NCBI RefSeq assembly: GCF_026967935.1
Contig: NZ_JAPVBL010000006.1
Location: 172,051-236,050, forward strand
Source of the DNA: Modestobacter sp. VKM Ac-2982
Lineage (GTDB): Bacteria; Actinomycetota; Actinomycetes; Mycobacteriales; Geodermatophilaceae
DNA: 64,000 bases
Direction: 5' to 3'
The notes under the pieces are model-generated. The model ran no database searches. It was not told the DNA's origin and saw only the letters and a program-made list of their open reading frames with translations. Made by a program: the position numbers and the translations under genes. Numbering within the stretch: position 1 is the stretch's first letter; each line of letters begins with the position of its first letter. Below, one piece after another: positions 1-64,000 of the stretch.

Positions 1-438
1 GACGCTGCCCAGCGCCACGATGACCGCATCCAGGCCCAACGCGATGGACGCCGGGACGTCGCCCTGGGCGAGCAACGCGGCGGTCACCGCGCTGATCCCG
101 AACGCCATGTGCAGCCAGGCGAGCGGGAGGCTGAAGAAGAAGCAGGCGTCGACGGCGACGAAGGCCATGATCGTGGCCGCGGCCATCGCGGTGGCGGCGT
201 CGGGGCTCACCGTCACCGCGACGGCGACCAGCCCGGCGGCCGACGCGACCGGCCAGTGGAACACCCGGCGCGGCCAGTGCGGGCCCCAACGGAACGCCAC
301 GGCGCCGCACGCCAGGACGACGATGGCCAGACCGAAGATCGCCCAGCGCCCCTCGGTGGCGGCGTCCGGACCGAAGACGGCGAGCAACCCGGCGATGCCG
401 GCCGCGACGTAGAAGGTCGCGAGGACGCGCGCCATCAT
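1..438 (-). CDS. multi-pass membrane protein, 3' end outside window
   Basis: Only the first 146 codons are visible; the reading frame is open to the window edge. I start it at the ATG at 438, which is followed directly by a second ATG at 435. The visible part is almost entirely hydrophobic, with about five or six predicted membrane helices joined by short loops and no large soluble domain. In actinobacteria such a multi-helix N-terminal module often precedes a GGDEF diguanylate cyclase or another signalling domain, but no catalytic residues lie inside the window, so that is only a possibility. It is transcribed divergently from the downstream endonuclease/exonuclease/phosphatase-family gene, with about 230 bp between them. 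Confidence 0.65.
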   Translation of the reverse strand, partial: MMARVLATFYVAAGIAGLLAVFGPDAATEGRWAIFGLAIVVLACGAVAFRWGPHWPRRVFHWPVASAAGLVAVAVTVSPDAATAMAAATIMAFVAVDACFFFSLPLAWLHMAFGISAVTAALLAQGDVPASIALGLDAVIVALGSV

Positions 439-666
439 CCGGGGTGTCGCCACCGCAGGCGCCGTCGACCAGCTCACCTGTACGACGTCGGGTCCGCGGC
501 GGACGTGGTTGACCGCTTCAGCGAGACTGCCCCGTTCCACTCCCCCGCCCGGGTGACCGCCCTCCGGAGAGCAGCCGTTCGTCTCTACTGGCTCAGCCGA
601 CCCAGGATCCGGCCTATTCGGGCGCGGCGGCACCACCCAGTGCCTGCGCACTGTTGTCATCGCCCG

Positions 667-1371
667 GTGAAGCTGAGCACCTGGAACTGCTGCGGGAAGT
701 TCGACGAGAACCTGCAGCACCTCCTCACCCTGGACGTCGACGTGGCCGTCGTCTGCGAGGCCCGCACACTCGCGACCTGGCCGACCGCCCCCGACGGCCG
801 GGCGCTGACCGGCCTGGGGCAGCGCGTCTGGTCGGAGAGCCCGAGGGAACTGGTCATCGTGGCCCGGGAGCCGTGGTCGATCGAGCTCCACGAAGACGCC
901 GGGTCGGCGCCCGGGTGGGTGCTGCCGGTGCGGGTCAGCGGTCCGACGTCGTTCACGCTGGTGGCCGTCTGGACGGTGAGGTTCGCAGGCACGCCCGGCT
1001 ACGTCGCGCAGCTCGACCGGACGGTCGACTGGATCGCACAGTTCTCCGCCGATGCGCCGACCGTCCTGGCCGGCGACCTCAACGCCCCGATCGCGGACAG
1101 CCAGAAGCACTACGACCGGGTCGAGCAGCGCCTGAACGACCTGGGCCTGGTCGACGCCTACCGGGCGTCACGCGGACTGGAGGCCGGTGAGCGACCGGCG
1201 GAGCCGACCTACTTCCACCACCGCCGGCAGGACGACCCGTTCGACATCGACCACGTCTTCCTGCCCACGGCGTGGGCCGACGCGGCTGCGGTCGAGGTGG
1301 GCGACTTCGACACCTGGGTGGGCACCGGGCGGAGCGACCACGTGCCGGTGACGGTCGCCGTCCAGCGGTGA
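667..1371 (+). CDS. endonuclease/exonuclease/phosphatase family protein
   Basis: This 234-residue protein has the hallmark motifs of the EEP (DNase I-like) fold: STWNC at the N-terminus, AGDLNAP near residue 138, DIDHVF near residue 195 and SDHVPV near the C-terminus. These supply the metal-binding and catalytic Asn, Asp and His residues of the family. Members cleave phosphodiesters or phosphomonoesters, and the substrate here cannot be told. The frame is open much further upstream, but the homologous part begins at the GTG at 667, which gives a compact single-domain protein; the upstream part reads as low-complexity Arg/Gly/Asp sequence. No signal peptide is seen, so a cytoplasmic location is likely. 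Its stop codon sits at the edge of a hairpin shared with the convergent zinc-ribbon gene. Confidence 0.85.
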   Translation: MKLSTWNCCGKFDENLQHLLTLDVDVAVVCEARTLATWPTAPDGRALTGLGQRVWSESPRELVIVAREPWSIELHEDAGSAPGWVLPVRVSGPTSFTLVAVWTVRFAGTPGYVAQLDRTVDWIAQFSADAPTVLAGDLNAPIADSQKHYDRVEQRLNDLGLVDAYRASRGLEAGERPAEPTYFHHRRQDDPFDIDHVFLPTAWADAAAVEVGDFDTWVGTGRSDHVPVTVAVQR

Positions 1372-1394
1372 GCTGACCGGTCAGGCGGTCAGCT
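1371..1394. terminator. shared hairpin between convergent genes
   Basis: A perfect 9-bp inverted repeat (AGCTGACCG / CGGTCAGCT) with a 6-nt loop spans the short space between two convergent genes and overlaps the stop-codon region of both. There is no U-tract, as is usual in high-GC actinobacteria. It probably ends transcription from both sides. Confidence 0.5.
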
Positions 1395-1599
1395 GATCCG
1401 GGCCCGTCGCGCAGGACAGGCAGAGCCATTCGGGATCGTCCGGCCCCACCATGCAGCCGCCGAGGATGACCTTGCTCTCGTCGGCGAGGTCCACAGCTGT
1501 GATGTCCGGGAGTCCGTAGACCACCGGGAGTGCACCGAGCTCGCCGCACTGGGGGCACCGACGTCGGCGCGTGCGTCGTCCCGGCTGTGCGTCCGCCAT
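1381..1599 (-). CDS. small zinc-ribbon protein
   Basis: This 72-residue protein has one CPQCG knuckle after an Arg-rich N-terminus and a second pair, CLSC, about 40 residues later. Together they form a four-cysteine zinc ribbon. The start at 1599 is chosen because GGGGAG lies 8 nt upstream; the frame is open 19 codons further but without a better site. The function is unknown. Comparable small ribbons bind nucleic acid or act as adaptor proteins. It is convergent with the EEP-family gene and about 200 bp from the kinase operon, which runs the other way. Confidence 0.6.
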   Translation of the reverse strand: MADAQPGRRTRRRRCPQCGELGALPVVYGLPDITAVDLADESKVILGGCMVGPDDPEWLCLSCATGPDQLTA

Positions 1600-1800
1600 G
1601 TGCCCAGCTCCCCGTCGTTCGACGACCCGATCCGACGACTCAGCGTGACTGATCAACCCGCCATCAAGCCAGTCCCCCGAACGGGTCGACGGCGGCCGGC
1701 ACCGTCCTCCGGCGGTGCAGGGCGGAGCTCATGGTGCCGGCACAGGTCGGGGCTCTACCGTGGGCCGCAGTCGATCCGGCGACGGGAGGGGCGCGGCACG

Positions 1801-2904
1801 GTGTCAGACGCCTCTTCCCCCACCGAGGGACTCACCGACGAGCTCGGTCAGCGCCGCCTGCACCCGCTGGAAGCCGGCGACCCGCCGCAGATCGGGCCCT
1901 ACCGGCTGCTGTGCCGGCTGCCACGCGGCGGTCAGGGCGCCGACGTCTTCGTCGGCCGGGACGATGCCGCCGATCCGCTGGTGGTCGTCAAGTGCCTGCC
2001 GGACGGCGCCGGGGAACTGGTCCGGCGGCGGTTCGCCCGCGAGGTGGAGAACGCCGCCCGCATCCGCAGTCCCCGGGTGGCCCAGATCGTCGACCAGGAC
2101 CTCGCGGCGGCCAACCCGTACTACGCGCAGGAGTACGTAGCGGGGACCCCGCTGGACGAGTTCCTCGCCTCCCGGGAGGGCGGGCTCAACGCCGAGGAGC
2201 TGCGCCGGATCGCCATCGGGCTGCTGCGGGCGCTGCGGGACGCGCACGCGGCCGCGGTGGTCCACCGCGACGTGAAGCCCGCCAACATCATCATCACCGA
2301 CCGGGACGTCTTCCTCGTCGACTTCGGCATCAGCCGCTACCTCGGCTCCGAGGGCCCCTCCGGCACGGTCACCACCGCGCTGGCCGGCTTCGGTTCGAAG
2401 TTGTTCGCCAGCCCCGAGCAGCTGCAGGGGCTGCCGCTGACCGAGGCCAGCGACGTCTACAGCTGGGGCATGGTGATCGCCTACGCGGCCGGGGCCCGGC
2501 ACCCGGTGGACCCGGACGACGAGCTGCCCCCCGCCGACTACTGGCTGGAGCTGCGGGCCGGTCGGGTGGACCTCTCCGCCGTGCCGCCGAACCTGCTCGA
2601 CCCGGTGTCGCACGCGCTGCGGGTCGCACCGGAGCGGCGGCCGTCGGTCGCGGAGCTGGCCCGCGAGGTCGAGCAGCAGACCCGCTGGCTGGGGCAGCCG
2701 TCGGAGATCCCCTCCCCCCGGACGGTGCTGCAGGACCTGCGGTCGGCCGTCGCCGTCCGGGAGGCGGTGCGCTACCAGCTCTCCCGGCTGGAGCGGGCGA
2801 TCGCCGACACCCCCACCGGCTACGCGGCGGCGATCGTCGCCGCCGTCCTGCTCGGTCTGGTGGCCGCCGTGGTGCTCGGCTTCCTCACCTACATCATCTT
2901 CTGA
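1801..2904 (+). CDS. Hanks-type Ser/Thr protein kinase with C-terminal membrane anchor
   Basis: This 367-residue kinase carries a Gly-rich loop (RGGQGADVF, about residue 43), an ATP-binding Lys in VVVKCL, the catalytic loop HRDVKPANI at about 155, the metal-binding DFG at about 178, and an ASPEQ/SDVYSWG region. A single hydrophobic helix at about 341-365 ends the protein, so the kinase domain faces the cytoplasm. It lacks the PASTA repeats of PknB. The GTG start at 1801 has a purine-rich GGGAGGGG just upstream and fits the beginning of homology. It is the first gene of a four-gene operon with a small membrane protein, a GTPase and a GAP1-like protein. That context suggests a signalling or conflict role rather than general cell-division control. 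Confidence 0.9.
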   Translation: MSDASSPTEGLTDELGQRRLHPLEAGDPPQIGPYRLLCRLPRGGQGADVFVGRDDAADPLVVVKCLPDGAGELVRRRFAREVENAARIRSPRVAQIVDQDLAAANPYYAQEYVAGTPLDEFLASREGGLNAEELRRIAIGLLRALRDAHAAAVVHRDVKPANIIITDRDVFLVDFGISRYLGSEGPSGTVTTALAGFGSKLFASPEQLQGLPLTEASDVYSWGMVIAYAAGARHPVDPDDELPPADYWLELRAGRVDLSAVPPNLLDPVSHALRVAPERRPSVAELAREVEQQTRWLGQPSEIPSPRTVLQDLRSAVAVREAVRYQLSRLERAIADTPTGYAAAIVAAVLLGLVAAVVLGFLTYIIF

Positions 2905-2921
2905 TCCCCCGAGGAGGCGTC

Positions 2922-3059
2922 GTGTCCGGTCTGTACCAGCGGGCGATGGCCCAGCAGGCGCTGGAGGCACGCCGGCACCGGTACCTGCGGCGGCAGCGGG
3001 TGCTGCTGCTGGTGTTCGCGATCACGACGGTGCTCGGCTACCTCCTGCTGGTGGGCTGA
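2922..3059 (+). CDS. 45-residue single-pass membrane protein
   Basis: A GAGGAGG ribosome-binding site at 2911-2917 precedes a GTG at 2922. The product has a basic amphipathic N-terminal half rich in Arg and Gln, followed by one membrane helix (VLLLVFAITTVLGYLLL). It lies 17 bp after the kinase, and the GTPase start follows the stop by 1 bp, so it is translated as part of the operon. No family is recognised. A positive-inside anchor or adaptor for the operon's soluble partners is a plausible but untested role. Confidence 0.65.
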   Translation: MSGLYQRAMAQQALEARRHRYLRRQRVLLLVFAITTVLGYLLLVG

Positions 3060-3060
3060 G

Positions 3061-4242
3061 ATGGCGAAGAAGGACCTCGTCTGCCCCCGCTGCCTGGAGA
3101 CCTTCCCGGTGCCGCTGCTGCGCAGCCCCTTCGGCGGGGCGCAGCCGGTGCCGGTCCAGCGGCGCAGCGCGTGGCAGCGCTTCAGCGAGGGGCGGTGGGG
3201 TGGCCAGCCGGCACCCGGCCCGTCGTCCCAGGCGAGGGCGGCCGCCTCCGACGCGGTCGACGCCGTGCCGGTCTGCCCGAACGGCCACCGGCTGCCGCCG
3301 GACTACGCCACCCGGCCGACCGTCGTCGTCGGCGTCGTCGGCCTCACCGGCGCCTCGAAGAGCACGTACCTCACGGTGCTGATCGACGCGCTGCACGCTG
3401 GGGCGCTCGCCCCGCTGGACGTCTCCGTCGAGCTGGAGGAGAACAGCGCCGACCGGTTCGAGCGGCAGTACCACCAGCCGCTGCTGGTCGACCACCGGCA
3501 GCTGCCGCTGACCCCGCCGCTGCTGGAGCAGGGCCAGTCACCGGAGCCGCTGATGCTGGTGCTGCGGCGGACGACGCAGGACGGGCAGGAACGGTCGATG
3601 AACGTCGTCCTGTTCGACGCGTCCGGGGAGCAGCTGTACCGGAAGGAGGACCTGGGCCAGTTCAGCAAGTTCCTGTACGTGGCCAGCGCGGTGCTCGTCG
3701 TCCTGTCCCCGGGGATGTTCCCGGGGCTGCAGGCGGTGGCCGACCCCGGCGAGGGGGCCCTGGGCATGGCCCGGCCGACGCAGATGCTGGTCAACCTGGC
3801 CGACCTGCTGCGCTCGGCCCGCGGACTGCGCCGGGACGGCTTCCTGCAGGGGGTGTCCACCGGGGTGATCCTGAGCAAGGCGGACAAGCTGCTCACCCGG
3901 CCGGAGTTCCCGACCGACACGCTGCGCAACCCGGAGATCAGCCTCGCCGCGCTGCCCAGCCTCTTCGAGGACGTGCGCGACAACAGCGCGCGGCTGGTCG
4001 ACTTCCTGGAGGTCAACGGCGGCAGCAACCTGCTGACCACGTTGCTGACCCGGCTGCCGGACCCGACCGTGCACGCCGTGTCGGCGACCGGGTCGGAGGC
4101 GAGCGACGGCGCCTACCCCTCGATCGCCCCGGTGGGTTGCCTGGAACCGCTGCTGGTGCTGCTGGCGCGGCACCGCTTCCTGCCCAGCGACGGGCTGGAC
4201 CTGGACGGCTCCTACGCCGGCGCCGATCGGCTGCGCCGATGA
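3061..4242 (+). CDS. zinc-ribbon TRAFAC-like GTPase (DO-GTPase2-like)
   Basis: This 393-residue protein begins with a split zinc ribbon (CPRC at about residue 8 and CPNGH at about 73) that flanks a low-complexity insert. A GTPase-like domain follows: a P-loop GLTGASKST at about 94-102, a G3-like DASGE at about 186, and a G4-like SKAD at about 271. The residue before the P-loop Lys is Ser instead of the usual Gly. The arrangement and the GAP1-like neighbour match the double-psi-type or DO-GTPase2 proteins described in kinase/GTPase conflict operons; the family name is from memory. The ATG follows the preceding stop by one base and the 3' end overlaps the next gene by ATGA, so translation is coupled. 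Confidence 0.75.
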   Translation: MAKKDLVCPRCLETFPVPLLRSPFGGAQPVPVQRRSAWQRFSEGRWGGQPAPGPSSQARAAASDAVDAVPVCPNGHRLPPDYATRPTVVVGVVGLTGASKSTYLTVLIDALHAGALAPLDVSVELEENSADRFERQYHQPLLVDHRQLPLTPPLLEQGQSPEPLMLVLRRTTQDGQERSMNVVLFDASGEQLYRKEDLGQFSKFLYVASAVLVVLSPGMFPGLQAVADPGEGALGMARPTQMLVNLADLLRSARGLRRDGFLQGVSTGVILSKADKLLTRPEFPTDTLRNPEISLAALPSLFEDVRDNSARLVDFLEVNGGSNLLTTLLTRLPDPTVHAVSATGSEASDGAYPSIAPVGCLEPLLVLLARHRFLPSDGLDLDGSYAGADRLRR

Positions 4243-5924
4243 CCACCTGCGCGCAACTGGTCTACACGTCGGCGAGCCGGACGCTGGAGGGACCGGGCTT
4301 CGGCGTCGTCCAGCTCTCGCCGGACTGGCCCGCAGCGGTCGGTGACAGCCGCGCCACGCTCGGCCCGCTGATCTCCCTCGGCACCGGGGAGTCCTTCGGC
4401 CTGCGGCACGCCGCCGACGGGCGGATCGCCTACCGCACGGTGCCGGCCGGGACCGACGCGTTCGGCCGGCCGGGCAACCACCTGGTGCACCTGCTCTGGG
4501 ACGGCGACGGCCGGCTCACGCCCCGGGACGTGTTGGCGTTCCGGAGCGCCGGCGGGTTCCTCGACGGGCTCCCGGTCGAGGCCGAACCGTCGCGGGAGAT
4601 GCCGGCGGTGGAGGTGCCGTCGGCTCGCCGGTCGTTGCCGCCGCTGACCGCAGAGGACGTCGACGCCCTCGTGCCCGCGATGGCGGCGGTGCTCGCCGCG
4701 GTGGCGGCCGGTGCGGGTGTGGTCGGGCTGCCGGCCCGGACGGCGTCGGGGCGCGACGTCGCCGAGCTGGTCTTCGGTGTGCTGCCGCGGGCGATGGCCT
4801 CGGCCGTCGCGCTGCACGTGGGGACGGCGTCCGTGATGGGCGACGCGGGCGCGGTGCGGGTCCACGTGGACGCGGGCCCGGACGTCACCTCCGACGTGGT
4901 GCCGGACGGTCAGGACACCGCGCGGGCACGGGCGCTGCTGGAGGCGGCGGCGAAGAAGGAACTGTGCTCCGACCAGCTGCGCAAGCTGGAGACGCTGGAC
5001 CGGTGGCTGTTCACCGACACCTGGACGGGGCTGGACCCGGCGGCGCTGACCCCGACCCAGCTGGTCGGCGTACTGGAGTCGGAGAAGGCCGGGTGGTGGC
5101 TGTCCTCCCCGGACGCCGTGGACGTCGCCTGCGCGGTGGCCGCGTCGGCCCCCGAGGTGGAGGCGGCGCTGCGGGCCGCGCTGGAACGGCACCCGGACGT
5201 CTGGGACCGGCTGCGCGACCGGGAGCTCGACGCCGCACTGACCGCCGTCTTCAGCGGCGCCGGGAGGGCGGACGTGCCGATCGGCTTCACCGGCCTGACC
5301 CGGGCCGAGCTGTGCGAGGCGTTCACCGCGGAGCTGGCGCGGGGCCGCCGACTGCCCGAGGTCGGCGGGGCTGCGGCCGCGCTCGTCGAGGAGTCGGTGG
5401 CCCTCCCCCATCCCGTGGTGCTGCTGGAGCTGACCGACGACCTCGCCGGGCTGGCCCGGTTGGCCACCAGCCGGCCGGTGGTGCGGGAAGCGCTGGTGCG
5501 GGAGTGGGCGGGAGTTCTCGAGTGGCCCGCGAGCTCTGCCTCGCTGCTCGGGCACCTGCTGCTGGAGGACCCCGACTGGTTCCTCACCCTCGGTGGCTCC
5601 ACCCCGCCGTCCGTGGTGCGGGCAGCGCTGCCCTGGGCGGCGGAGCGGCTGGCGGCGCCGATGGTGGAGCGACTGGCGGTCACCGTGGCCGCCAGTGAGC
5701 TGGCCGGGCAGGGCTGGGCGCTGCGGGACGTGCTGTTCCGGTCCGGGTTGGCCGAGGAGGAAGTTGCCGCGATCGTGGCCCGGAACTTCCTGGTGCTGGC
5801 CGGGGACGACGGCTGGCCGGGTGAGGTCGCCCGGCTCACGGCTGGGGCGCTCGGCGCTGGTGACGGCGGGGAGGCGCCCGAGGGTCGCCGGAAGACCGGC
5901 ATGTGGCCGCGGCGGCGCCGGTAG
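4239..5924 (+). CDS. GAP1-like GTPase-associated protein
   Basis: This 561-residue protein opens with CAQLVYTSASRTLEGPGFG followed by GRPGNHLVHLLW about 60 residues later. That is the conserved start of the GAP1-N (GTPase-associated protein 1) domain. The remainder is long, mostly helical, Ala/Leu-rich sequence compatible with the GAP1 middle and C-terminal regions. It has no catalytic motif that I recognise and no membrane segment. In the literature these proteins accompany TRAFAC GTPases and are thought to be partners or effectors. The ATG overlaps the GTPase stop (ATGA), so the two are made together. It is the last gene of the operon and is followed by a stem-loop. Confidence 0.75.
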   Translation: MTTCAQLVYTSASRTLEGPGFGVVQLSPDWPAAVGDSRATLGPLISLGTGESFGLRHAADGRIAYRTVPAGTDAFGRPGNHLVHLLWDGDGRLTPRDVLAFRSAGGFLDGLPVEAEPSREMPAVEVPSARRSLPPLTAEDVDALVPAMAAVLAAVAAGAGVVGLPARTASGRDVAELVFGVLPRAMASAVALHVGTASVMGDAGAVRVHVDAGPDVTSDVVPDGQDTARARALLEAAAKKELCSDQLRKLETLDRWLFTDTWTGLDPAALTPTQLVGVLESEKAGWWLSSPDAVDVACAVAASAPEVEAALRAALERHPDVWDRLRDRELDAALTAVFSGAGRADVPIGFTGLTRAELCEAFTAELARGRRLPEVGGAAAALVEESVALPHPVVLLELTDDLAGLARLATSRPVVREALVREWAGVLEWPASSASLLGHLLLEDPDWFLTLGGSTPPSVVRAALPWAAERLAAPMVERLAVTVAASELAGQGWALRDVLFRSGLAEEEVAAIVARNFLVLAGDDGWPGEVARLTAGALGAGDGGEAPEGRRKTGMWPRRRR

Positions 5925-5993
5925 AACTCGCGCACCCGGCACCCGACCCCCGCAGCTCGCCGGCGCCGGTCAGCGATACGTGGTCGGCGCACG

Positions 5994-6030
5994 CTTGTGC
6001 TCTGGCTGTACTGGCGCACCAGAGCACGAG
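5994..6030. terminator. stem-loop between convergent genes
   Basis: A 9-bp perfect inverted repeat (GTGCTCTGG at 5997-6005, CCAGAGCAC at 6019-6027) extends to 12 bp with one G-U pair. The loop is 13 nt. It lies between the end of the GAP1-like gene and the end of the convergent protease gene and probably serves both. Confidence 0.45.
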
Positions 6031-6130
6031 CATCGAGGGACAGGGTGTCGGTGGGCACTCGTGGGCCCCTGCACTGGGGATCGCTCCCCTTGTGCCTCCG
6101 TTCCGTTCCCGGGCGCCGGGCTGTCAGCCG

Positions 6131-7225
6131 TCAGAGCGTGGGAACGCAGGCTCCCGCGCCCAGCCGGCTCAGCCCAGTGAGGTCACCGGCGGCGAAGTCG
6201 AGGACGGCGGACGTCGTCGGGTACATGAGCTGGGTCGGGTCGTCGACGTGGTCCAGGCCCACCAGGTGCGCGAACTCGTGCAGCACGATCGCGCGGGCGA
6301 CCGCCTGACCGCCCGGTCGGCTGAGGATCTCGGTGAACTGGGCGGCGTCGAGCTCGACCAGGCCGGTGACGTAGACGCCCGGCGCCTCGCCGGATGAAAC
6401 GGCGAGGCTGCCGGCCAGGCCGGCGACGTCGGCGGCGAGGTCGGGCTGTTCGGCGACCGTGTCCCAGGTGACGAGCACGGGCGCCCACCGGTCGCCGTAG
6501 CGGTCGGGTTGGTAGGGGTCGCGCTGGTCAGTCGGGGCCTCGTCGGTGGCGCCGTCGTCGACGAACTGCAGCCCGGTGACCGCCGAGACCTGGGCGACGG
6601 CGTCGGCGATGAGCAGGTCACCGCCGACCGGAGCGTTGTCCGGCCGGACGACGTAGTGCACCGGCCGGCACGGGTCGTAGGCGATCGGCGTGACCCCGTC
6701 GTCCTGCAGCTGCGCGAACTGGTGGGTCCCATCACCCGCAGGCGGGGTGAGAGGCGTGCCCAGCGGGTCGTCGGCCGCCTCGATGCCGACCGTCGGCGCG
6801 GTGCGACCGGCGTCCATCACACCGAGGCCGGGCAAGAGCTCGACGGTGCCGGCGAGAGACGCCACGACAGCGACCACCAGCAGTGCTCCCCCGACACCAG
6901 TCCACGTGCGCCGCTTCCGTGTGCGGCGAGCGGGTGGCTGCGCGGGCGTCCAGGCACGCCACGGCTCGGCCGGGCTGGTCCGACCGACGGACTCGTCGAG
7001 GACCCACTGCGGGACCCGACCCGTCGGTGAGCTGCGCAACCCGGTGGGTGCGTGCGCCCGGTCGTCGTGCTGGCGCACTGGTCCCCCATCGTCGGCCGAT
7101 CGTGTTCCGCTGCTGTTCGTAGCCGACCGCCGGCGCTGCGTGGAGCCCTCGTCGCTCGCACGGGTGAGCGCGAACTGGTGCCACAGCTCCGTGCGTGGCG
7201 CCACGCACGAAGCCCTCGCGACCAT
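6131..7225 (-). CDS. matrixin-like zinc metalloprotease, membrane anchored
   Basis: The 364-residue product has an N-terminal charged cytoplasmic part of about 125 residues, one membrane helix (GALLVVAVVASLAG), then an extracytoplasmic domain ending in HEFAHLVGLDH, the HExxHxxGxxH zinc site of matrixin-type (M10-like) metzincins. A Met further on, in LMYPT, is in the position of the Met-turn. It should hydrolyse peptides outside the membrane; the substrate is unknown. The ATG at 7225 overlaps the upstream stop (TGATG), which supports this start over the longer open frame and indicates coupling to the DinB-fold gene. No propeptide cysteine switch is evident. Confidence 0.75.
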   Translation of the reverse strand: MVARASCVAPRTELWHQFALTRASDEGSTQRRRSATNSSGTRSADDGGPVRQHDDRAHAPTGLRSSPTGRVPQWVLDESVGRTSPAEPWRAWTPAQPPARRTRKRRTWTGVGGALLVVAVVASLAGTVELLPGLGVMDAGRTAPTVGIEAADDPLGTPLTPPAGDGTHQFAQLQDDGVTPIAYDPCRPVHYVVRPDNAPVGGDLLIADAVAQVSAVTGLQFVDDGATDEAPTDQRDPYQPDRYGDRWAPVLVTWDTVAEQPDLAADVAGLAGSLAVSSGEAPGVYVTGLVELDAAQFTEILSRPGGQAVARAIVLHEFAHLVGLDHVDDPTQLMYPTTSAVLDFAAGDLTGLSRLGAGACVPTL

Positions 7226-7791
7226 CAGTGCTGCCGCGAGACCTCGGTGATGTCGCGGAGGTGGTGCACGCCTTCGTGCGCTGCCTGCCGGACCAGCCAC
7301 CGCGCGCTGCGGTGCTCGTCCGGGAGGCGGTGCACTGGTCGGCCCCAGTCCTCGGGTCGGACTCGCTCGATCTCAGCGAGGAAGCCGATGACGTGGGCCT
7401 GCAGTTGGTCCAGCGCAGGCCCGACCGCGGCGTCGCGGTAGCCGAAGCGGCGGGCCCGCAGGTCGTTGAGCATCGGCTCGAGAGCAGGGTCGTCCTCGGT
7501 GCGCGCCCGGTGCAGCCGGATGGTGGAGGTGGCGTAGACGTCGCGCAGGTGGCACAGGTACTCCACTGCTGACCACGCGCCGTCCGGGCCGGGCTGCCGG
7601 CACGTCGCATCGTCGAGCGGGCCGAACAGGGCCCGTGCTCGGGCCGGGACGTCCACGATGACTGCTGACGCGCGGTCGACGTCGTGATCGGCGTAGGAGA
7701 ACGGGCACGACAGGCAGACGTGCTCCTCGCCGGCCAGCCGCGGCAGCGCCGGACGGTGGTCGGCTGGCACACCGCCATCCTCCCCGGTCAT
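7225..7791 (-). CDS. DinB/YfiT-fold metal-dependent protein
   Basis: This 188-residue four-helix protein has the spaced His pattern of the DinB superfamily: HLRD at about residue 81 and HEGVHHL near residue 175. These would bind a divalent metal. Other members are thiol-dependent S-transferases or have unknown function, and a specific reaction cannot be assigned. An N-terminal CLSC in a His-rich context is an addition to the core. Its stop overlaps the start of the zinc protease gene by one base, so the two form a small operon. Confidence 0.7.
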   Translation of the reverse strand: MTGEDGGVPADHRPALPRLAGEEHVCLSCPFSYADHDVDRASAVIVDVPARARALFGPLDDATCRQPGPDGAWSAVEYLCHLRDVYATSTIRLHRARTEDDPALEPMLNDLRARRFGYRDAAVGPALDQLQAHVIGFLAEIERVRPEDWGRPVHRLPDEHRSARWLVRQAAHEGVHHLRDITEVSRQH

Positions 7792-7874
7792 CCGCCGACG
7801 GGCTGCTGATCCGTCCCGCTCATCGGCGGTGGTGAGCGCTGGGTCCGTCGTTCACTCGGCGAGGTCACCAGCTG

Positions 7875-9518
7875 TCATCGGGGCGATCCCGAGGTCAACC
7901 GCCGCGTGACGGCTTCCCCGCCGACGCGGCGGATCAGCTCAAGATCGCCGCAGACGACGAGCCGGTCCCGTGCTCGGGAGAGCCCGACGTACAGCATCTC
8001 CCGCGCCCGCTCCTCGCTCCGGAAGCCGTTCACCGCCAGGACGACGGCCGGTCGCTCCAGCCCCTTGAAGCCGAGCACGTGCCCGTAGAACAGGTCGTCG
8101 TCGTCCCAGTAGGTCGCCCAGTACGCGTCCTGCCCGGCAGCCTGCCGCTCGACCTGGACCGGGTGCCGGCTGTACGTCGTCAGCAGCGCCAGCGACTCCG
8201 GCGGCCAGCCCTCGTCGAGCAGCGCGTCGGCCGCGTCGTCGGCGACGTCCACCGCGTCCTCCGCCGCGCACGGGAGGAACCGCACCGGGACGCCGCTGCC
8301 GCCGCGGATCCGCATCTGCGCCGGCGCGAGGCTGCTGAAGGTGCCGGCGATCTGCTTGGTGTTGCGCAGGTTCTCCGGCAGCTCGATCGGCACCAGCGGC
8401 ACCGTCGGCCGGCCCTGCCGGGCGAACACCCGCTGCCCCTCGTCGGAGAACACGTACAGGCAGCCGTCGTCCGGACGCCGCAGCGCCGCGAGGACGGCGG
8501 GCCACCACGACTCGGCGAAGTCCTGCGCCTCGTCGATCACGATGGCGTCGAACCGCTCCTCCGCCGGCAGCCCCTCCGCCAGGGACGCCATCGTCTCGGG
8601 CAGCTGTTGCTCCCAGTACGAGCTGTCGTCGTCGGAGCCGGGTGCCACGCCCCAGCTGATCCCGAGGTTGTGGAAGGTGCCCACGTACGCCGGTCGCTGC
8701 CGCGCCGGGAGGGTCAACACGCGCCGCCGCAGGTACTCGGCGAGGCCGCGGGAGTAGCACATCAGCGCGACCCGCTGGCCGTCCGCGGTGAGTCGCCGGG
8801 CCTTCTCGATCGCCAGCCAGGTCTTGCCCGAGCCGGCGCCGCCGCGGATCTCGACCCTGGGGTTGCCGCTCAGGTAGTCGAGCACCTTCGCCTGCGCGTG
8901 GGTGAGCAGGTCGCAGGCGGCCTCCCGCTCGGCCAGGTCGGCGACCAGGTCGGCCTGCGGGATCGCCGTCCCGGCCAGGCAGTCGACCAGCAGCTCGACG
9001 TCGTCCGGCGTCGGCGCGTCGTGCTCCTCCTCGGTGCGGCGCAGCGCCGAGGAGATCCGGTCGGCCGCGTGGGCGGTCTCCGTGCTGTCGATGACCAGCC
9101 AGCGTGGCGCGTCCGGAGCCGCGAAGTCGGCGGGCAGCACGGTCGTCGGCAGCGCGACGAAGTGGTTCGACCGCGGGTTGCCCCGGGACCACCGCGGGTG
9201 CCGGTACAGGAAGTCGCGCAACGCGTACTTGCACTTCAACGCCTGCTCGACCGGGTGGATCGCCTTGCTCTTCCCGCCGGTCTGCCACCACTGGCCCTCG
9301 CGCAGCGAGACGCTGCCGCCCTTGACCTCGATCACCGCGACGCCGACGCCCGGCCACGCGACGATGACATCGGCCTCCCGGTCCCCGGTCCGGTCGGTGA
9401 AGCGCAGGTTGCAGAACAGGACGGCGTCGTCGGGCAACTGGTCGCGAAGCGCCTGGACGAACGACTGCTCGGCGGGTGACTCGAAGGCCGGCTCCACCGG
9501 GTACACGCGCGCCGTCAC
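7875..9518 (-). CDS. NERD nuclease-related domain fused to UvrD-like SF1 helicase
   Basis: The 547-residue protein joins an N-terminal NERD domain (about 5-120; DREADVIVAW and VIEVKGG carry the PD-(D/E)xK-like residues) to a superfamily 1 helicase. Walker A GGAGSGKT is at about 225, Walker B VIDEAQD at about 325 and the UvrD C-terminal LYVGLSRARDR at about 508. It should translocate on or unwind DNA and may cut it. The GTG start lies 10 bp after the stop of the DnaQ-BRCT gene, and both follow the same small unknown gene. Such NERD-helicase fusions are common in defence-rich actinobacterial regions, but a repair role is equally possible. Confidence 0.85.
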   Translation of the reverse strand: MTARVYPVEPAFESPAEQSFVQALRDQLPDDAVLFCNLRFTDRTGDREADVIVAWPGVGVAVIEVKGGSVSLREGQWWQTGGKSKAIHPVEQALKCKYALRDFLYRHPRWSRGNPRSNHFVALPTTVLPADFAAPDAPRWLVIDSTETAHAADRISSALRRTEEEHDAPTPDDVELLVDCLAGTAIPQADLVADLAEREAACDLLTHAQAKVLDYLSGNPRVEIRGGAGSGKTWLAIEKARRLTADGQRVALMCYSRGLAEYLRRRVLTLPARQRPAYVGTFHNLGISWGVAPGSDDDSSYWEQQLPETMASLAEGLPAEERFDAIVIDEAQDFAESWWPAVLAALRRPDDGCLYVFSDEGQRVFARQGRPTVPLVPIELPENLRNTKQIAGTFSSLAPAQMRIRGGSGVPVRFLPCAAEDAVDVADDAADALLDEGWPPESLALLTTYSRHPVQVERQAAGQDAYWATYWDDDDLFYGHVLGFKGLERPAVVLAVNGFRSEERAREMLYVGLSRARDRLVVCGDLELIRRVGGEAVTRRLTSGSPR

Positions 9519-9528
9519 GCAGGCCTGC

Positions 9529-10824
9529 TCACCGGGCGCCCGCCAGGGACAGCGACTCCCAGAAGACCGCCTCCCCGATCACCCGCACCCCGAGGCTGCG
9601 GGCCTTCCGGGCCTTGCCCGACTGGGAGTCCGGGTCGGCGCACACCAGCAGGCTGGTCTTGCCCGACACCGAGGACATCGGCTGCAGGCCGGCGTCCCGG
9701 GCGGCCTGCTCGAGGTCGTCGCGGCTGCGGGACATCTCGCCGGTGAACACGATCTTGTCGCCCGCGGAGAACAGCCCGGGACGCCGAGGCAGCGAAACCT
9801 TCGCGCCGGAGCGGACCATGGTCAGCGCGACGTCGACGTCCCGGCTCTCCATGCCCAGCAGCTCGGCGACCCGCCGCAGGTCGGTCAGCTCGGCGTCGGT
9901 GACCACATCGTCAGCGAGCGCCGTGGTGGCCAGCGCATCGAGGTAGAGACGGTGTGCGGCCCGCACGTGGTCCGCCCCGCAGCCGAGCTCGGCGGCGAGA
10001 GAGAACAGCTGGTCGGCTTCGGTGATGCTGACCAGCCGGTCCTCGAGCGCCTCGTCCAGCACGGTCAGGTAGGGCGCCATGCTCGGCGGTGCGCCGTCCA
10101 GCGCGGGCAGGGCCGCGACGAGCCCGCCGAGGTAGCCGTCCCGCCGGCGGGACAGCGCGGTGGCCGCGTCCCGGGGCACCGAGGGGCAGGGGTCGCACGG
10201 CGCGCACGGGCCGGGCTCGACCGCCCGGGCGACGAGGTCGGCCCAGACGGCGTCCAGCGGTTCGAAGCCCTCGTAACCGCCGTCGGCGGCGAACCGGACG
10301 GCCAGGCCGGCGCCGACCAGCGGTTCGGTGCCGAGGTCGGAGGCGAGCATCCGGATCAGCAGCTCCGCGGTCGCGCGGGCGTCGTTCAGTGCGGCGTGCG
10401 CTTCCAGCGGGATGGACATGTAGTCGCAGAGCGCCTGCAGGGAGCGGGTGCCCGCGCCGAAGAACAATGGGGCCAAGCGCATGGTGCACAGCGACGGCGA
10501 CAGCCCGATCGGCAGGCCGGCGCGACCGAACTCGCGGCCCAGGAACCGCAGGTCGAACAGGGCGTTGTGCGCCACGATGAGCCGGCCGGCCAGCAGGTGG
10601 CTGAGGTAGCCGGCGATGTCGGCGAAGCCCGGGGCATCGGCGACGTCGCGGGCGGAGATGCCGTGCACCGAGGTGGGCCCGACGTCGCGGCCGGGGTTGA
10701 CCAGGGTGCAGAACTCGCCCTCCACCTCACCGCGGTCGTCGAGCAGGACGACGCCCACCTCGACCACCCGGTCGACGCCGGGGCGCAGGCCGGTGGTCTC
10801 CAGGTCCAGCACGGCGACGCTCAC
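9529..10824 (-). CDS. DnaQ-like 3'-5' exonuclease with C-terminal BRCT domain
   Basis: The product is 431 residues. The N-terminal DEDDh exonuclease has Exo I VLDLETTG, Exo II HNALFD and Exo III HAALNDARAT. The middle region has a Cys-rich stretch (CAPCDPCP) and a helical tellurite-resistance-like segment. The last 80 or so residues (KIVFTGEMSRSRDDLE...) form a BRCT domain like that of NAD-dependent DNA ligase. It probably trims DNA or RNA 3' ends and binds broken or phosphorylated partners through BRCT. The GTG at 10824 overlaps the preceding stop (GTGA) and has AGGAGG upstream, which decides the start against the 13-codon longer frame. Confidence 0.85.
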   Translation of the reverse strand: MSVAVLDLETTGLRPGVDRVVEVGVVLLDDRGEVEGEFCTLVNPGRDVGPTSVHGISARDVADAPGFADIAGYLSHLLAGRLIVAHNALFDLRFLGREFGRAGLPIGLSPSLCTMRLAPLFFGAGTRSLQALCDYMSIPLEAHAALNDARATAELLIRMLASDLGTEPLVGAGLAVRFAADGGYEGFEPLDAVWADLVARAVEPGPCAPCDPCPSVPRDAATALSRRRDGYLGGLVAALPALDGAPPSMAPYLTVLDEALEDRLVSITEADQLFSLAAELGCGADHVRAAHRLYLDALATTALADDVVTDAELTDLRRVAELLGMESRDVDVALTMVRSGAKVSLPRRPGLFSAGDKIVFTGEMSRSRDDLEQAARDAGLQPMSSVSGKTSLLVCADPDSQSGKARKARSLGVRVIGEAVFWESLSLAGAR

Positions 10825-11360
10825 GCTGCCTCCTCCTGCGTCGTCCCCGGCGCGGCCGGCCAACCGGGCGGGTGCTCGCGGGAGGTCTCACCGCCGGAGG
10901 ACAGCAGGAACGGCCGGGTGAGCCGCTGGCTCTCCACCTCGTCCCACGCGGTCAGCAGGTCGGACATCCAGCGAGCCAGGGTCAGCGCCCGCGAGGCCAG
11001 CGGGTCGCCGGCGGTCTCGGGAGTCGCTGCGTCGGGGACGGAGGGCCACCGCGGCCGGACGAGGCTCCGGCGGGTCGACGGGAGCGACGCCAGGTGCCCG
11101 GCGAAGGCCCGGTCCAGGTCGACGATCTCCTGGCGGATCGCCGACGCGAGAGCCGCAGGATCGGCTCCTGCGCCGAACCGCCCGGAGGCTGACTCGGTGG
11201 TCACCAGGAGGCGTCCGCGCACCAGCCCGTCGATCCGCGCGTCGTCCGCCGGGAGGAGCCAGGCGCCCGCCATCGTCGACTCGAGGCCGTCACCGACGCT
11301 CACCTGCCAGATGGCCACCTGCTCGTCGGTCGGCTGATCGACCACGATGATCCCGCTCAT
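10821..11360 (-). CDS. conserved-looking protein of unknown function
   Basis: This 179-residue soluble protein has no recognised motif. It begins MSGIIVVDQPTDEQVAIWQV and is acidic and helical in its second half. It is the first gene of a three-gene operon and overlaps the DnaQ-BRCT gene by 4 bp, so it is likely to act with that nuclease. No signal peptide or membrane helix is seen. Confidence 0.6.
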   Translation of the reverse strand: MSGIIVVDQPTDEQVAIWQVSVGDGLESTMAGAWLLPADDARIDGLVRGRLLVTTESASGRFGAGADPAALASAIRQEIVDLDRAFAGHLASLPSTRRSLVRPRWPSVPDAATPETAGDPLASRALTLARWMSDLLTAWDEVESQRLTRPFLLSSGGETSREHPPGWPAAPGTTQEEAA

Positions 11361-11514
11361 GCGTCCCCCGCTCTCGGTGCAACGAGGCGGACCATGGCAC
11401 GGCGCGACGACAGGAGACGGTGTCTACGGAACGACGTCGTCCCATCGGGCTCACCAGTCCCAGCGGTCGCTGGCCGACCGGCGTCGGGGTCCACATCCCA
11501 CCCCCCGCCGGCCG

Positions 11515-11946
11515 CTAGCTCCGTGGCACCGGGACCACCGCGCCGATGTCGTGCGCCCGTGCCCCGGCTGCCTGCTGGTCGTCCAGCGTGTGCAGCACGG
11601 CGCCGTGCCGGTCAGCCACGGCGAGGTGCAGGGCATCCGCGGCGCGCAGCGGGGGTGTGGGCTGAGCCGACAGCCGGGCGGCGGTTCGGTAGTCGACCCG
11701 GTGGACCCCGACGACCTCGACGTTCTCCGCCAGGAACCGGGCCAGCGCCCGCTCGACGACCGCCCGCTCCCGCTCGGTCAGCGCACCGGTGCGTTGCTTG
11801 ATCGACAGGCCCGATGCCACCTCGGTCAGCGACCAGTCGGACGTCACGAAGACGTCGTCCACGGCCTCTGCCCAGTCGCGCAGCGCCGCGCTGCGCGGCT
11901 CCGCCGTGACGAGAGCGATGAGCACGCTGGTGTCCAGGTAGAGCAT
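11515..11946 (-). CDS. vapC: VapC-type PIN-domain toxin
   Basis: The 143-residue protein has the four acidic residues of the PIN RNase active site: Asp5 in YLDTSVL, Glu in SLTEVASG at about 42, Asp in AADALHLA at about 103, and Asp in LHTLDDQQ at about 120. VapC toxins cut tRNA or rRNA with Mg2+ or Mn2+ and are held inactive by the co-made antitoxin. The ATG overlaps the antitoxin stop by one base (TGATG), which is the usual type II toxin-antitoxin order and coupling. It is full length with no missing key residue. Confidence 0.85.
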   Translation of the reverse strand: MLYLDTSVLIALVTAEPRSAALRDWAEAVDDVFVTSDWSLTEVASGLSIKQRTGALTERERAVVERALARFLAENVEVVGVHRVDYRTAARLSAQPTPPLRAADALHLAVADRHGAVLHTLDDQQAAGARAHDIGAVVPVPRS

Positions 11947-12215
11947 CAGTAGCGCTCGTCGCGCATCCCGCGGACCAGTTCGCCGGAGTCGACGGGGTTG
12001 TAGGAGATCTTCGCGGCCTCCTCGGCCAGCCAGCTGAGGTCACGCGCACCCGTCCGAGGTGATCGGGCGCGCCCCCGGAGCTCGGCCACCGGCTCGCCGC
12101 GCCGGGTGATCACCACCGTCTCCCCCGCCTCGGCGGCGTCGAGCAGTTCGCTGAAGCGCGCGCGAGCCTCGGCGACGCTCACGGAGCGCAGGTCCGGGTC
12201 ACCCGGCTCGGTCAC
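11946..12215 (-). CDS. Phd/YefM-family antitoxin
   Basis: The 89-residue product contains SVSVAEARARFSELLDAAEAG followed by ETVVITRRGEPVAELRG. That is the Phd/YefM DNA-binding fold found in antitoxins paired with VapC. The C-terminal 30 residues (SWLAEEAAKISYN...) should wrap the toxin. I take the GTG at 12215 as the start, with GAGG 5 nt upstream; the frame is open further but reads as unrelated sequence. Antitoxins of this type bind their own promoter, and a pair of TGTACA palindromes lies just upstream. Confidence 0.8.
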   Translation of the reverse strand: MTEPGDPDLRSVSVAEARARFSELLDAAEAGETVVITRRGEPVAELRGRARSPRTGARDLSWLAEEAAKISYNPVDSGELVRGMRDERY

Positions 12216-12227
12216 GACGACCTCGGA

Positions 12228-12246
12228 TGTACAGCTGACATGTACA
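12228..12246. promoter_or_regulatory. candidate antitoxin operator, paired TGTACA sites
   Basis: Two copies of the self-complementary hexamer TGTACA occur at 12228-12233 and 12241-12246, 13 bp apart. They lie 13 bp upstream of the antitoxin start, where an autoregulatory operator would be expected. No binding data exist, so this is inferred from position and symmetry. Confidence 0.4.
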
Positions 12247-12298
12247 GAAGGTAGGTCGGGAGCGTTCGCGGGGCAAGCGGGGGGCCCTGCCTCTGCAG

Positions 12299-12859
12299 AT
12301 GCGGGCCGCCTGGGATGCCGCCCCCCAGTTCCTCTTCGCCTTCCTGCTGATCGCCCCGTTCCAACCGCGGGCAACCCAGATGTCGGAGTTCCAGCAGGAG
12401 GTCTACTTCACGACCCTCGTGGCGGCTGCGGTCGCCACCGGGCTGCTCATCGCCCCGGCCGCGCAACACCGGCTGCTGTTCCGCCAGCAGGACGAGGAGT
12501 CCTTGCTGCGGCGCAGCAACTGGTCGGCGTTGGCCGGGCTGGCCGTCCTCGCAGTCGCGATCGCCTCCGCGATCCTCCTGGTGATCGACGTGCTCTTCGG
12601 CCGGACGCGCGCCTGGTGGATCACTGGAGCCGTCGCTGCGCTGCTGCTCTGGTGGTGGATCGTGGTTCCCGTCTGGACGCGGATGCGCAACCCGCAGAAC
12701 TCGCTGGACAAAGCCACCGGGAACGAGGGCAGCGCCACTTGGCCTGTCTGCCGGGATCGCTGCAGCAACCGGGTCCGCACCCGGGCGGGGGCGTTCGACA
12801 TCCCGCTCCTCGGTGCCGTCGGACCTCGCCGTCGGAGCGTGACACCGACGAACGGCTGA
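12299..12859 (+). CDS. DUF6328 family membrane protein, short N-terminus
   Basis: The core FLFAFLLIAPFQPR...VYFTTLVAAAVATGLLIAP...HRLLFR matches the DUF6328 membrane family, with about four helices in the first 130 residues. Members usually have some 20-30 residues before FLFAFLL. Here an in-frame stop at 12236 leaves no room for them unless a CTG is used, so the ATG at 12299 gives a short N-terminus. The last 50 residues after WTRMRNPQ are Arg/Gly-rich and unlike the family, so the 3' end may also have drifted. The function of the family is unknown. It starts upstream of, and in the same direction as, the P-type ATPase gene. Confidence 0.6.
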   Translation: MRAAWDAAPQFLFAFLLIAPFQPRATQMSEFQQEVYFTTLVAAAVATGLLIAPAAQHRLLFRQQDEESLLRRSNWSALAGLAVLAVAIASAILLVIDVLFGRTRAWWITGAVAALLLWWWIVVPVWTRMRNPQNSLDKATGNEGSATWPVCRDRCSNRVRTRAGAFDIPLLGAVGPRRRSVTPTNG

Positions 12860-13044
12860 TCCGGACGACGGCCGACCGTGAGTCACCCCATGGGTCACTC
12901 CGCGCCCCGGGTTCCGACCTGCCTCGCCGTCGGGTAGCGGACCCCACTGACGCGACTGCCGGGATCGGCCGACCGAACCACACCGACACGAAGGGCCGGC
13001 CGACGACGTACCGTTTGGTGACTGTCGTCACACGGGGGGTTCCC

Positions 13045-16000
13045 ATGGCGCTGCTCCGCCCGATCGCGTGGGCCGGCAGCGCCGCGCGCGAGGCCACGCG
13101 CCTCGCCACCGGCGCCGCGGCGCTGGCCGCCGTGCCGGTGGTCGTCGGTGCCGGCCTGCTGGGCGAGACGGCCTCGGTCACCTCCCGGGTCGCCAGAGCA
13201 GGGGCCACCGTGGCCACCGGCTCCATCCACCTCGCGAGGGACGCCGCCGTCTCCGGCACCCGGGCGGTCGGCACCCTGGTCACCGGGGCCGACCCCTTCC
13301 CCGGCGGCCACCTGCACGACCTGGTCGACGCGGCGAAGGGCATGGTCGAGCCGCCGCTCGCCCGCCGCACGCGACGGGTCTGGGGTGACCGCGACCGTCT
13401 CCAGATCGAGGTCGAGGCGCCCGCCGACGACGAGACTCCCGAGGCCCGCACCGCCCTGCGCCGCCAGCTGGAGCGGCTCGAGGGCGTCGAGTGGGCCACG
13501 GTCAACGACGTCGTCGGCCGGGTGCTGGTCGCCGTCGACGCCCGCCGGGTCACCGTCGACGACGTGGTCGGCGTGGTCACCGAGATCGAGCAGGCCCGCG
13601 GCGCCACGGGGGTCTTCCCGCAGCGCCCGGACCACCCGGCCGACCTCGAGCCGCTCCTGGCCGCCGTCCTCGCCGCGGCCGTCGACACCGCCGCCGTCGG
13701 CGTGGCCGCCGCCGCCAAGGTGCTGCCGATCCCCGCGGTGCACCGGCACGCCACCCTGCTGATGGCGCTGCTGGACACCCAGCAGTGGCTCAAGCGGGCG
13801 GTCTCCGACCGCGTCGGACCGGTCGGCACCGACCTGGTCTTCGAAGGCACCGGCGCGCTGCTGCACGCCCTCACCCAGAGCCCCACCGTGCCGGCGCTCA
13901 ATGCCGCCGCCGCGATCCAGCGGGCCCTGGAGATGCGCGCGCGCCGCCAGGTCTGGCGGCGCCGCGAGCGGGAGCTCTGCCGACCCGAGCCCGACGACGC
14001 CGCGCCGGAGCAGCCGCCCGGCCCGCGACCGGGATCCTTGCCGGCCGGCCCGATCGAGACCTACCGCGAACGACTGGCGCCCACCGAACTCGCTGCGGCG
14101 CTCGGTCTGGTCGCGCTCACCCGCCGCCCCGGCCGCTCCGCCGACCTGCTCAAGGCCCTCACGCCGAAGGCCGCCGTCCAGGGCCGGGAGTCCTTCGCCG
14201 CCGTCCTGGACCTCCTGCTGTCCCGCCGCGGCATCCTTCCGATGGACGGCTCGGCCTACCGCCGGCTCGACCGCATCGACACCGTCGTCGTCGATGGCCG
14301 GACGCTGTGCACCGGACCGCCGACGGTCGTGGAGGCCACTGCCGAGGCCGATGGATGGGACGACGCCGACGTCTGGTCGGCCGCCGCCCGCCTGCTCGCC
14401 GACGACGACGCCGATGCCGGCGCTGCTGCTGGGAACGGCACCGGCCGGCTCCGGCTCGGCCCACCGCGTACGCCGGCCGACGCACCGGGCGGCGAGGTCC
14501 GCTCGCTCCTGAAGGGCCGCCGCCGGGTCGGCACCGCCATGGTCGCCCCCGAGCTCGACCCGCACGCCGAGTCGCTGCTCACCACCGCCGCCGACGCCGG
14601 CCTCCGGCTCGTCCTCTCCCGGCACGTCGGCACGCGGGAGATCGCCGGCCTGGCCGACGACGTGACCTCCGCCGAGGAGGGCCTGGTCGACACGGTCCGG
14701 CGGCTGCAGTCCGACGGGCGCGGCGTCCTGCTGGTGTCCGCGGCGGACGGCCCGGCACTGCTGGCCTCCGACATCGCGGTGGCCCCGGTTCTCGCGGGCC
14801 GGGGCCCTGCCTGGGGTGCCGACCTGGTCACCGCTCCCGGGCTGGCCGACGCCTGCCGCATCGTCGCCGCCGTTCCCGATGCGAAGGCGGTCAGCCGGCG
14901 CGCGGCCGGCACCGCGCTGACCGGCAACGTCCTCGGCGGCCTGCTCGCCGCTGTCGGCAGCGCCCGCTACGGCCAGCGCCGGGCCACGACGCCGGGCAAG
15001 TGGGCGACCGTCACGACGATGACCACCGGGAGCTGGGTCGCCGTGCGTGCCGCCGGCCGCCCTGTCCCGGCACCGACCGCGCACACCCCCTGGCACGCGC
15101 TGGAGCCCGATGAGGTCCTGCGCCGCCTGGCCGACCTGCCCAGGGAGCCCGAGCACCGGCCCGGCCGCGTGCCCGCCGCAGCCCGCCTGGTGGCCGGGGT
15201 GCCCGCGGTCCGGACACCGGCCCGGTTCGCCCGCACGGTCTCCGCCGAGCTCGCCGATCCGCTGACTCCGGTCCTGGCCACCGGCGCGGCGGCGACCGCG
15301 GTCCTCGGTGAGGCCACCGACGCGTTCCTGGTCGGCAGCGTCACCGGGATCAACGCCGTCGTCAGCGGCCTGCAGCGGCTGCGCGCCGAGACCGCCCTGG
15401 AAGCGCTGCTGCTCGACCAGGGCCACTGCGCACGCCGGGAGACCGACGGCGGGAGTGAGGAGGTGCCCGCGACCGCGTTGCGCGTCGGCGACGTCGTCCT
15501 CGTCGAACCCGGCGACGTCGTCGCCGCCGACGCCCGGCTGCTCGAGGTCGAGGACCTGGAGGTCGACGAATCCGGGCTCACCGGCGAGTCGCTGTCGGTC
15601 GCCAAGTCGGTGGCCCCGACTCCGGGGGCCGAGGTCGCCGACCGCAGCTGCCTGCTCTTCGACGGGACCACGGTGGTGGCCGGCCGCGGCAGGGCCGTCG
15701 TCGTCGCCGTCGGTCAGGCCACGCAGGCCGGCCGGGCCGCGCGCGCCGCCGGGGGCGCGGCCCCGCCGGCCGGCGTGCAGGCCAGGCTGGCCGAGCTCAC
15801 CCGCGCCGTCCTGCCGCTCACCCTCGCCGGTGGCGCGGCCGTCACCGCGCTGGGCCTGCTGTGGCGCCGCCCGCTCCGCGAGTCGGTGGCCGCAGGGGTG
15901 GCGATCGCGGTGGCCGCGGTCCCCGAGGGGCTGCCGCTGGTCGCCACGGTCGCCCAGCAGGCCGCGGCCAGGCGGCTGTCCCGTCGTGGTGCGGTGGTGC

Positions 16001-17616
16001 GCAGCGCCCGGGTGCTGGAAGCGCTCGGCCGCGTCGACACCGTCTGCTTCGACAAGACCGGCACGCTGACGGAGAACCGCCTGCGCGTCGCGCGGCTCGT
16101 CCCCGTCGGTCCGGACGGCAGTACCGACGGTTCCGACGACGAGGCCGCCGAACCGGAGCTGCTCCGGCTGGCCGCCGCGGGCATGGGCAACGGCGACGAC
16201 CGGGCGCACGAGACCGACCGCGCGGTCGTGGCGGCCGCCACCGAGCGCGGCCTGGGCCACGACGGCGCGCCGGACGAGGCGCTGGCCTTCACCGCGGGCC
16301 GTGGCTTCTCCGCCGCCGTCCGGGACGGCCGGCTCGTGGTCAAGGGCGCCCCCGAGGTGGTGCTCCGCCGCTGCGCCGACGACCCGCAGGTGCGCGACCG
16401 CGTCCGGCAGCTGGCCGGCGACGGGCTGCGGGTGCTCGCCGTCGCCGACCGCGCGGTCGACGGCCTGCCCGATGACCTCGACGAGGCGGCCGACCGGCTG
16501 ACCTTGCGCGGGTTCATCGGGCTGGCCGACACACTGCGCGAGTCCTCGGTGCGCGCCGTGGAGCAGCTACGGGCCGCCGGCGTCCGGGTGGTGGTCGCCA
16601 CCGGTGACCACCCGGGGACCGCCAGCGCCATCGCCGCCGAGGCCGGCGTCCCCGACGCCGACCGAGTGGTCACCGGCGCTCAGCTGGCCCGGGCGTCGGA
16701 CACCGAGCGGGCCCGGATCGTCCGCGAGACGGCCGTGTTCGCCCGGCTCTCGCCCGAGCAGAAGGTCACCCTGGTGGCCGCGCTGCGCCGGGCCGGGGCG
16801 ACGCTCGCGATGACCGGCGACGGGGTGAACGACGCCGCGGCGATCCGGCTGGCCGACGTCGGCGTCGGGGTCGAGGGCGCGGAGTCGCCGGCCGCCCGCG
16901 CCGCTGCCGATCTGGTGCTCACCGACCTGGACCTCACTCGGCTGGTCGACGCGATCGCCGAGGGCCGGGCGATGTGGTCCCGCGTCCGCGACGCGGTGTC
17001 GATCCTCGTCGGCGGCAACGCCGGGGAGGTGGCGTTCACCGTGCTCGGCACCGCCGTCGGAGGGCGGGCGCCGCTGGGCACTCGCCAGCTGCTGCTCGTC
17101 AACCTGCTCACCGACATGTTCCCGGCGCTGGCCGTCGCGGTCGCCGCGCCGCGGCACGTCCCGGCCGGGGACGACGACGGCCCGCTCGCCGAGCACCCGC
17201 TCGCCGCCGTGCTGCGGGCCGGTCCCCACCGCGGGTTCACCGACGCGGTCCGGCACATGGTGCTGGTCCGGGGAGCGGCGACGACGGTCGGCGCCACCGG
17301 CGCCTGGGTCGTCGGCCGGTTGACCGGGCCGCTGCCCGGCCGGGCCAGCACGATGGGTCTGGCCGCACTGATCACCACCCAGCTGGCGCAGACCGCGTGG
17401 TCGGGCCGGCGCAGCCCGCTGGTCCTGGTCACCGTGGCCGGCTCGCTCGCCGTCCTCGTGGGGATCGTGCAGACCCCTGGGGTGAGCCGGTTCTTCGGCT
17501 GCACGCCGCTGGACCCGGTGTCGTGGTCGGTGGTGCTCGGGTCGGCCGCCGTCGGGGCCGCGGGCGCCGAACTGGTCCCGGGCGTCATCGCCCGGTGGCG
17601 CAGTCACCCGGCGTGA
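13045..17616 (+). CDS. very large cation-translocating P-type ATPase (CtpI-like)
   Basis: The 1,523-residue protein has every P-type ATPase signature: LTGES at about 845, the PEGLP bend in the ion-binding helix at about 960, the phosphorylated Asp in DKTGTLTE at about 1003, the KGAPE nucleotide pocket, and TGDGVNDAAA at about 1257. The 700-residue N-terminal extension contains membrane-prone and regulatory segments, as in mycobacterial CtpI, which is of similar size. PEGLP rather than CPC argues against a copper or heavy-metal (P1B) pump and for a P2-like cation. The substrate is unproven. The ATG at 13045 follows a run of six G. It is convergent with the Nudix-fold regulator gene. Confidence 0.85.
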   Translation: MALLRPIAWAGSAAREATRLATGAAALAAVPVVVGAGLLGETASVTSRVARAGATVATGSIHLARDAAVSGTRAVGTLVTGADPFPGGHLHDLVDAAKGMVEPPLARRTRRVWGDRDRLQIEVEAPADDETPEARTALRRQLERLEGVEWATVNDVVGRVLVAVDARRVTVDDVVGVVTEIEQARGATGVFPQRPDHPADLEPLLAAVLAAAVDTAAVGVAAAAKVLPIPAVHRHATLLMALLDTQQWLKRAVSDRVGPVGTDLVFEGTGALLHALTQSPTVPALNAAAAIQRALEMRARRQVWRRRERELCRPEPDDAAPEQPPGPRPGSLPAGPIETYRERLAPTELAAALGLVALTRRPGRSADLLKALTPKAAVQGRESFAAVLDLLLSRRGILPMDGSAYRRLDRIDTVVVDGRTLCTGPPTVVEATAEADGWDDADVWSAAARLLADDDADAGAAAGNGTGRLRLGPPRTPADAPGGEVRSLLKGRRRVGTAMVAPELDPHAESLLTTAADAGLRLVLSRHVGTREIAGLADDVTSAEEGLVDTVRRLQSDGRGVLLVSAADGPALLASDIAVAPVLAGRGPAWGADLVTAPGLADACRIVAAVPDAKAVSRRAAGTALTGNVLGGLLAAVGSARYGQRRATTPGKWATVTTMTTGSWVAVRAAGRPVPAPTAHTPWHALEPDEVLRRLADLPREPEHRPGRVPAAARLVAGVPAVRTPARFARTVSAELADPLTPVLATGAAATAVLGEATDAFLVGSVTGINAVVSGLQRLRAETALEALLLDQGHCARRETDGGSEEVPATALRVGDVVLVEPGDVVAADARLLEVEDLEVDESGLTGESLSVAKSVAPTPGAEVADRSCLLFDGTTVVAGRGRAVVVAVGQATQAGRAARAAGGAAPPAGVQARLAELTRAVLPLTLAGGAAVTALGLLWRRPLRESVAAGVAIAVAAVPEGLPLVATVAQQAAARRLSRRGAVVRSARVLEALGRVDTVCFDKTGTLTENRLRVARLVPVGPDGSTDGSDDEAAEPELLRLAAAGMGNGDDRAHETDRAVVAAATERGLGHDGAPDEALAFTAGRGFSAAVRDGRLVVKGAPEVVLRRCADDPQVRDRVRQLAGDGLRVLAVADRAVDGLPDDLDEAADRLTLRGFIGLADTLRESSVRAVEQLRAAGVRVVVATGDHPGTASAIAAEAGVPDADRVVTGAQLARASDTERARIVRETAVFARLSPEQKVTLVAALRRAGATLAMTGDGVNDAAAIRLADVGVGVEGAESPAARAAADLVLTDLDLTRLVDAIAEGRAMWSRVRDAVSILVGGNAGEVAFTVLGTAVGGRAPLGTRQLLLVNLLTDMFPALAVAVAAPRHVPAGDDDGPLAEHPLAAVLRAGPHRGFTDAVRHMVLVRGAATTVGATGAWVVGRLTGPLPGRASTMGLAALITTQLAQTAWSGRRSPLVLVTVAGSLAVLVGIVQTPGVSRFFGCTPLDPVSWSVVLGSAAVGAAGAELVPGVIARWRSHPA

Positions 17617-17639
17617 GTCGCCCGGCGGGTTCCCGAGGC

Positions 17640-18770
17640 TCAGTGCGCGCCGGTGACGCGCGCCAGTGCCTGCTCCAGCGCCGCGCGGGCCGCCTCCCGG
17701 TGCGCCGGCTCGTGCAGGGCAGCAGCGGGCACGTGCACATGATGCGTCGCCGCTGACGTGCGTTCGAGCCGGAAGTCCGGGTGGTCGTCGGTGACCGTCA
17801 CGGCGTCGTCCGGGTCGAGTCCGACGGAGAGCGTCTGCGGCCTGGCGTAGGCAGCGACCCGCTCCTCCCCTGCCGGCCGCACGGCCACGTAGTGCGGCAT
17901 CACCGTGAGCGTCAGCGGCACCTGGGCGCCGACCTCGTCCACGAGTCGCTGGATCGCCGACGCCACGTTGTGCGCGCCCAGCTCACTGAAGGTCCGGGCT
18001 GGACCCACGTCGTCCACCGGCCGGTCCGCCCGGTTCCGTTCCTTGCGCACCGGGCGGATGCCGAGGACGTCGGTCACGTCCCGGCTCTCCCCGGCGCGGC
18101 GGTAGAGCTCGGCCGGCTTGCCCATGGCGCCCGGCCGCTCCTTGCGGGCGAACTCCCCGGTGGGCTGGATGAGCCCCTTGCCGACCATGTACCGCCGGAA
18201 CGTGTCGATGGACGGCCGGCTCTCCCCCGGCCCGGGCCGTGGTGCGACCGCGTCGTGCAGCGTCTGCAGGCTCTTGAGCGGGAACGCCTCGCCGAGCAGG
18301 CCGGCGGGGTCGGGCTGCAGCGCGTAGTCCTGCCGTACCCGGTCGACGGCCAGGCGCACGATCACGTCGTGGTCGAACGGCTGCCCGACGGCGTCGTCCA
18401 CGGGCACCACCCGGACGTCGTCGCGGCTGGTCACCACCGGGTCGACGTCCTCGGCGAGCAGCAGGACGACGTGCGCGACGGAGAGGACCCAGCCCCGGTC
18501 GTCGCGCTCGGGGTCCTCGAAGACGTGCAGCTGCTGCGGGCGCGACCCGCGGAGGGCCACCTCCGCCGCCAGCGAGCGGAGGACGGCGTCGGCCAGCGTC
18601 TCCCCCTCGTGCAGGAAGGTGCCAGGCAGCGCCCACTCGCCGCGCCGCTGGTGCTGGACGACGCCGAGGGCGCCGTTGCGCACGTCCACCGTCAGGACGG
18701 CGGTGTCCACCGCGACGGACGGGCGTCGGTGGCCCGCCGACGAACGGTCCTGCTCTCCCTGGTCACTCAC
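17640..18770 (-). CDS. Nudix-fold protein, NrtR-like regulator candidate
   Basis: Residues 18-150 or so form a Nudix domain (VDTAVLTVD ... RRGEWALPGTFLHEGETLADAVLRSLAAEV). The Nudix box is degenerate: the REUxEE glutamates are replaced, as in NrtR regulators, which bind ADP-ribose or related NAD metabolites instead of hydrolysing them. A winged-helix-like segment follows (about 150-240; SLQTLHDAV...FRRYMVGKGLIQPTGE). The final 120 residues form an extra domain of unknown function (PLTLTVMPHYVAVRP...AYARPQTLSVGL). The start is a GTG at 18770. It is divergent from an ADP-ribosylglycohydrolase fusion with only 71 bp between them, which fits regulation by an ADP-ribose-type ligand. A plain Nudix hydrolase is less likely given the box. 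Confidence 0.7.
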   Translation of the reverse strand: MSDQGEQDRSSAGHRRPSVAVDTAVLTVDVRNGALGVVQHQRRGEWALPGTFLHEGETLADAVLRSLAAEVALRGSRPQQLHVFEDPERDDRGWVLSVAHVVLLLAEDVDPVVTSRDDVRVVPVDDAVGQPFDHDVIVRLAVDRVRQDYALQPDPAGLLGEAFPLKSLQTLHDAVAPRPGPGESRPSIDTFRRYMVGKGLIQPTGEFARKERPGAMGKPAELYRRAGESRDVTDVLGIRPVRKERNRADRPVDDVGPARTFSELGAHNVASAIQRLVDEVGAQVPLTLTVMPHYVAVRPAGEERVAAYARPQTLSVGLDPDDAVTVTDDHPDFRLERTSAATHHVHVPAAALHEPAHREAARAALEQALARVTGAH

Positions 18771-18841
18771 CCGTTGACCGTAGGGCGTGTGTGCGGCTGA
18801 CTCGTACGCGGTTGCAGGCGTGCGACCTGGATGGAGGCCTG

Positions 18842-20257
18842 ATGACCCAGCCCATGCCCCGCGACCACCGTGTCGCCGGTGCGCTGATCGGTTCCGCCGT
18901 CGGCGATGCCCTCGGCGCGCCGTTCGAGTTCGGCCCGGCCGGCCAGTTCTCCGCCCGCTTCCTCACCGACGCCCGCGGGGTGGCCACCGAGATGTGCGGC
19001 GGCGGATCGCTGGACCGGGAGCCGGGCGAGTTCACCGACGACACCCAGATGGCGCTGCTGGTGGCGGCGTCCCTGGTCGAGCGGGGCGGTCTGGACGAGG
19101 CCGACCTCTTCGACCGGTTCCGCACCTGGCTGCGCGCCGACCCGCCGGACGCCGGGAAGCAGACCCGCGCCGTCCTCGGTTCCGGCCGGCAGTGGGACGT
19201 CGCCGCGGCTGAGCACTTCGCCCGCTCCGGGCACGCGGCCGGCAACGGCTCGCTGATGCGGACGACGCCGGCCGCGATCTGGTTCGCCCGGTCCGGCACC
19301 GAGGCCACCATGGACGCCGCTCGGCGGATCTCCGCCCTCACCCACGGCGACCCGTCGGCCGGCGAGGGCTGCGCGGTCTTCCACGAGCTGGTGCGGGTGG
19401 CACTGGACGGCGGCGACCCGCTGGCCGCGATACCCGCAACGCTGGAGCTCGTGACGCCGGAGCATGGCGGCCGTTGGGCGACCGTGCTGGCACCGGACTG
19501 GACGCCGGACCAGGCGACCGAGAGCAACGGCGCGGTGTGGCCGACGCTCGGCTCGGCGGTGTGGGCGCTGCGGCACGCGGACGACTTCGCCCGGGTGATG
19601 CGGCTGGTCATCGACCTCGGTGGTGACACCGACACGGTGGCCGCCGTCGCCGGCGGGCTGGCCGGTGCGGTGCTCGGCATCGCCGGCATCCCGATGCGGT
19701 GGACCTCCGTCGTCCACGGCCGGGTGCCCGGCTACGCCGACAAGCGCTGGGACCTGGCCGACCTGCACGCCCTCGCCATGACCCTGGACGGCAGCCCGAC
19801 CAACCGACACGTAGCGGCCCGCAGCGCTCGGATCGAGCCGCGCGAGGTGCTGCCCGGTGTGTGGGCCGCTGACCTGGACGGCGCGCGGAACAGCTCCCCT
19901 GACTTCGCCGTGGTCTCGCTGTGCCGCACCGGGGAGCCGTTCGGGCACGAGGTCCAGCGGTTCGCGTATCTGACCGACGACGACGCGAACAGCGAGGTAG
20001 ACGCGGTACTGGCAGACGTTCTCGACGACATCGCGGCGCTGCGCGCCGAGGGCCGACCGGTGCTCGTGCACTGCCACGGCGGGGCGTCCCGGACCGGACT
20101 GGTGCTGCGGGCGTGGCTGCGCCGGACGGAGGGCCTGTCGGCCGCGGAGGCGACGGCCAGGGTGCAGGACGCGTGGCCGCACCTCGGGCTGTGGAACGAC
20201 AGCTTCACCGCCGCGCTGGACCGCCTGCCCCGGTCGACCGGCGCAGCGAGTGGCTGA
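18842..20257 (+). CDS. ADP-ribosylglycohydrolase fused to cysteine-dependent phosphatase
   Basis: The 471-residue protein has two parts. Residues 8-310 are an ARH/DraG-type ADP-ribosylhydrolase with GSAVGDALGAPFEF, the Mg-binding FTDDTQM, AGNGSLMRTTPA and the second metal site GGDTDTVAAV. Residues 330-465 are a dual-specificity-phosphatase-like domain with the HCHGGASRTG signature (CX5R, Cys at about 410). It should remove ADP-ribose from a protein or nucleic acid and a phosphate from the same or a linked substrate. All expected catalytic residues are present in both halves. The ATG at 18842 has GGAGG 4 nt upstream. It faces the Nudix-fold regulator across a 71-bp divergent promoter region. 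Confidence 0.85.
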   Translation: MTQPMPRDHRVAGALIGSAVGDALGAPFEFGPAGQFSARFLTDARGVATEMCGGGSLDREPGEFTDDTQMALLVAASLVERGGLDEADLFDRFRTWLRADPPDAGKQTRAVLGSGRQWDVAAAEHFARSGHAAGNGSLMRTTPAAIWFARSGTEATMDAARRISALTHGDPSAGEGCAVFHELVRVALDGGDPLAAIPATLELVTPEHGGRWATVLAPDWTPDQATESNGAVWPTLGSAVWALRHADDFARVMRLVIDLGGDTDTVAAVAGGLAGAVLGIAGIPMRWTSVVHGRVPGYADKRWDLADLHALAMTLDGSPTNRHVAARSARIEPREVLPGVWAADLDGARNSSPDFAVVSLCRTGEPFGHEVQRFAYLTDDDANSEVDAVLADVLDDIAALRAEGRPVLVHCHGGASRTGLVLRAWLRRTEGLSAAEATARVQDAWPHLGLWNDSFTAALDRLPRSTGAASG

Positions 20258-20289
20258 GTCAGCCGACCAGCCTGGCTACGAGCGGCGAA

Positions 20290-20313
20290 GGTCGAGGTGG
20301 GCGACTTCGACAC
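20290..20313 (+). repeat. 24-bp exact copy of part of the EEP-family gene
   Basis: Positions 20290-20313 repeat 1290-1313 exactly, in the same orientation. The original copy encodes VEVGDFDT near the C-terminus of the EEP-family enzyme. Similarity stops on both sides. It lies in the 165-bp noncoding stretch after the ADP-ribosylglycohydrolase fusion and may be what is left of a related gene. Confidence 0.5.
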
Positions 20314-20422
20314 ACGCGGACAGCAGTGCGGGAGCCCATCGAGCTGATGACCCACACTCGGGCGCCGCTGGCCACGCCCGTTGACGCCCCGTGACCGCAG
20401 ACCCTGGAGAAGAGACGTACCG

Positions 20423-20587
20423 ATGATCTGGTTCCTGCTCGGAGTACTGCTCGTCTCCGCCATCGCGGGCGGACTGGTCGCCTGGCGCGCCCCCGACAAC
20501 TACATCGCCCTGTCGGTCGCCGGAAGCCTGTTCATGGTGGCCTTGTCAGCGCTCCTCATCCCGTTCGTGCTCACCGTCCTGCAGTAG
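20423..20587 (+). CDS. 54-residue protein with two membrane helices
   Basis: The product (MIWFLLGVLLVSAIAGGLVA ... ALSVAGSLFMVALSALLIPF) is two hydrophobic helices joined by a short polar turn. I start it at the ATG at 20423, with GGAGAAGAG about 8 nt upstream. No family is recognised. It stands alone between the ADP-ribosylglycohydrolase fusion and the DUF4011 helicase gene. Confidence 0.6.
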   Translation: MIWFLLGVLLVSAIAGGLVAWRAPDNYIALSVAGSLFMVALSALLIPFVLTVLQ

Positions 20588-20596
20588 CGCGGCGCC

Positions 20597-20622
20597 GGCC
20601 GTGGCGTGAGCACGCCGTGGCC
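20597..20622. terminator. candidate stem-loop after small membrane protein gene
   Basis: GGCC-GT-GGCGT pairs with ACGCC-GT-GGCC around a GAGC tetraloop, giving two G/C stems of 4 and 5 bp with a 2x2 internal loop. It begins 10 bp after the stop codon at 20587. There is no U-tract. Confidence 0.35.
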
Positions 20623-20728
20623 GTCACCGCCGCAGTGAGACGTATCGACTTCGTCCGCTGACGCCCCAGCTGCCACAACCGTCACGGCGTGACCCGGACT
20701 CGTCGCTGCCGGCCGGTAGACAGGGCAC

Positions 20729-23700
20729 ATGACTGACCCCGCGGACCTGCACCCGGCGACGACCGACGCGGCGGCGCAGGGCGCTCGGGTCACCGTCGAG
20801 GTCACCGCGGTGCCCGTGCTCAGCTACGCACTGGCGCACAACGGCATCGCCGTCGTCTCCCAGCTGGTGCTCACCGGCCACGACGAATCGGTGCGGCACG
20901 CCAGCGTGCACGTGGCCGTCCGGGACGCCGAGGGTCCGATCGGCGAGGCCGTCGAGCTGTTCGCCGACGTCGACCCCGGCCACACCACGGTGCTCACCGA
21001 CGTGGGACTGCGGCTCGACCCGGCGGCGATGCTGCAGGTCGAGGAGCGCCGTCCCGGCTGGTTGTCGGTCCTGGTGGAGAAGGACGGCGAGGTGCTCGGC
21101 CGGGCGCGCGTCCCGGTGCAGCTCCTGGCCGCCGCGCAGTGGCTGGCCACTCCGCTGGAGCTGGCGATGGAGATGCTCGCCGCCCACGTCCTGCCCAACC
21201 ACCCGTCGATCCCGGCGCTGGTCGCGGAGGCGGCCGAGGTGCTGAACACGGAGACCGGCAGCCCGTCGATCCAGGGCTATCAGTCCGGCCCCGAGCGGGT
21301 GGACGCGATCGCCGCCGCGATCTGCGCCGCCGTCCAGGCCCGCGCCGTCCGGTACAGCGAACCCCCGGCCAGCTGGGCCGACGTCGGGCAGAAGGTGCGC
21401 ACGCCCGGCGAGGTGCTCGACGAGCGGGTCGGCACCTGCCTGGACCTGGTCGTCGTCCTGGCTGCCGCGCTGGAGCAGGCCGGCATCCGGCCGCTGCTGT
21501 GGCTGGTCGAGGGGCACGCCTTCATCGGCTACTGGCGGGAGGAGCTGTCGGCGCAGAGCTCGGCGACCACCGACGTCGCCAGCCTGGTGAACCTGGTCGA
21601 CCTGGGGCTGATCCGGCTGGTCGAGACGACCATGCTTACCACCCGCACCGAGCCGGTCGGCTTCGAGGAGCTGCACCGCCCGCCGTACGCAGCGTGGCTC
21701 ACCGGCGACCTCGACCGGGTGATCGGCGTCGTCGACGTCTACCGCGCCCGGCGCGACGGCGTCCTCCCGCTGCCGGCCCGCACCCGGGACGCCGACGGCA
21801 CCGTGCAGGTGGTCGAGTACCGGCCGGCCGTGCACAGCACCCCGGCCCGCCCGACCGACAGCGGGACGGCGGCTCCGCTGGATGCTCGTGAGGCAGCCCC
21901 GCCGCGGATTGCGCAGTGGAAGAACGCGCTGCTGGACCTCAGCCTGCGCAACCGGCTGATCAACTACACCCCGCGTGCCGGGATCGCGCTGACCGTGCCC
22001 GACGCGCAGCTGGGCGCGCTGGAGGACCTGGTCAACGGCGGGACGGCGCTGACCCTGCTGCCCAGCGACCAGCTGGCCGCCGTCCAGCGCGAGCGCGGAC
22101 TGCGCTCGGCCCGGGAGCTGCCGCAGGAGCAGCTGGCCGAACTGCTGCTGGACCGCCGCGGGCTGTACGTCGACGTCCCGGAGGCCTCGTACCTCACCCG
22201 GATGCGGGCGCTGGCCTACAAGGCGAAGACGGTGCTGGAGGAGACCGGCGCCAACAACCTGTACCTGGCGCTGGGCAGCCTGGCCTGGGAGCTGGACGGC
22301 CGGCCGCTGCGCTCACCGTTGATCCTGGTGCCCGTCGTGCTGAAGGCCCACTCCCGGTCCGGCGCCTACCGGCTGACCGTGGACGAGTCCGGCACCAGCA
22401 CGCCCAACTACTGCCTGCTGGAGAAGCTGCGCCAGCTGCACGGGCTGAGCGTGCCCGGCCTGGCCGAACCGACCGAGGACGGCGCCGGGATCGACCTGAA
22501 CGCCGCGCTGCAGGCGATGCGGGTCGCGCTGGTCGAGCAGGGGCTGCCGTACCGGGTGGAGCCGACCGCGGATCTCGCGATCCTGGCGTTCGCGAAGTTC
22601 CGGCTGTGGAAGGACCTGGACGAGCACTGGGCCACGCTGAGCCAGAACCCGCTGGTCGCCCACCTGGTGCACTCCCCCACCGACCCGTTCGACGACCCGG
22701 TCGCCGAGGACGGCTCGGTCGACCTCGACGAGCTCGCGGCCGCCGTGCCGGTGCCGGCGGACGCCTCGCAGCTGACCGCGGTCGCCGAGGCCGCCGCCGG
22801 CCGGACGTTCGTGCTCGAGGGCCCGCCGGGGACGGGCAAGTCGCAGACCATCACCAACCTGCTGGCCCGGGCGGTCGCCGACGGCAAGCGGGTGCTGTTC
22901 GTCGCCGAGAAGCGGGCCGCGCTGGACGTCGTCGCCCGGCGCCTGGACGCGGTCGGGATGGGCCCGTTCGCCCTCGACCTGCACGACAAGGGCAGCCGGC
23001 CGGCAGTGGTGCGGGCCCAGATCCGCGCGGCGCTGGAGCACGCGGTGCAGGTCGACGAGCAGGGGCTGGCCGCCGACGGTGAGGACCTCCGCTCGGCCCG
23101 GCGCTCGCTGGCCCGGTACGCCACCCGGCTGCACGAGCCGAACGCCGCCGGCCTGTCGCTGTACAGCGCGCACACCGGCGCGCTCAGCGTCGGCGACTCC
23201 GTGCCGCCGCTGCCCGTCTCGCCCGCTGCGGTCGGTGGGTTGACCGCCGAGGACGTGGCGGCGGTGCGGCGGGCACTGGCCGGGCTCCCGGACGTCGCCG
23301 ACCTGGCCCGGCCGCGGCCGGGCCACCCGTGGAGCTTCGTGGACGTCGCCGACGTCGACGTGCCGGCCGCCGCGACCGCCGCTGCTGCGGTCGATGCGGC
23401 CGTCGCCGAGCTCCTAGGCTCGGCGCGGCTGGCGCCGGTGCTGGCCGCGGTGACCACGCCAGGCGACCTCGCCGGGCTGGCCCGGGTGCTGGACGGCCCG
23501 CCGGTCGACCTGACGGTGCTGGACGAGACCCGGTCCGCACGCTGGCGCACCGAGACGGCCGCACTGTCCGCCGACGTCGCCGCGTTCTGCGCGGCACCGG
23601 GCTTGGACGGAGCGACGCCGGCGGCGCTGGACCTGCCGCTGGCGGAGATCGCCGCCGCCGGGGAGGCCGCTGCGCAGTCGGGCTTCTTCGGCCGCAAGAA

Positions 23701-26560
23701 GCGGCTGATCGCCGTCCGCGACTCGCTGGCTCCGGTGCTGACCGGCGAGGTGGTGCCGAAGGCGGTGCCGGCGCTGGCGTCGGCGCTGCTCGCGGCGCAG
23801 ACGGCGGCGCGGGCGTTGGCCGCCCGCGCCGCGGCGATCCCCGGGCTGCAGGTGCCCGGCGACTGGAACCCGCTGACGGATCCGGGCCTGGTCGACCGGG
23901 AGGTCGACTGGTTGCGGCTGGCCGGTGCGGTGGTGGAGGGCGGCGACGGCTTTCCCGGGGCGCTGCGGGCGCTGCTGGCCCAGGGGCCGGCGACCAACCC
24001 GGCCGCCGCGGCGGCGGTCGGCCGCGCGCAGGAGGCGGTGCAGCGGCTGCTGACCGTTTGCCGGTCGACGCCCGAGCTGCTCGCGGCGTGGGCGGGCAGC
24101 GATGGGTTGTTCGCCCGGTGGCAGGCGACCCGCGCCGAGCGGGCAGTCACAGCCCCCGGGGTGCCGTCGCTACGCCGTTGGCTGGACCTGGTCGCCGCAG
24201 TCGAGCCGCTGCGCTCCGCCGGGCTGGGTGAGGCTCGGTCAGCGCTGCTGTCCGGTGCGGTGCCGGCCGACGACGCCGTCCGCTCCTTCGAGCTCGGGCT
24301 GGCCGGGGCCGCGATGACCGAGCGGGAGGAGGCCACCGGGCTGGCCCTCTTCGACGCGCCGGTGCACGAGCGGGCGATCTCCCGGTTCGCGGCGGCGTCC
24401 CGGGCGGTGCGCCGGCACCTGACCGCGGCGCTGCCCGCATCGGTGGTCGCGGCGCGGTCGTTCGACGTCACCGCGCGTGGGGGTCAGGTCGGTGCGCTGC
24501 AGCGGGAGCTGAACCGGCAGCGCGGCGGGTTGGGTGTGCGCGGGCTGATCGCCGAGTACGGCGAACTGGTCACCGCCGTCATGCCGTGTGTGCTGGTCAG
24601 CCCCGACTCGGTGGCCCGCTTCTTCCCGGCCCGGGCCGGCCTGTTCGATCTCGTGGTGTTCGACGAGGCGTCGCAGATCCGGGTCGCCGACGCGGTCGGT
24701 GCGCTGGGCCGGGCGCACGCTGCGGTCGTCGTCGGGGACAGCAAGCAGATGCCGCCGACGTCCTTCGCCGAGCCGACGACGGACGACGATGCGCTGCCCG
24801 AGGACCTGGCCACCGCGGTGGAGGACGAGGAGTCGATCCTCTCGGAGTGCGTGCAGGCTCGGGTGCCGCGGCAGTGGCTGTCCTGGCACTACCGCAGCCA
24901 GGACGAGTCGCTGATCGCCTTCAGCAACGGCCAGTACTACGAGAACCGGCTGTCCTCGTTCCCGGCACCGGTGCACGGACCGGCCTCCTCGGCCCCGGAC
25001 GGCCGCGGGGTCTCGCTGGTGCGGGTGGACGGCACGTTCCACCGCTCGGGGGCGGGCAAGCTGCTGCGCACCAACCCGGTCGAGGCGGAGGCGATCGTGG
25101 CGGAGATCCGCCGACGCTTCGCCCTCTCCCCCGACGAGCCGCCCTCGATCGGCGTGGTCACCTTCAACGCCCAGCAGCGGGCGCTGATCGATGCGCTGCT
25201 GCGGGACGCCGGTGACGAGCGGCTGGTGGAGGCGCTCGATCGCACCGACGGCGAGGGTCTGTTCGTCAAGAACCTGGAGAACGTGCAGGGCGACGAGCGG
25301 GACGCCGTGTTCTTCTCGACCGCTTTCAGCGCCAACGACCGAGGTCAGCTGCCGCTGAACTTCGGGCCGCTGAACAAGGTGGGCGGTGAGCGACGGCTGA
25401 ACGTGGCGATCACCCGCGCCCGGCGGCAGGTGGTGGTGTTCTCCTCCTTCGACCCGGCCGACCTGCGGTCGGAGCAGACGTCGTCGGTGGGGATCAAGCA
25501 CCTGCGCGCCTACCTGGACCTGGCCGCACACGGCACCGACGCGCTGCCGCGGGACGCGCGGTTCGCCTCGCTGCCCGATCGGCACCGGGACTCCGTCGCC
25601 GACGCGCTGCGTGCTCGTGGACTGGTCGTGCGGACCGACGTGGGGCTGTCGGAGTTCAAGGTGGATTTGGCCGTGTCGCTGGCCTCGGCGCCCGACGTGC
25701 CGGTGCTGGCGGTACTGCTCGACGGCCCGGCGTGGGCGCGGCGGCGGACGGTCGGTGACCGCGACGGGCTGCCGGTGGAGGTGCTGGGCGAGATGCTGCG
25801 TTGGCCGGCAGTGGAGCGTGTGTGGCTGCCGGCCTGGCTCGCCAACCGGAACGCGGTGGTGGAGCGGCTGGTCGCCGCCGCCCAGACCCCGGTCGCTCTC
25901 CCGCCTCGGGTCAAGCCGCTCCCCGTCCCGGCGGCTCCAACGGCTGCTCCGGTTCCTCCGGCTTCGGTGGCTCCGGCTTCAGATGCTGCGGAGGTCGCTC
26001 CCCCCGCGGCGGTGCTGGACGGCGAGGAGCCGTTCGTGCCGTGGTCTCCGGAGCCTGCGGGCGCCCGGAGCCTGCTCGACCAGCTCGGCAACCGGCGGGT
26101 GGCCGAGAAAGTGCGTGCGGTTCTGCAGGCCGGGGTCGAGGCAGAGGGGCCAATCCACCTCGACCGGCTGACCCGGCTGGCCGCCGGGGCGTTCGGGCTG
26201 GGGCGGGTGGCGCAGGCCCGTCGGGACGCCCTGGCCGCGCTGGTGCCCGAGGCGGCCCGGATCGGTGACGTCGTCTGGCCGGCGCAGCTGGACCGGGCGA
26301 CGTGGACGGGGTTCCGACGTGACCCGGAGGCGACCCGGCCGATGGAGCAGGTGGCGCCGGAGGAGAGCGGCAACGCGATGGTCGCTTTGTGCCGGGCGAG
26401 CGCCGGGATGACGAGGGACGAGCTGCTCGCTCGTACGCTGGAGGTGTTCGGCTACCGCCGCCGCACGCCGGCCCAGGTCGCCCTTCTGGACTCCGCGCTG
26501 TCGGCCGCGGTGAACGCCGGCCGGCTTACCGAGACCAGCGCCGGTCTGTTCACCGCCTGA
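20729..26560 (+). CDS. giant DUF4011 SF1 helicase with transglutaminase-like and DUF3320 domains
   Basis: The 1,943-residue protein has several modules. Residues about 150-330 hold a transglutaminase-like core (GTCLDLVVVLAAALE near 235 and a His in GHAFIGYW near 262). DUF4011 starts at about 392 (KNALLDLSLRNRLINY). An SF1 helicase follows, with Walker A GPPGTGKSQ at about 699, Walker B FDEASQI at about 1311, NVQGDERD at about 1517 and the VAITRAR motif VI at about 1560. Residues 1620-1715 look like the restriction-nuclease-like domain of this family, but VLLDGPAW replaces the usual IECDG, so the catalytic Glu appears lost. A DUF3320-like region ends the protein (about 1785-1943). These proteins are frequent in defence islands. 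It may sense or unwind foreign DNA. Confidence 0.85.
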   Translation: MTDPADLHPATTDAAAQGARVTVEVTAVPVLSYALAHNGIAVVSQLVLTGHDESVRHASVHVAVRDAEGPIGEAVELFADVDPGHTTVLTDVGLRLDPAAMLQVEERRPGWLSVLVEKDGEVLGRARVPVQLLAAAQWLATPLELAMEMLAAHVLPNHPSIPALVAEAAEVLNTETGSPSIQGYQSGPERVDAIAAAICAAVQARAVRYSEPPASWADVGQKVRTPGEVLDERVGTCLDLVVVLAAALEQAGIRPLLWLVEGHAFIGYWREELSAQSSATTDVASLVNLVDLGLIRLVETTMLTTRTEPVGFEELHRPPYAAWLTGDLDRVIGVVDVYRARRDGVLPLPARTRDADGTVQVVEYRPAVHSTPARPTDSGTAAPLDAREAAPPRIAQWKNALLDLSLRNRLINYTPRAGIALTVPDAQLGALEDLVNGGTALTLLPSDQLAAVQRERGLRSARELPQEQLAELLLDRRGLYVDVPEASYLTRMRALAYKAKTVLEETGANNLYLALGSLAWELDGRPLRSPLILVPVVLKAHSRSGAYRLTVDESGTSTPNYCLLEKLRQLHGLSVPGLAEPTEDGAGIDLNAALQAMRVALVEQGLPYRVEPTADLAILAFAKFRLWKDLDEHWATLSQNPLVAHLVHSPTDPFDDPVAEDGSVDLDELAAAVPVPADASQLTAVAEAAAGRTFVLEGPPGTGKSQTITNLLARAVADGKRVLFVAEKRAALDVVARRLDAVGMGPFALDLHDKGSRPAVVRAQIRAALEHAVQVDEQGLAADGEDLRSARRSLARYATRLHEPNAAGLSLYSAHTGALSVGDSVPPLPVSPAAVGGLTAEDVAAVRRALAGLPDVADLARPRPGHPWSFVDVADVDVPAAATAAAAVDAAVAELLGSARLAPVLAAVTTPGDLAGLARVLDGPPVDLTVLDETRSARWRTETAALSADVAAFCAAPGLDGATPAALDLPLAEIAAAGEAAAQSGFFGRKKRLIAVRDSLAPVLTGEVVPKAVPALASALLAAQTAARALAARAAAIPGLQVPGDWNPLTDPGLVDREVDWLRLAGAVVEGGDGFPGALRALLAQGPATNPAAAAAVGRAQEAVQRLLTVCRSTPELLAAWAGSDGLFARWQATRAERAVTAPGVPSLRRWLDLVAAVEPLRSAGLGEARSALLSGAVPADDAVRSFELGLAGAAMTEREEATGLALFDAPVHERAISRFAAASRAVRRHLTAALPASVVAARSFDVTARGGQVGALQRELNRQRGGLGVRGLIAEYGELVTAVMPCVLVSPDSVARFFPARAGLFDLVVFDEASQIRVADAVGALGRAHAAVVVGDSKQMPPTSFAEPTTDDDALPEDLATAVEDEESILSECVQARVPRQWLSWHYRSQDESLIAFSNGQYYENRLSSFPAPVHGPASSAPDGRGVSLVRVDGTFHRSGAGKLLRTNPVEAEAIVAEIRRRFALSPDEPPSIGVVTFNAQQRALIDALLRDAGDERLVEALDRTDGEGLFVKNLENVQGDERDAVFFSTAFSANDRGQLPLNFGPLNKVGGERRLNVAITRARRQVVVFSSFDPADLRSEQTSSVGIKHLRAYLDLAAHGTDALPRDARFASLPDRHRDSVADALRARGLVVRTDVGLSEFKVDLAVSLASAPDVPVLAVLLDGPAWARRRTVGDRDGLPVEVLGEMLRWPAVERVWLPAWLANRNAVVERLVAAAQTPVALPPRVKPLPVPAAPTAAPVPPASVAPASDAAEVAPPAAVLDGEEPFVPWSPEPAGARSLLDQLGNRRVAEKVRAVLQAGVEAEGPIHLDRLTRLAAGAFGLGRVAQARRDALAALVPEAARIGDVVWPAQLDRATWTGFRRDPEATRPMEQVAPEESGNAMVALCRASAGMTRDELLARTLEVFGYRRRTPAQVALLDSALSAAVNAGRLTETSAGLFTA

Positions 26561-26744
26561 CCACTGGCTCGGTACGCCGGCGCTTGGCGTCAACAAGACC
26601 CGGTAGAGGCTGGCCGGCCCTCAGCAGTGCGGGGCCACCTGGGAGACGGACCGGCTGCGATTGGGGTCTCACCGCTCAGATACCGACGTCGTAAACGTGT
26701 CGAAGCTGGACAGTTTCATTCCGATCTCTCGGTCGGTACCTCGA

Positions 26745-27509
26745 TCAGGCGGGCAGCGCCTCGCTCAGCAAATCAGCACCGACAGCAACGGAAGCGAGGG
26801 CGACCTGCTCGCGGGACAGTTGTCTCGGTCGGCTGTGCAACCAATCAGTCAGCTGATCGCCCGCCACGTACGTGACGTCGCCGCTGACCGCCACGCGCTG
26901 CGGGAAGGGCGCCCACACCGCCACAACGGAGTGAGGAGCGGGTACAGCAGCCCCGCTACGAGCCGCGAGCGCTCGGGCGACGGCTCTCGCCGCACGGATC
27001 TGGTGGTTCCGTTGCCCGCGTTCGGTCCAGGCCCGGTCCGCGTCGTCCCGGGGCGTAATGGTGGCGCCTGCGTCGTCCACGCTCACGACGCCGTTCCATG
27101 CCTTGCTGTCGATGACGAAGATCCCGCCCGTGCCGATGACCAGGTGGTCGATGTTCCCTGCGCCCGGCCAATCGAGATCGTGGGTCATGTGCCAGCCCCG
27201 ACGTTCGAGGGCTTTCAGCTCCCGTGCGGTGCGACGCTCGCCCTCGGCCCCGGCACCCCAGCGCTGGATCGATTCCGGCGGCGTGGTCCACACGGCGACG
27301 GCCATCATCACGAAGGCGCCGAGCATAAAGCCGCCGTACCACCGAACCCAGCCATCACCGAGCCAGGAGACCAGCAGCCAGGTGGTCCAGGTGATCGCAA
27401 CGAGCAGCAGGAGTCGGCGGGAGATCCGGCGCCGCCAGTGGCTGCGTAGCTCGCGATAGCGGCCTTCCGCGAACCGCCCCGCACTGGGCGAGCGACGCAA
27501 CATTGCCAT
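26745..27509 (-). CDS. membrane-anchored NERD-domain protein
   Basis: The 254-residue protein has a basic N-terminus, two membrane helices at about 31-50 and 55-75, and then a NERD domain. The motif series GAEGERRTARELKAL, DLDWPGAGNIDHLVIG and GIFVIDSKAWNG supplies the conserved Glu, Asp and DxK residues of the PD-(D/E)xK-like fold. It therefore looks like an inner-membrane nuclease facing the cytoplasm. The frame is open upstream, but the ATG at 27509 starts the recognisable part; ATG 27503 is an alternative. It is convergent with the DUF4011 gene and divergent from the PLD/DEAD helicase gene. The bases before its 3' end (26561-26744) hold no gene that I can support. Confidence 0.75.
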   Translation of the reverse strand: MAMLRRSPSAGRFAEGRYRELRSHWRRRISRRLLLLVAITWTTWLLVSWLGDGWVRWYGGFMLGAFVMMAVAVWTTPPESIQRWGAGAEGERRTARELKALERRGWHMTHDLDWPGAGNIDHLVIGTGGIFVIDSKAWNGVVSVDDAGATITPRDDADRAWTERGQRNHQIRAARAVARALAARSGAAVPAPHSVVAVWAPFPQRVAVSGDVTYVAGDQLTDWLHSRPRQLSREQVALASVAVGADLLSEALPA

Positions 27510-27782
27510 TCGGTGATCATCCGTCAGCACAGGGCACCGGGACAGGCCATTGGTCGTGGCTCTCACCCGTAGTGGCGCCCTCCCCGCCTCACCTTTAGGC
27601 AGCCGAGCGCGAGCACAGCAGTGGACGGCCTCCGCCGTTTCAAGGTCGTGCCTTTTCGATCCGGTGGCCACCACTTCTAATGAAGAGCTCATCGTCTTGA
27701 CTCAGTCGTTCTCGGCGCGTGCGCTCGGGCGCCTGGGCAGCACGTGCGACTCTGCGTCGATGCCTGGTCGACGGAGGACGCA

Positions 27783-30700
27783 GTGAGCGAGGTCGCGCCG
27801 GGAATCTACGAGGCGCTGGTCACTGAGGAGCTGGCTGGCGCATTGACCAGCACGCCGAGAGAGCTGGTGCGGTACGAGCCGCTCGACCCGGCCGACTCGC
27901 ACCTCGTGCTGACCCGACACCTGGCGAGCCTCATCAGCCGGTCACTGCAATCCGCGCCTGGGTCCGATCAAGGCAAGGTGGCCGCGCAGATCGAGCTGGC
28001 CAACCGGATCGCGACCGCCGTCGGCGAACTCAGCACACCGGACGCCGTCCTGACCGGCGACCGGGTCGCCGACGCCGCCCAGCAGCTGCTTGCCGTCGCG
28101 ACGCCTTCCCCGACCCCGGCGCCGGTGGCCTTCCCTGCGCGGCCAGAGGTGCCGCTGAGCACCAGCGCGCTCTTGGTCAACGGCCGGGGGCAGCCGCGGA
28201 TCGGCTACGAGGTGGAGCGCGAGCTGGCGTCCGCGGACAGCGTCGACCTGCTGTGCGCCTTCATTACCTGGCACGGCGTCCGGGTGCTGGAGCAGGCCCT
28301 GCAGGGCCTTCAGCAGCGCGGCGTGCGAATGCGGGTCATCACCACCACCTACCTGGGAGCCACCGAGCCTCGCGCCGTCGAGCGACTGATCGCTGCGGGC
28401 GCCGACGTCCGGATCTCCTACGAGACCCGGACGACGCGGCTGCACGCCAAGGCCTGGCTCTTCCACCGCGACTCCGGCTTCTCCACCGGCTACGTCGGAT
28501 CGTCGAACCTGTCCCGGGCGGCGATGATTGACGGGCTGGAGTGGAACGTCCGGCTGTCGTCCGTGGAGCAGTCTCACTTGCTGCAGACCTTCGCCGAGAC
28601 GTTCGATTCCTACTGGCACGACCCGGCGTTCGAGCCCTACGATGCCGAGCGCTTCACCGCCGCCATCGCTGTCGAGCGGGGCGGTCGGGGCGACGTGACC
28701 ACCGAGATCACCTCGCTGGACGTCCGTCCGTTCGGCTACCAGCAGGAGATCCTCGAGGCGCTGGACGCCGAGCGGCTGGTGCACGACCGCTGGCAGAACC
28801 TCGTGGTGATGGCGACCGGCACCGGCAAGACGGTGGTCTCCGCGCTGGACTACCGGCGGCTGCGCGCCCAGGGGCACGTCGAGACAGTGCTCTTCGTCGC
28901 CCACCGCAAAGAGATCCTGACCCAGAGCCGGTCGACGTTCCGCCAGGTGCTGCGCCGCGGTGATTTCGGTGAGCTGCTGGTCGATGGCGCCAAGCCCACG
29001 CAGTGGCAGCACGTGTTCGCCTCGGTGCAGTCGTTGGCCCAGCTCAACCTGGCCGAACTACGGCCGCACCTGTTCGACTTGGTGGTGGTCGACGAGTTCC
29101 ACCACGCGGAGGCAGCTACGTACCGCCGGCTGCTTGACCACTTGGAGCCGAAGGTGCTCGTCGGGCTGACCGCGACGCCGGAACGGGCGGACGGCCGAGA
29201 CGTCATCGCCCGCTTCGGCGGCCGACCGGCAGTCGAGCTGCGGCTGTGGGAGGCGCTGGAACAGCGGCTGCTGGCGCCATTCCAGTACTTCGGCAAGCAC
29301 GACGACGTCCCGTTGGACACGGTGCGCTGGCGACGGGGTTCCGGCTACGACGTCGCCGAGCTGACCAACCTCTACACCGGCAGTGACGCCCGGGTGCGGC
29401 TGATCCTGCAGGCCGTCGTCGACACGGTGGCCGAGCCGACGCGCATGCGGGCGCTGGGCTTCTGCGTGAGCATCGACCACGCCGTCTTCATGGCTGCTCG
29501 GTTCGACGCCGCCGGTATCCCGAGCCGCGCAGTGACATCCCGGGACGGCGCGGACGCCCGCGCGGCAGCGCTGACGGCACTGCGCAACGGCGAGGTGAAC
29601 GTCCTGTTCACCGTCGATCTGTTCAACGAGGGCTTCGACCTGCCGGAGATCGACACGGTGCTCTTCCTCCGCCCGACGGAGAGCGCCACCGTGTTCCTGC
29701 AGCAGCTCGGCCGCGGCCTCCGGCTGGCTGAGGACAAGCCGTGCCTTACGGTGTTGGACTTCATCGGCTCCCAGCACCGGAGCTTCCGCTTCGACCTGCG
29801 CTTTCGGGCGCTGACCGGGACGTCCCGACGTGGGCTGGAACGGGAGATCGACCTCGGTTTTCCGACGCTGCCGGCCGGCTGCTCGATCCAACTGGACCGG
29901 GTCGCCCAGCAGGTGGTCCTGGACAACGTCCGGCAGTCGCTGCGGCTCCCCTGGCCGCAACTGGCCAGCGAACTCGCTGCTTCCCCGCAGGCCGACCTGC
30001 CCACCTTCCTGGACGAGACCGGGCTGGACATCGAGGACCTCTACCGCGGCACCAACCGAAGCTGGCTGGACCTGCAGCGCGCGGCCGGCGTGGTCACCGC
30101 CGAACCGGGGCCGGACGACGCTCGGCTGCGCGGCGCATTCGCCCGGATGCTGCACCTGGACGACGTCGAGCGACTCGACCGCCTGGGCGACGTGCTCAAC
30201 GGCGGGGTTCTCGGATCGAGCGACCGAGACCGACGACTGGCCGCGATGCTTCACTTCGCACTTTGGGGTTCGCGGACGCCGTTCTCCTCGGTGGAGGAGT
30301 CACTGGCCCGACTGCTCGCCGACCGAGTTCGTTCGGCGGAGCTGGCTCAACTGATCGGAGTGCTGCGAGAGCGCATCCATCGCGTGGCGCCAGCGCTGGA
30401 CGGCGGGTCGCGGCCGCTGCACGTGCACGCCCGATACAGCCGCGAGGAGGCGCTGGCGGCGTTCGGGATGACCGATCTGGCCGGCACGTTCGGGTCCGGC
30501 GTGAAGTGGGTGCTGGACGAGCGGGCGGATTTGTTCTTCGTGACGCTGACCAAGACCGAGGGTCACTTCTCCCCCACCACGATGTACGCCGACTCGGCAA
30601 TCACACCGACGCTGTTCCAGTGGGAGTCGCAGAACACGACGACGGAAGCGTCACCCGTCGGCCAGCGGTACGTGCGCCACCGGGAGCGTGGTAGCTCGGT

Positions 30701-30875
30701 GCACTTGTTCGTGCGGGAGACGAAAACGGCGGACGGCGCCCGCGGAGTGCCGCCGTACCTGTATGCCGGACCGATGACCTACCAGTCGCACACCGGCAAC
30801 CGGCCGATGCGCATCCTCTGGCGGCTCGAGCATGCTCTACCCGGTGACGTCTTCCATGCCGCGAAGGTCGCCTGA
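27783..30875 (+). CDS. PLD-nuclease / DEAD-box helicase / DUF3427 protein
   Basis: The 1,030-residue protein has an N-terminal phospholipase D-like nuclease module (LHAKAWLF...GSSNLSRAA at about 220-245), an SF2 helicase (Walker A ATGTGKT at about 345, motif II DEFHH at about 437, motif III TATPER, motif VI QQLGRGLRLAE), and a C-terminal DUF3427 domain (about 790-1030). Only one full HxK site is evident, so an active nuclease would need a dimer. The GTG at 27783 has GGAGG 5 nt upstream and fits the beginning of homology. This domain order recurs in prophage-defence and restriction-like contexts. It is convergent with the hydrolase/DUF6361/PLD/helicase cluster, 41 bp away. The 273-bp divergent region on its other side has no clear promoter. 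Confidence 0.85.
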   Translation: MSEVAPGIYEALVTEELAGALTSTPRELVRYEPLDPADSHLVLTRHLASLISRSLQSAPGSDQGKVAAQIELANRIATAVGELSTPDAVLTGDRVADAAQQLLAVATPSPTPAPVAFPARPEVPLSTSALLVNGRGQPRIGYEVERELASADSVDLLCAFITWHGVRVLEQALQGLQQRGVRMRVITTTYLGATEPRAVERLIAAGADVRISYETRTTRLHAKAWLFHRDSGFSTGYVGSSNLSRAAMIDGLEWNVRLSSVEQSHLLQTFAETFDSYWHDPAFEPYDAERFTAAIAVERGGRGDVTTEITSLDVRPFGYQQEILEALDAERLVHDRWQNLVVMATGTGKTVVSALDYRRLRAQGHVETVLFVAHRKEILTQSRSTFRQVLRRGDFGELLVDGAKPTQWQHVFASVQSLAQLNLAELRPHLFDLVVVDEFHHAEAATYRRLLDHLEPKVLVGLTATPERADGRDVIARFGGRPAVELRLWEALEQRLLAPFQYFGKHDDVPLDTVRWRRGSGYDVAELTNLYTGSDARVRLILQAVVDTVAEPTRMRALGFCVSIDHAVFMAARFDAAGIPSRAVTSRDGADARAAALTALRNGEVNVLFTVDLFNEGFDLPEIDTVLFLRPTESATVFLQQLGRGLRLAEDKPCLTVLDFIGSQHRSFRFDLRFRALTGTSRRGLEREIDLGFPTLPAGCSIQLDRVAQQVVLDNVRQSLRLPWPQLASELAASPQADLPTFLDETGLDIEDLYRGTNRSWLDLQRAAGVVTAEPGPDDARLRGAFARMLHLDDVERLDRLGDVLNGGVLGSSDRDRRLAAMLHFALWGSRTPFSSVEESLARLLADRVRSAELAQLIGVLRERIHRVAPALDGGSRPLHVHARYSREEALAAFGMTDLAGTFGSGVKWVLDERADLFFVTLTKTEGHFSPTTMYADSAITPTLFQWESQNTTTEASPVGQRYVRHRERGSSVHLFVRETKTADGARGVPPYLYAGPMTYQSHTGNRPMRILWRLEHALPGDVFHAAKVA

Positions 30876-30916
30876 CAGATCGGCGGGCAACGTTGACGGT
30901 CGTAGCCTTCTCCAGG

Positions 30917-31495
30917 TCACCTGCGGCCGCCCAGCCAGTACAGCGCGAGATCCACGTCGCGCGCGGTCCATGAGAGGCCGTGTGTTCTCGACACCATCGC
31001 GCGTGCGTCTTCGACCAGTTGCATGTAGCGGCCATAGCGTCCCGACGCGTTGTCGAGCTGGACGCCCAACTGGGCCAGGGCCGCGTGGGCTCGTCGGTCG
31101 TAGATCGCCATTCGCTCGGGTGCCGCGGCGACCAGGACGGCAGATGCCAGTGCGTCGCCATGGCTGAAACCAGGCAACGACCGGAGAGCACTGCGGCCAC
31201 TTCCGGCGGCGTCGGCTGTCGACCTGTTCGAGTCATGCACCGCCTCAACGGCCGCACGCGTGGCAGCACGAACGTTGCTGTCGGGTGTCGAGTTCAGGCG
31301 CGCCGCCCAGGGGGTGTTCGCCTGCAGACGCTTCCAGAGCACAAGTGCACCGATGTCCGCCTTCCCCACAGAGCCCGTTGAGGCGATGCGGGCGGTCACC
31401 TCGCACAAGGCTTCGTCATAGGCCTCAGATACGGCTGATCCACATTTTTGTCGCGCGGTGACGAGCTGGCCCAACTGATCGGGCTTGAGATCCAT
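30917..31495 (-). CDS. small helix-hairpin-helix-like protein of unknown function
   Basis: This 192-residue helical protein contains LPGFSHGDALASAVLVAAAPERMAIYDRRAH in its second half (split here by a short linker: LPGFSHGDALASAVL, then PERMAIYDRRA). The pattern resembles the HhH-plus-Asp region of base-excision DNA glycosylases and their degenerate relatives, but a catalytic Lys is not evident, so no activity is assigned. The ATG at 31495 has AGGAG 7 nt upstream. It lies 89 bp after the stop of the cluster's helicase on the same strand and is probably the last gene of that operon. Confidence 0.55.
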   Translation of the reverse strand: MDLKPDQLGQLVTARQKCGSAVSEAYDEALCEVTARIASTGSVGKADIGALVLWKRLQANTPWAARLNSTPDSNVRAATRAAVEAVHDSNRSTADAAGSGRSALRSLPGFSHGDALASAVLVAAAPERMAIYDRRAHAALAQLGVQLDNASGRYGRYMQLVEDARAMVSRTHGLSWTARDVDLALYWLGGRR

Positions 31496-31584
31496 CAATT
31501 GTCTCCTGACTGGGGCTTTCACAAGATGGCTTGCCCGTCCGCATCAGCCTCGATGTCGAGCAGGAGACGGCGTCACCGCTTGTC

Positions 31585-34500
31585 TCACACCGTCGGCGCC
31601 CGAAGGTCGATGACATCGGTAGCTGCGACCTCGTCATCGCTGCGCCGGTCGAGCAGCTTGAGCAAGTCCTCCTGGCGTGGCTGGCCAAAAGCGAGCCGGT
31701 AGAGCGCCAGGTCGCGCTTCAGCCGGTCGTATCGCGGACCGTCCAGGCTCAGCGCGTACGGGTACACGTACCGCTCGATCTTGGCGTCGCCGCCGTAGAC
31801 CCAGTACGGCACGAAGTCACCCTGGTCTTGAGTCGCCTGGTCAGCGGCGTCGTAGGCCGCCCTCCACGGGTCATTCAGCGAGGAGCCGAGCGCTTCCGCT
31901 CGGTGCGCGGCAGCCACGTTGCGCCGCACGGCGTGCCCGCCGAAGCGGTGCACACGACCCTCGCGCTGCTCGAAGTCCACCGGATTAGCCGGGGTGTTCC
32001 AGTGCACGATCGCCGAGCACCACCAGTGGAAGTCGATGCCCTCCTGGCCGGCTGAGGTGGTGGTGAGCACGAAAGGCCAGAACGGGCTGTTGAACGCCGC
32101 ACGCACGTCCTGCTGGCGGATCTGCACACCTTCGGCAGCATCGGCTGCTGTCCCTCGCGCCGATCCGTAGCGGAGCGCGAAGCGACTGCGGAGTCGTGGG
32201 CCGTTGCCATCGAGCGGGTAGTAGGGCGCGTAGTTGGCGACGCGCAGGCTCACCGCGCGGACCATGTCATCCGCCAAGCCGAACAGAGCCTCGCCGGTCA
32301 GGGGCGTGTCAGACAGTGAACTCCGCAGGTGGTGCACGTACTCGTCGAGAACGGCCTGCAGGTTGCCGGCCGCGCAGTAGTCGAGGACTGCGCGCCAGTA
32401 GGCGGGTCCTTCGTCACCGCGGTCGATGATGAGCGTGCTCTCAAGTCGGTTGAAGAGTGCGCGCAGGCCGGCAGCGAGATGCGCTGCCGCCCGCCAGTGC
32501 TCGCCGCTGTTCACGTTGTCGTCCTCGGTGAGGACGCGGCTCAGCGCCCGCCACGCGATGTTCCCGGGCGCGTGTGCGGCCAACCGGACGACGTCCCGGC
32601 CGAGGCTGTTTCTGCGACGCAGTCGGGCAGGGCCGCCGCGGGCGATTGCCTGCAGTGCCTGATCGACGTGTGCACTCAAACCGGCACCCGTCTCTGGCTG
32701 CTCTTGGCCCGCGTCGGGTGATTCGCCAGAGCCGCCCGCCAACAGCTGTGGCAGCCCGCCACCCACGTCGGCCGGCAGAGCGCCTGGCCAGCTCAGGAAC
32801 CGGTTCCACGCCGCGGTGTCGCCGTCCGGCTCCGCCTGCTCTCCGTCGTCCTCCGCACCTTCCAGCGCGTCTCGGACCGCGGTCTCCAGCTGCGCACGGC
32901 TCAGCAGTTCGCCAGGGCGCGAGCGCGCCACAATGAGTGGGTCACCCAATCGAGCCAACTCCGGATGCGGCCAGAACAGAGCCAGCGCGCTCATGGCTGC
33001 GGGCCGGCCGTCGGTGAGGCGGTAGTCGAGCCGACTCGCCACCGCGGCACGCGCCTGGACGGTGTTCTCCGTCAGCACGCCGTCGGCGATGCGGCGCTCA
33101 GCTTCATAGCTGAGCAGCCCAGCGATGGCCGTAGGAGTCGCCGACCACGAGGAGAAGATCAAGCGCTTGGTGATCCCGGCGGCCGCGTGCTGCGCGAAGG
33201 GCTGACCGAGAGAGAAGTACGGCATGGACGGCGGCAGCCACAAAAGCTCTGCCCATCCCTTGTCGACCGTGTCCCCAGCGAGACGACGTAGCCGGGCGTT
33301 GCCCATGTCCATCGGCTTGAACGACGAAAGAGCCGCCGCATCCAGTTGCTGGGTACGAGAGGCGAGCTCGCGGACGCCTGATGGGCCGCCGTCCGCGAGG
33401 GCCTTCTTGAGCTTGTCGCCGAGCTGGTATCCCTCGACGAAGTTGACGAAGTACGGCGCGGACTTCCAGTACTCGAGCGTCGCGTTGGCGTCGAGCGCCG
33501 AGGCGAGCTCGCGAAGCCGCACGTAGCCACGGACGTCGTCAGCGGTCAGGTCAGCAAGCTCAGTGCGCCGCTCCTGCACCATCTCCCCGGTGCTCAACCG
33601 CGGGCGCTCCGCCCGTGTCATGACGGTCGTCAACAGCTCTCGGACGCGCCGGGCCGCTTCCGCTGCGGGGATGGCACGTGACAGCGCATCGCGATAGTGC
33701 GCCAGAGCGTCGTCGACCTGGTCCAGCCAATCCGGGTCTCCGTTGAGGAAACGCAGGGTCTCCAGGAAGTCCTTGTGGTGGCTCTCCCCCGTCGTCAGCC
33801 GCTCCTGCTCCAACGTGAAGGGCTTGTACGGCGTAGCGGACAGCAGCAGGACCTTCGCCTGGCCGTGGTTGAACAGCTCCTGAGCGAGCTCGGCACTTTC
33901 CCCGCCCTGCTCCACCGAGAGCAAGTTCCTGAACCGCTGAAATTCATCGAGGATGACGAGATCGGGTTCCAGGGACTCGATGGAGGCCCGCGCCAGCCGA
34001 CCGCGGAGTTCTCCGATCAGCCCCGTCGCGCGTTGCCACAACTCGCCAGTGATGTCCTGCCGACGGCCGACATCAGCAAAGAGGTCCTCGGCGCGCCGCC
34101 CAAGGTCGTCCCTGTTGATCGCCTGACCGAAGGCTTCCGCGATGACGGGGTCGGGACCGCCGTCGAGGGTCGAGCGGAGGTACTCAACGGCGGACTCGAA
34201 CCGCTCGTACGACCGGGTGGTGGCCCGCAGAGTCTGGAGTGCGCTGCGACGGGCCCAGCCGGAGAGCTCGAGGTGCTCCTCCAGCAACAGGTAGATGAGC
34301 GCTCGCTCCTCGGCCTGTCCCGTCCGCCAGCCCTGCTCGAAGCTCGTTCCGGGCGTGAACGCCACCAGGTTGACCGGCTTGTCGATCAGATCCGAGGTGG
34401 CGCCCTTCAACGATGCCGTGTGTTTGGCGAGCATCGTCAATCGCGTGGACATGTGCGTGGCTCGACTTCCGGTGACCTCGAGCCGAGCGAGGTTCTGCCG

Positions 34501-34752
34501 GGCGATGTCCGCATTTGAGCAGATGTAGACGACGTCGATGCGGTCGACCGAGTCGTCGTCCTGGAGGTGCTCGAGCGTCTTGGCGATGACGCCACGGGCC
34601 ACGACGCTCTTGCCCAAGCCTGTCTCGTCAGCAACGAGAAACCGTCGCGTCGGTTGATCATCGGTGAAGAACCGGCGAGCGACGTGGTCCACGGTGGCGC
34701 GCTGGAAGTCCTTCAGTCCGGCGAGCACCGGGCCGGCATCAAAGCGCGTCAC
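31585..34752 (-). CDS. SF2 (SNF2/DEAD-like) helicase of the DUF6361-PLD cluster
   Basis: This 1,055-residue helicase starts with LKDFQRATVDHVARRFF and Walker A ADETGLGKSVVA (about 40-52). Motif II is DEFQ at about 268, motif III SATPYKP at about 305, and the C-terminal lobe ends with TTTSAGQEGID at about 895 and QREGRVHRFGG at about 928. The large insert between lobes (about 400-850) is helical and acidic and has no recognised domain. It should translocate on or remodel nucleic acid using ATP. The GTG start overlaps the stop of the PLD gene (GTGA). Sequence and order differ from DISARM drmA and drmD, so it is a separate helicase. Confidence 0.85.
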   Translation of the reverse strand: MTRFDAGPVLAGLKDFQRATVDHVARRFFTDDQPTRRFLVADETGLGKSVVARGVIAKTLEHLQDDDSVDRIDVVYICSNADIARQNLARLEVTGSRATHMSTRLTMLAKHTASLKGATSDLIDKPVNLVAFTPGTSFEQGWRTGQAEERALIYLLLEEHLELSGWARRSALQTLRATTRSYERFESAVEYLRSTLDGGPDPVIAEAFGQAINRDDLGRRAEDLFADVGRRQDITGELWQRATGLIGELRGRLARASIESLEPDLVILDEFQRFRNLLSVEQGGESAELAQELFNHGQAKVLLLSATPYKPFTLEQERLTTGESHHKDFLETLRFLNGDPDWLDQVDDALAHYRDALSRAIPAAEAARRVRELLTTVMTRAERPRLSTGEMVQERRTELADLTADDVRGYVRLRELASALDANATLEYWKSAPYFVNFVEGYQLGDKLKKALADGGPSGVRELASRTQQLDAAALSSFKPMDMGNARLRRLAGDTVDKGWAELLWLPPSMPYFSLGQPFAQHAAAGITKRLIFSSWSATPTAIAGLLSYEAERRIADGVLTENTVQARAAVASRLDYRLTDGRPAAMSALALFWPHPELARLGDPLIVARSRPGELLSRAQLETAVRDALEGAEDDGEQAEPDGDTAAWNRFLSWPGALPADVGGGLPQLLAGGSGESPDAGQEQPETGAGLSAHVDQALQAIARGGPARLRRRNSLGRDVVRLAAHAPGNIAWRALSRVLTEDDNVNSGEHWRAAAHLAAGLRALFNRLESTLIIDRGDEGPAYWRAVLDYCAAGNLQAVLDEYVHHLRSSLSDTPLTGEALFGLADDMVRAVSLRVANYAPYYPLDGNGPRLRSRFALRYGSARGTAADAAEGVQIRQQDVRAAFNSPFWPFVLTTTSAGQEGIDFHWWCSAIVHWNTPANPVDFEQREGRVHRFGGHAVRRNVAAAHRAEALGSSLNDPWRAAYDAADQATQDQGDFVPYWVYGGDAKIERYVYPYALSLDGPRYDRLKRDLALYRLAFGQPRQEDLLKLLDRRSDDEVAATDVIDLRAPTV

Positions 34753-36521
34753 GCGACGGCCTCCTGATCGCGTCGGACGGCGTCCACGACCGCCCAGATC
34801 TCCTTGAACCCGTCCGGGAGCACGCTCCCCCGGTCTGCATACGCACCAAGACGGTCGACGAGGCGGGCGAGGTCATCCAGCCGGCCTGGGTGCTCGACCA
34901 AAGCCCGCATCAGCAACTCAAGCAACCCGGGGGCCTCGAATGCAGTTGCGGCGGATGCTCCGGCACTTCCGACGGGTTTCATCCCCACCGCCCAGGCGGG
35001 CTGACCCATCCCGAGCAGGAGCGCGAGGAAGCGAAGGAACTTCTCTGGGGTGTCCACCTGCCGTGCGATGATCTCGTCGAGCCGGTTCATCGGGGCCCCC
35101 ACGAGGTCAGCGAGGACGACGGCACTCGCCGAGACACCGTCCTGGGTCGTTGCCGTGATGATCACGAAGGCCGAGATCTGGTCGACCTCCATGGGCCCGA
35201 ACGTGACGTCGATCAGCTGCTCGGGCGGTACCTCGGCGGCGAACTCGGGCACCGTGACCGGGCGGACAGTGACGCGTGCACCGACCGGCAACGTCGGGAT
35301 GGCTGGGCCCTGCAGCTGGATCAGGTGGCCGTGGTCCGTCGACTGGACCGACGCGGTGAAGTCCCCACTGGCCAGGTCGATCAACAGGTCACCGAGCTGA
35401 CCCGCCACGTCGTCCTCATCGGGGGCCGCCTGCGGCGAGTACTCGGTGAGGATGCTGCGCAGCGAGCTCTCGGCCTCGAAGAGGTCGGTCACGCCCAGCT
35501 TCGCCGCCGAGCCGACCAGCGAGACGAGGATCTCGACGTTCCCGGCGAAGGCCGCTTCTGTGGCGTTGGCCGAGCCCACCCGGATCCACGCCTTCCTGCC
35601 ATGGCGGAGGATGAAGCACTTGGCGTGCAGCCCGGTCAGCCCGGTGGCCGTCGGGTCTGTCCCGTCTCCATTGTCTTCCATCTCACTCGTGAGCGGGTCG
35701 AGGACGAACGTCTCGTGCTCCCCGAGAGCATTCCGGTCCAGCCCGTCGAGGGTCTCCTGCCGACTGACCACGGTCGCTGGCGTGCCGCCGGTGACGGTGG
35801 CCAGGCCGCCGTCTGTGCAAAAAGGTGAGATGACGAGGTGCTGGTGGCCGACGAAGAAGTCGGCGGCCAGGGAGTGGCCCAGCCCCAGGACGTCGAAAGA
35901 GAGATCGTCGACGTGCTCGGGCAGTTCCCACTCTGTCCGCTGGAGGTCGCTCGCCAGAGCATCGAGTCGGGCGGTGCGCTCAGGCGGCATGGTCGACAAG
36001 CACATGCGGGGCAGCGCAGTCAGCAGGTCGGCGACCGGGCTATTGCCCTCGACGGGACCTGGACCCAGCTGACCGTCGAGCTGGAGGCAGAGATCCCAGC
36101 TGCGGTCGGCGGTGAGGTTGCGGCTGGGGACGAGCAGCCGCATACGGACGTCGGCGACGTCGTCGTCGGCCACGTAACGGAGAGCCCACAACTTCGGGTG
36201 GAAGAGATGTCCCGCCTTGGGCCTCCGCACCGCGTGCAGCACCGGCTCCAGGAAGGAGAAGATGGGCGACCGCGAAGGCGGCAGGGCGATCATGCCGGCC
36301 TGGTGGAAGATGTCGAGCCGGTCAGCCGCTGCCCGGACCGCCTCCATCAGCGCGATCGGATCACCGGAGTCGGCCAGCCGACGGGAAAGGAAAGACAGCG
36401 GGACCGACAGCGCTGTGTCGAGGTGCAGCGTGAAGGTCGTGGCCACGCCGTAGTCGAGGCGGTACCCCTCCGGTGGGCGAAGGGCGTCGAGCAGCAGTGC
36501 GCGGCCGTCAGGCTCGAGCAT
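34749..36521 (-). CDS. PLD-family protein of the DUF6361 cluster
   Basis: The 590-residue protein has two PLD half-sites: HPKLW with SRNLT at about 105-125, and HAKCFIL with RVGSANATEAAF at about 298-320. This is the His-Lys...Asn layout of a full pseudo-dimeric PLD nuclease or phosphotransferase. A C-terminal third of about 200 residues has no recognised motif. The ATG at 36521 is preferred to the upstream Met because GGAG lies 8 nt before it; it overlaps the DUF6361 gene by 14 bp. With the helicase, it could cut or bind the DNA that the helicase engages. A phospholipase activity is possible but less likely in this context. Confidence 0.8.
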   Translation of the reverse strand: MLEPDGRALLLDALRPPEGYRLDYGVATTFTLHLDTALSVPLSFLSRRLADSGDPIALMEAVRAAADRLDIFHQAGMIALPPSRSPIFSFLEPVLHAVRRPKAGHLFHPKLWALRYVADDDVADVRMRLLVPSRNLTADRSWDLCLQLDGQLGPGPVEGNSPVADLLTALPRMCLSTMPPERTARLDALASDLQRTEWELPEHVDDLSFDVLGLGHSLAADFFVGHQHLVISPFCTDGGLATVTGGTPATVVSRQETLDGLDRNALGEHETFVLDPLTSEMEDNGDGTDPTATGLTGLHAKCFILRHGRKAWIRVGSANATEAAFAGNVEILVSLVGSAAKLGVTDLFEAESSLRSILTEYSPQAAPDEDDVAGQLGDLLIDLASGDFTASVQSTDHGHLIQLQGPAIPTLPVGARVTVRPVTVPEFAAEVPPEQLIDVTFGPMEVDQISAFVIITATTQDGVSASAVVLADLVGAPMNRLDEIIARQVDTPEKFLRFLALLLGMGQPAWAVGMKPVGSAGASAATAFEAPGLLELLMRALVEHPGRLDDLARLVDRLGAYADRGSVLPDGFKEIWAVVDAVRRDQEAVA

Positions 36522-37713
36522 CGGATGACTCCAGTCCCTGGTGGATGTCCGCAACCAGCGCGGCCACGTTGCTCCACCGGTAGGTCAGCCGCCGGCTGCC
36601 GGAGGCGCCGGCCCAACTGCGCAGGAGCTTCTCGTTGGCCAACCGCGACTGCGCGCCCTTGATCGAGCGCTCGCGCTGCTTGATGAGCTGCCGGCACGCG
36701 TCGTCGTCTGCGATCCCGTCGACGTCACCGCGGACGAACCCTTCGAGCCAGTCGCTGATGAACCGGCGGGCGCGGATGTTCCCCTCGACGCGCGGATTCT
36801 GACTCATGACCCGTTGCCACATCGCGGCGGTGTCCCACGAACTCCGCTTTGGATGCGCCAGCGCCTGTTCTGCCCACTCGTCCAGGGCGCTGCGGTAGGT
36901 CTCGACCGGACTGGGGACGTTGCTCAAATCCTTGCTCTCGTACCACTCGCTGATGAGCAGGTTGTAGAGCAGGGCCGCTCCGTGCATTGCGAGAGAGAAG
37001 AGCTCTGCGTCCATGACGACGGAGGCCATCTCGGTGGGCGCCGTTTCGACGGCGGGGTGACTCCACGGCCAGTCCACGCCGTCTACCGGCCACTCGGACA
37101 GCAGGACGTGCGTCAGATAGGAGTCCGGGGTGGCAACGGTGATCTGCTCGCTCAACCAGCTCGCCTCCTCCAGCGACAGCCGTACCCCACCGTCTATGGC
37201 ATCGGGGAACCCGGGCGGCGCTACTGGCAGGGAGGAAACCCATCGGCCTGGGGCATCGCGAGTGACCTGTTCCCCGACCGCCTCCTCAGCGAGCACCCCG
37301 CTCTCGACTGCTGGGCGGGCGATGCCGTAGCGCTCCAGCGCCTGCTTGTAGAGGACCGAGGGCAGGTTCTTCACCGCGGTTCCGGCGTACGCACCGATGA
37401 TCCCGGGTTCGCCCGGTGCCGCCGCCTTCAGCGCCACGAGCGCCCTGCGCTCGACCATGTCCAACGTCTGCCGCCCCCGCCGGTAGTGCGCCGTGCTGTC
37501 TGCGTACTGACCGCACCACGGGACGACGAGGAAGTACCGCGCACGAGTCAGCAGCACCGATGTACCCGGGAAGAGCAGGTCCGAGAAGGCATCGCGGACC
37601 TGACCGATGCCCAGTTCGTCGCGGCTCTCCTTCTCCTCGAACAGGCGCAGCATCTCGCGTGTCCGGCGTTGCTCCTCAGCCGAGAAGTCGAGCCAATTCA
37701 GAGTCGAGGTCAT
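36508..37713 (-). CDS. DUF6361 family protein
   Basis: The 401-residue soluble protein begins MTSTLNWLDFSAEEQRR and contains ELGIGQVRDAFSDLLFPGTS and LTRARYFLVVPW. These are the features by which I recognise DUF6361, a family of unknown function seen beside PLD and helicase genes. No catalytic motif stands out. It overlaps the hydrolase stop by 4 bp (ATGA) at its start and the PLD gene by 14 bp at its end, so its production is tied to both. It may be a core scaffold or sensor of the cluster. Confidence 0.7.
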   Translation of the reverse strand: MTSTLNWLDFSAEEQRRTREMLRLFEEKESRDELGIGQVRDAFSDLLFPGTSVLLTRARYFLVVPWCGQYADSTAHYRRGRQTLDMVERRALVALKAAAPGEPGIIGAYAGTAVKNLPSVLYKQALERYGIARPAVESGVLAEEAVGEQVTRDAPGRWVSSLPVAPPGFPDAIDGGVRLSLEEASWLSEQITVATPDSYLTHVLLSEWPVDGVDWPWSHPAVETAPTEMASVVMDAELFSLAMHGAALLYNLLISEWYESKDLSNVPSPVETYRSALDEWAEQALAHPKRSSWDTAAMWQRVMSQNPRVEGNIRARRFISDWLEGFVRGDVDGIADDDACRQLIKQRERSIKGAQSRLANEKLLRSWAGASGSRRLTYRWSNVAALVADIHQGLESSDARA

Positions 37714-39515
37714 CCGGGCACTCCAGCTTCGGCGGGCTCTTGCTCCGCCGCTAGCAGCTCGCTCGGCTGGAGTCCGTGGTCGAACATGAATGTCAGCAGC
37801 CGACGGAGGATCACACGCTTCCGCTCAAGATCGGCAATCCGCGGGGACTTGGGGTCCGACAGGGGCGTCAACCGGTTGAGCTCTGCCGCCACATCTGTCT
37901 CAGCGCCGGCGAGGTAGTACCAGGCACCTGCATCCGGCGTCACATCGAGGAGCTGGCGAGCTCTCGCCGAGCTCACCCGGATGACCACGTCAGCCGCGAG
38001 TTCATCAACGGATGCGGTGGCCGCACTCACGGTGACCGCTCCCGCAGTCACTGCCGCGCCGGCTGAGGTCAACCCGCTCAGCATCGCAAGTCCACCGATC
38101 ATGCCGCCCGGACCGAAGGCAGCCAGAGCACCCGTGACTGCCGCTGCCCCGTAGGCGGTCGCCGGCGCAGCCAGCGCGACACCGAGGGGCCCGGCGGCGA
38201 GGAGGGCCACGCCACCAACACCGATGAGGATGCGTGACCACGGGATGCCAGTGCTGCCTCCGAGGCAGCCCTTTACCTCAGCGATGGCCTGACGGATGCG
38301 GTCCCCGCTCTCCGGCTGGATGTGGAGCTCCGTCGCCATGTCGCGCAGAGCGTCCATCGGTGCGTCGCCGGTCGACACGTCATAGGGCTGGACGAGGTTG
38401 GACAACGCGCAGAGGACGAGAACCTCGACGACTTCGTCGATGCTCCAGGCCCGGATCAGCGTGGGTGGTTCCCCGTTCGAGAGAGCCCGGACGGCGCCCG
38501 ACAGTGGTCGACCTTCATTCGCGAGCAGGAGCCTGAGGCTCTCCGCCATCTCCAACTGCACGGTCCGCAGCGCCAGCTCGTAGCGGGCAGCAACCGCCTT
38601 GTCCTTGATCCTCCGCCGGACGTGGTGTGCGAACGCCAGGGCGAACAGGGCGGTCTGCTCAGGCACAGAACCGATGACCTCAAGGGCCACAGATCGGACG
38701 GCCAGATCAGTTCCCAGCGACCCTTGGAGCGCCTCACCGATCAAGATCGCGACCGACGGGTGTTCGAAGTAGGCCTTGGCGGCATGCCGTGGGCCGACTG
38801 CGATCGGGTGGTCAGCTGCGGCAGGGAAGGTGGAGCCGAGCCCGCGACCCGCGGTGACGATGTCGGCACGGCCGTACAGGTTGGACCAGTCCCCGACGAT
38901 CCCGTACGGGAACTTCTTGAGCAGGCGCTCACAGTTCTCGTGGATGAACGACGACCCAGCCGGGCTCCCGATCGTGATGAACCGCTTGACGGTTACACCG
39001 CCAGGCAGGTGATCGAGGAGGTCGACGGCTACCACGGACCCCAGACTGTGTCCGACGAGCACGATCTCCCCCGACGCTGGGAGGTGCTCGAGCACGCGCC
39101 GGAGGATCGCGCCGCGCAGGCCCTCGTTTTCAATGTAGCGGCGGACCTGGTGCAGCTGCAGGATGCCGGCAGCGATGACTGCCTCCTGTCCGGGGCCGAG
39201 CACCACAGCAGGTAGGCCGTCAAAGCCGAAACGCCCGATGTCGGGATCAGTGCCGATCAGGCGTGCGGCATGTGCCTGTTGGAACTCGTACTTGCGCCGC
39301 CGCTCGTCCTCGTTGGAGGACTTGTAGGTGCGCGCGGGAACTGAGGCGTGGACACCGTCCGTGCTGAGCAGGTCGCTGTAACGCGGCGCGATGGTCTCCG
39401 CCCGGGCAAGACCTCGGTAGCCGGCACTCTCCAGCCCGAGGTTCAGATCGGTCAGCCACTGACCGCGCGGGTCACCATCACCGACGCCGTGCAAGAAGAC
39501 GAGCTTTGCAGACAA
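37710..39515 (-). CDS. alpha/beta hydrolase with glycine-rich membrane segment
   Basis: The 601-residue protein starts with FLHGVGDG (oxyanion-hole loop of lipases and esterases) and has the nucleophile elbow VGHSLGSV at about 153-158. The first 300 residues look like a serine hydrolase. Residues about 426-500 form a long Gly/Ala-rich hydrophobic stretch that could make two to three membrane helices or an insertion hairpin. The start is TTG at 39515 with AGGAG about 8 nt upstream; an out-of-frame ATG at 39520 is rejected. It is the first gene of the cluster. A lipase that can enter the membrane would be a typical abortive-infection effector, but no activity is shown by sequence alone. Confidence 0.75.
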   Translation of the reverse strand: MSAKLVFLHGVGDGDPRGQWLTDLNLGLESAGYRGLARAETIAPRYSDLLSTDGVHASVPARTYKSSNEDERRRKYEFQQAHAARLIGTDPDIGRFGFDGLPAVVLGPGQEAVIAAGILQLHQVRRYIENEGLRGAILRRVLEHLPASGEIVLVGHSLGSVVAVDLLDHLPGGVTVKRFITIGSPAGSSFIHENCERLLKKFPYGIVGDWSNLYGRADIVTAGRGLGSTFPAAADHPIAVGPRHAAKAYFEHPSVAILIGEALQGSLGTDLAVRSVALEVIGSVPEQTALFALAFAHHVRRRIKDKAVAARYELALRTVQLEMAESLRLLLANEGRPLSGAVRALSNGEPPTLIRAWSIDEVVEVLVLCALSNLVQPYDVSTGDAPMDALRDMATELHIQPESGDRIRQAIAEVKGCLGGSTGIPWSRILIGVGGVALLAAGPLGVALAAPATAYGAAAVTGALAAFGPGGMIGGLAMLSGLTSAGAAVTAGAVTVSAATASVDELAADVVIRVSSARARQLLDVTPDAGAWYYLAGAETDVAAELNRLTPLSDPKSPRIADLERKRVILRRLLTFMFDHGLQPSELLAAEQEPAEAGVPG

Positions 39516-39711
39516 GACATGAACTCCTGACAGTGACCGACCACGTCTGAGAACCGTGGAGCGCTGACCCTGTCATCAGGTAGGGACCATTCGGGAACGA
39601 CGACACCCGATACCCCAACGGGTGAGGCGGCTGCGACCACTGTGACCCGAGGCACTCGGCGGGTCAGTTCCCGCTGTTAGGGTCCATCTCGGTCTGATTC
39701 ACGGGGGCGAC

Positions 39712-39935
39712 ATGACTGCATCCGGGCGCGCCGCGCTCGACGAGCTACGGGACGTCGTCCGAACGGAGCCAGAAACGGCGTGGACGTTGCCGTCGCGGCT
39801 GTGGAGCTCGCGCAAGAGCGGAACAGCGATCGGTTCATCCGCTTGACGGCAGTCAACAGGGGTCACCGGCCGCCCCGAGCACCGCCGGCAGGACGTCGGT
39901 ATCCCCGGACCGCACTGGAGAAGCTCGCCGGCTGA
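39712..39935 (+). pseudogene. small frameshifted gene of unknown family
   Basis: An ATG at 39712, with GGGGGCGAC before it and a TAGGGT -10-like box at 39678-39683, opens a frame that stops at 39846. A second frame shifted by one base runs from about 39780 to the stop at 39935 and gives a similar helical sequence (VDVAVAAVELAQERNSDRF). Removing one base near 39778 would join them into a protein of about 75 residues. No homolog is recognised. It may be a decayed regulator gene or chance. Confidence 0.35.
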
Positions 39936-40112
39936 CTGCACACCCAACGTCGCCGAGCGTCCGTTGAGAGTCTCACCGACGAGTAGCCCGAGGACGTCAT
40001 CGTCATCAGCGCCGCAGACATCGGCAAGCTGATGCACGAGAGCTTCGATGCGTTGATCCGCGAGTGCACCGGGCGGCTGCCAACCGCCCGGCGAGCCATT
40101 GGCCCAGGGGGG

Positions 40113-40322
40113 ACAGCGGCGGCCGAGGGCTACCGGCCGATCACCGCCGACTCCCCCGCCGGGCGGCTCCGCGCCGAGCTCGGCCGCCCGCCGGTCGCCC
40201 CGGTGGTGGTCGTGTCCCGGCGGGCGTCGCTGACGCCCGACGACCAGCTGGTCACCTGCGCCGCGGCCGACCCCGACCGGCGCGCCGCACTCACCGCCGC
40301 CGGTGCCGAGGTCCTGGCTCCA
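40113..40322 (+). pseudogene. fragment of a RibD-type pyrimidine reductase
   Basis: About 70 codons (AEGYRPITADSPAGRLRAEL ... PPVAPVVVVSRRASLTPDDQ ... TCAAADPDRRAALTAAGAEVL) match the middle of the RibD C-terminal reductase fold in riboflavin-pathway and related proteins. Both the N-terminal cofactor region and the C-terminal half are missing, so it cannot be functional. It lies about 175 bp from the 3' end of drmC and may mark where the DISARM block joined the chromosome. Confidence 0.6.
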
Positions 40323-40497
40323 TCCAGTCCATCTCGCCACCCTATATTCGCCACTGGGGCAGCTCCCCGACGCGACCCTCGAACGAAGCGATACAAGCCG
40401 TCGTGGCAGCCTAGTCGGGGCGACCCAACGCCTGGCAGAACGCGCGTCTGCCATGAACGGGCACAATAACAGTTCATCGACTCACGGCCGCGAGCCT

Positions 40498-41208
40498 TCA
40501 TGCCTCCGCGAGCTCGTAAAGCGAGCCATGCTTCTTGCCCATAACGGACTCAATCGACTCCGCTAAACCCCCGTCGTGGATCAGAACCCCGAACTCGACA
40601 TTGAGGTTCTCGGCGCTGTACGAGAAGTTGGCGCTGGTCAAAAGCACCAACTGATGATCGACCACAACGAACTTCGCGTGACTGACGACCTTCTTGCCAG
40701 ACGCCAGTTCAGCAGACCGATAGACTGTCGCGCCCGGAAGCTGCGCCTGCACCGCAGTTGCATCTGCCTTTGCGCCGTCGACGTACACCGTGACCAGCAC
40801 ACCAGGTCGTTCCGCGGCCTCTGCCAGGACCGCCCACATTTGCGACGTCTGCTGGAAGTTGTAGGTCGCGCACGTGACCGACTGCCTTGCCCCCTGAACG
40901 ATTTCGTGGAACTGGCTGGTCAGGTGCCCGACTGTGGCCTCGTTGCCCGGCATCGTCCAGACGGGCGTCAGCCTCGGGTGGACCGCCTTCGCACCCGCGA
41001 CCGCGCCCAGTACCGCAACGGCCCTGGCGGGGTCGGTGTGATCGAGCCCTGCCTCCGCCATCAGCTGTTGAGCATGACCACGTCGGGCGGAGGCCACGGC
41101 GGTCAGCACCTGTGTAACGTGCCGCCCGCCCGCAAGTCCAGCAGCAAGGGCACGCGCCTCTCCCGCTGTGAGGTAACCCCCGAGCTCACCCAGCGGGTCA
41201 GCCGGCAT
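40498..41208 (-). CDS. drmC: DISARM protein DrmC, PLD-family
   Basis: The 236-residue protein has a single PLD site: HAKFVVVDHQ followed by TSANFSYSAEN near residues 180-205. The N-terminal half is helical. DrmC is the PLD-domain member of DISARM and was reported as dispensable for protection in the system first studied. The ATG at 41208 lies within the last codons of drmB (11-bp overlap). Gene order and overlap identify it even though PLD proteins alone are not specific. It is the last gene of the DISARM operon. Confidence 0.85.
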   Translation of the reverse strand: MPADPLGELGGYLTAGEARALAAGLAGGRHVTQVLTAVASARRGHAQQLMAEAGLDHTDPARAVAVLGAVAGAKAVHPRLTPVWTMPGNEATVGHLTSQFHEIVQGARQSVTCATYNFQQTSQMWAVLAEAAERPGVLVTVYVDGAKADATAVQAQLPGATVYRSAELASGKKVVSHAKFVVVDHQLVLLTSANFSYSAENLNVEFGVLIHDGGLAESIESVMGKKHGSLYELAEA

Positions 41209-43252
41209 CGATCTCGCCGAAGAACCCAGGAACGGTCACGCCCGTCGTCGTCGCGAGCGTGAGCATGAACCGCCGGTCCAGGAAGCGGTTCGCCTTCTCG
41301 CACGAGGTCTCGGACGCGAACGTGCAGCAGTGACAGGCCGCCCCGTGCAGAAAGTCCTCGGGGTCCCTCGGTACTCGCATGGCACACACCGGGTCCGACG
41401 AGCAGCGTGCAGCCCGCCGGAGCGCCGACGACACCAACGACTGCAGCCGCTCGGGCTGGGACAGTGCGACCAAACCGCCGAGCGTGCCCTCACTGTCGGA
41501 CGCGGTGGTGCAGATCAAGAGGCCTGCAGCCGCAGTTCGCTCAGGGGACGCCGGCCAGCCGTAGATGCGCTCGGACAGGCTGGCCGCACCGTATCCGCTG
41601 TACATGGCCATCTCACGGATGAGTGCATGCGAGAACGAGTGCAGTAACCAGTACCGCGGCGCAGGGAATCGTGTCTCTGGGTCGACGTTCTTCGCTGTCT
41701 CCGAGAACCGCCGGGCGAAATTGCGGTCATGCGCCTGTCGATGTGCCGCCCACAACGGTGACGCCAGGACGACGGTCTCCCATGCGGCAACCGCATCGAG
41801 GTCGAGCTGCAGGAAGACGCCTTCCCCGCGATCCTCGGTTGCCGGCACCCAACTCGGCCGTTTGTTGCGAGTCAGCTTGACCAGCCGGCTCGACAGGTCG
41901 TTGACCCGGTCCATCTCGTCGAGTCGGGTGAACCCCAGGACGGCGTTCACCTTCTTCATCTTGTTGACCGCGACCACGCGCTGAACGCGGGGATGCAGCT
42001 TCGCCCCTCGGTCGCGCTCGGTGACCATCAGACCGGTGGTGTTGGACTGTTGCGCAAACAATGCAGGTTGCTGGAGGTAGGCCCACTCGGGCACCAACAA
42101 GTCGATCGGGTCCCAGCCCGCCAGCTTGTCTTGGCGCACCTCGTCGGAATCCCCCGCCATCGCCTTCGCAGCCGCAGCCGCCAGCTCGTCGTCCGTCACC
42201 GCACCGAGCTCGATGTGTGCCGACAGAAGATCCCGCAGGAAGTCCGGATGCGCCTGGTACTTCGCGACCTTGTCCAAGCCGATTTCAGCGCGCATCTGGT
42301 CGGCCAGCGCTGCCGTCTGTTGCTTGTCATCGCGCGGCATCACGATGACCGACTGCGTCGATGCGAACCACAGGTTCGAAGCACCCATCAGGACGATGGC
42401 CGGTCGCGCGTCGCAGTCGGCATCGAAGGCGCCGAGGTGTGGATGGCGGCCGCGGCACTTCTGTGGCAACTTATCGCGGCCCACACGCCCCTGTGCCTCC
42501 GTCATCCCGCGGCTAGCCGAGCACTGCGTGCACACGATGCTGGAGCCGACGCTGCCGCCGACGTTCGCGTCCCGCATTTTGAGGTCGGGACTCTCAGCCT
42601 TGGGGCAAGCCATCCCCTTGTGCACCCACAGTGCATACGGGAACTCGTCGAGGTGCCCGTTGGTACAGGTCAACAGGTGTTGCGCGGGCACAGCCGGATT
42701 GCTCCGCTTGCCCTTCCCCCCGGACTTCTTGCCTCGCCCCGGGCAGCTCTCGTGGGTGAACTGCGCAAGGTCGGGGCGGAAGGGATGGGTGTTCGTATAG
42801 GTGAAGCGGGGCAGCGGACCGAGGTAGTCGCAGCCGGTACACCGGAACCACTGGGGGAACACGCGAGCCGGAACACCGAGGTCGGTTCCCTCAATGGAGG
42901 GGCCACCGCGTTTCGGCTGCCAGGGGTAAGGCCGAAGCGAGTCGACATCTCTGCCGAGGTGCATCCGGACGACGTCTAGCAGCCGTGGTTCGATGATGGT
43001 CGGCACGTGCTCGCGACGCTTCCAGATGGGATCCCAGTCGTCGAGCCCGGCCGGCATCACGGCGAAGTTCGGCAGGTCCATAACGGCGCCGGGGCCGTAT
43101 GTGTACAGCAATGAAGAGGGACGGGCTGATCCAACGCGAGCGCGGTTCTTGACGTTTGCGTTCTCGGCGTCGGCCAGCGGGTCAAGTGCGTCCGTGGCGT
43201 CGGCCAGCATGTCCGCGACTGCGTCGGGCGATGCGGTGGAGGCTTCGGCCAT
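41198..43252 (-). CDS. drmB: DISARM protein DrmB (DUF1998)
   Basis: The 684-residue protein contains several cysteine clusters, including FRCTGCDYLG, CTNGHLDEFPY, CTQCSASRG and near the end CHCCTFASETSCEKANRFLDR. This is the zinc-binding layout of DUF1998 proteins. DrmB pairs with DrmA in the DISARM core that engages unmodified incoming DNA. The ATG at 43252 overlaps the drmA stop by one base (TGATG); the longer frame starting at 43282 is not needed. The C-terminal HSFSHALIREMAMYSGYG segment is also typical of the family. It looks intact. Confidence 0.9.
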   Translation of the reverse strand: MAEASTASPDAVADMLADATDALDPLADAENANVKNRARVGSARPSSLLYTYGPGAVMDLPNFAVMPAGLDDWDPIWKRREHVPTIIEPRLLDVVRMHLGRDVDSLRPYPWQPKRGGPSIEGTDLGVPARVFPQWFRCTGCDYLGPLPRFTYTNTHPFRPDLAQFTHESCPGRGKKSGGKGKRSNPAVPAQHLLTCTNGHLDEFPYALWVHKGMACPKAESPDLKMRDANVGGSVGSSIVCTQCSASRGMTEAQGRVGRDKLPQKCRGRHPHLGAFDADCDARPAIVLMGASNLWFASTQSVIVMPRDDKQQTAALADQMRAEIGLDKVAKYQAHPDFLRDLLSAHIELGAVTDDELAAAAAKAMAGDSDEVRQDKLAGWDPIDLLVPEWAYLQQPALFAQQSNTTGLMVTERDRGAKLHPRVQRVVAVNKMKKVNAVLGFTRLDEMDRVNDLSSRLVKLTRNKRPSWVPATEDRGEGVFLQLDLDAVAAWETVVLASPLWAAHRQAHDRNFARRFSETAKNVDPETRFPAPRYWLLHSFSHALIREMAMYSGYGAASLSERIYGWPASPERTAAAGLLICTTASDSEGTLGGLVALSQPERLQSLVSSALRRAARCSSDPVCAMRVPRDPEDFLHGAACHCCTFASETSCEKANRFLDRRFMLTLATTTGVTVPGFFGEIDAG

Positions 43253-46200
43253 CAGGCGTCGTCCCCTGAAGGCAAAGTCCATGCAGGGGCGCCCTCGGGC
43301 GCACGGGCGAAGAGTCGGTCGGGCAGCGGACTGACCAGCAGGTTGATCTCCGGCTGGACCTCACGCATTGAATTGGCGATCCGGAACGGCGCGGCCACCG
43401 AGCTGCCAGCAATGGCGACGGCGTTCTCCGGGCTGATCATCAAAGGCATGTGAGCGTTGCCCTTCCCTGTGCGCTCGTAGACGAGAGTCTGTCCGTTGGC
43501 CATGGCTTCCCCCGCGCGCTTCGACCAGTGCTCGACCCGGTTGACCAGTAGGTGGTCTGCCAGCTTGGTCGCGTCCTCGTCCTGCGCCGCGGCTTCAATC
43601 CGCTGCATCAAGCGGGACACGAGCCCCTGTACGGCGGTAAGGTTCTGCTTGATGCGTCCCGCCGCCTGCTCGGGCGACAGACCGTCGGCGGTGGCGGCCT
43701 GGAGCACGCGGACGACGCTCACCAGCAGGCCGTCGATCCCTCGCTCGAGAGACGTCGGCGAGTAGGGAGTGACCGACAGCGCCTCCACTTGGGCGTAGAA
43801 GGTCTCGTGGTAGTGCCGGAACTGCTCGAAGTGCGCAAGGTCGCGGGGCCGCGCCCAGTTCCCCAGCGACACCACCAGACCGGGCCGATCATCCGAGTCT
43901 CGGCCGACCCGAGATGACGCCTGGATGTACTCGGCGGTATTCTTCGGTTGCCCGACCACCAGCATCAGACCCAGCCGCTGGACGTCGACACCGACCTGCA
44001 GCATCGAGGTGGCCAGAACCACGTCGAAAGGCACCTCCTTGCGAGGGGAGGCGGACACACCCGCATCAGCTGCCGCCATCCGCGCCCCGAACGCTGCCGA
44101 GCTGTCGTAGTCCGGGTTGAACTCACCACCGAGGCGGTCCAGGGTCCGGCCAATCTCAGCCGACGCGATGCGAGAAGTCAGTTCACCCACGTGGAGGACA
44201 CCGAACGAGGCCCCGAGCCGACTGGGGAATCCAGCCCCCCGGCGCGGTCGCTTGACCCGGTTCTGGACGTCGTCCGCGACATAGCGGGCCATGCCAGCGA
44301 GCTCACGCGTGGCGTTGAAGTAGCCGACCAAGGTCATGTAGGGGTCCGCGGCCTTCCGCGCGTCCCCCGTCAGTGCCGGGTCGTCCGCGGAACGGTCGAA
44401 GAGCAACTGGCCTGCCGACAACAGCACCTCGGCGACCCGGATCTCGGCGCTGGAGAGTCGCACGCCCTGAGCACTGACCCCGATGTAGCGCCGCCCCGGG
44501 TGTTCCTTGCTGATGGGGATCTCGTAGGAAAAGAACGTGTTGGCTACGTCGAGCACTTGCGGCGGGAAGATCTCCACCCAGCGCCCGTAGAGGGCGCGCA
44601 CTTGCGCTTGGGCGTTGCGCACCGTGGCAGTCGACGCCACGATCAGCGGCTTCACCGGCATGGCGTCGGGAGTCTGCCAGCTGCAGAGGGTCTCGATGGC
44701 CACCTCGAACAGCCCGACGGATGTACCGAGCGCCCCGGTTATCAGATGCAACTCATCCTGGATGATCAGGTCCGGTGGCCGGAGCCGGCCCACTGGCACG
44801 ACGGTGGCCGCGGGACCGCCCTTCGACGTGTGCGAGCTGCCCGTGCAATGCGGGTAGTCGACGTGCACGTAGCCGTGTCTGCCGCACCTACGGTTGACGT
44901 AGCCGAACAGGGCCGCCGCCTCACCCTCCCGGGCCAATCGCGCGAACTTGTCGACGGTGGCGATGACGAAAGCGGGGGTGAGACGATATATCTCCTCGTC
45001 GACGGTCAGGACCGGCAAACCCTCGGTGACTGCGCCGCCTTTCGCAAAAGGACAGCGAGCCAGCTCGTCTCCGCAGTACACGAACACCCGCCGCGCGACG
45101 GGGTCGGCGCGGACGTTGGCGGCCCCAATCGGCGTGCCACACCAGGGGCACCGCTGGACCTGCAGCACCGTGAGTCGGTGGCTGCCGTACTGGTTGGCCT
45201 TGACGAGCTGGTCCTCGGCCTCCTCGTACCGCTTGGGGCTGACAGCGGTACCGACCCAAAGTCCGATGCGAAAAGGCGTCGTCCCCCAGGTGCCTTCATC
45301 CTCGCACCGGGCCAGCTCAGCGGCGCAGACGAGGGCTGTCGCTCGTTGAAACTGTTGGGCGGTCAGCAGCCGAAGCGTGTAGCGCATGAGCACGGCGACC
45401 CCGTCGTTTCCGTCGAGCGGGCCGTCGCCGGAGTCGACAACACCCTGCCTGCGGCGGATGGCGAACGTGTAGGCCGCCAGGCCGAGGTACGCCTCGGTCT
45501 TGCCGCCACCGGTGGGGAAGAACAACAGCTCGACCTGCGCCTGAAGATCTTCGCTGCGCAGCCGGGCGGTGGGGTCGGTGAGCGCCCCGAGTTGCATGAG
45601 GATGAACGCGAGCTGGAACGGGCGCCAGGTCGCGGCCTTGTCGCCACGGGCCGCCACCAATGCATGAGCGTCAGCAATCGACATGTCCGCGTTCGAGGCA
45701 CGTTCCGCGGCAACCTGCGAGGCGATGCGCTGGTCGCGCATCACTCTGTTCATGAACTGGAAGCAGCGCAGGGCCTCAGGCTTGGACGTGACGTGCGCCA
45801 GCCCGGCGGTCAGCCGCTTGTGCACCTTCCGGGCCTCGCGCAGGGCATCCGCAGCGGTGTCCAGGAGGTGGGCCGGCAGTTCGGTAGCCAGCTCCTCCTG
45901 CTCATCGAGCCAGGCTCCGTAGCCAGCGACCAGCGGAGACAGCCCGGTCGCCAGCCCTGTGGCGTCCGCCTCTGCCAACGCGGCCATGGACAGCATCGCC
46001 TGGTCGATCTCGCCGGCACGCGTTTGCGGAGTCTCTGACACAGGCAGCCAAGTGGTCTCGACGGAGGTGGCACGTCGCGATCCAACTTCGGCCTTCCACG
46101 TGACCGAGCAGCACCGGCCGATCGCGAACTGCAGCCGGTCGCGGTACTGCAGGTCGAGCCGCCGAACCTCGGAGTCGTGCTCTGCCCAGTACTCCTCGAG

Positions 46201-46992
46201 GGCGTCTCGGACCGGCAAGAAGACCTCGGCCCCATTGGCGTCGATGGCGAGTCGAGTCTGGAAGAGCCACATGCCGATCGGGATCGGCATCGGGGTGACT
46301 CGGTCGTTGCACAGGGCGATCTCCACGAGCACGCGTCCAAGCGCCGTGTCGTCGTAGCGGTCGATGCGCAGGCAGACCTTGTCGCGGAGGGACACCGTGT
46401 GGGTCTCGCCGGGCACTAGATCAGCGAGCTCGACGGTCCTGGGCTCCTCGACAGGGGTGCGCTGGTAGTTGCGGATGGGCCGGCCGGACTTCGTGACCTC
46501 ATCGGTCTCGACCGGCTCGTACACGCCCCAGGAGGCGTGCACCGTGAACGCGGCCAGATCGGCGGGCACCTGAAACCGCAGACCCATGGACGAGGGGATC
46601 ATGAGTCCCTGCTTGGGCGTGCGGTCTTCGGCGTCGTCGTCTTCCGACTCGGCCTCGGTGTCGTCGGCAGCAAATGCGGGCACGCCGCGGCCCTCGGTGA
46701 AGGCAGCCTCGTCAGAGCGGACCTGGACCAGATCGCCGCGACCGGCCTCCGCCACCTCCGTTTCGGTGACGGCAACGTCGTCGGTCAGCTTCACTGGAGC
46801 GATGTGCCCGACCAGATACTGCTGGCGCGGACTAAACGACAGCACCTCATTGGGACCACCGACCGGACCGAGCAGCTCGCGTTCCAGGATGTCGACGAGG
46901 TTCTCACGCACCTCGTACGACGAACCGTCGAGCTCGTGAGTCAGTTCGTACGTGCCTTGTGGGCGGGAGCTCGCGGGATTGGCTGCCGTCAC
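43252..46992 (-). CDS. drmA: DISARM helicase DrmA
   Basis: This 1,246-residue SF2 helicase has FFPTGGGKTEAYLGL (Walker A) at about 490, IIQDELHLITGALGT (motif II region) at about 742, and the motif V/VI region QVGVDVQRLGLMLVVGQPKN...SSRVGRD at about 1000-1030. A zinc-binding insert (CPWCGTPIG and CRH near 615-700) lies between the motifs. The unusual DELH box and the insert are those of DrmA. The start is GTG at 46992, overlapping the drmMI stop (GTGA). It supplies the ATP-driven motor of the DISARM core. Confidence 0.9.
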   Translation of the reverse strand: MTAANPASSRPQGTYELTHELDGSSYEVRENLVDILERELLGPVGGPNEVLSFSPRQQYLVGHIAPVKLTDDVAVTETEVAEAGRGDLVQVRSDEAAFTEGRGVPAFAADDTEAESEDDDAEDRTPKQGLMIPSSMGLRFQVPADLAAFTVHASWGVYEPVETDEVTKSGRPIRNYQRTPVEEPRTVELADLVPGETHTVSLRDKVCLRIDRYDDTALGRVLVEIALCNDRVTPMPIPIGMWLFQTRLAIDANGAEVFLPVRDALEEYWAEHDSEVRRLDLQYRDRLQFAIGRCCSVTWKAEVGSRRATSVETTWLPVSETPQTRAGEIDQAMLSMAALAEADATGLATGLSPLVAGYGAWLDEQEELATELPAHLLDTAADALREARKVHKRLTAGLAHVTSKPEALRCFQFMNRVMRDQRIASQVAAERASNADMSIADAHALVAARGDKAATWRPFQLAFILMQLGALTDPTARLRSEDLQAQVELLFFPTGGGKTEAYLGLAAYTFAIRRRQGVVDSGDGPLDGNDGVAVLMRYTLRLLTAQQFQRATALVCAAELARCEDEGTWGTTPFRIGLWVGTAVSPKRYEEAEDQLVKANQYGSHRLTVLQVQRCPWCGTPIGAANVRADPVARRVFVYCGDELARCPFAKGGAVTEGLPVLTVDEEIYRLTPAFVIATVDKFARLAREGEAAALFGYVNRRCGRHGYVHVDYPHCTGSSHTSKGGPAATVVPVGRLRPPDLIIQDELHLITGALGTSVGLFEVAIETLCSWQTPDAMPVKPLIVASTATVRNAQAQVRALYGRWVEIFPPQVLDVANTFFSYEIPISKEHPGRRYIGVSAQGVRLSSAEIRVAEVLLSAGQLLFDRSADDPALTGDARKAADPYMTLVGYFNATRELAGMARYVADDVQNRVKRPRRGAGFPSRLGASFGVLHVGELTSRIASAEIGRTLDRLGGEFNPDYDSSAAFGARMAAADAGVSASPRKEVPFDVVLATSMLQVGVDVQRLGLMLVVGQPKNTAEYIQASSRVGRDSDDRPGLVVSLGNWARPRDLAHFEQFRHYHETFYAQVEALSVTPYSPTSLERGIDGLLVSVVRVLQAATADGLSPEQAAGRIKQNLTAVQGLVSRLMQRIEAAAQDEDATKLADHLLVNRVEHWSKRAGEAMANGQTLVYERTGKGNAHMPLMISPENAVAIAGSSVAAPFRIANSMREVQPEINLLVSPLPDRLFARAPEGAPAWTLPSGDDA

Positions 46993-49900
46993 GGGAAAAG
47001 TGACTCCTGTTCCTCAGATGGGATCCGCGGCTTAGAACCCTTGCCGGTGACCCCCGCTGCCTGCTCGGCCGCAGCCCGGCGGTGATTTTCCTCCAGCAGC
47101 CGGTCGAGTATTTCAACCCGCGCGGCTGGGCTGACGGTCCATCGCGTCATCTGGCGGTAGGTGTGGAACCCGTGGTCGAGCGGGACGTCACCCCAGCCGT
47201 AGGCCCCCATGACTGCGCGATCAAGTCTCATATGGATATCCCGCATCCGCGCCACGTCTGGCTCAACGGCGTCAGCGATCGCAGGATCATTCACCAGGTT
47301 GTATAACGCAGTCAGGCCCAGCTGTCGCCGCAACATGATCTCCCGCCGCACCTCTTCCAAATTGTGCCCAGCCGTCGCCAGCCCCAGCGTATCTCCCGCT
47401 CGTGGAAATGTCTCAAAGACGTCCGACGGCGTATATCGGGGATCCGTTCTCATTCCCGACCCGTACTTGATCACCCAAGCCTGATGCACAGAGGATGAAA
47501 GGATGGCTTGTTGTGCGTACGAGTCTGTCGGGAAAACACATAGCGAGTTGCTCAGTATCTGACGTGCAGAAATGCGCACTGGCATCAGAGATTTGCTCAC
47601 GATAGTGACAGCGAGAACCTGACCCAGCTGGAGTATTGCTTTGCGCAGCGCCGGACGCTTGTCGGCAAATTGCCACCATCGTGTTGGCAGAGGAGCGCGC
47701 AGAACGAACTGGCCGTGGGCGTCCTGGCGCTGTCGCTCCGGGCGTACTCGCTCTTCAATACGGCCGAAGGGGAGCTCGTATTCCTGTGCGCGTTCCTTTG
47801 ACCAATCGTTGAAGTCTACGATCCAACGCGACGCGGATACATCGGGGCGGGAGTAGAGGTCGTCACCGTTCAAGAAGGGAAGGAGCACATCGGAGTTCTT
47901 CGGGGACGCGCTAAGCCAATTTTCGGCCTCTTCGGGAGACACGACGAACCCCATCCCTAAAGGATAGACTCCAATAAAGGCGGCGTTGCGATTCTCAGCT
48001 AGCCTGACGGGGTAGCCGAAGGATCTGCCCGCGGGCTCCAAGTACGTCGAAATACTCGGCACCGACACGCCGTCGAGGTTCAAGGCAGCCTCCGACAAGA
48101 GCGGTGTCAGACTCCCCCAGATTGCAGCGTATTCTAAGTTGACACCCGTCGCGGGCCATCGCCGACTTCGGACAGCTCGGCTGATAGCGAAACCCGATGC
48201 CACAGCCTGGTCCAGTCCAACTTCGCGCGTATCACCCTGGGCGATCGTATTGGTTGCAATCAGGCCCAGCTTCCCCGTATTCGCGAGGAGATTCCGCGCA
48301 CGCAAGAAGAAATAGGCGACAAGGTCGGCATTTCCCCTGACTCCACCAGCCAGCTGAAATACCATCCAGTCCCGCACGTCCGATCCGACGGCGCCAGTGA
48401 CCTTCTTCCCGCCTAAAAAGGGAGGGTTCCCGACAATGGCATCAAAGCCGCCGTGATCCACCATAACGTCGGGGGCTTCGAGCACCCAGTGCAGCGGCTG
48501 CCATCGCCGATAGTCGGTCGCAACCGTGGGCGTCAAGCCCTTGTCGATCAAGGTGTCGAGCATGGCCGGGTTGCCCGGCTCGCCATTACGGGGAGCCGCG
48601 GCTCGGGCGGCAATGCGGAGGTTCTCGTAGGCGTCGTCCAGCTTACCGCCGGGCTTCCCACCCCAGGGCAGGCCAGCGGCGATGACGCCGTCCGCAAGCC
48701 GACGCAGGTCAGCGGTGAGCCGCCGTAGGTCTGCAAGCTGGCGGCGCTTCGCTGCACCGTCTCGGGCGGGGTCGCGATCGTCGATTTCGGTGGCGAGCTG
48801 AGTCCGGAGCTCAGAAGCGCGGCGAACCACCTCCTTGACCTCAACGTCGTCCACGCCGTACGTCTCGAGCTTCTTCGCGCGGCTTGGGTCGATGTGCAGC
48901 GTGCGGAGTTGCTGCACATCGGTGAGTCCGAGCAACGAGTTGCCGAGGAAGATCTTGTCGTCGACGAAGGAGAATGGTTGGTGCCGGTCGAGGGAAACCA
49001 GCCAGAGTGAGAGCTTGCACATCTCGACGGCCATCTCGTTGATGTCCGCGCCGTAGAGGCAGCTGGCCACCACCTCACGGATCGCCCGACCTTCAAGGTC
49101 TGTACGAGCCTCATGGTCGGGGTTTTGCCGGACCCACGCCTCGACCACCCGCTCAGACAGGTACCGGGCGGCGGCGACGAGGAACGCCCCGGAGCCGCAC
49201 GCGATGTCCGCGACTTTGAGCGCAAGGATCTGTTCCGACGTCTTGGGCTTCCACTGGCTCTCATCCGCCGTCTGGTGCGGCCCGGGGTTGAAGCACAGTG
49301 GCTCCAGTGCGTGCTTGACCACCTCCGTGGCCAGCGACTTGGGCGTGTAGTGAGCACCCGCATTGCGGCGCGACGGTGTCTCCTTCACCAGCAGGCCGCC
49401 GTCCAGCACGACAAAGGGCTGCTTCCGCAGGTCGAGCCGAGCTAGGCCCAGCCACGGGAGCACCCGGTCATGAAGCGCTGTGTCGTCCCCGACCGCCTGT
49501 CGCAAAGCGCTGACGGCGCCAGAGTCTGCCTCCGCACCGATGCCCTTGGCGATCGCGGTCGCGGAGGCTGGGACAGCTGCGGGCTGGTCGTCCTTGAGCC
49601 ACTGCCGGATCGCCTCGGCCAGCTTCCTCGGTTCTGCGTGCTCGGCCGCCAGATCTTCGAGCACGGCCATGGGTATCTCCGGCTCGCTGCCGGCCTTGCC
49701 GATCAATCCCAAGTGGGGTTCGTCGACGCGCTCAGCCGTGTAGCCGAGCAGTCCCTCGTAGATGTAGCCGATCTGCTCGACGTCCAGCTCACGGAACGAG
49801 ATCTGCCGGGCCTCGCCACTCTTCAGCCGAGGTAGCTGCACGGACCGCAGAACGTGCAGCATCACCCGGTCGGGCACGGTGAGCGCCAAGGTCTCCTGGT

Positions 49901-51119
49901 CGGTCGTACCGGTCAAGAAAGGGAACCGGGACGGATCGAACAGTGACCCGCCGTAGGGCGGCATCCGCAGGTTCTCGAATGAGGCCCCTGTGTAGAGGGC
50001 CCGGCTGGTGGCCAAGAGCCGGTGCCAGGTCAACGAGGTCGAGTCGAGCGCCTCTTCGGTCTCCGCGGCCTCACGCTTAACCAATCGGGCCAGCTCTCCG
50101 GAGATCCCGTACCCCTGCTCGAAGAGCTCGCCCGTCGGTAGCAATCCCCGCTCCTCCGCAAAGAGGAGGAAAACGATCCGCATCAGCACCGTGACCGCAC
50201 CCTCGTACGTGTCGTGAGCTCGACGGGGAAGGGGGTCGGGCAGTCCGTGCCGCTGAGATTCAGCGGCGGACTCGGCGAAGGACTGGATCAGCAGCTCAAC
50301 TGCCTGGCGCACCTGCGCGCCAAGCGCCTCGGTGATTTCCTCTGCTTCAGCCACCGAGTCCTTGAACAGAACTGGCAGTCGCTCAGCGGGGTCACCACCG
50401 ATCAGGTGGCGACGGGAGACCAGCGAGAAGAACGCATCCCGCACCCGGGGCTCGGCGACCCAGTCCAGCGCGTCGACCACCCCCGACGCGACCATGGCGC
50501 CCTCCCGGGCGCACACCAGGCCCCACCAGCGACCATCGGTCACCAGGCCGACCTCGGGTCCGCCGGCCCGCAGCAGAGCCTCCAACCTGTCGACCGGTGA
50601 GGCAGCCCACCGGTCGCCCGGGGCTTGGCGCAGCGAATCAATCGGGTCGACGAAGTGGACGAGGCAGCCCCACCCGTCGCCGTCCCTGATAGCCGCCTGC
50701 GCGGTCACCGTGACCTCCCGGCCGGGTGACGACGCCACCAAGCCGGGAATCTCGTCCCAGCTCATGGACTCGGCCCAACCCGCGACGTCCCGGAGCACGA
50801 CCTGCACCCAGGCGTCCCGGGCGTCCCGGTAGTTGGCGAGCGCGTGTTCCGTTGACGGGTCCCGGTCGTAGCTCTCCCACCCGGCGACGAAGGTACGGTG
50901 CGCCGACGCCAGGGCGGCCTTTGCCTCGACGGCGAGAGCTGGCATTCCTTGAGGCCACACGCGCTTGAGGGGCGGGACCGCCAGAAACGGGCCCTCAGTG
51001 TCCACGAGGGTCAGCCACGAGCGATGCAGCTCGGCAGCGCTCATCGGGCGCATCCAGGCATGCGTGACCTGGCGACCGCTCTGACCAGCTGCGCGGGCAG
51101 TGCGGGCAGTGCGGGCCAT
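46989..51119 (-). CDS. drmMI: DISARM adenine-specific DNA methyltransferase DrmMI
   Basis: This 1,376-residue protein is of the large Eco57I/BREX-PglX-like type. It has the AdoMet motif DIACGSGAFLVAAARYL at about 635 and the N6-adenine catalytic motif NPPFLGG at about 898. The N-terminal 600 residues are an alpha-helical and beta regulatory part. The C-terminal 470 residues include the target-recognition region, which is markedly less G+C-rich than the rest (61 of 120 bases are G or C in 47461-47580). It methylates the host's own sites so that DISARM spares them. Start ATG 51119 overlaps drmD by one base. Presence of an adenine enzyme marks class 1 DISARM. Confidence 0.9.
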   Translation of the reverse strand: MARTARTARAAGQSGRQVTHAWMRPMSAAELHRSWLTLVDTEGPFLAVPPLKRVWPQGMPALAVEAKAALASAHRTFVAGWESYDRDPSTEHALANYRDARDAWVQVVLRDVAGWAESMSWDEIPGLVASSPGREVTVTAQAAIRDGDGWGCLVHFVDPIDSLRQAPGDRWAASPVDRLEALLRAGGPEVGLVTDGRWWGLVCAREGAMVASGVVDALDWVAEPRVRDAFFSLVSRRHLIGGDPAERLPVLFKDSVAEAEEITEALGAQVRQAVELLIQSFAESAAESQRHGLPDPLPRRAHDTYEGAVTVLMRIVFLLFAEERGLLPTGELFEQGYGISGELARLVKREAAETEEALDSTSLTWHRLLATSRALYTGASFENLRMPPYGGSLFDPSRFPFLTGTTDQETLALTVPDRVMLHVLRSVQLPRLKSGEARQISFRELDVEQIGYIYEGLLGYTAERVDEPHLGLIGKAGSEPEIPMAVLEDLAAEHAEPRKLAEAIRQWLKDDQPAAVPASATAIAKGIGAEADSGAVSALRQAVGDDTALHDRVLPWLGLARLDLRKQPFVVLDGGLLVKETPSRRNAGAHYTPKSLATEVVKHALEPLCFNPGPHQTADESQWKPKTSEQILALKVADIACGSGAFLVAAARYLSERVVEAWVRQNPDHEARTDLEGRAIREVVASCLYGADINEMAVEMCKLSLWLVSLDRHQPFSFVDDKIFLGNSLLGLTDVQQLRTLHIDPSRAKKLETYGVDDVEVKEVVRRASELRTQLATEIDDRDPARDGAAKRRQLADLRRLTADLRRLADGVIAAGLPWGGKPGGKLDDAYENLRIAARAAAPRNGEPGNPAMLDTLIDKGLTPTVATDYRRWQPLHWVLEAPDVMVDHGGFDAIVGNPPFLGGKKVTGAVGSDVRDWMVFQLAGGVRGNADLVAYFFLRARNLLANTGKLGLIATNTIAQGDTREVGLDQAVASGFAISRAVRSRRWPATGVNLEYAAIWGSLTPLLSEAALNLDGVSVPSISTYLEPAGRSFGYPVRLAENRNAAFIGVYPLGMGFVVSPEEAENWLSASPKNSDVLLPFLNGDDLYSRPDVSASRWIVDFNDWSKERAQEYELPFGRIEERVRPERQRQDAHGQFVLRAPLPTRWWQFADKRPALRKAILQLGQVLAVTIVSKSLMPVRISARQILSNSLCVFPTDSYAQQAILSSSVHQAWVIKYGSGMRTDPRYTPSDVFETFPRAGDTLGLATAGHNLEEVRREIMLRRQLGLTALYNLVNDPAIADAVEPDVARMRDIHMRLDRAVMGAYGWGDVPLDHGFHTYRQMTRWTVSPAARVEILDRLLEENHRRAAAEQAAGVTGKGSKPRIPSEEQESLFP

Positions 51120-54100
51120 CAGGCGAACACCCCTCGGGCGTCGGCCGGCGTCAGAGCGAAGACCACTGCAGCCGCCGTGGTGTGCGGCTTGACCTCGGCG
51201 TACCGATCGCGGATCGCCAGGATCTCCCGGTCTTCCTCGTCGCCGAGCTCCGCGAGACGCCGCCGCATCCCGTCGATGTCGCGGCGACGTTGGCGCTCCT
51301 GTTCATCCGGAAGCAGCGACAGCTGCTGATCATTCTCGACCTGCTCCAGTGCACTAAGGCTCTCGGTCAGGTTGGTGCGGAACGCGGCGAAGATGTCCTG
51401 CGCTCGCTGGACGTCGGCCGCTTCACGCTTCATCAGCTGCTCGACGACGAGCGTGTGTCGGCGCGCCGCCCGTTGACTCATCGACTGCTCCAAGCGGGCC
51501 CGGAGCGCTCCATCGTCGGCGTCCCACAGCCCCGTCAGCTGTACCCGGAGGTCACGCTCGGCGGCGATGAAGGCACCTCCGTCCAGAGCCGTGTCCAGTG
51601 CAGTCTCGGCGATGTCCTCGGCCATGACCCGCCGTCCACGCAGCCGGACCCCGGCGAGGAACACCTCTTCGTGCAGCCGCAGACCGCCCCGGCCGACCAG
51701 CACCATGCGCGTCACCGCGGCGACGAAGGACTCGGGGAGCCCATCGACGACCACAGCGGTCACCCGGTTCAGCGGGGAGTCGGCGCTCCACAGCGAGCGA
51801 CGCAACGACCTCTGTGCCTTCTGCACGATGGGGTGCCCGAGGTGCACATAAACCAGGTCGTCGCGTCCCGCGGTCGCCTCCGGGTCGAATGTGATCGGGC
51901 GGAGGATGCCGGGCTTTCGACGGGTGTCGAGGCCTCGCAGCGCAGGCCGCCATCCCGCCGTCAGCGCGGGCACATCGAACACCTCGGCGTCGAGGTCCTC
52001 GACGAAGTCGTCATTGGGGATCAGCGGCAGCTGGTGGTTGATCTGGAGGGCGGTGTCAACGACTCTGCGCAGGTTGGCGGGAGACAGGTGCATCGCCGTT
52101 CGAGAGGCGCTGTAGCCCTGCTCCAGCTCGGTGAGCCTGTAGTTCATGGTCAGACTTCCGGCCAGGGCCTGGGCGATGACCTGGTTTCCGTCGAGGCCCT
52201 TCTTCTTGCTCTTCGTGGCCCGCCCCCCAGCAAAGTGCCTCGCCAGCTCGCCGGCCACGACCTGGTTGGCGGACCCGAGGTCGTACTCGACCTGGGCGAT
52301 CTTGCGACCGATCATCGACAGAAACTGAGCATCGGCGCCGTAGGTCGAGGAGGTCGAGTCCGGGACCAGGTGGAACACCTCGGGGCGCTCGGTCTGGCCG
52401 TACCGGTCGATCCGGCCGATCCGCTGCTCTAGGCGTGAGGGGTTGAACGGAATGTCAAAGTTCACCAACCGATGGCAGAACTTCTGCAAGTCGATGCCCT
52501 CGCCGGCCGCGTCGGTGGCCAGCAAGACCCGGACCGCTTCCGTGGCCGGATCGGCGTTGAACTGCTCGCGGAGGACTTCGCGCTCTTCGGTCGGCGTCGA
52601 CCCTTGTATGACGGCCAGCACGTCTGCGTACCCGCGCTGCGTGAGCACCCTGGTCAGCCAGTCGACGGTATCCGCGTACTCGGTGAAGACCACGACGCGC
52701 TCGTTCGACCAGGAGCCGGCGGGACGACAGACGGCGTCAAGTAGCTCAACGAGCCGCTCCAGCCGCGAATCAGGCTTGCTCTCATGGCTGCGCCCCCACT
52801 GCGCGAGCTCCTCCAATTGCCCCGGCTCGGCGCCGCTGAGTGGGTCGGAGCTCTTCGAGTCTCGGAGTCGGGTCGCTTCGTCCTGCTCCCAGAGCCCTTC
52901 CTCGTCGTCGGCCCGCCCCTCCCCGAAGACGTCGTCGTAGTCGTCGTCGGCCAAGCCAGCCCCGGCGCGCGCGGCAACGTAGTGGGACAACGTCGTCCCG
53001 AAGGCGTAAGGGCTCGACAGGAATCGCTTCTTCAACAGCATCGTGACGATGTCGCCGCCCGGCCTGGTGCCGTTGAGCTCCGCACTCCGCCGGACGATCC
53101 GATCAAGCACCTCGAACTTGCTTTGCTCCTCGGCGCTCGGGGAGTAGGAGAGCGCTGTGACTGAGCGCTTTTGAAAGCCCTTGTCGGTCAGGTCCGTTTT
53201 CAGTCGTCGGACGGTGACATCGCGCAGCGCCGCGGCGTCGAGACGAGCGCCTCGCGAGAACCGGCGGGGATCAATCATCTCCATCAGGGCGGTGAACGAC
53301 TCGGGGTGACCGTTGTGTGGGGTGGCGCTGAGGAAGAGCCGGTGCTCGCACTTCTCGGCCAGTTCACGCACAGCGACGGTGCGGTGGGTGTCAACCGCGT
53401 AGCCACGGCCCCCAGCCACCGCCGACGGGCTGGCAGGGGCAACGTGATGGGCCTCATCGACCACGATGATGTCGAAGGCGAAGCGCTTGGCGGACTTCGG
53501 GTTGGCCGTGCGCGAGTAGACATCGCGCAGCAGACGCTGTGCCCGCGACTGGGGCAACCACGCCATACTCACGATGACCCGTGGGAAGAGCGTGAAGGGG
53601 TTTGCGTGCAGCCCGTGGGAGCGGCGGATCTCCGCCATGAGCTCGCTGTCGACGATGGTGAAGTCCAGACCGAACTTCTCCCGCATCTCGTCCTGCCACT
53701 TCAACGACAGGCTCGGCGGACAGACGATCACGACGGTGCGAGCTCGGTGACGGAGCAGCAGCTCCTGAATTACTAGGCCGGCTTCGATCGTCTTACCCAG
53801 CCCCACGTCGTCTGCAAGAAGGAGGTTGGTGCGCGGCGCACTAAGCGCGCGACGCAGCGGCTCAAGCTGGTAGGCCTCGACGTTCACACCCGACCAGAAC
53901 GGGGCCTGGTAGCGGTTGGGGTCGGCTGACGTGACAGCCCCCCACCGCATGGCATCGATGAAGCCGGCGAGCACCGTGGGGTCGTCGAACGCGTCTGGCC
54001 GGATTCGCTCGGGCAGCCCCTGGTCCGGGGTGACCGTATGACCGACCTCGAGCTCCCAGACCACCGACAGCTGCTCACCCAGCCGGTCCTCGTCGAGGGA

Positions 54101-54319
54101 CTGCAACTCGACGACGTGCGTCAGGTGCGCCAACGTCTCGTCGGCTGGGCTCCGGGGCAGGCCTTGCGTCCGGACGTTCGCCACCGCCCACGTCGACCCT
54201 CGAACCTCGACGACCTGGCCTGGCGTCGGCAACGGGGGCAAATAGTTCGCCCCCTCAAGGCCCTCGACGGAACCTGTGGCGTTTTCCTCGACCGCGAGTC
54301 CCCGAGTCACCTCTCGCAC
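51119..54319 (-). CDS. drmD: DISARM SNF2-like helicase DrmD
   Basis: The 1,066-residue protein has an SNF2/HepA-type motor: LLADDVGLGKTIEAG at about 168, VVDEAHH at about 285, SATPHNGHP, VVVFTEYADTVDW at about 545, and ATDAAGEGIDLQ with LEQRIGRIDRYGQ at about 610-650. The C-terminal 350 residues are helical with a coiled-coil-like charged tail. DrmD occurs only in class 1 DISARM. I use the GTG at 54319; a second GTG three codons on is possible. It is the first gene of the operon. The 150 bp upstream must hold its promoter but no clear boxes are seen. Confidence 0.9.
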   Translation of the reverse strand: MREVTRGLAVEENATGSVEGLEGANYLPPLPTPGQVVEVRGSTWAVANVRTQGLPRSPADETLAHLTHVVELQSLDEDRLGEQLSVVWELEVGHTVTPDQGLPERIRPDAFDDPTVLAGFIDAMRWGAVTSADPNRYQAPFWSGVNVEAYQLEPLRRALSAPRTNLLLADDVGLGKTIEAGLVIQELLLRHRARTVVIVCPPSLSLKWQDEMREKFGLDFTIVDSELMAEIRRSHGLHANPFTLFPRVIVSMAWLPQSRAQRLLRDVYSRTANPKSAKRFAFDIIVVDEAHHVAPASPSAVAGGRGYAVDTHRTVAVRELAEKCEHRLFLSATPHNGHPESFTALMEMIDPRRFSRGARLDAAALRDVTVRRLKTDLTDKGFQKRSVTALSYSPSAEEQSKFEVLDRIVRRSAELNGTRPGGDIVTMLLKKRFLSSPYAFGTTLSHYVAARAGAGLADDDYDDVFGEGRADDEEGLWEQDEATRLRDSKSSDPLSGAEPGQLEELAQWGRSHESKPDSRLERLVELLDAVCRPAGSWSNERVVVFTEYADTVDWLTRVLTQRGYADVLAVIQGSTPTEEREVLREQFNADPATEAVRVLLATDAAGEGIDLQKFCHRLVNFDIPFNPSRLEQRIGRIDRYGQTERPEVFHLVPDSTSSTYGADAQFLSMIGRKIAQVEYDLGSANQVVAGELARHFAGGRATKSKKKGLDGNQVIAQALAGSLTMNYRLTELEQGYSASRTAMHLSPANLRRVVDTALQINHQLPLIPNDDFVEDLDAEVFDVPALTAGWRPALRGLDTRRKPGILRPITFDPEATAGRDDLVYVHLGHPIVQKAQRSLRRSLWSADSPLNRVTAVVVDGLPESFVAAVTRMVLVGRGGLRLHEEVFLAGVRLRGRRVMAEDIAETALDTALDGGAFIAAERDLRVQLTGLWDADDGALRARLEQSMSQRAARRHTLVVEQLMKREAADVQRAQDIFAAFRTNLTESLSALEQVENDQQLSLLPDEQERQRRRDIDGMRRRLAELGDEEDREILAIRDRYAEVKPHTTAAAVVFALTPADARGVFA

Positions 54320-54469
54320 ATTACGGGCACCCGCGGTCAGGTCGGCTCAATATGTGATGACTCGGTTCCGCCCAGTCACTCCCGTTGCCACGCGAACCAT
54401 GGCGTGGGAGGGCCGGAGGGGGCCCTACCTGCCACCCGCCGGGTGTCCTACGCCGGCGAGGTCACCCCG

Positions 54470-55213
54470 TCAGGTGAGGAGAGGCACGAGACCGTCGACG
54501 AAACGGTAGGCGGAAGGCAAGTAGTCGACTGAAACTGTGAAGCGGCTGCTGGTCACTGCGACGCCGGCGATCAGTGATCCCTCGGCGTCACGAACCGGGA
54601 CGGCGAGGCAGGCGGTTCCCTCGTGCAGCTCCCCGGCTTGCCCCGCCCAGTTGTCCGCGCGCACGCGAGTCAGGCAGGCGTCCAGCGCGTCCGGTCGCGT
54701 CACCGTCGCCCTCATCAACCGCGTTAACTTGGCCGGCGGCACAAGGTCGCGCCACTCGGGCTGCTCGGCCAGCAGCAGCTTGCCGGCCGCGGTCGCGTGC
54801 AGGTGGCGCTCCACCAGCGCCGGGTCCTGCAGCGGCAGATCGGGGTCCATGTCGGCCACCCGCAGCGTCGTCGCCGTGTACAAGATCAGGTGCACCCCGG
54901 CCCGCACCTCCTTACGGAGGTCGGCGAGAACAGCTCGGGCGGCCGACGGCACCCGCACCGGCGCGATCGCCCCGGCCAGCCCGGCCACCTTGCGACCCAA
55001 CGCGAACCCGCTCAGGTCCGGCAGCCGGACCAGGTACTGCTCCCCCACCAGCAGGTTCAGCAGTCGGTACACCGTCGCCGGCGGCATGCCCAGCGACTCG
55101 GCCACCTCCTTCGCCGTCACCCCCGCCCCCAGCCGCGCCACGCACTCCAGCACCGCCAGCGCGCTCTGCACCGCCTTCGGCTGCCGCCCGGACAGCCCGC
55201 CGTCCGCCGCCAT
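54470..55213 (-). CDS. IclR-family transcriptional regulator
   Basis: The 247-residue regulator has an N-terminal winged helix (SALAVLECVARLG ... TAKEVAESLGMPPATVYRLLNLL) and a C-terminal ligand-binding GAF-like domain ending with the conserved AVPVRDAEGSLIAGVAVT segment. IclR proteins act as dimers on catabolic genes and sense small metabolites. The ATG at 55213 overlaps the permease stop by one base (TGATG), which settles the start. It probably controls the permease gene, or did before that gene was damaged. Confidence 0.85.
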   Translation of the reverse strand: MAADGGLSGRQPKAVQSALAVLECVARLGAGVTAKEVAESLGMPPATVYRLLNLLVGEQYLVRLPDLSGFALGRKVAGLAGAIAPVRVPSAARAVLADLRKEVRAGVHLILYTATTLRVADMDPDLPLQDPALVERHLHATAAGKLLLAEQPEWRDLVPPAKLTRLMRATVTRPDALDACLTRVRADNWAGQAGELHEGTACLAVPVRDAEGSLIAGVAVTSSRFTVSVDYLPSAYRFVDGLVPLLT

Positions 55214-56529
55214 CAGGCCGCCATCGACCCGGGCAGCACGCTCGCCACCGTCGGCTCGTCGTAGACCCCGACCCGCGCCAGCCGCGACGGCCGGCGCAGC
55301 GCCAGCCACGCAGCCCACGCCGCCCCTGGCAGCAGTACCGCCAGGTACGCCCACGACATGGCCCGGCCGCCCTGCCAGGACTCCCCGCCCAGCGCCACCA
55401 CCAGCACGAGCAGCCACAACCCCGCCGCCACCAACCCGCCGACCACCGGCCAGACCGTCAGCTCACCGATCCGGCGCAGGAACAGCGGCGCCGCCGCGCA
55501 CACCAGCACGTAGGCCAGCACGTAGCCGAACGCCGACACGGTGATCGTCCCGGTCAGCACCGAACGCCCGCCGGCACCGGCCAGCAGCGCCACGAACGGC
55601 ACCCCGACCACCAGCGGCAGGCACAGCGACAGCGCCTGCACGGGGGTGCCCCGTCGAAGGTGCACCCGCCCGAACGCCGCGGGCAGCACGCCCTCCCGGC
55701 CCATGGAGAACAGCACCCGCGCCAGCGCGTTCACCGAGCCGGTCACGCAGGCGAAGAACGACGCCGCGATGCCGACGTCCAGCAGCCGCACCAGCCAGCC
55801 GGTTTCCCCGGCCAGCGCGGACACCGGCACCGGGCTCATCAGCACCTCCAGCGGGGCCCGGCGGAGCAGCACCACCTGCGCCACCGCGCCGACCAGGAAC
55901 AGCACCCCGGCCACCGCCGGCGTCCAGAGCACCGCCCGCGGCACCGCGATCAGCGGCCGCTGCGCCTCCACGCCCAGCACCCCGGCGCTCTCGAAGCCCA
56001 TGAACGCCGTCACCCCGAGGACGACGCCGACCGCGACCCCGCCCCAGCGCACGTCCCCGTCGACCACGGGCGCCGCCGTCCCCAGCCCCTCCGGCAGCCG
56101 CAGCAGCAGTACGGCGAGCACCACCAGGACGACGGCGATCGACACCACCTCCAGGGCCAGCGCCACCCGCGCCGACAGCTGGATGCCGCGCACCGTGCAC
56201 CACCCGGCCAGCCCACCCACCAGCAGGACCAGCAGAGCGACGGACGACGAGGGCAACGAGAACAGCGCCGCCAGGTACAGCGCGCAGCCCACCAGCGCCG
56301 ACATGGACACCGCCGCGTAGCCGATCGCCAGCGACCACCCGCCCACCACGGCTCCGACCGGCCCGAGCCCGCGCGCGGTGTACGTGTAGACCCCGCCGAC
56401 GGCGGCCAGCCGCTGGGCGAACAGCGACACGCACCAGCCGACCAGGAGCACCAGCACCGTCGCCGCGACGAACGCCGGCAGCGTCGCGCGTCCCGCGCCG
56501 GCCAGCACGATCGCCGGCACCGTCACCAT
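55213..56529 (-). CDS. APC-family amino acid/amine permease, N-terminus truncated
   Basis: The 438-residue protein has about eleven membrane helices and typical APC features, such as LAAVGGVYTYTARGLGPVGA near the start and GFESAGVLGVEAQRP in the middle. It probably moves amino acids or amines across the inner membrane. The usual cytoplasmic leader and the first half-helix are missing. The frame runs upstream into a piece of a GIY-YIG gene, so ATG 56529 lies inside what is normally the first helix. It may therefore be inactive. It is coupled to the IclR gene by TGATG. Confidence 0.7.
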   Translation of the reverse strand: MVTVPAIVLAGAGRATLPAFVAATVLVLLVGWCVSLFAQRLAAVGGVYTYTARGLGPVGAVVGGWSLAIGYAAVSMSALVGCALYLAALFSLPSSSVALLVLLVGGLAGWCTVRGIQLSARVALALEVVSIAVVLVVLAVLLLRLPEGLGTAAPVVDGDVRWGGVAVGVVLGVTAFMGFESAGVLGVEAQRPLIAVPRAVLWTPAVAGVLFLVGAVAQVVLLRRAPLEVLMSPVPVSALAGETGWLVRLLDVGIAASFFACVTGSVNALARVLFSMGREGVLPAAFGRVHLRRGTPVQALSLCLPLVVGVPFVALLAGAGGRSVLTGTITVSAFGYVLAYVLVCAAAPLFLRRIGELTVWPVVGGLVAAGLWLLVLVVALGGESWQGGRAMSWAYLAVLLPGAAWAAWLALRRPSRLARVGVYDEPTVASVLPGSMAA

Positions 56530-56561
56530 CGCCGCCGACGGCGCCAGCGCCGATACCGATG

Positions 56562-56787
56562 CTCCGGGTGCTCGGCCCAGGTCAGCGCTAGCTTCTTCCG
56601 CTCCACTCCGACAGCCGCAGCTGGTCCCGGCTGACCAGCACCGGCCGCGTCGTCCACCGGCTCTGCCAGCCCTCCCGCTCGCTCTGCAGCGCCGCCAGGG
56701 ACCGGCGCAGCGTCGACGATCCCGTCGTCCCACGGATGTGGTCCCCCGCCACCCGACTCCGCAGCGTCGCCTTCGACGCCGTCCCAG
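56562..56787 (-). pseudogene. GIY-YIG gene fragment with frameshift
   Basis: This stretch is very similar at the DNA level to 59716-59940 inside the intact GIY-YIG gene (shared sequences such as GACGATCCCGTCGTCCCACG). It lacks both gene ends, has a one-base deletion and then a stop in place of the codons after LRLSEW. It is in the same orientation as the intact copy and abuts the truncated permease gene. Confidence 0.8.
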
Positions 56788-57102
56788 GGAAACGTCCCCG
56801 CCGACGTGATGAAGCGGCGAGCGGTGTGGACGACGGCGTCGTCAGATCAGCTCGACGCACCGCAGATGACGGACCGAGAGGTGGCCCCGGTCCTGTGTTG
56901 CCTGCTTTCCCATCGGCCAGCTGCCCAGCGCCATTAATTGCAGGCGTTTTCGTCCGTTCTTGACCCCGCGCATGGATTTCTTACCGGTCCCGTGAACGTG
57001 ATTCGTGCGCAACGGCACGGCAACACAGGACCCCCACGATCCACGGCAGAACGTTCCAGCGCGGACCCGATGAACGGGAGACCACCGGCATGGACACAGA
57101 TC
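56788..57102. other. 315-bp intergenic region upstream of nitrile hydratase operon
   Basis: No gene is supported here. It should hold the promoter of the DUF1097/nitrile hydratase operon. A TTGACC at 56960-56965 resembles a -35 element but no matching -10 lies at the right distance. The part near 56930-56985 is less G+C-rich than its surroundings. Confidence 0.4.
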
Positions 57103-57633
57103 ATGAGTGAGAAGAACGCGCTGACGGTGAGCATCGGGGTGCTCGGCGCCCTCTCCGTCCTGCTGACCGCCGAGGTCATCGAAGTCCCGGTCTGGGTGGT
57201 CTTCATCGCCTGGGCGTCGTTCTTCATCCTCGGTGGTGGCGTCGGCGGCCTCGTGCAGTCGATCGCCAGCAACCTGACCGGCGTCGCCATCGCCTCGCTG
57301 TGCCTGCTGGTCATCCAGCAGGCCACGCTGGGCGTTCTGCTCACCGCCATCGTCGTGGGCGTCGGCAGCGCCGGGATGGTCGCCGTCTCCCGCGTCCCGC
57401 TGCTCACCGCGATTCCCGCGATCGTCTGGGGTTTCGCCACCACGGTCGGCACGTCCGCGGTCACCGGCCGGGATGTCACCTACGCAGACAGCATCGGGAA
57501 CCCGGTCCTGATGGTGGCCACCGCCCTCGTCCTCGGCGGCCTGTTCGGCATCGCATCGGAACGGCTCGCTGCCGTCCTCACCGGCGGGAAGGACCGTGAT
57601 CTGACCACCACCACGGAAGGAGCCTCGACGTGA
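57103..57633 (+). CDS. DUF1097 family membrane protein
   Basis: The 176-residue protein has about five membrane helices and the DUF1097 features VPVWVVFIAWASFFILGGG and VGVGSAGMV. Members are presumed inner-membrane transport-related proteins. I start it at ATG 57103 (MSEKNALTVS); an in-frame ATG at 57070 is the alternative, and neither has a strong ribosome-binding site. Its stop overlaps the beta-subunit start (GTGA), so it belongs to the nitrile hydratase operon. It may carry a nitrile, amide or related small molecule; that is inferred from position only. Confidence 0.7.
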   Translation: MSEKNALTVSIGVLGALSVLLTAEVIEVPVWVVFIAWASFFILGGGVGGLVQSIASNLTGVAIASLCLLVIQQATLGVLLTAIVVGVGSAGMVAVSRVPLLTAIPAIVWGFATTVGTSAVTGRDVTYADSIGNPVLMVATALVLGGLFGIASERLAAVLTGGKDRDLTTTTEGAST

Positions 57634-58391
57634 AACTGCAGCACGCCCTCGGTGGCCTGGAAGGGCTCGAGACCACACCGGTCAACTTCGAGAAGCGTGT
57701 CTTCGTCGAGGACTGGGAGAAGCGGATCTTCGGGATCCACGCCGCGATGATGGGGCTCAGCGACTCACTGCGGGACGCCGGCTACGACATGGACGCGGCA
57801 GGCGCGGCCGTGAACACCACATGGACGTGGGCGGACCTCCGCAAGGGCGCCGAGGCGATGAACCCCTTCGACTACTTCAGGCTCCGGTACTACGAGAAGT
57901 GGCTGGGCGGCATCACCAGCTACTTCCTCCAGCACGGCTACGTCACCGAGGAAGAGCTCGCGGCCGCCACCGCCACGTACGCGGAGACCCCTACCGCCGA
58001 GCTGCCGGTACGCCCTAGCGACTCCATCGACGACCAGGTCATCCGCTACCTCCGCCAGGGCGACACTCCGCACCGTGGCCCCGGCGAACCCCGCTTCGCC
58101 GCCGGCGACGCGGTGACCGTCGGCAACCCACCGCACAGCGACCACACCCGGCTGCCCGGCTATCTCCGCGGCCGCAGCGGCGTGATCGAGCGCGTCTGGA
58201 GCGGCAGCTACGCCTACTTCTGCTCCACCGGACCCGACGGCCTCGGCGAGCAGCCCGTGCCGGTCTACGTCGTCCGCTTCGAGCCGGCGGAGGTCTGGGG
58301 CGCCGCCGCCGAACTGAACGCCGGGCCGATCTACGTCGAGCTGTACGAGACCTACCTGAACCCGCCGACCACCACCGAGGACGTCGCCTGA
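57630..58391 (+). CDS. nthB: nitrile hydratase beta subunit
   Basis: The 253-residue protein has the helical N-terminal half (DWEKRIFGIHAAM ... YYEKWLGGITSYF) and the SH3-like C-terminal half (FAAGDAVTV ... HTRLPGYLRGRSGVI) of nitrile hydratase beta subunits. With the alpha subunit it hydrates nitriles to amides in the cytoplasm. The conserved HTRLPGYxRG segment is intact. The start is GTG 57630 with GGAAGGAG upstream. It is followed without a gap by alpha, the gene order of cobalt-type enzymes. Confidence 0.9.
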   Translation: MKLQHALGGLEGLETTPVNFEKRVFVEDWEKRIFGIHAAMMGLSDSLRDAGYDMDAAGAAVNTTWTWADLRKGAEAMNPFDYFRLRYYEKWLGGITSYFLQHGYVTEEELAAATATYAETPTAELPVRPSDSIDDQVIRYLRQGDTPHRGPGEPRFAAGDAVTVGNPPHSDHTRLPGYLRGRSGVIERVWSGSYAYFCSTGPDGLGEQPVPVYVVRFEPAEVWGAAAELNAGPIYVELYETYLNPPTTTEDVA

Positions 58392-59017
58392 TGAGCACGC
58401 AGTTCGCCTTCCCGTCCGACCGCGAAGAGCAGAGCGCCGCCAAGGTGCGCGCCCTCGAGTCGCTGCTCATCGAGAAGGGGGTCATCACCCACACCACGGT
58501 CGACAAGGTGCTGGGCTACTTCGAGTCGGAGATGACCCCGCTCAACGGCCAGAAGATCGTCGCCCGCGCCTGGGTGGACCCAGACTTCGCCGCCCTGCTC
58601 GCCACCGACGCACCCGCAGCGGTCGCGCAGCTGGACCTCCCCAACGGCATGGCCGGCGCCGAGGGCGAGCACCTCGCGGCCGTGCTCAACGAGCCCGGCG
58701 TGCACAACCTGGTCATCTGCACCCTCTGCTCCTGCTTCCCGTGGCCGGTGCTCGGGCTGCCGCCGTACTGGTACAAGGACCCGGTCTTCCGCGCCCGGGC
58801 GGCCCGCGAACCGCGTGCGGTACTGACCGAGCTCGGTGTGCCGCTGGACGACGACACCGAGGTGCGCGTCTGGGACTCCAGCGGTCACTCCCGCTGGTTC
58901 GTCGTCCCGGAACGCCCCGCCGGCACCGAGGGATGGACCGAGGAACAGCTCGCCGCGCTGGTCACCACCGAGTCGATGATCGGCGTCGCCCTCGCCGACG
59001 CCCCCGCCCCGGTCTGA
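58391..59017 (+). CDS. nthA: nitrile hydratase alpha subunit, cobalt type
   Basis: The 208-residue protein holds the metal-binding claw CTLCSC (Cys110, Cys113, Ser114, Cys115) in ICTLCSCFPWPVLGLPPYWYK. Threonine at the second position is typical of non-corrin cobalt enzymes; iron enzymes have Ser. Two of the cysteines are normally oxidised to sulfinic and sulfenic forms in the mature site. The ATG overlaps the beta stop by one base. A related thiocyanate hydrolase subunit is less likely, since that enzyme has three subunits with a different gene set. Confidence 0.9.
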   Translation: MSTQFAFPSDREEQSAAKVRALESLLIEKGVITHTTVDKVLGYFESEMTPLNGQKIVARAWVDPDFAALLATDAPAAVAQLDLPNGMAGAEGEHLAAVLNEPGVHNLVICTLCSCFPWPVLGLPPYWYKDPVFRARAAREPRAVLTELGVPLDDDTEVRVWDSSGHSRWFVVPERPAGTEGWTEEQLAALVTTESMIGVALADAPAPV

Positions 59018-59031
59018 GTCGAGGAGATCCG

Positions 59032-59370
59032 ATGAGCAGCGACGTCGTCGACTTCACCTACGACGCGGACGGCAAGGCCGTCTTCCACGACTCCTGCGTC
59101 ACCGACCTGGACCAGCCGACCTTCGACGCCGAGTGGCAGCGCCGCGCCTTCGGCCTGGCGGTGGCCCTGTCGGAGTTCCGCCACTACGAGTGGACGGACT
59201 TCCAGCAGGCACTGATCGGCGAGATCGGCGCCTGGGAGAACGCGCCGGCCGACGCCCGCGGCCGCTGGGAGTACTACGAGCACTGGGTGAGCGCCCTGCA
59301 CGAGGTGGTCGCCGGGCACGGACTGCTGGAGGAGGGCTACGTCAACCCCGAAGACCGCGACGACCACTGA
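59032..59370 (+). CDS. nitrile hydratase accessory (activator) protein
   Basis: The 112-residue protein resembles the N-terminal helical part of beta subunits (FDAEWQRRAFGLAVALSE ... YYEHWVSALHEVV). It is the type that carries the alpha subunit and helps insert cobalt. The ATG at 59032 has GAGGAG 7 nt upstream and follows alpha by 14 bp. It is the last gene of the operon. The roughly 200 bp after it hold no supported gene. Confidence 0.85.
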   Translation: MSSDVVDFTYDADGKAVFHDSCVTDLDQPTFDAEWQRRAFGLAVALSEFRHYEWTDFQQALIGEIGAWENAPADARGRWEYYEHWVSALHEVVAGHGLLEEGYVNPEDRDDH

Positions 59371-59569
59371 CCGCCGGCGCCCGCGACGACCGCCGCGTGG
59401 GCGATCAGGTGGTGCACGAAGGCGCCCAGTAGCGCGCTGCCCGACTGGTTCTCGCCACGCCTCTCCACGAGACACATCGCGGCAAGCTCAGGTGAACAGC
59501 GACGTTCGCGTTCTCTCGATGGGGTCCAACCCCGGTCGAAGCCCCGTCGAGCGCACAACGGCGTCCGGG

Positions 59570-60115
59570 TCACTCTCCGGCTCTGGCCGCCTCGCGCCAG
59601 CGCGTGCGGGCATCGCGCAGGAACCCGTGCAGCGGGTGGGCGGCGTTGTCGGCCAGGTTGAGCGGTGGTTCCAGCTCGGCGATCACCTCGGCCTCGACCG
59701 TCCACGGCTCGGAGTGCTCGGCCCAGGTCAGCCGCAGCTTCTCCCCCATCCACTCCGACAGCCGCAGCTCGTCGGCGTTGACCAGCACCGGCCGGGTCGT
59801 CCACCGGCTCTGCCAGCCCTGCTGCTCGCTGAGCAACGCAGCCAGCGACCGGCGCAACGTCGACGATCCCGTCGTCCCACGGATGTGGTCTCCCACTACC
59901 CGGCTGCGCAGCGTGGCCTTCGACGCCGCCCCGTTCGGCGCGATGCCCACGTACAGCAACTGCAGGCCGGCGACCTCGTGCCGCGGCCCGGAGATCCCGG
60001 GCAGCGCACCGAACCGCCCCCACCACGCATAGACCCCCGGCGCGGCAGGCACGCCGGCGCGCGCCTCGTCCAGCGACACGGGGAGCGAGCGCAGCGCGGC
60101 GACCACGGAGTTCAT
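59570..60115 (-). CDS. GIY-YIG nuclease-fold family protein
   Basis: The 181-residue protein has GVYAWWGRFG (GIY position) and LLYVGIAP (YIG position), then a basic helical region (LRSRVVGDHIRG) and a Glu in the second half of the domain. This is a short GIY-YIG protein probably able to bind or nick DNA; no extra DNA-binding domain is fused. ATG 60115 is the chosen start; no strong ribosome-binding site is evident. A broken copy lies about 3 kb away (56562-56787) in the same orientation. Confidence 0.7.
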   Translation of the reverse strand: MNSVVAALRSLPVSLDEARAGVPAAPGVYAWWGRFGALPGISGPRHEVAGLQLLYVGIAPNGAASKATLRSRVVGDHIRGTTGSSTLRRSLAALLSEQQGWQSRWTTRPVLVNADELRLSEWMGEKLRLTWAEHSEPWTVEAEVIAELEPPLNLADNAAHPLHGFLRDARTRWREAARAGE

Positions 60116-60268
60116 GCCGACAGTCAAACGCCCGGAACATGCAGGACCCAATCCGCACGGCGGCGGCAGAGCACCGTGCGGAGAAGTTGACCGACGTCCC
60201 CGGCTTCCGTAACCGGAGCGGAGCGAGCGGGAGGTGTCGTGTGGGCACCGACTTCGAGAGGACCGCCC

Positions 60269-61489
60269 GTGCCCGACCTGTTCTCCCCCTTCACGCTCAA
60301 GGGCGTGACGCTGCGCAACCGCATCGCCATGTCGCCGATGACCATGTACGGCTCGGTCGACGGCCAGATGGACGACTATCACGTCATGTACCTCGGGGCC
60401 CGCGCCGCCGGCGGCTTCGGGCTGGTCTTCCCCGAGCAGATCGCCATCACCCCCGACGGCCGGACGACGACGTCCTGCGCCGGCATCTGGGACGACAACC
60501 AGATCGCCGGCCACGCCCGGGTCACCGCGATCATCAAGCGCTTCGGCGCCGTCCCGGGCATCCAGCTCGGCCACACCGGCCGCAAGGGCAGCGAGGTCCC
60601 GCCGCACAAGGAGACCAACGCCCAGGGCTCCTGGAAGGCCCTCCCGCCGGACCACCCGGACGGCTGGCAGACCGTCGGCCCCTCGGCCATCCCCGCCGGC
60701 GGCGACCACTCCTACCCGGTGCACCAGCTGACGGTCGAGGAGATCAAGAGCCTGCACCGCAGCTACGCCGACGCCGCCCGCCGCGCCGCCGACGCCGGCT
60801 ACGAGTGGCTGGAGATGCACTTCGCGCACGGCTACCTCGCCGCCAGCTTCTTCTCCCCGCTCGCCAACCAGCGCACCGATGAGTACGGCGGCAGCAACCG
60901 CAACCGGGCCCGCTTCCTGCTCGAGGCTCTCGACGCCGTCCGGGAGGTCTGGCCCGAGCACCTCCCGCTGACCATGCGGCTGGGCTCGGACGACTTCCAC
61001 CCCGGCGGCGTGCAGTTCGAGGACTCCATCGAGGCCATCGGCTGGATGAAGGAGCACGGCCTCGACCTCGCCGACCTCTCCATGGGCGGCAACACCGACG
61101 AGATGGTCAACCCCTCGTTCTTCAACGAACCCGCGGGCTTCGTCCCGCGCGCCACCCGGGTCCGCCGCGAGGTTGGCATCCCCGTCGCCACCAGCTGGAA
61201 CCTCGGCGTCCCGCAGACCGCCGACTCGGTGATCCGCTCCGAGCTCATCGACGTCGCGATGATCGGTCGGCCGGCCCTGTCGAACCCGCACTGGCCGGTC
61301 TGGGCCGCCCGCGAGCTCGGCGTGGAGGCCCCGTTCGACCTGCTGCCGGCGGACTGGCGGTGGTGGCTGTCGAACTTCCGCGGCCACGCCCCGAGCATCG
61401 GGTTGCCGCCCACCCCGGCCGAGGTGCGCGCGGCCGCCACGGCCGACGTCCCGATCGCCGAGTTCGGCGAGGTGCCGGTCAGCGTCTGA
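60269..61489 (+). CDS. NADH:flavin oxidoreductase, old yellow enzyme family
   Basis: The 406-residue TIM-barrel enzyme starts LFSPFTLKGVTLRNRIAMSP and has the family segments QLGHTGRKG, HFAHGYLAASFFSP..NQRTDEYGG and a C-terminal IGRPALSNPHW. These bind FMN and NAD(P)H. It should reduce activated C=C bonds or related groups using FMN. The GTG at 60269 has AGAGGA about 8 nt upstream and matches the family's usual start. It is followed by a strong 16-bp hairpin. The substrate is not evident. Confidence 0.85.
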   Translation: MPDLFSPFTLKGVTLRNRIAMSPMTMYGSVDGQMDDYHVMYLGARAAGGFGLVFPEQIAITPDGRTTTSCAGIWDDNQIAGHARVTAIIKRFGAVPGIQLGHTGRKGSEVPPHKETNAQGSWKALPPDHPDGWQTVGPSAIPAGGDHSYPVHQLTVEEIKSLHRSYADAARRAADAGYEWLEMHFAHGYLAASFFSPLANQRTDEYGGSNRNRARFLLEALDAVREVWPEHLPLTMRLGSDDFHPGGVQFEDSIEAIGWMKEHGLDLADLSMGGNTDEMVNPSFFNEPAGFVPRATRVRREVGIPVATSWNLGVPQTADSVIRSELIDVAMIGRPALSNPHWPVWAARELGVEAPFDLLPADWRWWLSNFRGHAPSIGLPPTPAEVRAAATADVPIAEFGEVPVSV

Positions 61490-61492
61490 CCC

Positions 61493-61528
61493 TGCGGGCG
61501 GCCGACGTGATAACGTCGGCCGCCCGCA
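61493..61528. terminator. strong bidirectional hairpin
   Basis: A perfect 16-bp inverted repeat (arms 61493-61508 and 61513-61528) with a GATA tetraloop begins 4 bp after the oxidoreductase stop. It lies between two convergent genes and should stop transcription from both. It is the most stable hairpin I noticed in the window. Confidence 0.8.
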
Positions 61529-61612
61529 CCGGCGGTGGGCAGCCCGGCGCACGATCGAGGCGACCGCAGCATCGGGCGACGGTGCCGACCGTCTCCTGGT
61601 CGACGTACCGAT

Positions 61613-62239
61613 CTACGTCGGGTCGTCGATCGGTCCCTCGCCGGCCAGCCAGGCGTCCTCGCGGGCGTGGAAGGCGACCAGCTCCGCCCACCGGTCGTCG
61701 CCGAGCAGGTCGAGGTTGAGCTGCACCCCGCGCTTCGTTTGCAGATACCCGAGATACCGGTACGACGGGCGCAGCCCGGCCAGCAGGGCAACGTCCAGGT
61801 CGGGCACCTCGCCGGGGACGACCGGCCGCAGCTCGTCCCACTCGAACAGCACGTGGAAGGTCAGCAGCTTCCAGGAACCAGCCGACCGCACGGCCCGGGA
61901 GAAGAACCGGCAGTAGGCGTGGACGTCGGCCTGGATGCCACCGACCTCCTCACGCAGGAAGATCTTCGCCGGGCTCTCCACAGTCGCGCGGTCGCCGTCG
62001 ACCTGGGCGAAGGCGGGGAACACCCAGTGCTTGCCGGAGAACGGCCCCGCCGGGGCGTCGCCCAGCAACGAGCGCGTCGCCTCGACGTAGGCCTGGCCGC
62101 CGACGCCGTCGTACCAGGTGGTCCGCACCCACGCACCGGGGTGGAAGCAGCCGGCCATCACGTCGAACCGCCGCTGGTCGCGCGCGAAGCGCTCGCGCCG
62201 GACCAGGTCGAACAGGTCTTGCTCGTCAGCCGACGGCAC
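61613..62239 (-). CDS. SnoaL/NTF2-like fold protein
   Basis: The 208-residue protein has the pattern of SnoaL-like bile-acid or polyketide-type cyclases and dehydratases: RERFARDQRRFDVMAGCFHPGAWV, then AYCRFFSRAVRSAGSW and KLLTFHVLFEWDEL. The N-terminal two-thirds form the cone-shaped NTF2 fold; the reaction cannot be assigned. It overlaps the IclR gene by 14 bp and is probably in the same transcript. No signal peptide is seen. Confidence 0.7.
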   Translation of the reverse strand: MPSADEQDLFDLVRRERFARDQRRFDVMAGCFHPGAWVRTTWYDGVGGQAYVEATRSLLGDAPAGPFSGKHWVFPAFAQVDGDRATVESPAKIFLREEVGGIQADVHAYCRFFSRAVRSAGSWKLLTFHVLFEWDELRPVVPGEVPDLDVALLAGLRPSYRYLGYLQTKRGVQLNLDLLGDDRWAELVAFHAREDAWLAGEGPIDDPT

Positions 62240-62978
62240 GAGGCGCGCCTCCGCCGAGCTCGGCGCTCAGCGCGTTGGTCGTGGCCAGCAACTGCTCCAG
62301 GGTCGATTCGAGGTCCAGCTCGCCCGCCCCCAGCAGCGCCACCGTCGCGGCCAGGCCCTTGTCGTCGAACACGGGGGCGGCCACCGCGACGGTGCTCCCG
62401 TTCCACACCACGCTGTAGCCCTGCCGCCGGGCCGAGTAGACGTCGGTCTCCAACCGGGCCCGCTGCGCCGGCGACATCCCGGCGGTGGCGGTCTCCATGG
62501 CCGAGGCGTCCCCGTAGGCGAACATCAGCTGCGACTGAGCGGCCGTCGGGTCCAGCTTGGTGCCCGGGTGCACCGTCATGACGACGACCCGGCTGGTGTC
62601 CTCCTCGGTCAGCGCCACCACCGGCCCGGTGGTGCCGCGGACGCTGAGGACCGCCGTCATACGGACGGCGGTCCTCAGCCGCTGCAGGTGCGGCCCGGCG
62701 ATCTCCACCACCCGCCGCCGGCCCAGCGCCTGCACCCCCAGCTCGAGCATCAGCCCACCGAGCGCGAACGTCCCCCGGCGAGACCCCCGCTCGAGGATCC
62801 CGGCCGCCGCCATCGAGGCGCAGTAGCGGTAGGCCGTCGTCCGGTTGAGCCCGGTCGCGTCGGCGATGTCCGCCGCCGTCAGCTCGACCACCTGCGGACC
62901 GAACAGTGCGCAGATCTGGGCGACCCGAGCCACCGCACGGATGTCAGCGGTCGACGTCGCGTCCTCGGAGTTCGCCAT
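62226..62978 (-). CDS. IclR-family transcriptional regulator
   Basis: The 250-residue protein has a winged helix (VARVAQICALFG ... TAADIADATGLNRTTAYRYCASM) and an IclR ligand domain. I use ATG 62978; an in-frame GTG at 62996 with GAGAAG upstream is possible. It overlaps the SnoaL-like gene, which it may control. It could also act on the oxidoreductase gene. Confidence 0.85.
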   Translation of the reverse strand: MANSEDATSTADIRAVARVAQICALFGPQVVELTAADIADATGLNRTTAYRYCASMAAAGILERGSRRGTFALGGLMLELGVQALGRRRVVEIAGPHLQRLRTAVRMTAVLSVRGTTGPVVALTEEDTSRVVVMTVHPGTKLDPTAAQSQLMFAYGDASAMETATAGMSPAQRARLETDVYSARRQGYSVVWNGSTVAVAAPVFDDKGLAATVALLGAGELDLESTLEQLLATTNALSAELGGGAPRAVG

Positions 62979-63036
62979 GCGCGAAGAGTAGTTCACCAGG
63001 GGCACTTCTCGACGTGTCCGCACTCGAGCGGGGTGC

Positions 63037-64000
63037 TCAGCCGGCCAGCCAGTTGGTCAGCTGCGCGGAGACCTCGTTGTAGTTCTCGGCGTACCAGTCG
63101 ACGTCCTGCATCACGTTCTCCCCGGTGTTCACCGGCCCGTAGACCTCGACCTTCTGCTGGCTCTCCGACAGCTCCGGCTCCGACGTCGTGTTCACCGGCG
63201 CCGTCCCCAGGTCCTCGGAGATCGCCGCCGCGGCCTCCGGGCCGGTGAGGGAGGAGACGAAGGCCTCCGCGGCCGCCGCGTTCGGGGCGCCCTTCGGCAC
63301 CGCGAAGGCGCTCAGCGTCGTCACGGTGGTGTCCCAGACGATCGTGATGTCCAGGCCCTGGTCCAGCAGCGGCACCAGTCGCGAGTCCGACAGCAGGAAC
63401 ATGTCCACCTGGCCTGAGCCGACCGCCTGCTGCAGCGCGCCGACGTTGGGGGCGAAGGTGGTGACGTCGCGGATGGTGTCCAGCTTCTCCAGCGCCCGGT
63501 CGACGTCCAGCGGGTAGAGCTCCTCGGGGGCGACCCCGTCGGCGAGCAGCGGGTACTCCAGGATGCCGTTCTGCAGGTTGGTCAGGATGCCGCGCTGACC
63601 CGGGAACTCCTCCACGTCGAAGAAGTCCTCGATCGTCTGGGGCGCCGTGCTCGGGTCCGGGTACGCCTCGGTCCGGTAGGCGAAGGGCGTGGAGTTGATG
63701 AACCCGCCGACGTAGCACTCGCCGACCGCCTGCTCGACCAGCTCGTCCTCGCTGACGCCGCTGTACTCCACCGGCTCGAAGAGCGTGTCGCAGTTCTGCT
63801 GCGCGGCCGCCGGAGCGACGGCGACGACGTCCCAGGAGACGGCGCCGGCCTCGACCTGGGCCTTGACCTGGGCGACGTCCGGCGGGGAGGTGTTGACGAA
63901 GGTGACCCCCGGGTTCTCCGCCGTGTAGGGCTCCTGCCAGTCCTTGATCATGGCGTCCTGACCGTCGCCGCCGTAGCCGACGAACGTCAGCTGGGCCTCG
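63037..64000 (-). CDS. ABC transporter substrate-binding protein, 5' end outside window
   Basis: The visible 321 codons encode a periplasmic-type binding protein of the iron/polyamine (PotD-like) fold, with AYRTEAYPDPSTAPQTIEDF and QAVGSGQVDMFLLSDSRLV typical of the family. The Met at 63951 is not the true start; the frame continues to the edge (GYGGDGQDA before it). The signal peptide is outside the window. It binds a solute such as a polyamine or amine for an ABC importer; the ligand is uncertain. It is the last gene of its unit, ending 58 bp before the IclR start. Confidence 0.8.
   Translation of the reverse strand, partial: EAQLTFVGYGGDGQDAMIKDWQEPYTAENPGVTFVNTSPPDVAQVKAQVEAGAVSWDVVAVAPAAAQQNCDTLFEPVEYSGVSEDELVEQAVGECYVGGFINSTPFAYRTEAYPDPSTAPQTIEDFFDVEEFPGQRGILTNLQNGILEYPLLADGVAPEELYPLDVDRALEKLDTIRDVTTFAPNVGALQQAVGSGQVDMFLLSDSRLVPLLDQGLDITIVWDTTVTTLSAFAVPKGAPNAAAAEAFVSSLTGPEAAAAISEDLGTAPVNTTSEPELSESQQKVEVYGPVNTGENVMQDVDWYAENYNEVSAQLTNWLAG

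Follow-up and report, generated by a model that had tools for sequence, protein, structure and literature searches.

How did a nitrile hydratase operon come to lie between a broken and an intact copy of a GIY-YIG gene in Modestobacter sp. VKM Ac-2982 (G000)? The locus was studied in a 64,000-nucleotide stretch of contig NZ_JAPVBL010000006.1, and "the window" refers to the whole of this stretch.

Layout of the locus and its operon

Comparison of the window with itself by blastn revealed a direct repeat that pairs positions 56561-56785 with 59707-59932 (197/226 columns identical, one gap, E 1.8e-73), which bears out the original prediction of a second GIY-YIG piece in the same orientation with the DUF1097/nitrile hydratase operon between the copies. 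Both copies are on the minus strand and the genes between them are on the plus strand. No other direct repeat was listed at E<=1e-5, the remaining match being a 36-nt palindrome (61493-61528). We rejected the latter as an attachment site and read it as a terminator, given its position 3′ of the FMN gene and a 16-nt core with one exact genome match. The features of the locus are as follows.

54470..55240, minus: IclR-type regulator (PF01614/PF09339 on the containing ORF, 54470-55417), adjoining the permease; old amine-catabolic cluster
55213..56559, minus: amino acid permease of the APC family (PF13520), without the first 26 predicted codons
56560..56560: Joint A, where the permease meets the GIY-YIG fragment, one base of no assigned origin
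56561..56785, minus: GIY-YIG remnant, approximately codons 60-135, frameshifted, lacking both gene ends
56786..56805: Joint B, remnant to operon block, about 20 bp without assignable origin
56806..59392, plus: block shared with G001 at 93% DNA identity, containing DUF1097 and the nitrile hydratase operon
57103..57633, plus: DUF1097 gene (PF06496, E 4e-30)
57630..58391, plus: nitrile hydratase beta subunit (PF21006/PF02211; TIGR03888 above cut-off)
58391..59017, plus: nitrile hydratase alpha subunit (PF02979; TIGR01323 above cut-off), with metal motif CTLCSC read from the sequence
59032..59370, plus: nitrile hydratase accessory protein (TIGR03889 above cut-off)
59393..59514: Joint C, sequence separating the operon block (shared with G001) from the GIY-YIG block (shared with G005)
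59570..60115, minus: intact GIY-YIG nuclease-family gene (PF20815)
60272..61489, plus: FMN oxidoreductase of old-yellow-enzyme type (PF00724), partner of the GIY-YIG gene in the shared block

With its alpha, beta and accessory proteins all above the curated cut-offs, the operon qualifies as a nitrile hydratase operon, and the motif in the alpha subunit is one that we take, from sequence, to mark a candidate cobalt-type enzyme. It is also an ordinary gene set. Specifically, the order DUF1097, beta, alpha, accessory is identical in the nitrile hydratase operons of five other genomes of the class with a strong alpha match, from which the present operon differs in sequence alone, the alpha subunits being 75-78% identical. 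In the literature searched, no paper mentioned DUF1097 together with nitrile hydratase, and one mentioned Modestobacter together with nitrile hydratase.

With respect to the joints, permease homology with both G017 and G009 stops at 56559. The permeases of these two genomes extend 26 codons further, from a predicted GTG start, and it is exactly these codons that are deleted at Joint A, where no microhomology is evident by eye. At its outer end the remnant gives way abruptly to the permease gene, with no GIY-YIG 3′ flank in between. Separate joints bound the remnant and the operon, and the G001-shared operon block has its ends off the GIY-YIG repeats. On the right, G005, a genome without the operon, has the GIY-YIG/FMN block (59515-61533) in the same order at 94% identity, and G001 matches part of it (59595-61529) at this level. 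On the left, the IclR gene adjoins the permease in G005, G009, G017 and G021 as well. A DISARM DrmD gene adjoins the turnover region.

The intact GIY-YIG protein scores 89 bits against PF20815 (gathering score 22.4). Eight columns are invariant across 18 aligned sequences (G27, Y29, G57, R70, R72, H77, E141 and N153), and these are presumably the putative catalytic residues of the GIY-YIG active site; two b-type members have F or H in place of the second-motif tyrosine (Y55). Among solved structures, the best sequence match had an E of only 0.63.

Age of the remnant

The original prediction described the two copies as nearly identical and placed the fragment at 56562-56787. The alignment gives a 225-nt piece with slightly different limits (56561-56785), which is frameshifted and 87% identical to the intact gene (0.876), no closer than it is to alleles of sister species (0.876 to G005, 0.871 to G001). 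Its identity is higher with a-type alleles (0.84-0.88) than with b-type alleles (0.81-0.82), and its longest run of identity with the intact copy is 33 nt. At five sites the intact copy has a private base, and the remnant there has the state common to seven other a-type alleles or to all of them except one. As far as sequence comparison reaches, these data demonstrate that the remnant is no recent copy of the intact gene.

Other signals are less uniform. One site (56732) is common to the two G000 copies alone. Three adjacent remnant bases (56627-56629) match G001 and differ from the intact copy, so the origin of the remnant is mixed or unclear. The 225-nt region gives a tree of poor resolution, and a sister placement of the two copies is not rejected (AU p 0.415). 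The codon-position pattern is only suggestive: 16/28 of the mismatches between remnant and intact copy fall at positions 1-2, as compared with 4/18 for G005, 10/24 for G001, 7/21 for G016, 13/29 for G009, 8/24 for G018 and 18/32 for K120 in controls between intact alleles. Overall, it is well supported that the two copies parted long ago and that the remnant is an old, decayed scar.

The locus in related genomes

A GIY-YIG gene is carried by 10/23 Modestobacter genomes, and in four of these ten a second direct copy lies within 6.5 kb, as compared with 1/43 for other intact-like genes (Fisher p 0.003, a post hoc comparison). A gene was taken as intact-like at 60% coverage of, and 50% identity to, any of 17 query proteins, the comparison spanning 10 loci with GIY-YIG at their centre, and the count of 1/43 takes in the MFS gene of G018. 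An order of remnant, other gene and intact GIY-YIG with the same polarity recurs with nitrile hydratase (G000), Fic (G016) or PemK (G021) in between. A possible third piece in G021 (L020 15033-15073, 41 nt, E 1e-6) gave no GIY-YIG reading in six frames, and was taken as chance and left uncounted. The G016 remnant lies about 0.8 kb from a tRNA-Gly gene (L018 11200-11294); no tRNA was found in L024 or L025.

The original prediction named both copies in relatives without the operon as an observation that would count against it. Such relatives exist in kind, as three of the eight Modestobacter carriers without the operon have a second copy (G013, G016, G021), each a different piece; the same fragment at the same joint was seen in none of them. 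The comparison that it proposed, with relatives having a single GIY-YIG gene beside an intact permease, gives no clean answer. G009 has one GIY-YIG gene and an intact permease, but the GIY-YIG gene is on the other side of the permease; G005 has one GIY-YIG gene and a truncated permease; and G017 has the intact permease and no GIY-YIG match. In G017 the row is IclR-permease, second permease, copper amine oxidase, small ORF and PemK, whereas from the permease 5′ end on the window has the remnant, nitrile hydratase operon, GIY-YIG gene and FMN oxidoreductase instead.

In terms of divergence between G000, G005 and G001, the dS of GIY-YIG (0.29-0.34) is 2.1 to 2.8 times that of the adjacent FMN gene (0.12-0.14), with an MFS gene at 0.13; IclR and the permease, which are out of frame (pN above pS), were left out of this comparison. 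The elevation is not peculiar to GIY-YIG, because nitrile hydratase beta is also raised (0.28). Recombination at the locus is likely from the GIY-YIG dS together with the second copies in 4/10 carriers. The DUF1097, alpha and accessory genes (0.12-0.13, G000 versus G001) have the dS of the FMN gene, so the operon is no newer than the species, and the common ancestor of G000 and G001 probably had it already.

Competing histories and their significance

We consider it reasonably probable (roughly 0.6) that the locus records stepwise gene displacement in a turnover hotspot, with the 225-nt piece left from a GIY-YIG allele by a past rearrangement. Both the scar and the turnover have good support; the mechanism of displacement is what we infer from sequence. 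Incoming DNA would pair through homology at one end with the GIY-YIG/FMN block already in place, conserved in operon-free G005, and would be joined illegitimately at the other, where Joint A has little or no homology by eye. This corresponds to homology-facilitated illegitimate recombination, by which older GIY-YIG copies could be truncated and stranded beyond the new genes. More than one event is probable, because the remnant and the operon have separate joints. End joining is available, since the genome has two Ku genes; it also has a ComEC-type gene, but the same family is matched in 10/14 control genomes and this is no evidence of competence. Against stepwise displacement stand the operon of G001, which has no remnant, the tree test above, the G001-like bases of the remnant, the raised dS of nitrile hydratase beta and the failure to find a donor with the operon and a matching GIY-YIG gene side by side.

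Much the same scar would result from loss of sequence within an old tandem pair: a deletion running from the permease into the left copy of an ancient GIY-YIG pair could have left the remnant, the operon arriving by an unrelated event. The age of the divergence fits, as does G013, where full direct copies of the two old types, a and b, flank the FMN gene at a distance of about 5 kb from each other. However, the second gene of G013 is b-type and on the other side of FMN, the remnant leans toward a-type, and two full a-type copies occur in none of the 10 carriers, which leaves this history unlikely. We give still less credence to the single-crossover model of the original prediction, in which a molecule with the operon and a GIY-YIG segment was inserted and one flanking copy was later trimmed. 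Direct repeats around the operon are what it calls for, but G001 has the same operon near a single GIY-YIG match, and a search there for a second copy found none, on which grounds we reject a cassette bounded by GIY-YIG repeats. Moreover, the dS of the DUF1097, alpha and accessory genes equals that of FMN, and the remnant runs straight into the permease. Of homologous recombination at GIY-YIG, then, recombination itself is likely, and simple insertion between two copies is not supported. The other suggestion, a recent tandem duplication with the operon inserted between the copies, can draw on site 56732, the 33-nt run and the AU test. The tree alone is indecisive, but 87% identity, the same as to the G005 allele, and the five private sites rule it out for practical purposes.

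It would be more striking if the nuclease itself drove the turnover by cutting alleles unlike its own, repair from incoming DNA then replacing the allele and bringing in neighbouring genes. The conserved putative catalytic residues, the raised dS and the excess of second copies are compatible with such a role. However, the cleavage site is not known, and 0 PADLOC matches also exclude the protein as a listed defence protein. In genus g25 (Klenkia group), each of the nine carriers has a single GIY-YIG match. This speaks against an effect inherent to the enzyme, although fragments of the small size seen in G021 could escape this protein search. We therefore see very little prospect for this explanation, and hold it equally improbable that a self-displacing GIY-YIG nuclease is the engine of a gene-capture site in Modestobacter, capturing cassettes and leaving truncated old alleles behind. 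On GIY-YIG genes with cassettes or partial duplication, nothing to the point appeared among the literature matches listed.

Stepwise displacement has a known parallel. For type VI effector-immunity modules of Vibrio cholerae, PMC5361080 proposes that a new module enters with one end placed by homology and the other joined illegitimately, older genes being left as orphans in a row. The steps would be the same here, where they are read from scars; in contrast to those modules, the left-over is a broken GIY-YIG piece without evident benefit, and it is metabolic genes that have been gained. The locus also resembles the transfer hotspots without mobile elements described in PMC5635113 in its high turnover, the raised divergence of its anchor gene and the lack of a transposase or integrase among the 8 + 5 window ORFs scanned, a set without short ORFs, so that it does not class as a composite transposon or integrase island. 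Those hotspots are flanked by core genes, whereas GIY-YIG is itself accessory.

As it stands, the history of the locus is mostly one of ordinary genome dynamics and ordinary rearrangement. Its value is that stepwise gene replacement can be read from its scar, that the scanned ORFs include no recognised mobile element, and that second GIY-YIG copies recur at the locus in four genomes. If this recurrence holds in more genomes, the locus would provide a case in which to test whether an accessory nuclease is able to turn its neighbourhood into a capture site.

The direct repeat and the age of its remnant

The window (G000:C11:172051-236050) lies inside a 409-kb contig of a 4.78-Mb genome in 14 contigs, and contains two GIY-YIG copies in direct orientation:

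56561-56785, broken second copy (the remnant), repeated at 59707-59932
59570-60115, intact GIY-YIG gene

In a blastn comparison of the window with itself, 197 of 226 columns were identical, with one gap, and no other direct repeat at E<=1e-5 stood among the matches listed. The intact gene encodes a GIY-YIG protein (Pfam profile PF20815) in which G27, Y29, G57, R70, R72, H77, E141 and N153 are invariant across 18 chosen, aligned members. The remnant spans approximately codons 60-135, and its frameshift and missing ends establish its decay. The substitutions suggest the same more weakly: 16 of 28 remnant-intact mismatches fall at codon positions 1-2, which exceeds five comparisons between intact Modestobacter alleles (4/18 to 13/29) but resembles the intact allele compared with Klenkia K120 (18/32).

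With respect to age, remnant identity is 0.876 both to the intact copy of its own genome and to G005 (VKM Ac-2984), 0.871 to G001 (VKM Ac-2985), 0.84-0.86 to five other Modestobacter alleles of the old a-type, and 0.81-0.82 to three b-type alleles. Over the same columns, the intact copy and G005 share 0.92. At 56750, 56710, 56689, 56567 and 56565 the intact copy has a private base, and the remnant agrees with at least six of seven other a-type alleles; at 56732 a state is common to the two G000 copies alone, and at 56627-56629 the remnant has the bases of G001. Two of 18 inner branches were well supported in a tree of this region, where the AU test did not reject the two copies as sisters (p 0.415). 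As judged from these alignments, their split is old.

The nitrile hydratase operon in relatives

Between the copies stand genes for DUF1097, nitrile hydratase beta and alpha, and an accessory protein. Among the 112 genomes of the family, only G000 and G001 match alpha at E<=1e-70. More distant alpha-like genes (<=54% identical) occur at other sites in 13 of the 21 remaining Modestobacter genomes. Among 394 class genomes searched, five besides G000 contain a 75-78% alpha match, all five keeping the order DUF1097-beta-alpha-accessory. We infer that the G000/G001 lineage gained the operon horizontally. The two genomes share 56806-59392 at 93% identity, and since dS for alpha, DUF1097 and the accessory gene (0.12-0.13) falls in the range of the neighboring FMN oxidoreductase gene (0.12-0.14), the operon probably dates from their species split. 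Beta has a dS of 0.28, with tracts of lower identity. Much of beta and the start of alpha (57836-58510) show 85-94% identity to G001, and DUF1097, the remaining alpha and the accessory gene mostly 94-99%; at the sequence level, the comparison is one of mosaic tracts. G001 has the order operon, Fic, small ORF, GIY-YIG, FMN, with a single GIY-YIG match in its whole genome.

The original prediction took the arrangement as what a cassette inserted by homologous recombination at GIY-YIG, or a tandem duplication, would leave. The scar is real and old, and the prediction was right that recombination at GIY-YIG is probably involved here. The cassette, however, is not delimited as a unit by the two copies, and they do not tell when it arrived.

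Gene order and joints

The window reads DrmD, IclR, permease, remnant, nitrile hydratase, GIY-YIG, FMN, and has three joints. The permease of G017 and G009 starts with 26 predicted codons absent from the window, the cut lying at the remnant, which is followed by approximately 20 bp without assignable origin. Among 28 loci compared (two from G000), 59393-59514 matched only itself and, over 32 nt, M. muralis (G013). G005 has IclR, a truncated permease, a second permease, amine oxidase, a small ORF, GIY-YIG and FMN; the permease of M. caceresii (G021) is truncated at yet another point. G017, with no GIY-YIG match, reads IclR-permease, second permease, copper amine oxidase, small ORF and PemK, followed by the SnoaL, IclR and solute-binding genes that the window has at 61613-63951.

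Repeated decay at the locus is also suggested by G017 (L098 3622-5623), G021 (L020 5953-7861) and G009 (L019 9705-9842), where PemK, HerA-like and copper amine oxidase genes are partial or split. Directly after FMN lies a 36-nt palindrome (61493-61528, 94% self-complementary; one exact genomic match to its 16-nt core), probably a terminator. A DISARM DrmD helicase (51119-54319; NF038317, 1216 bits) and an MrfA zinc-binding-domain protein (41198-43282) are also present, which may place a defence region at the edge of the locus.

Recurrent second copies and a proposed displacement model

GIY-YIG is carried by 10 of 23 Modestobacter genomes. In four of these, another copy in direct orientation lies no more than 6.5 kb away.

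Second GIY-YIG copies in Modestobacter
G000: 226 columns
G013 (M. muralis): full b-type gene
G016 (uncultured isolate): 80-nt piece from the 3' end, beyond a Fic gene
G021 (M. caceresii): 78-nt piece, adjoining PemK

Among other intact-like genes at these loci, 1 of 43 has a second copy (an MFS gene in G018, VKM Ac-2977; Fisher p 0.003, a post hoc comparison that was itself chosen after the pattern was seen, at loci all centred on GIY-YIG). Second copies occur in 3 of 8 carriers without the operon, and G001, the sole other operon carrier with GIY-YIG, lacks one. Nine carriers in genus g25 (Klenkia group) have one GIY-YIG match apiece. Remnants are not unique to GIY-YIG, as the G001 locus has direct repeats of other sequence (L016 7252-7566 and 12125-12523): two stretches (83% and 70%), each repeated at a spacing of approximately 4.9 kb, with the Fic-GIY-YIG-FMN block between the copies. 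In M. muralis the two full genes, types a and b, flank FMN (L017 9399-9965, 14583-15149); G010 and G020 have the b-type only. A tRNA-Gly lies approximately 0.8 kb from the G016 remnant (L018 11200-11294).

In terms of mechanism, our observations are consistent with stepwise displacement, in which homologous recombination at one side would be combined with illegitimate joining. In G000, G016 and G021 alike the order runs from remnant through another gene to intact GIY-YIG, which fits this model, as do the abrupt joint, the raised GIY-YIG dS (0.29-0.34) and the two Ku genes of the genome; a ComEC-type gene says little, as the family is matched in 10 of 14 control genomes. Deletion inside an old tandem GIY-YIG pair seems to us a less likely source of the arrangement. 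Displacement would parallel a model for type VI effector-immunity arrays of Vibrio (PMC5361080), and the window locus resembles hotspots without mobile elements, which are reported to have higher recombination at flanking genes (PMC5635113). Taken together, the locus reflects ordinary turnover, and its modest interest comes from the recurrent GIY-YIG copies.
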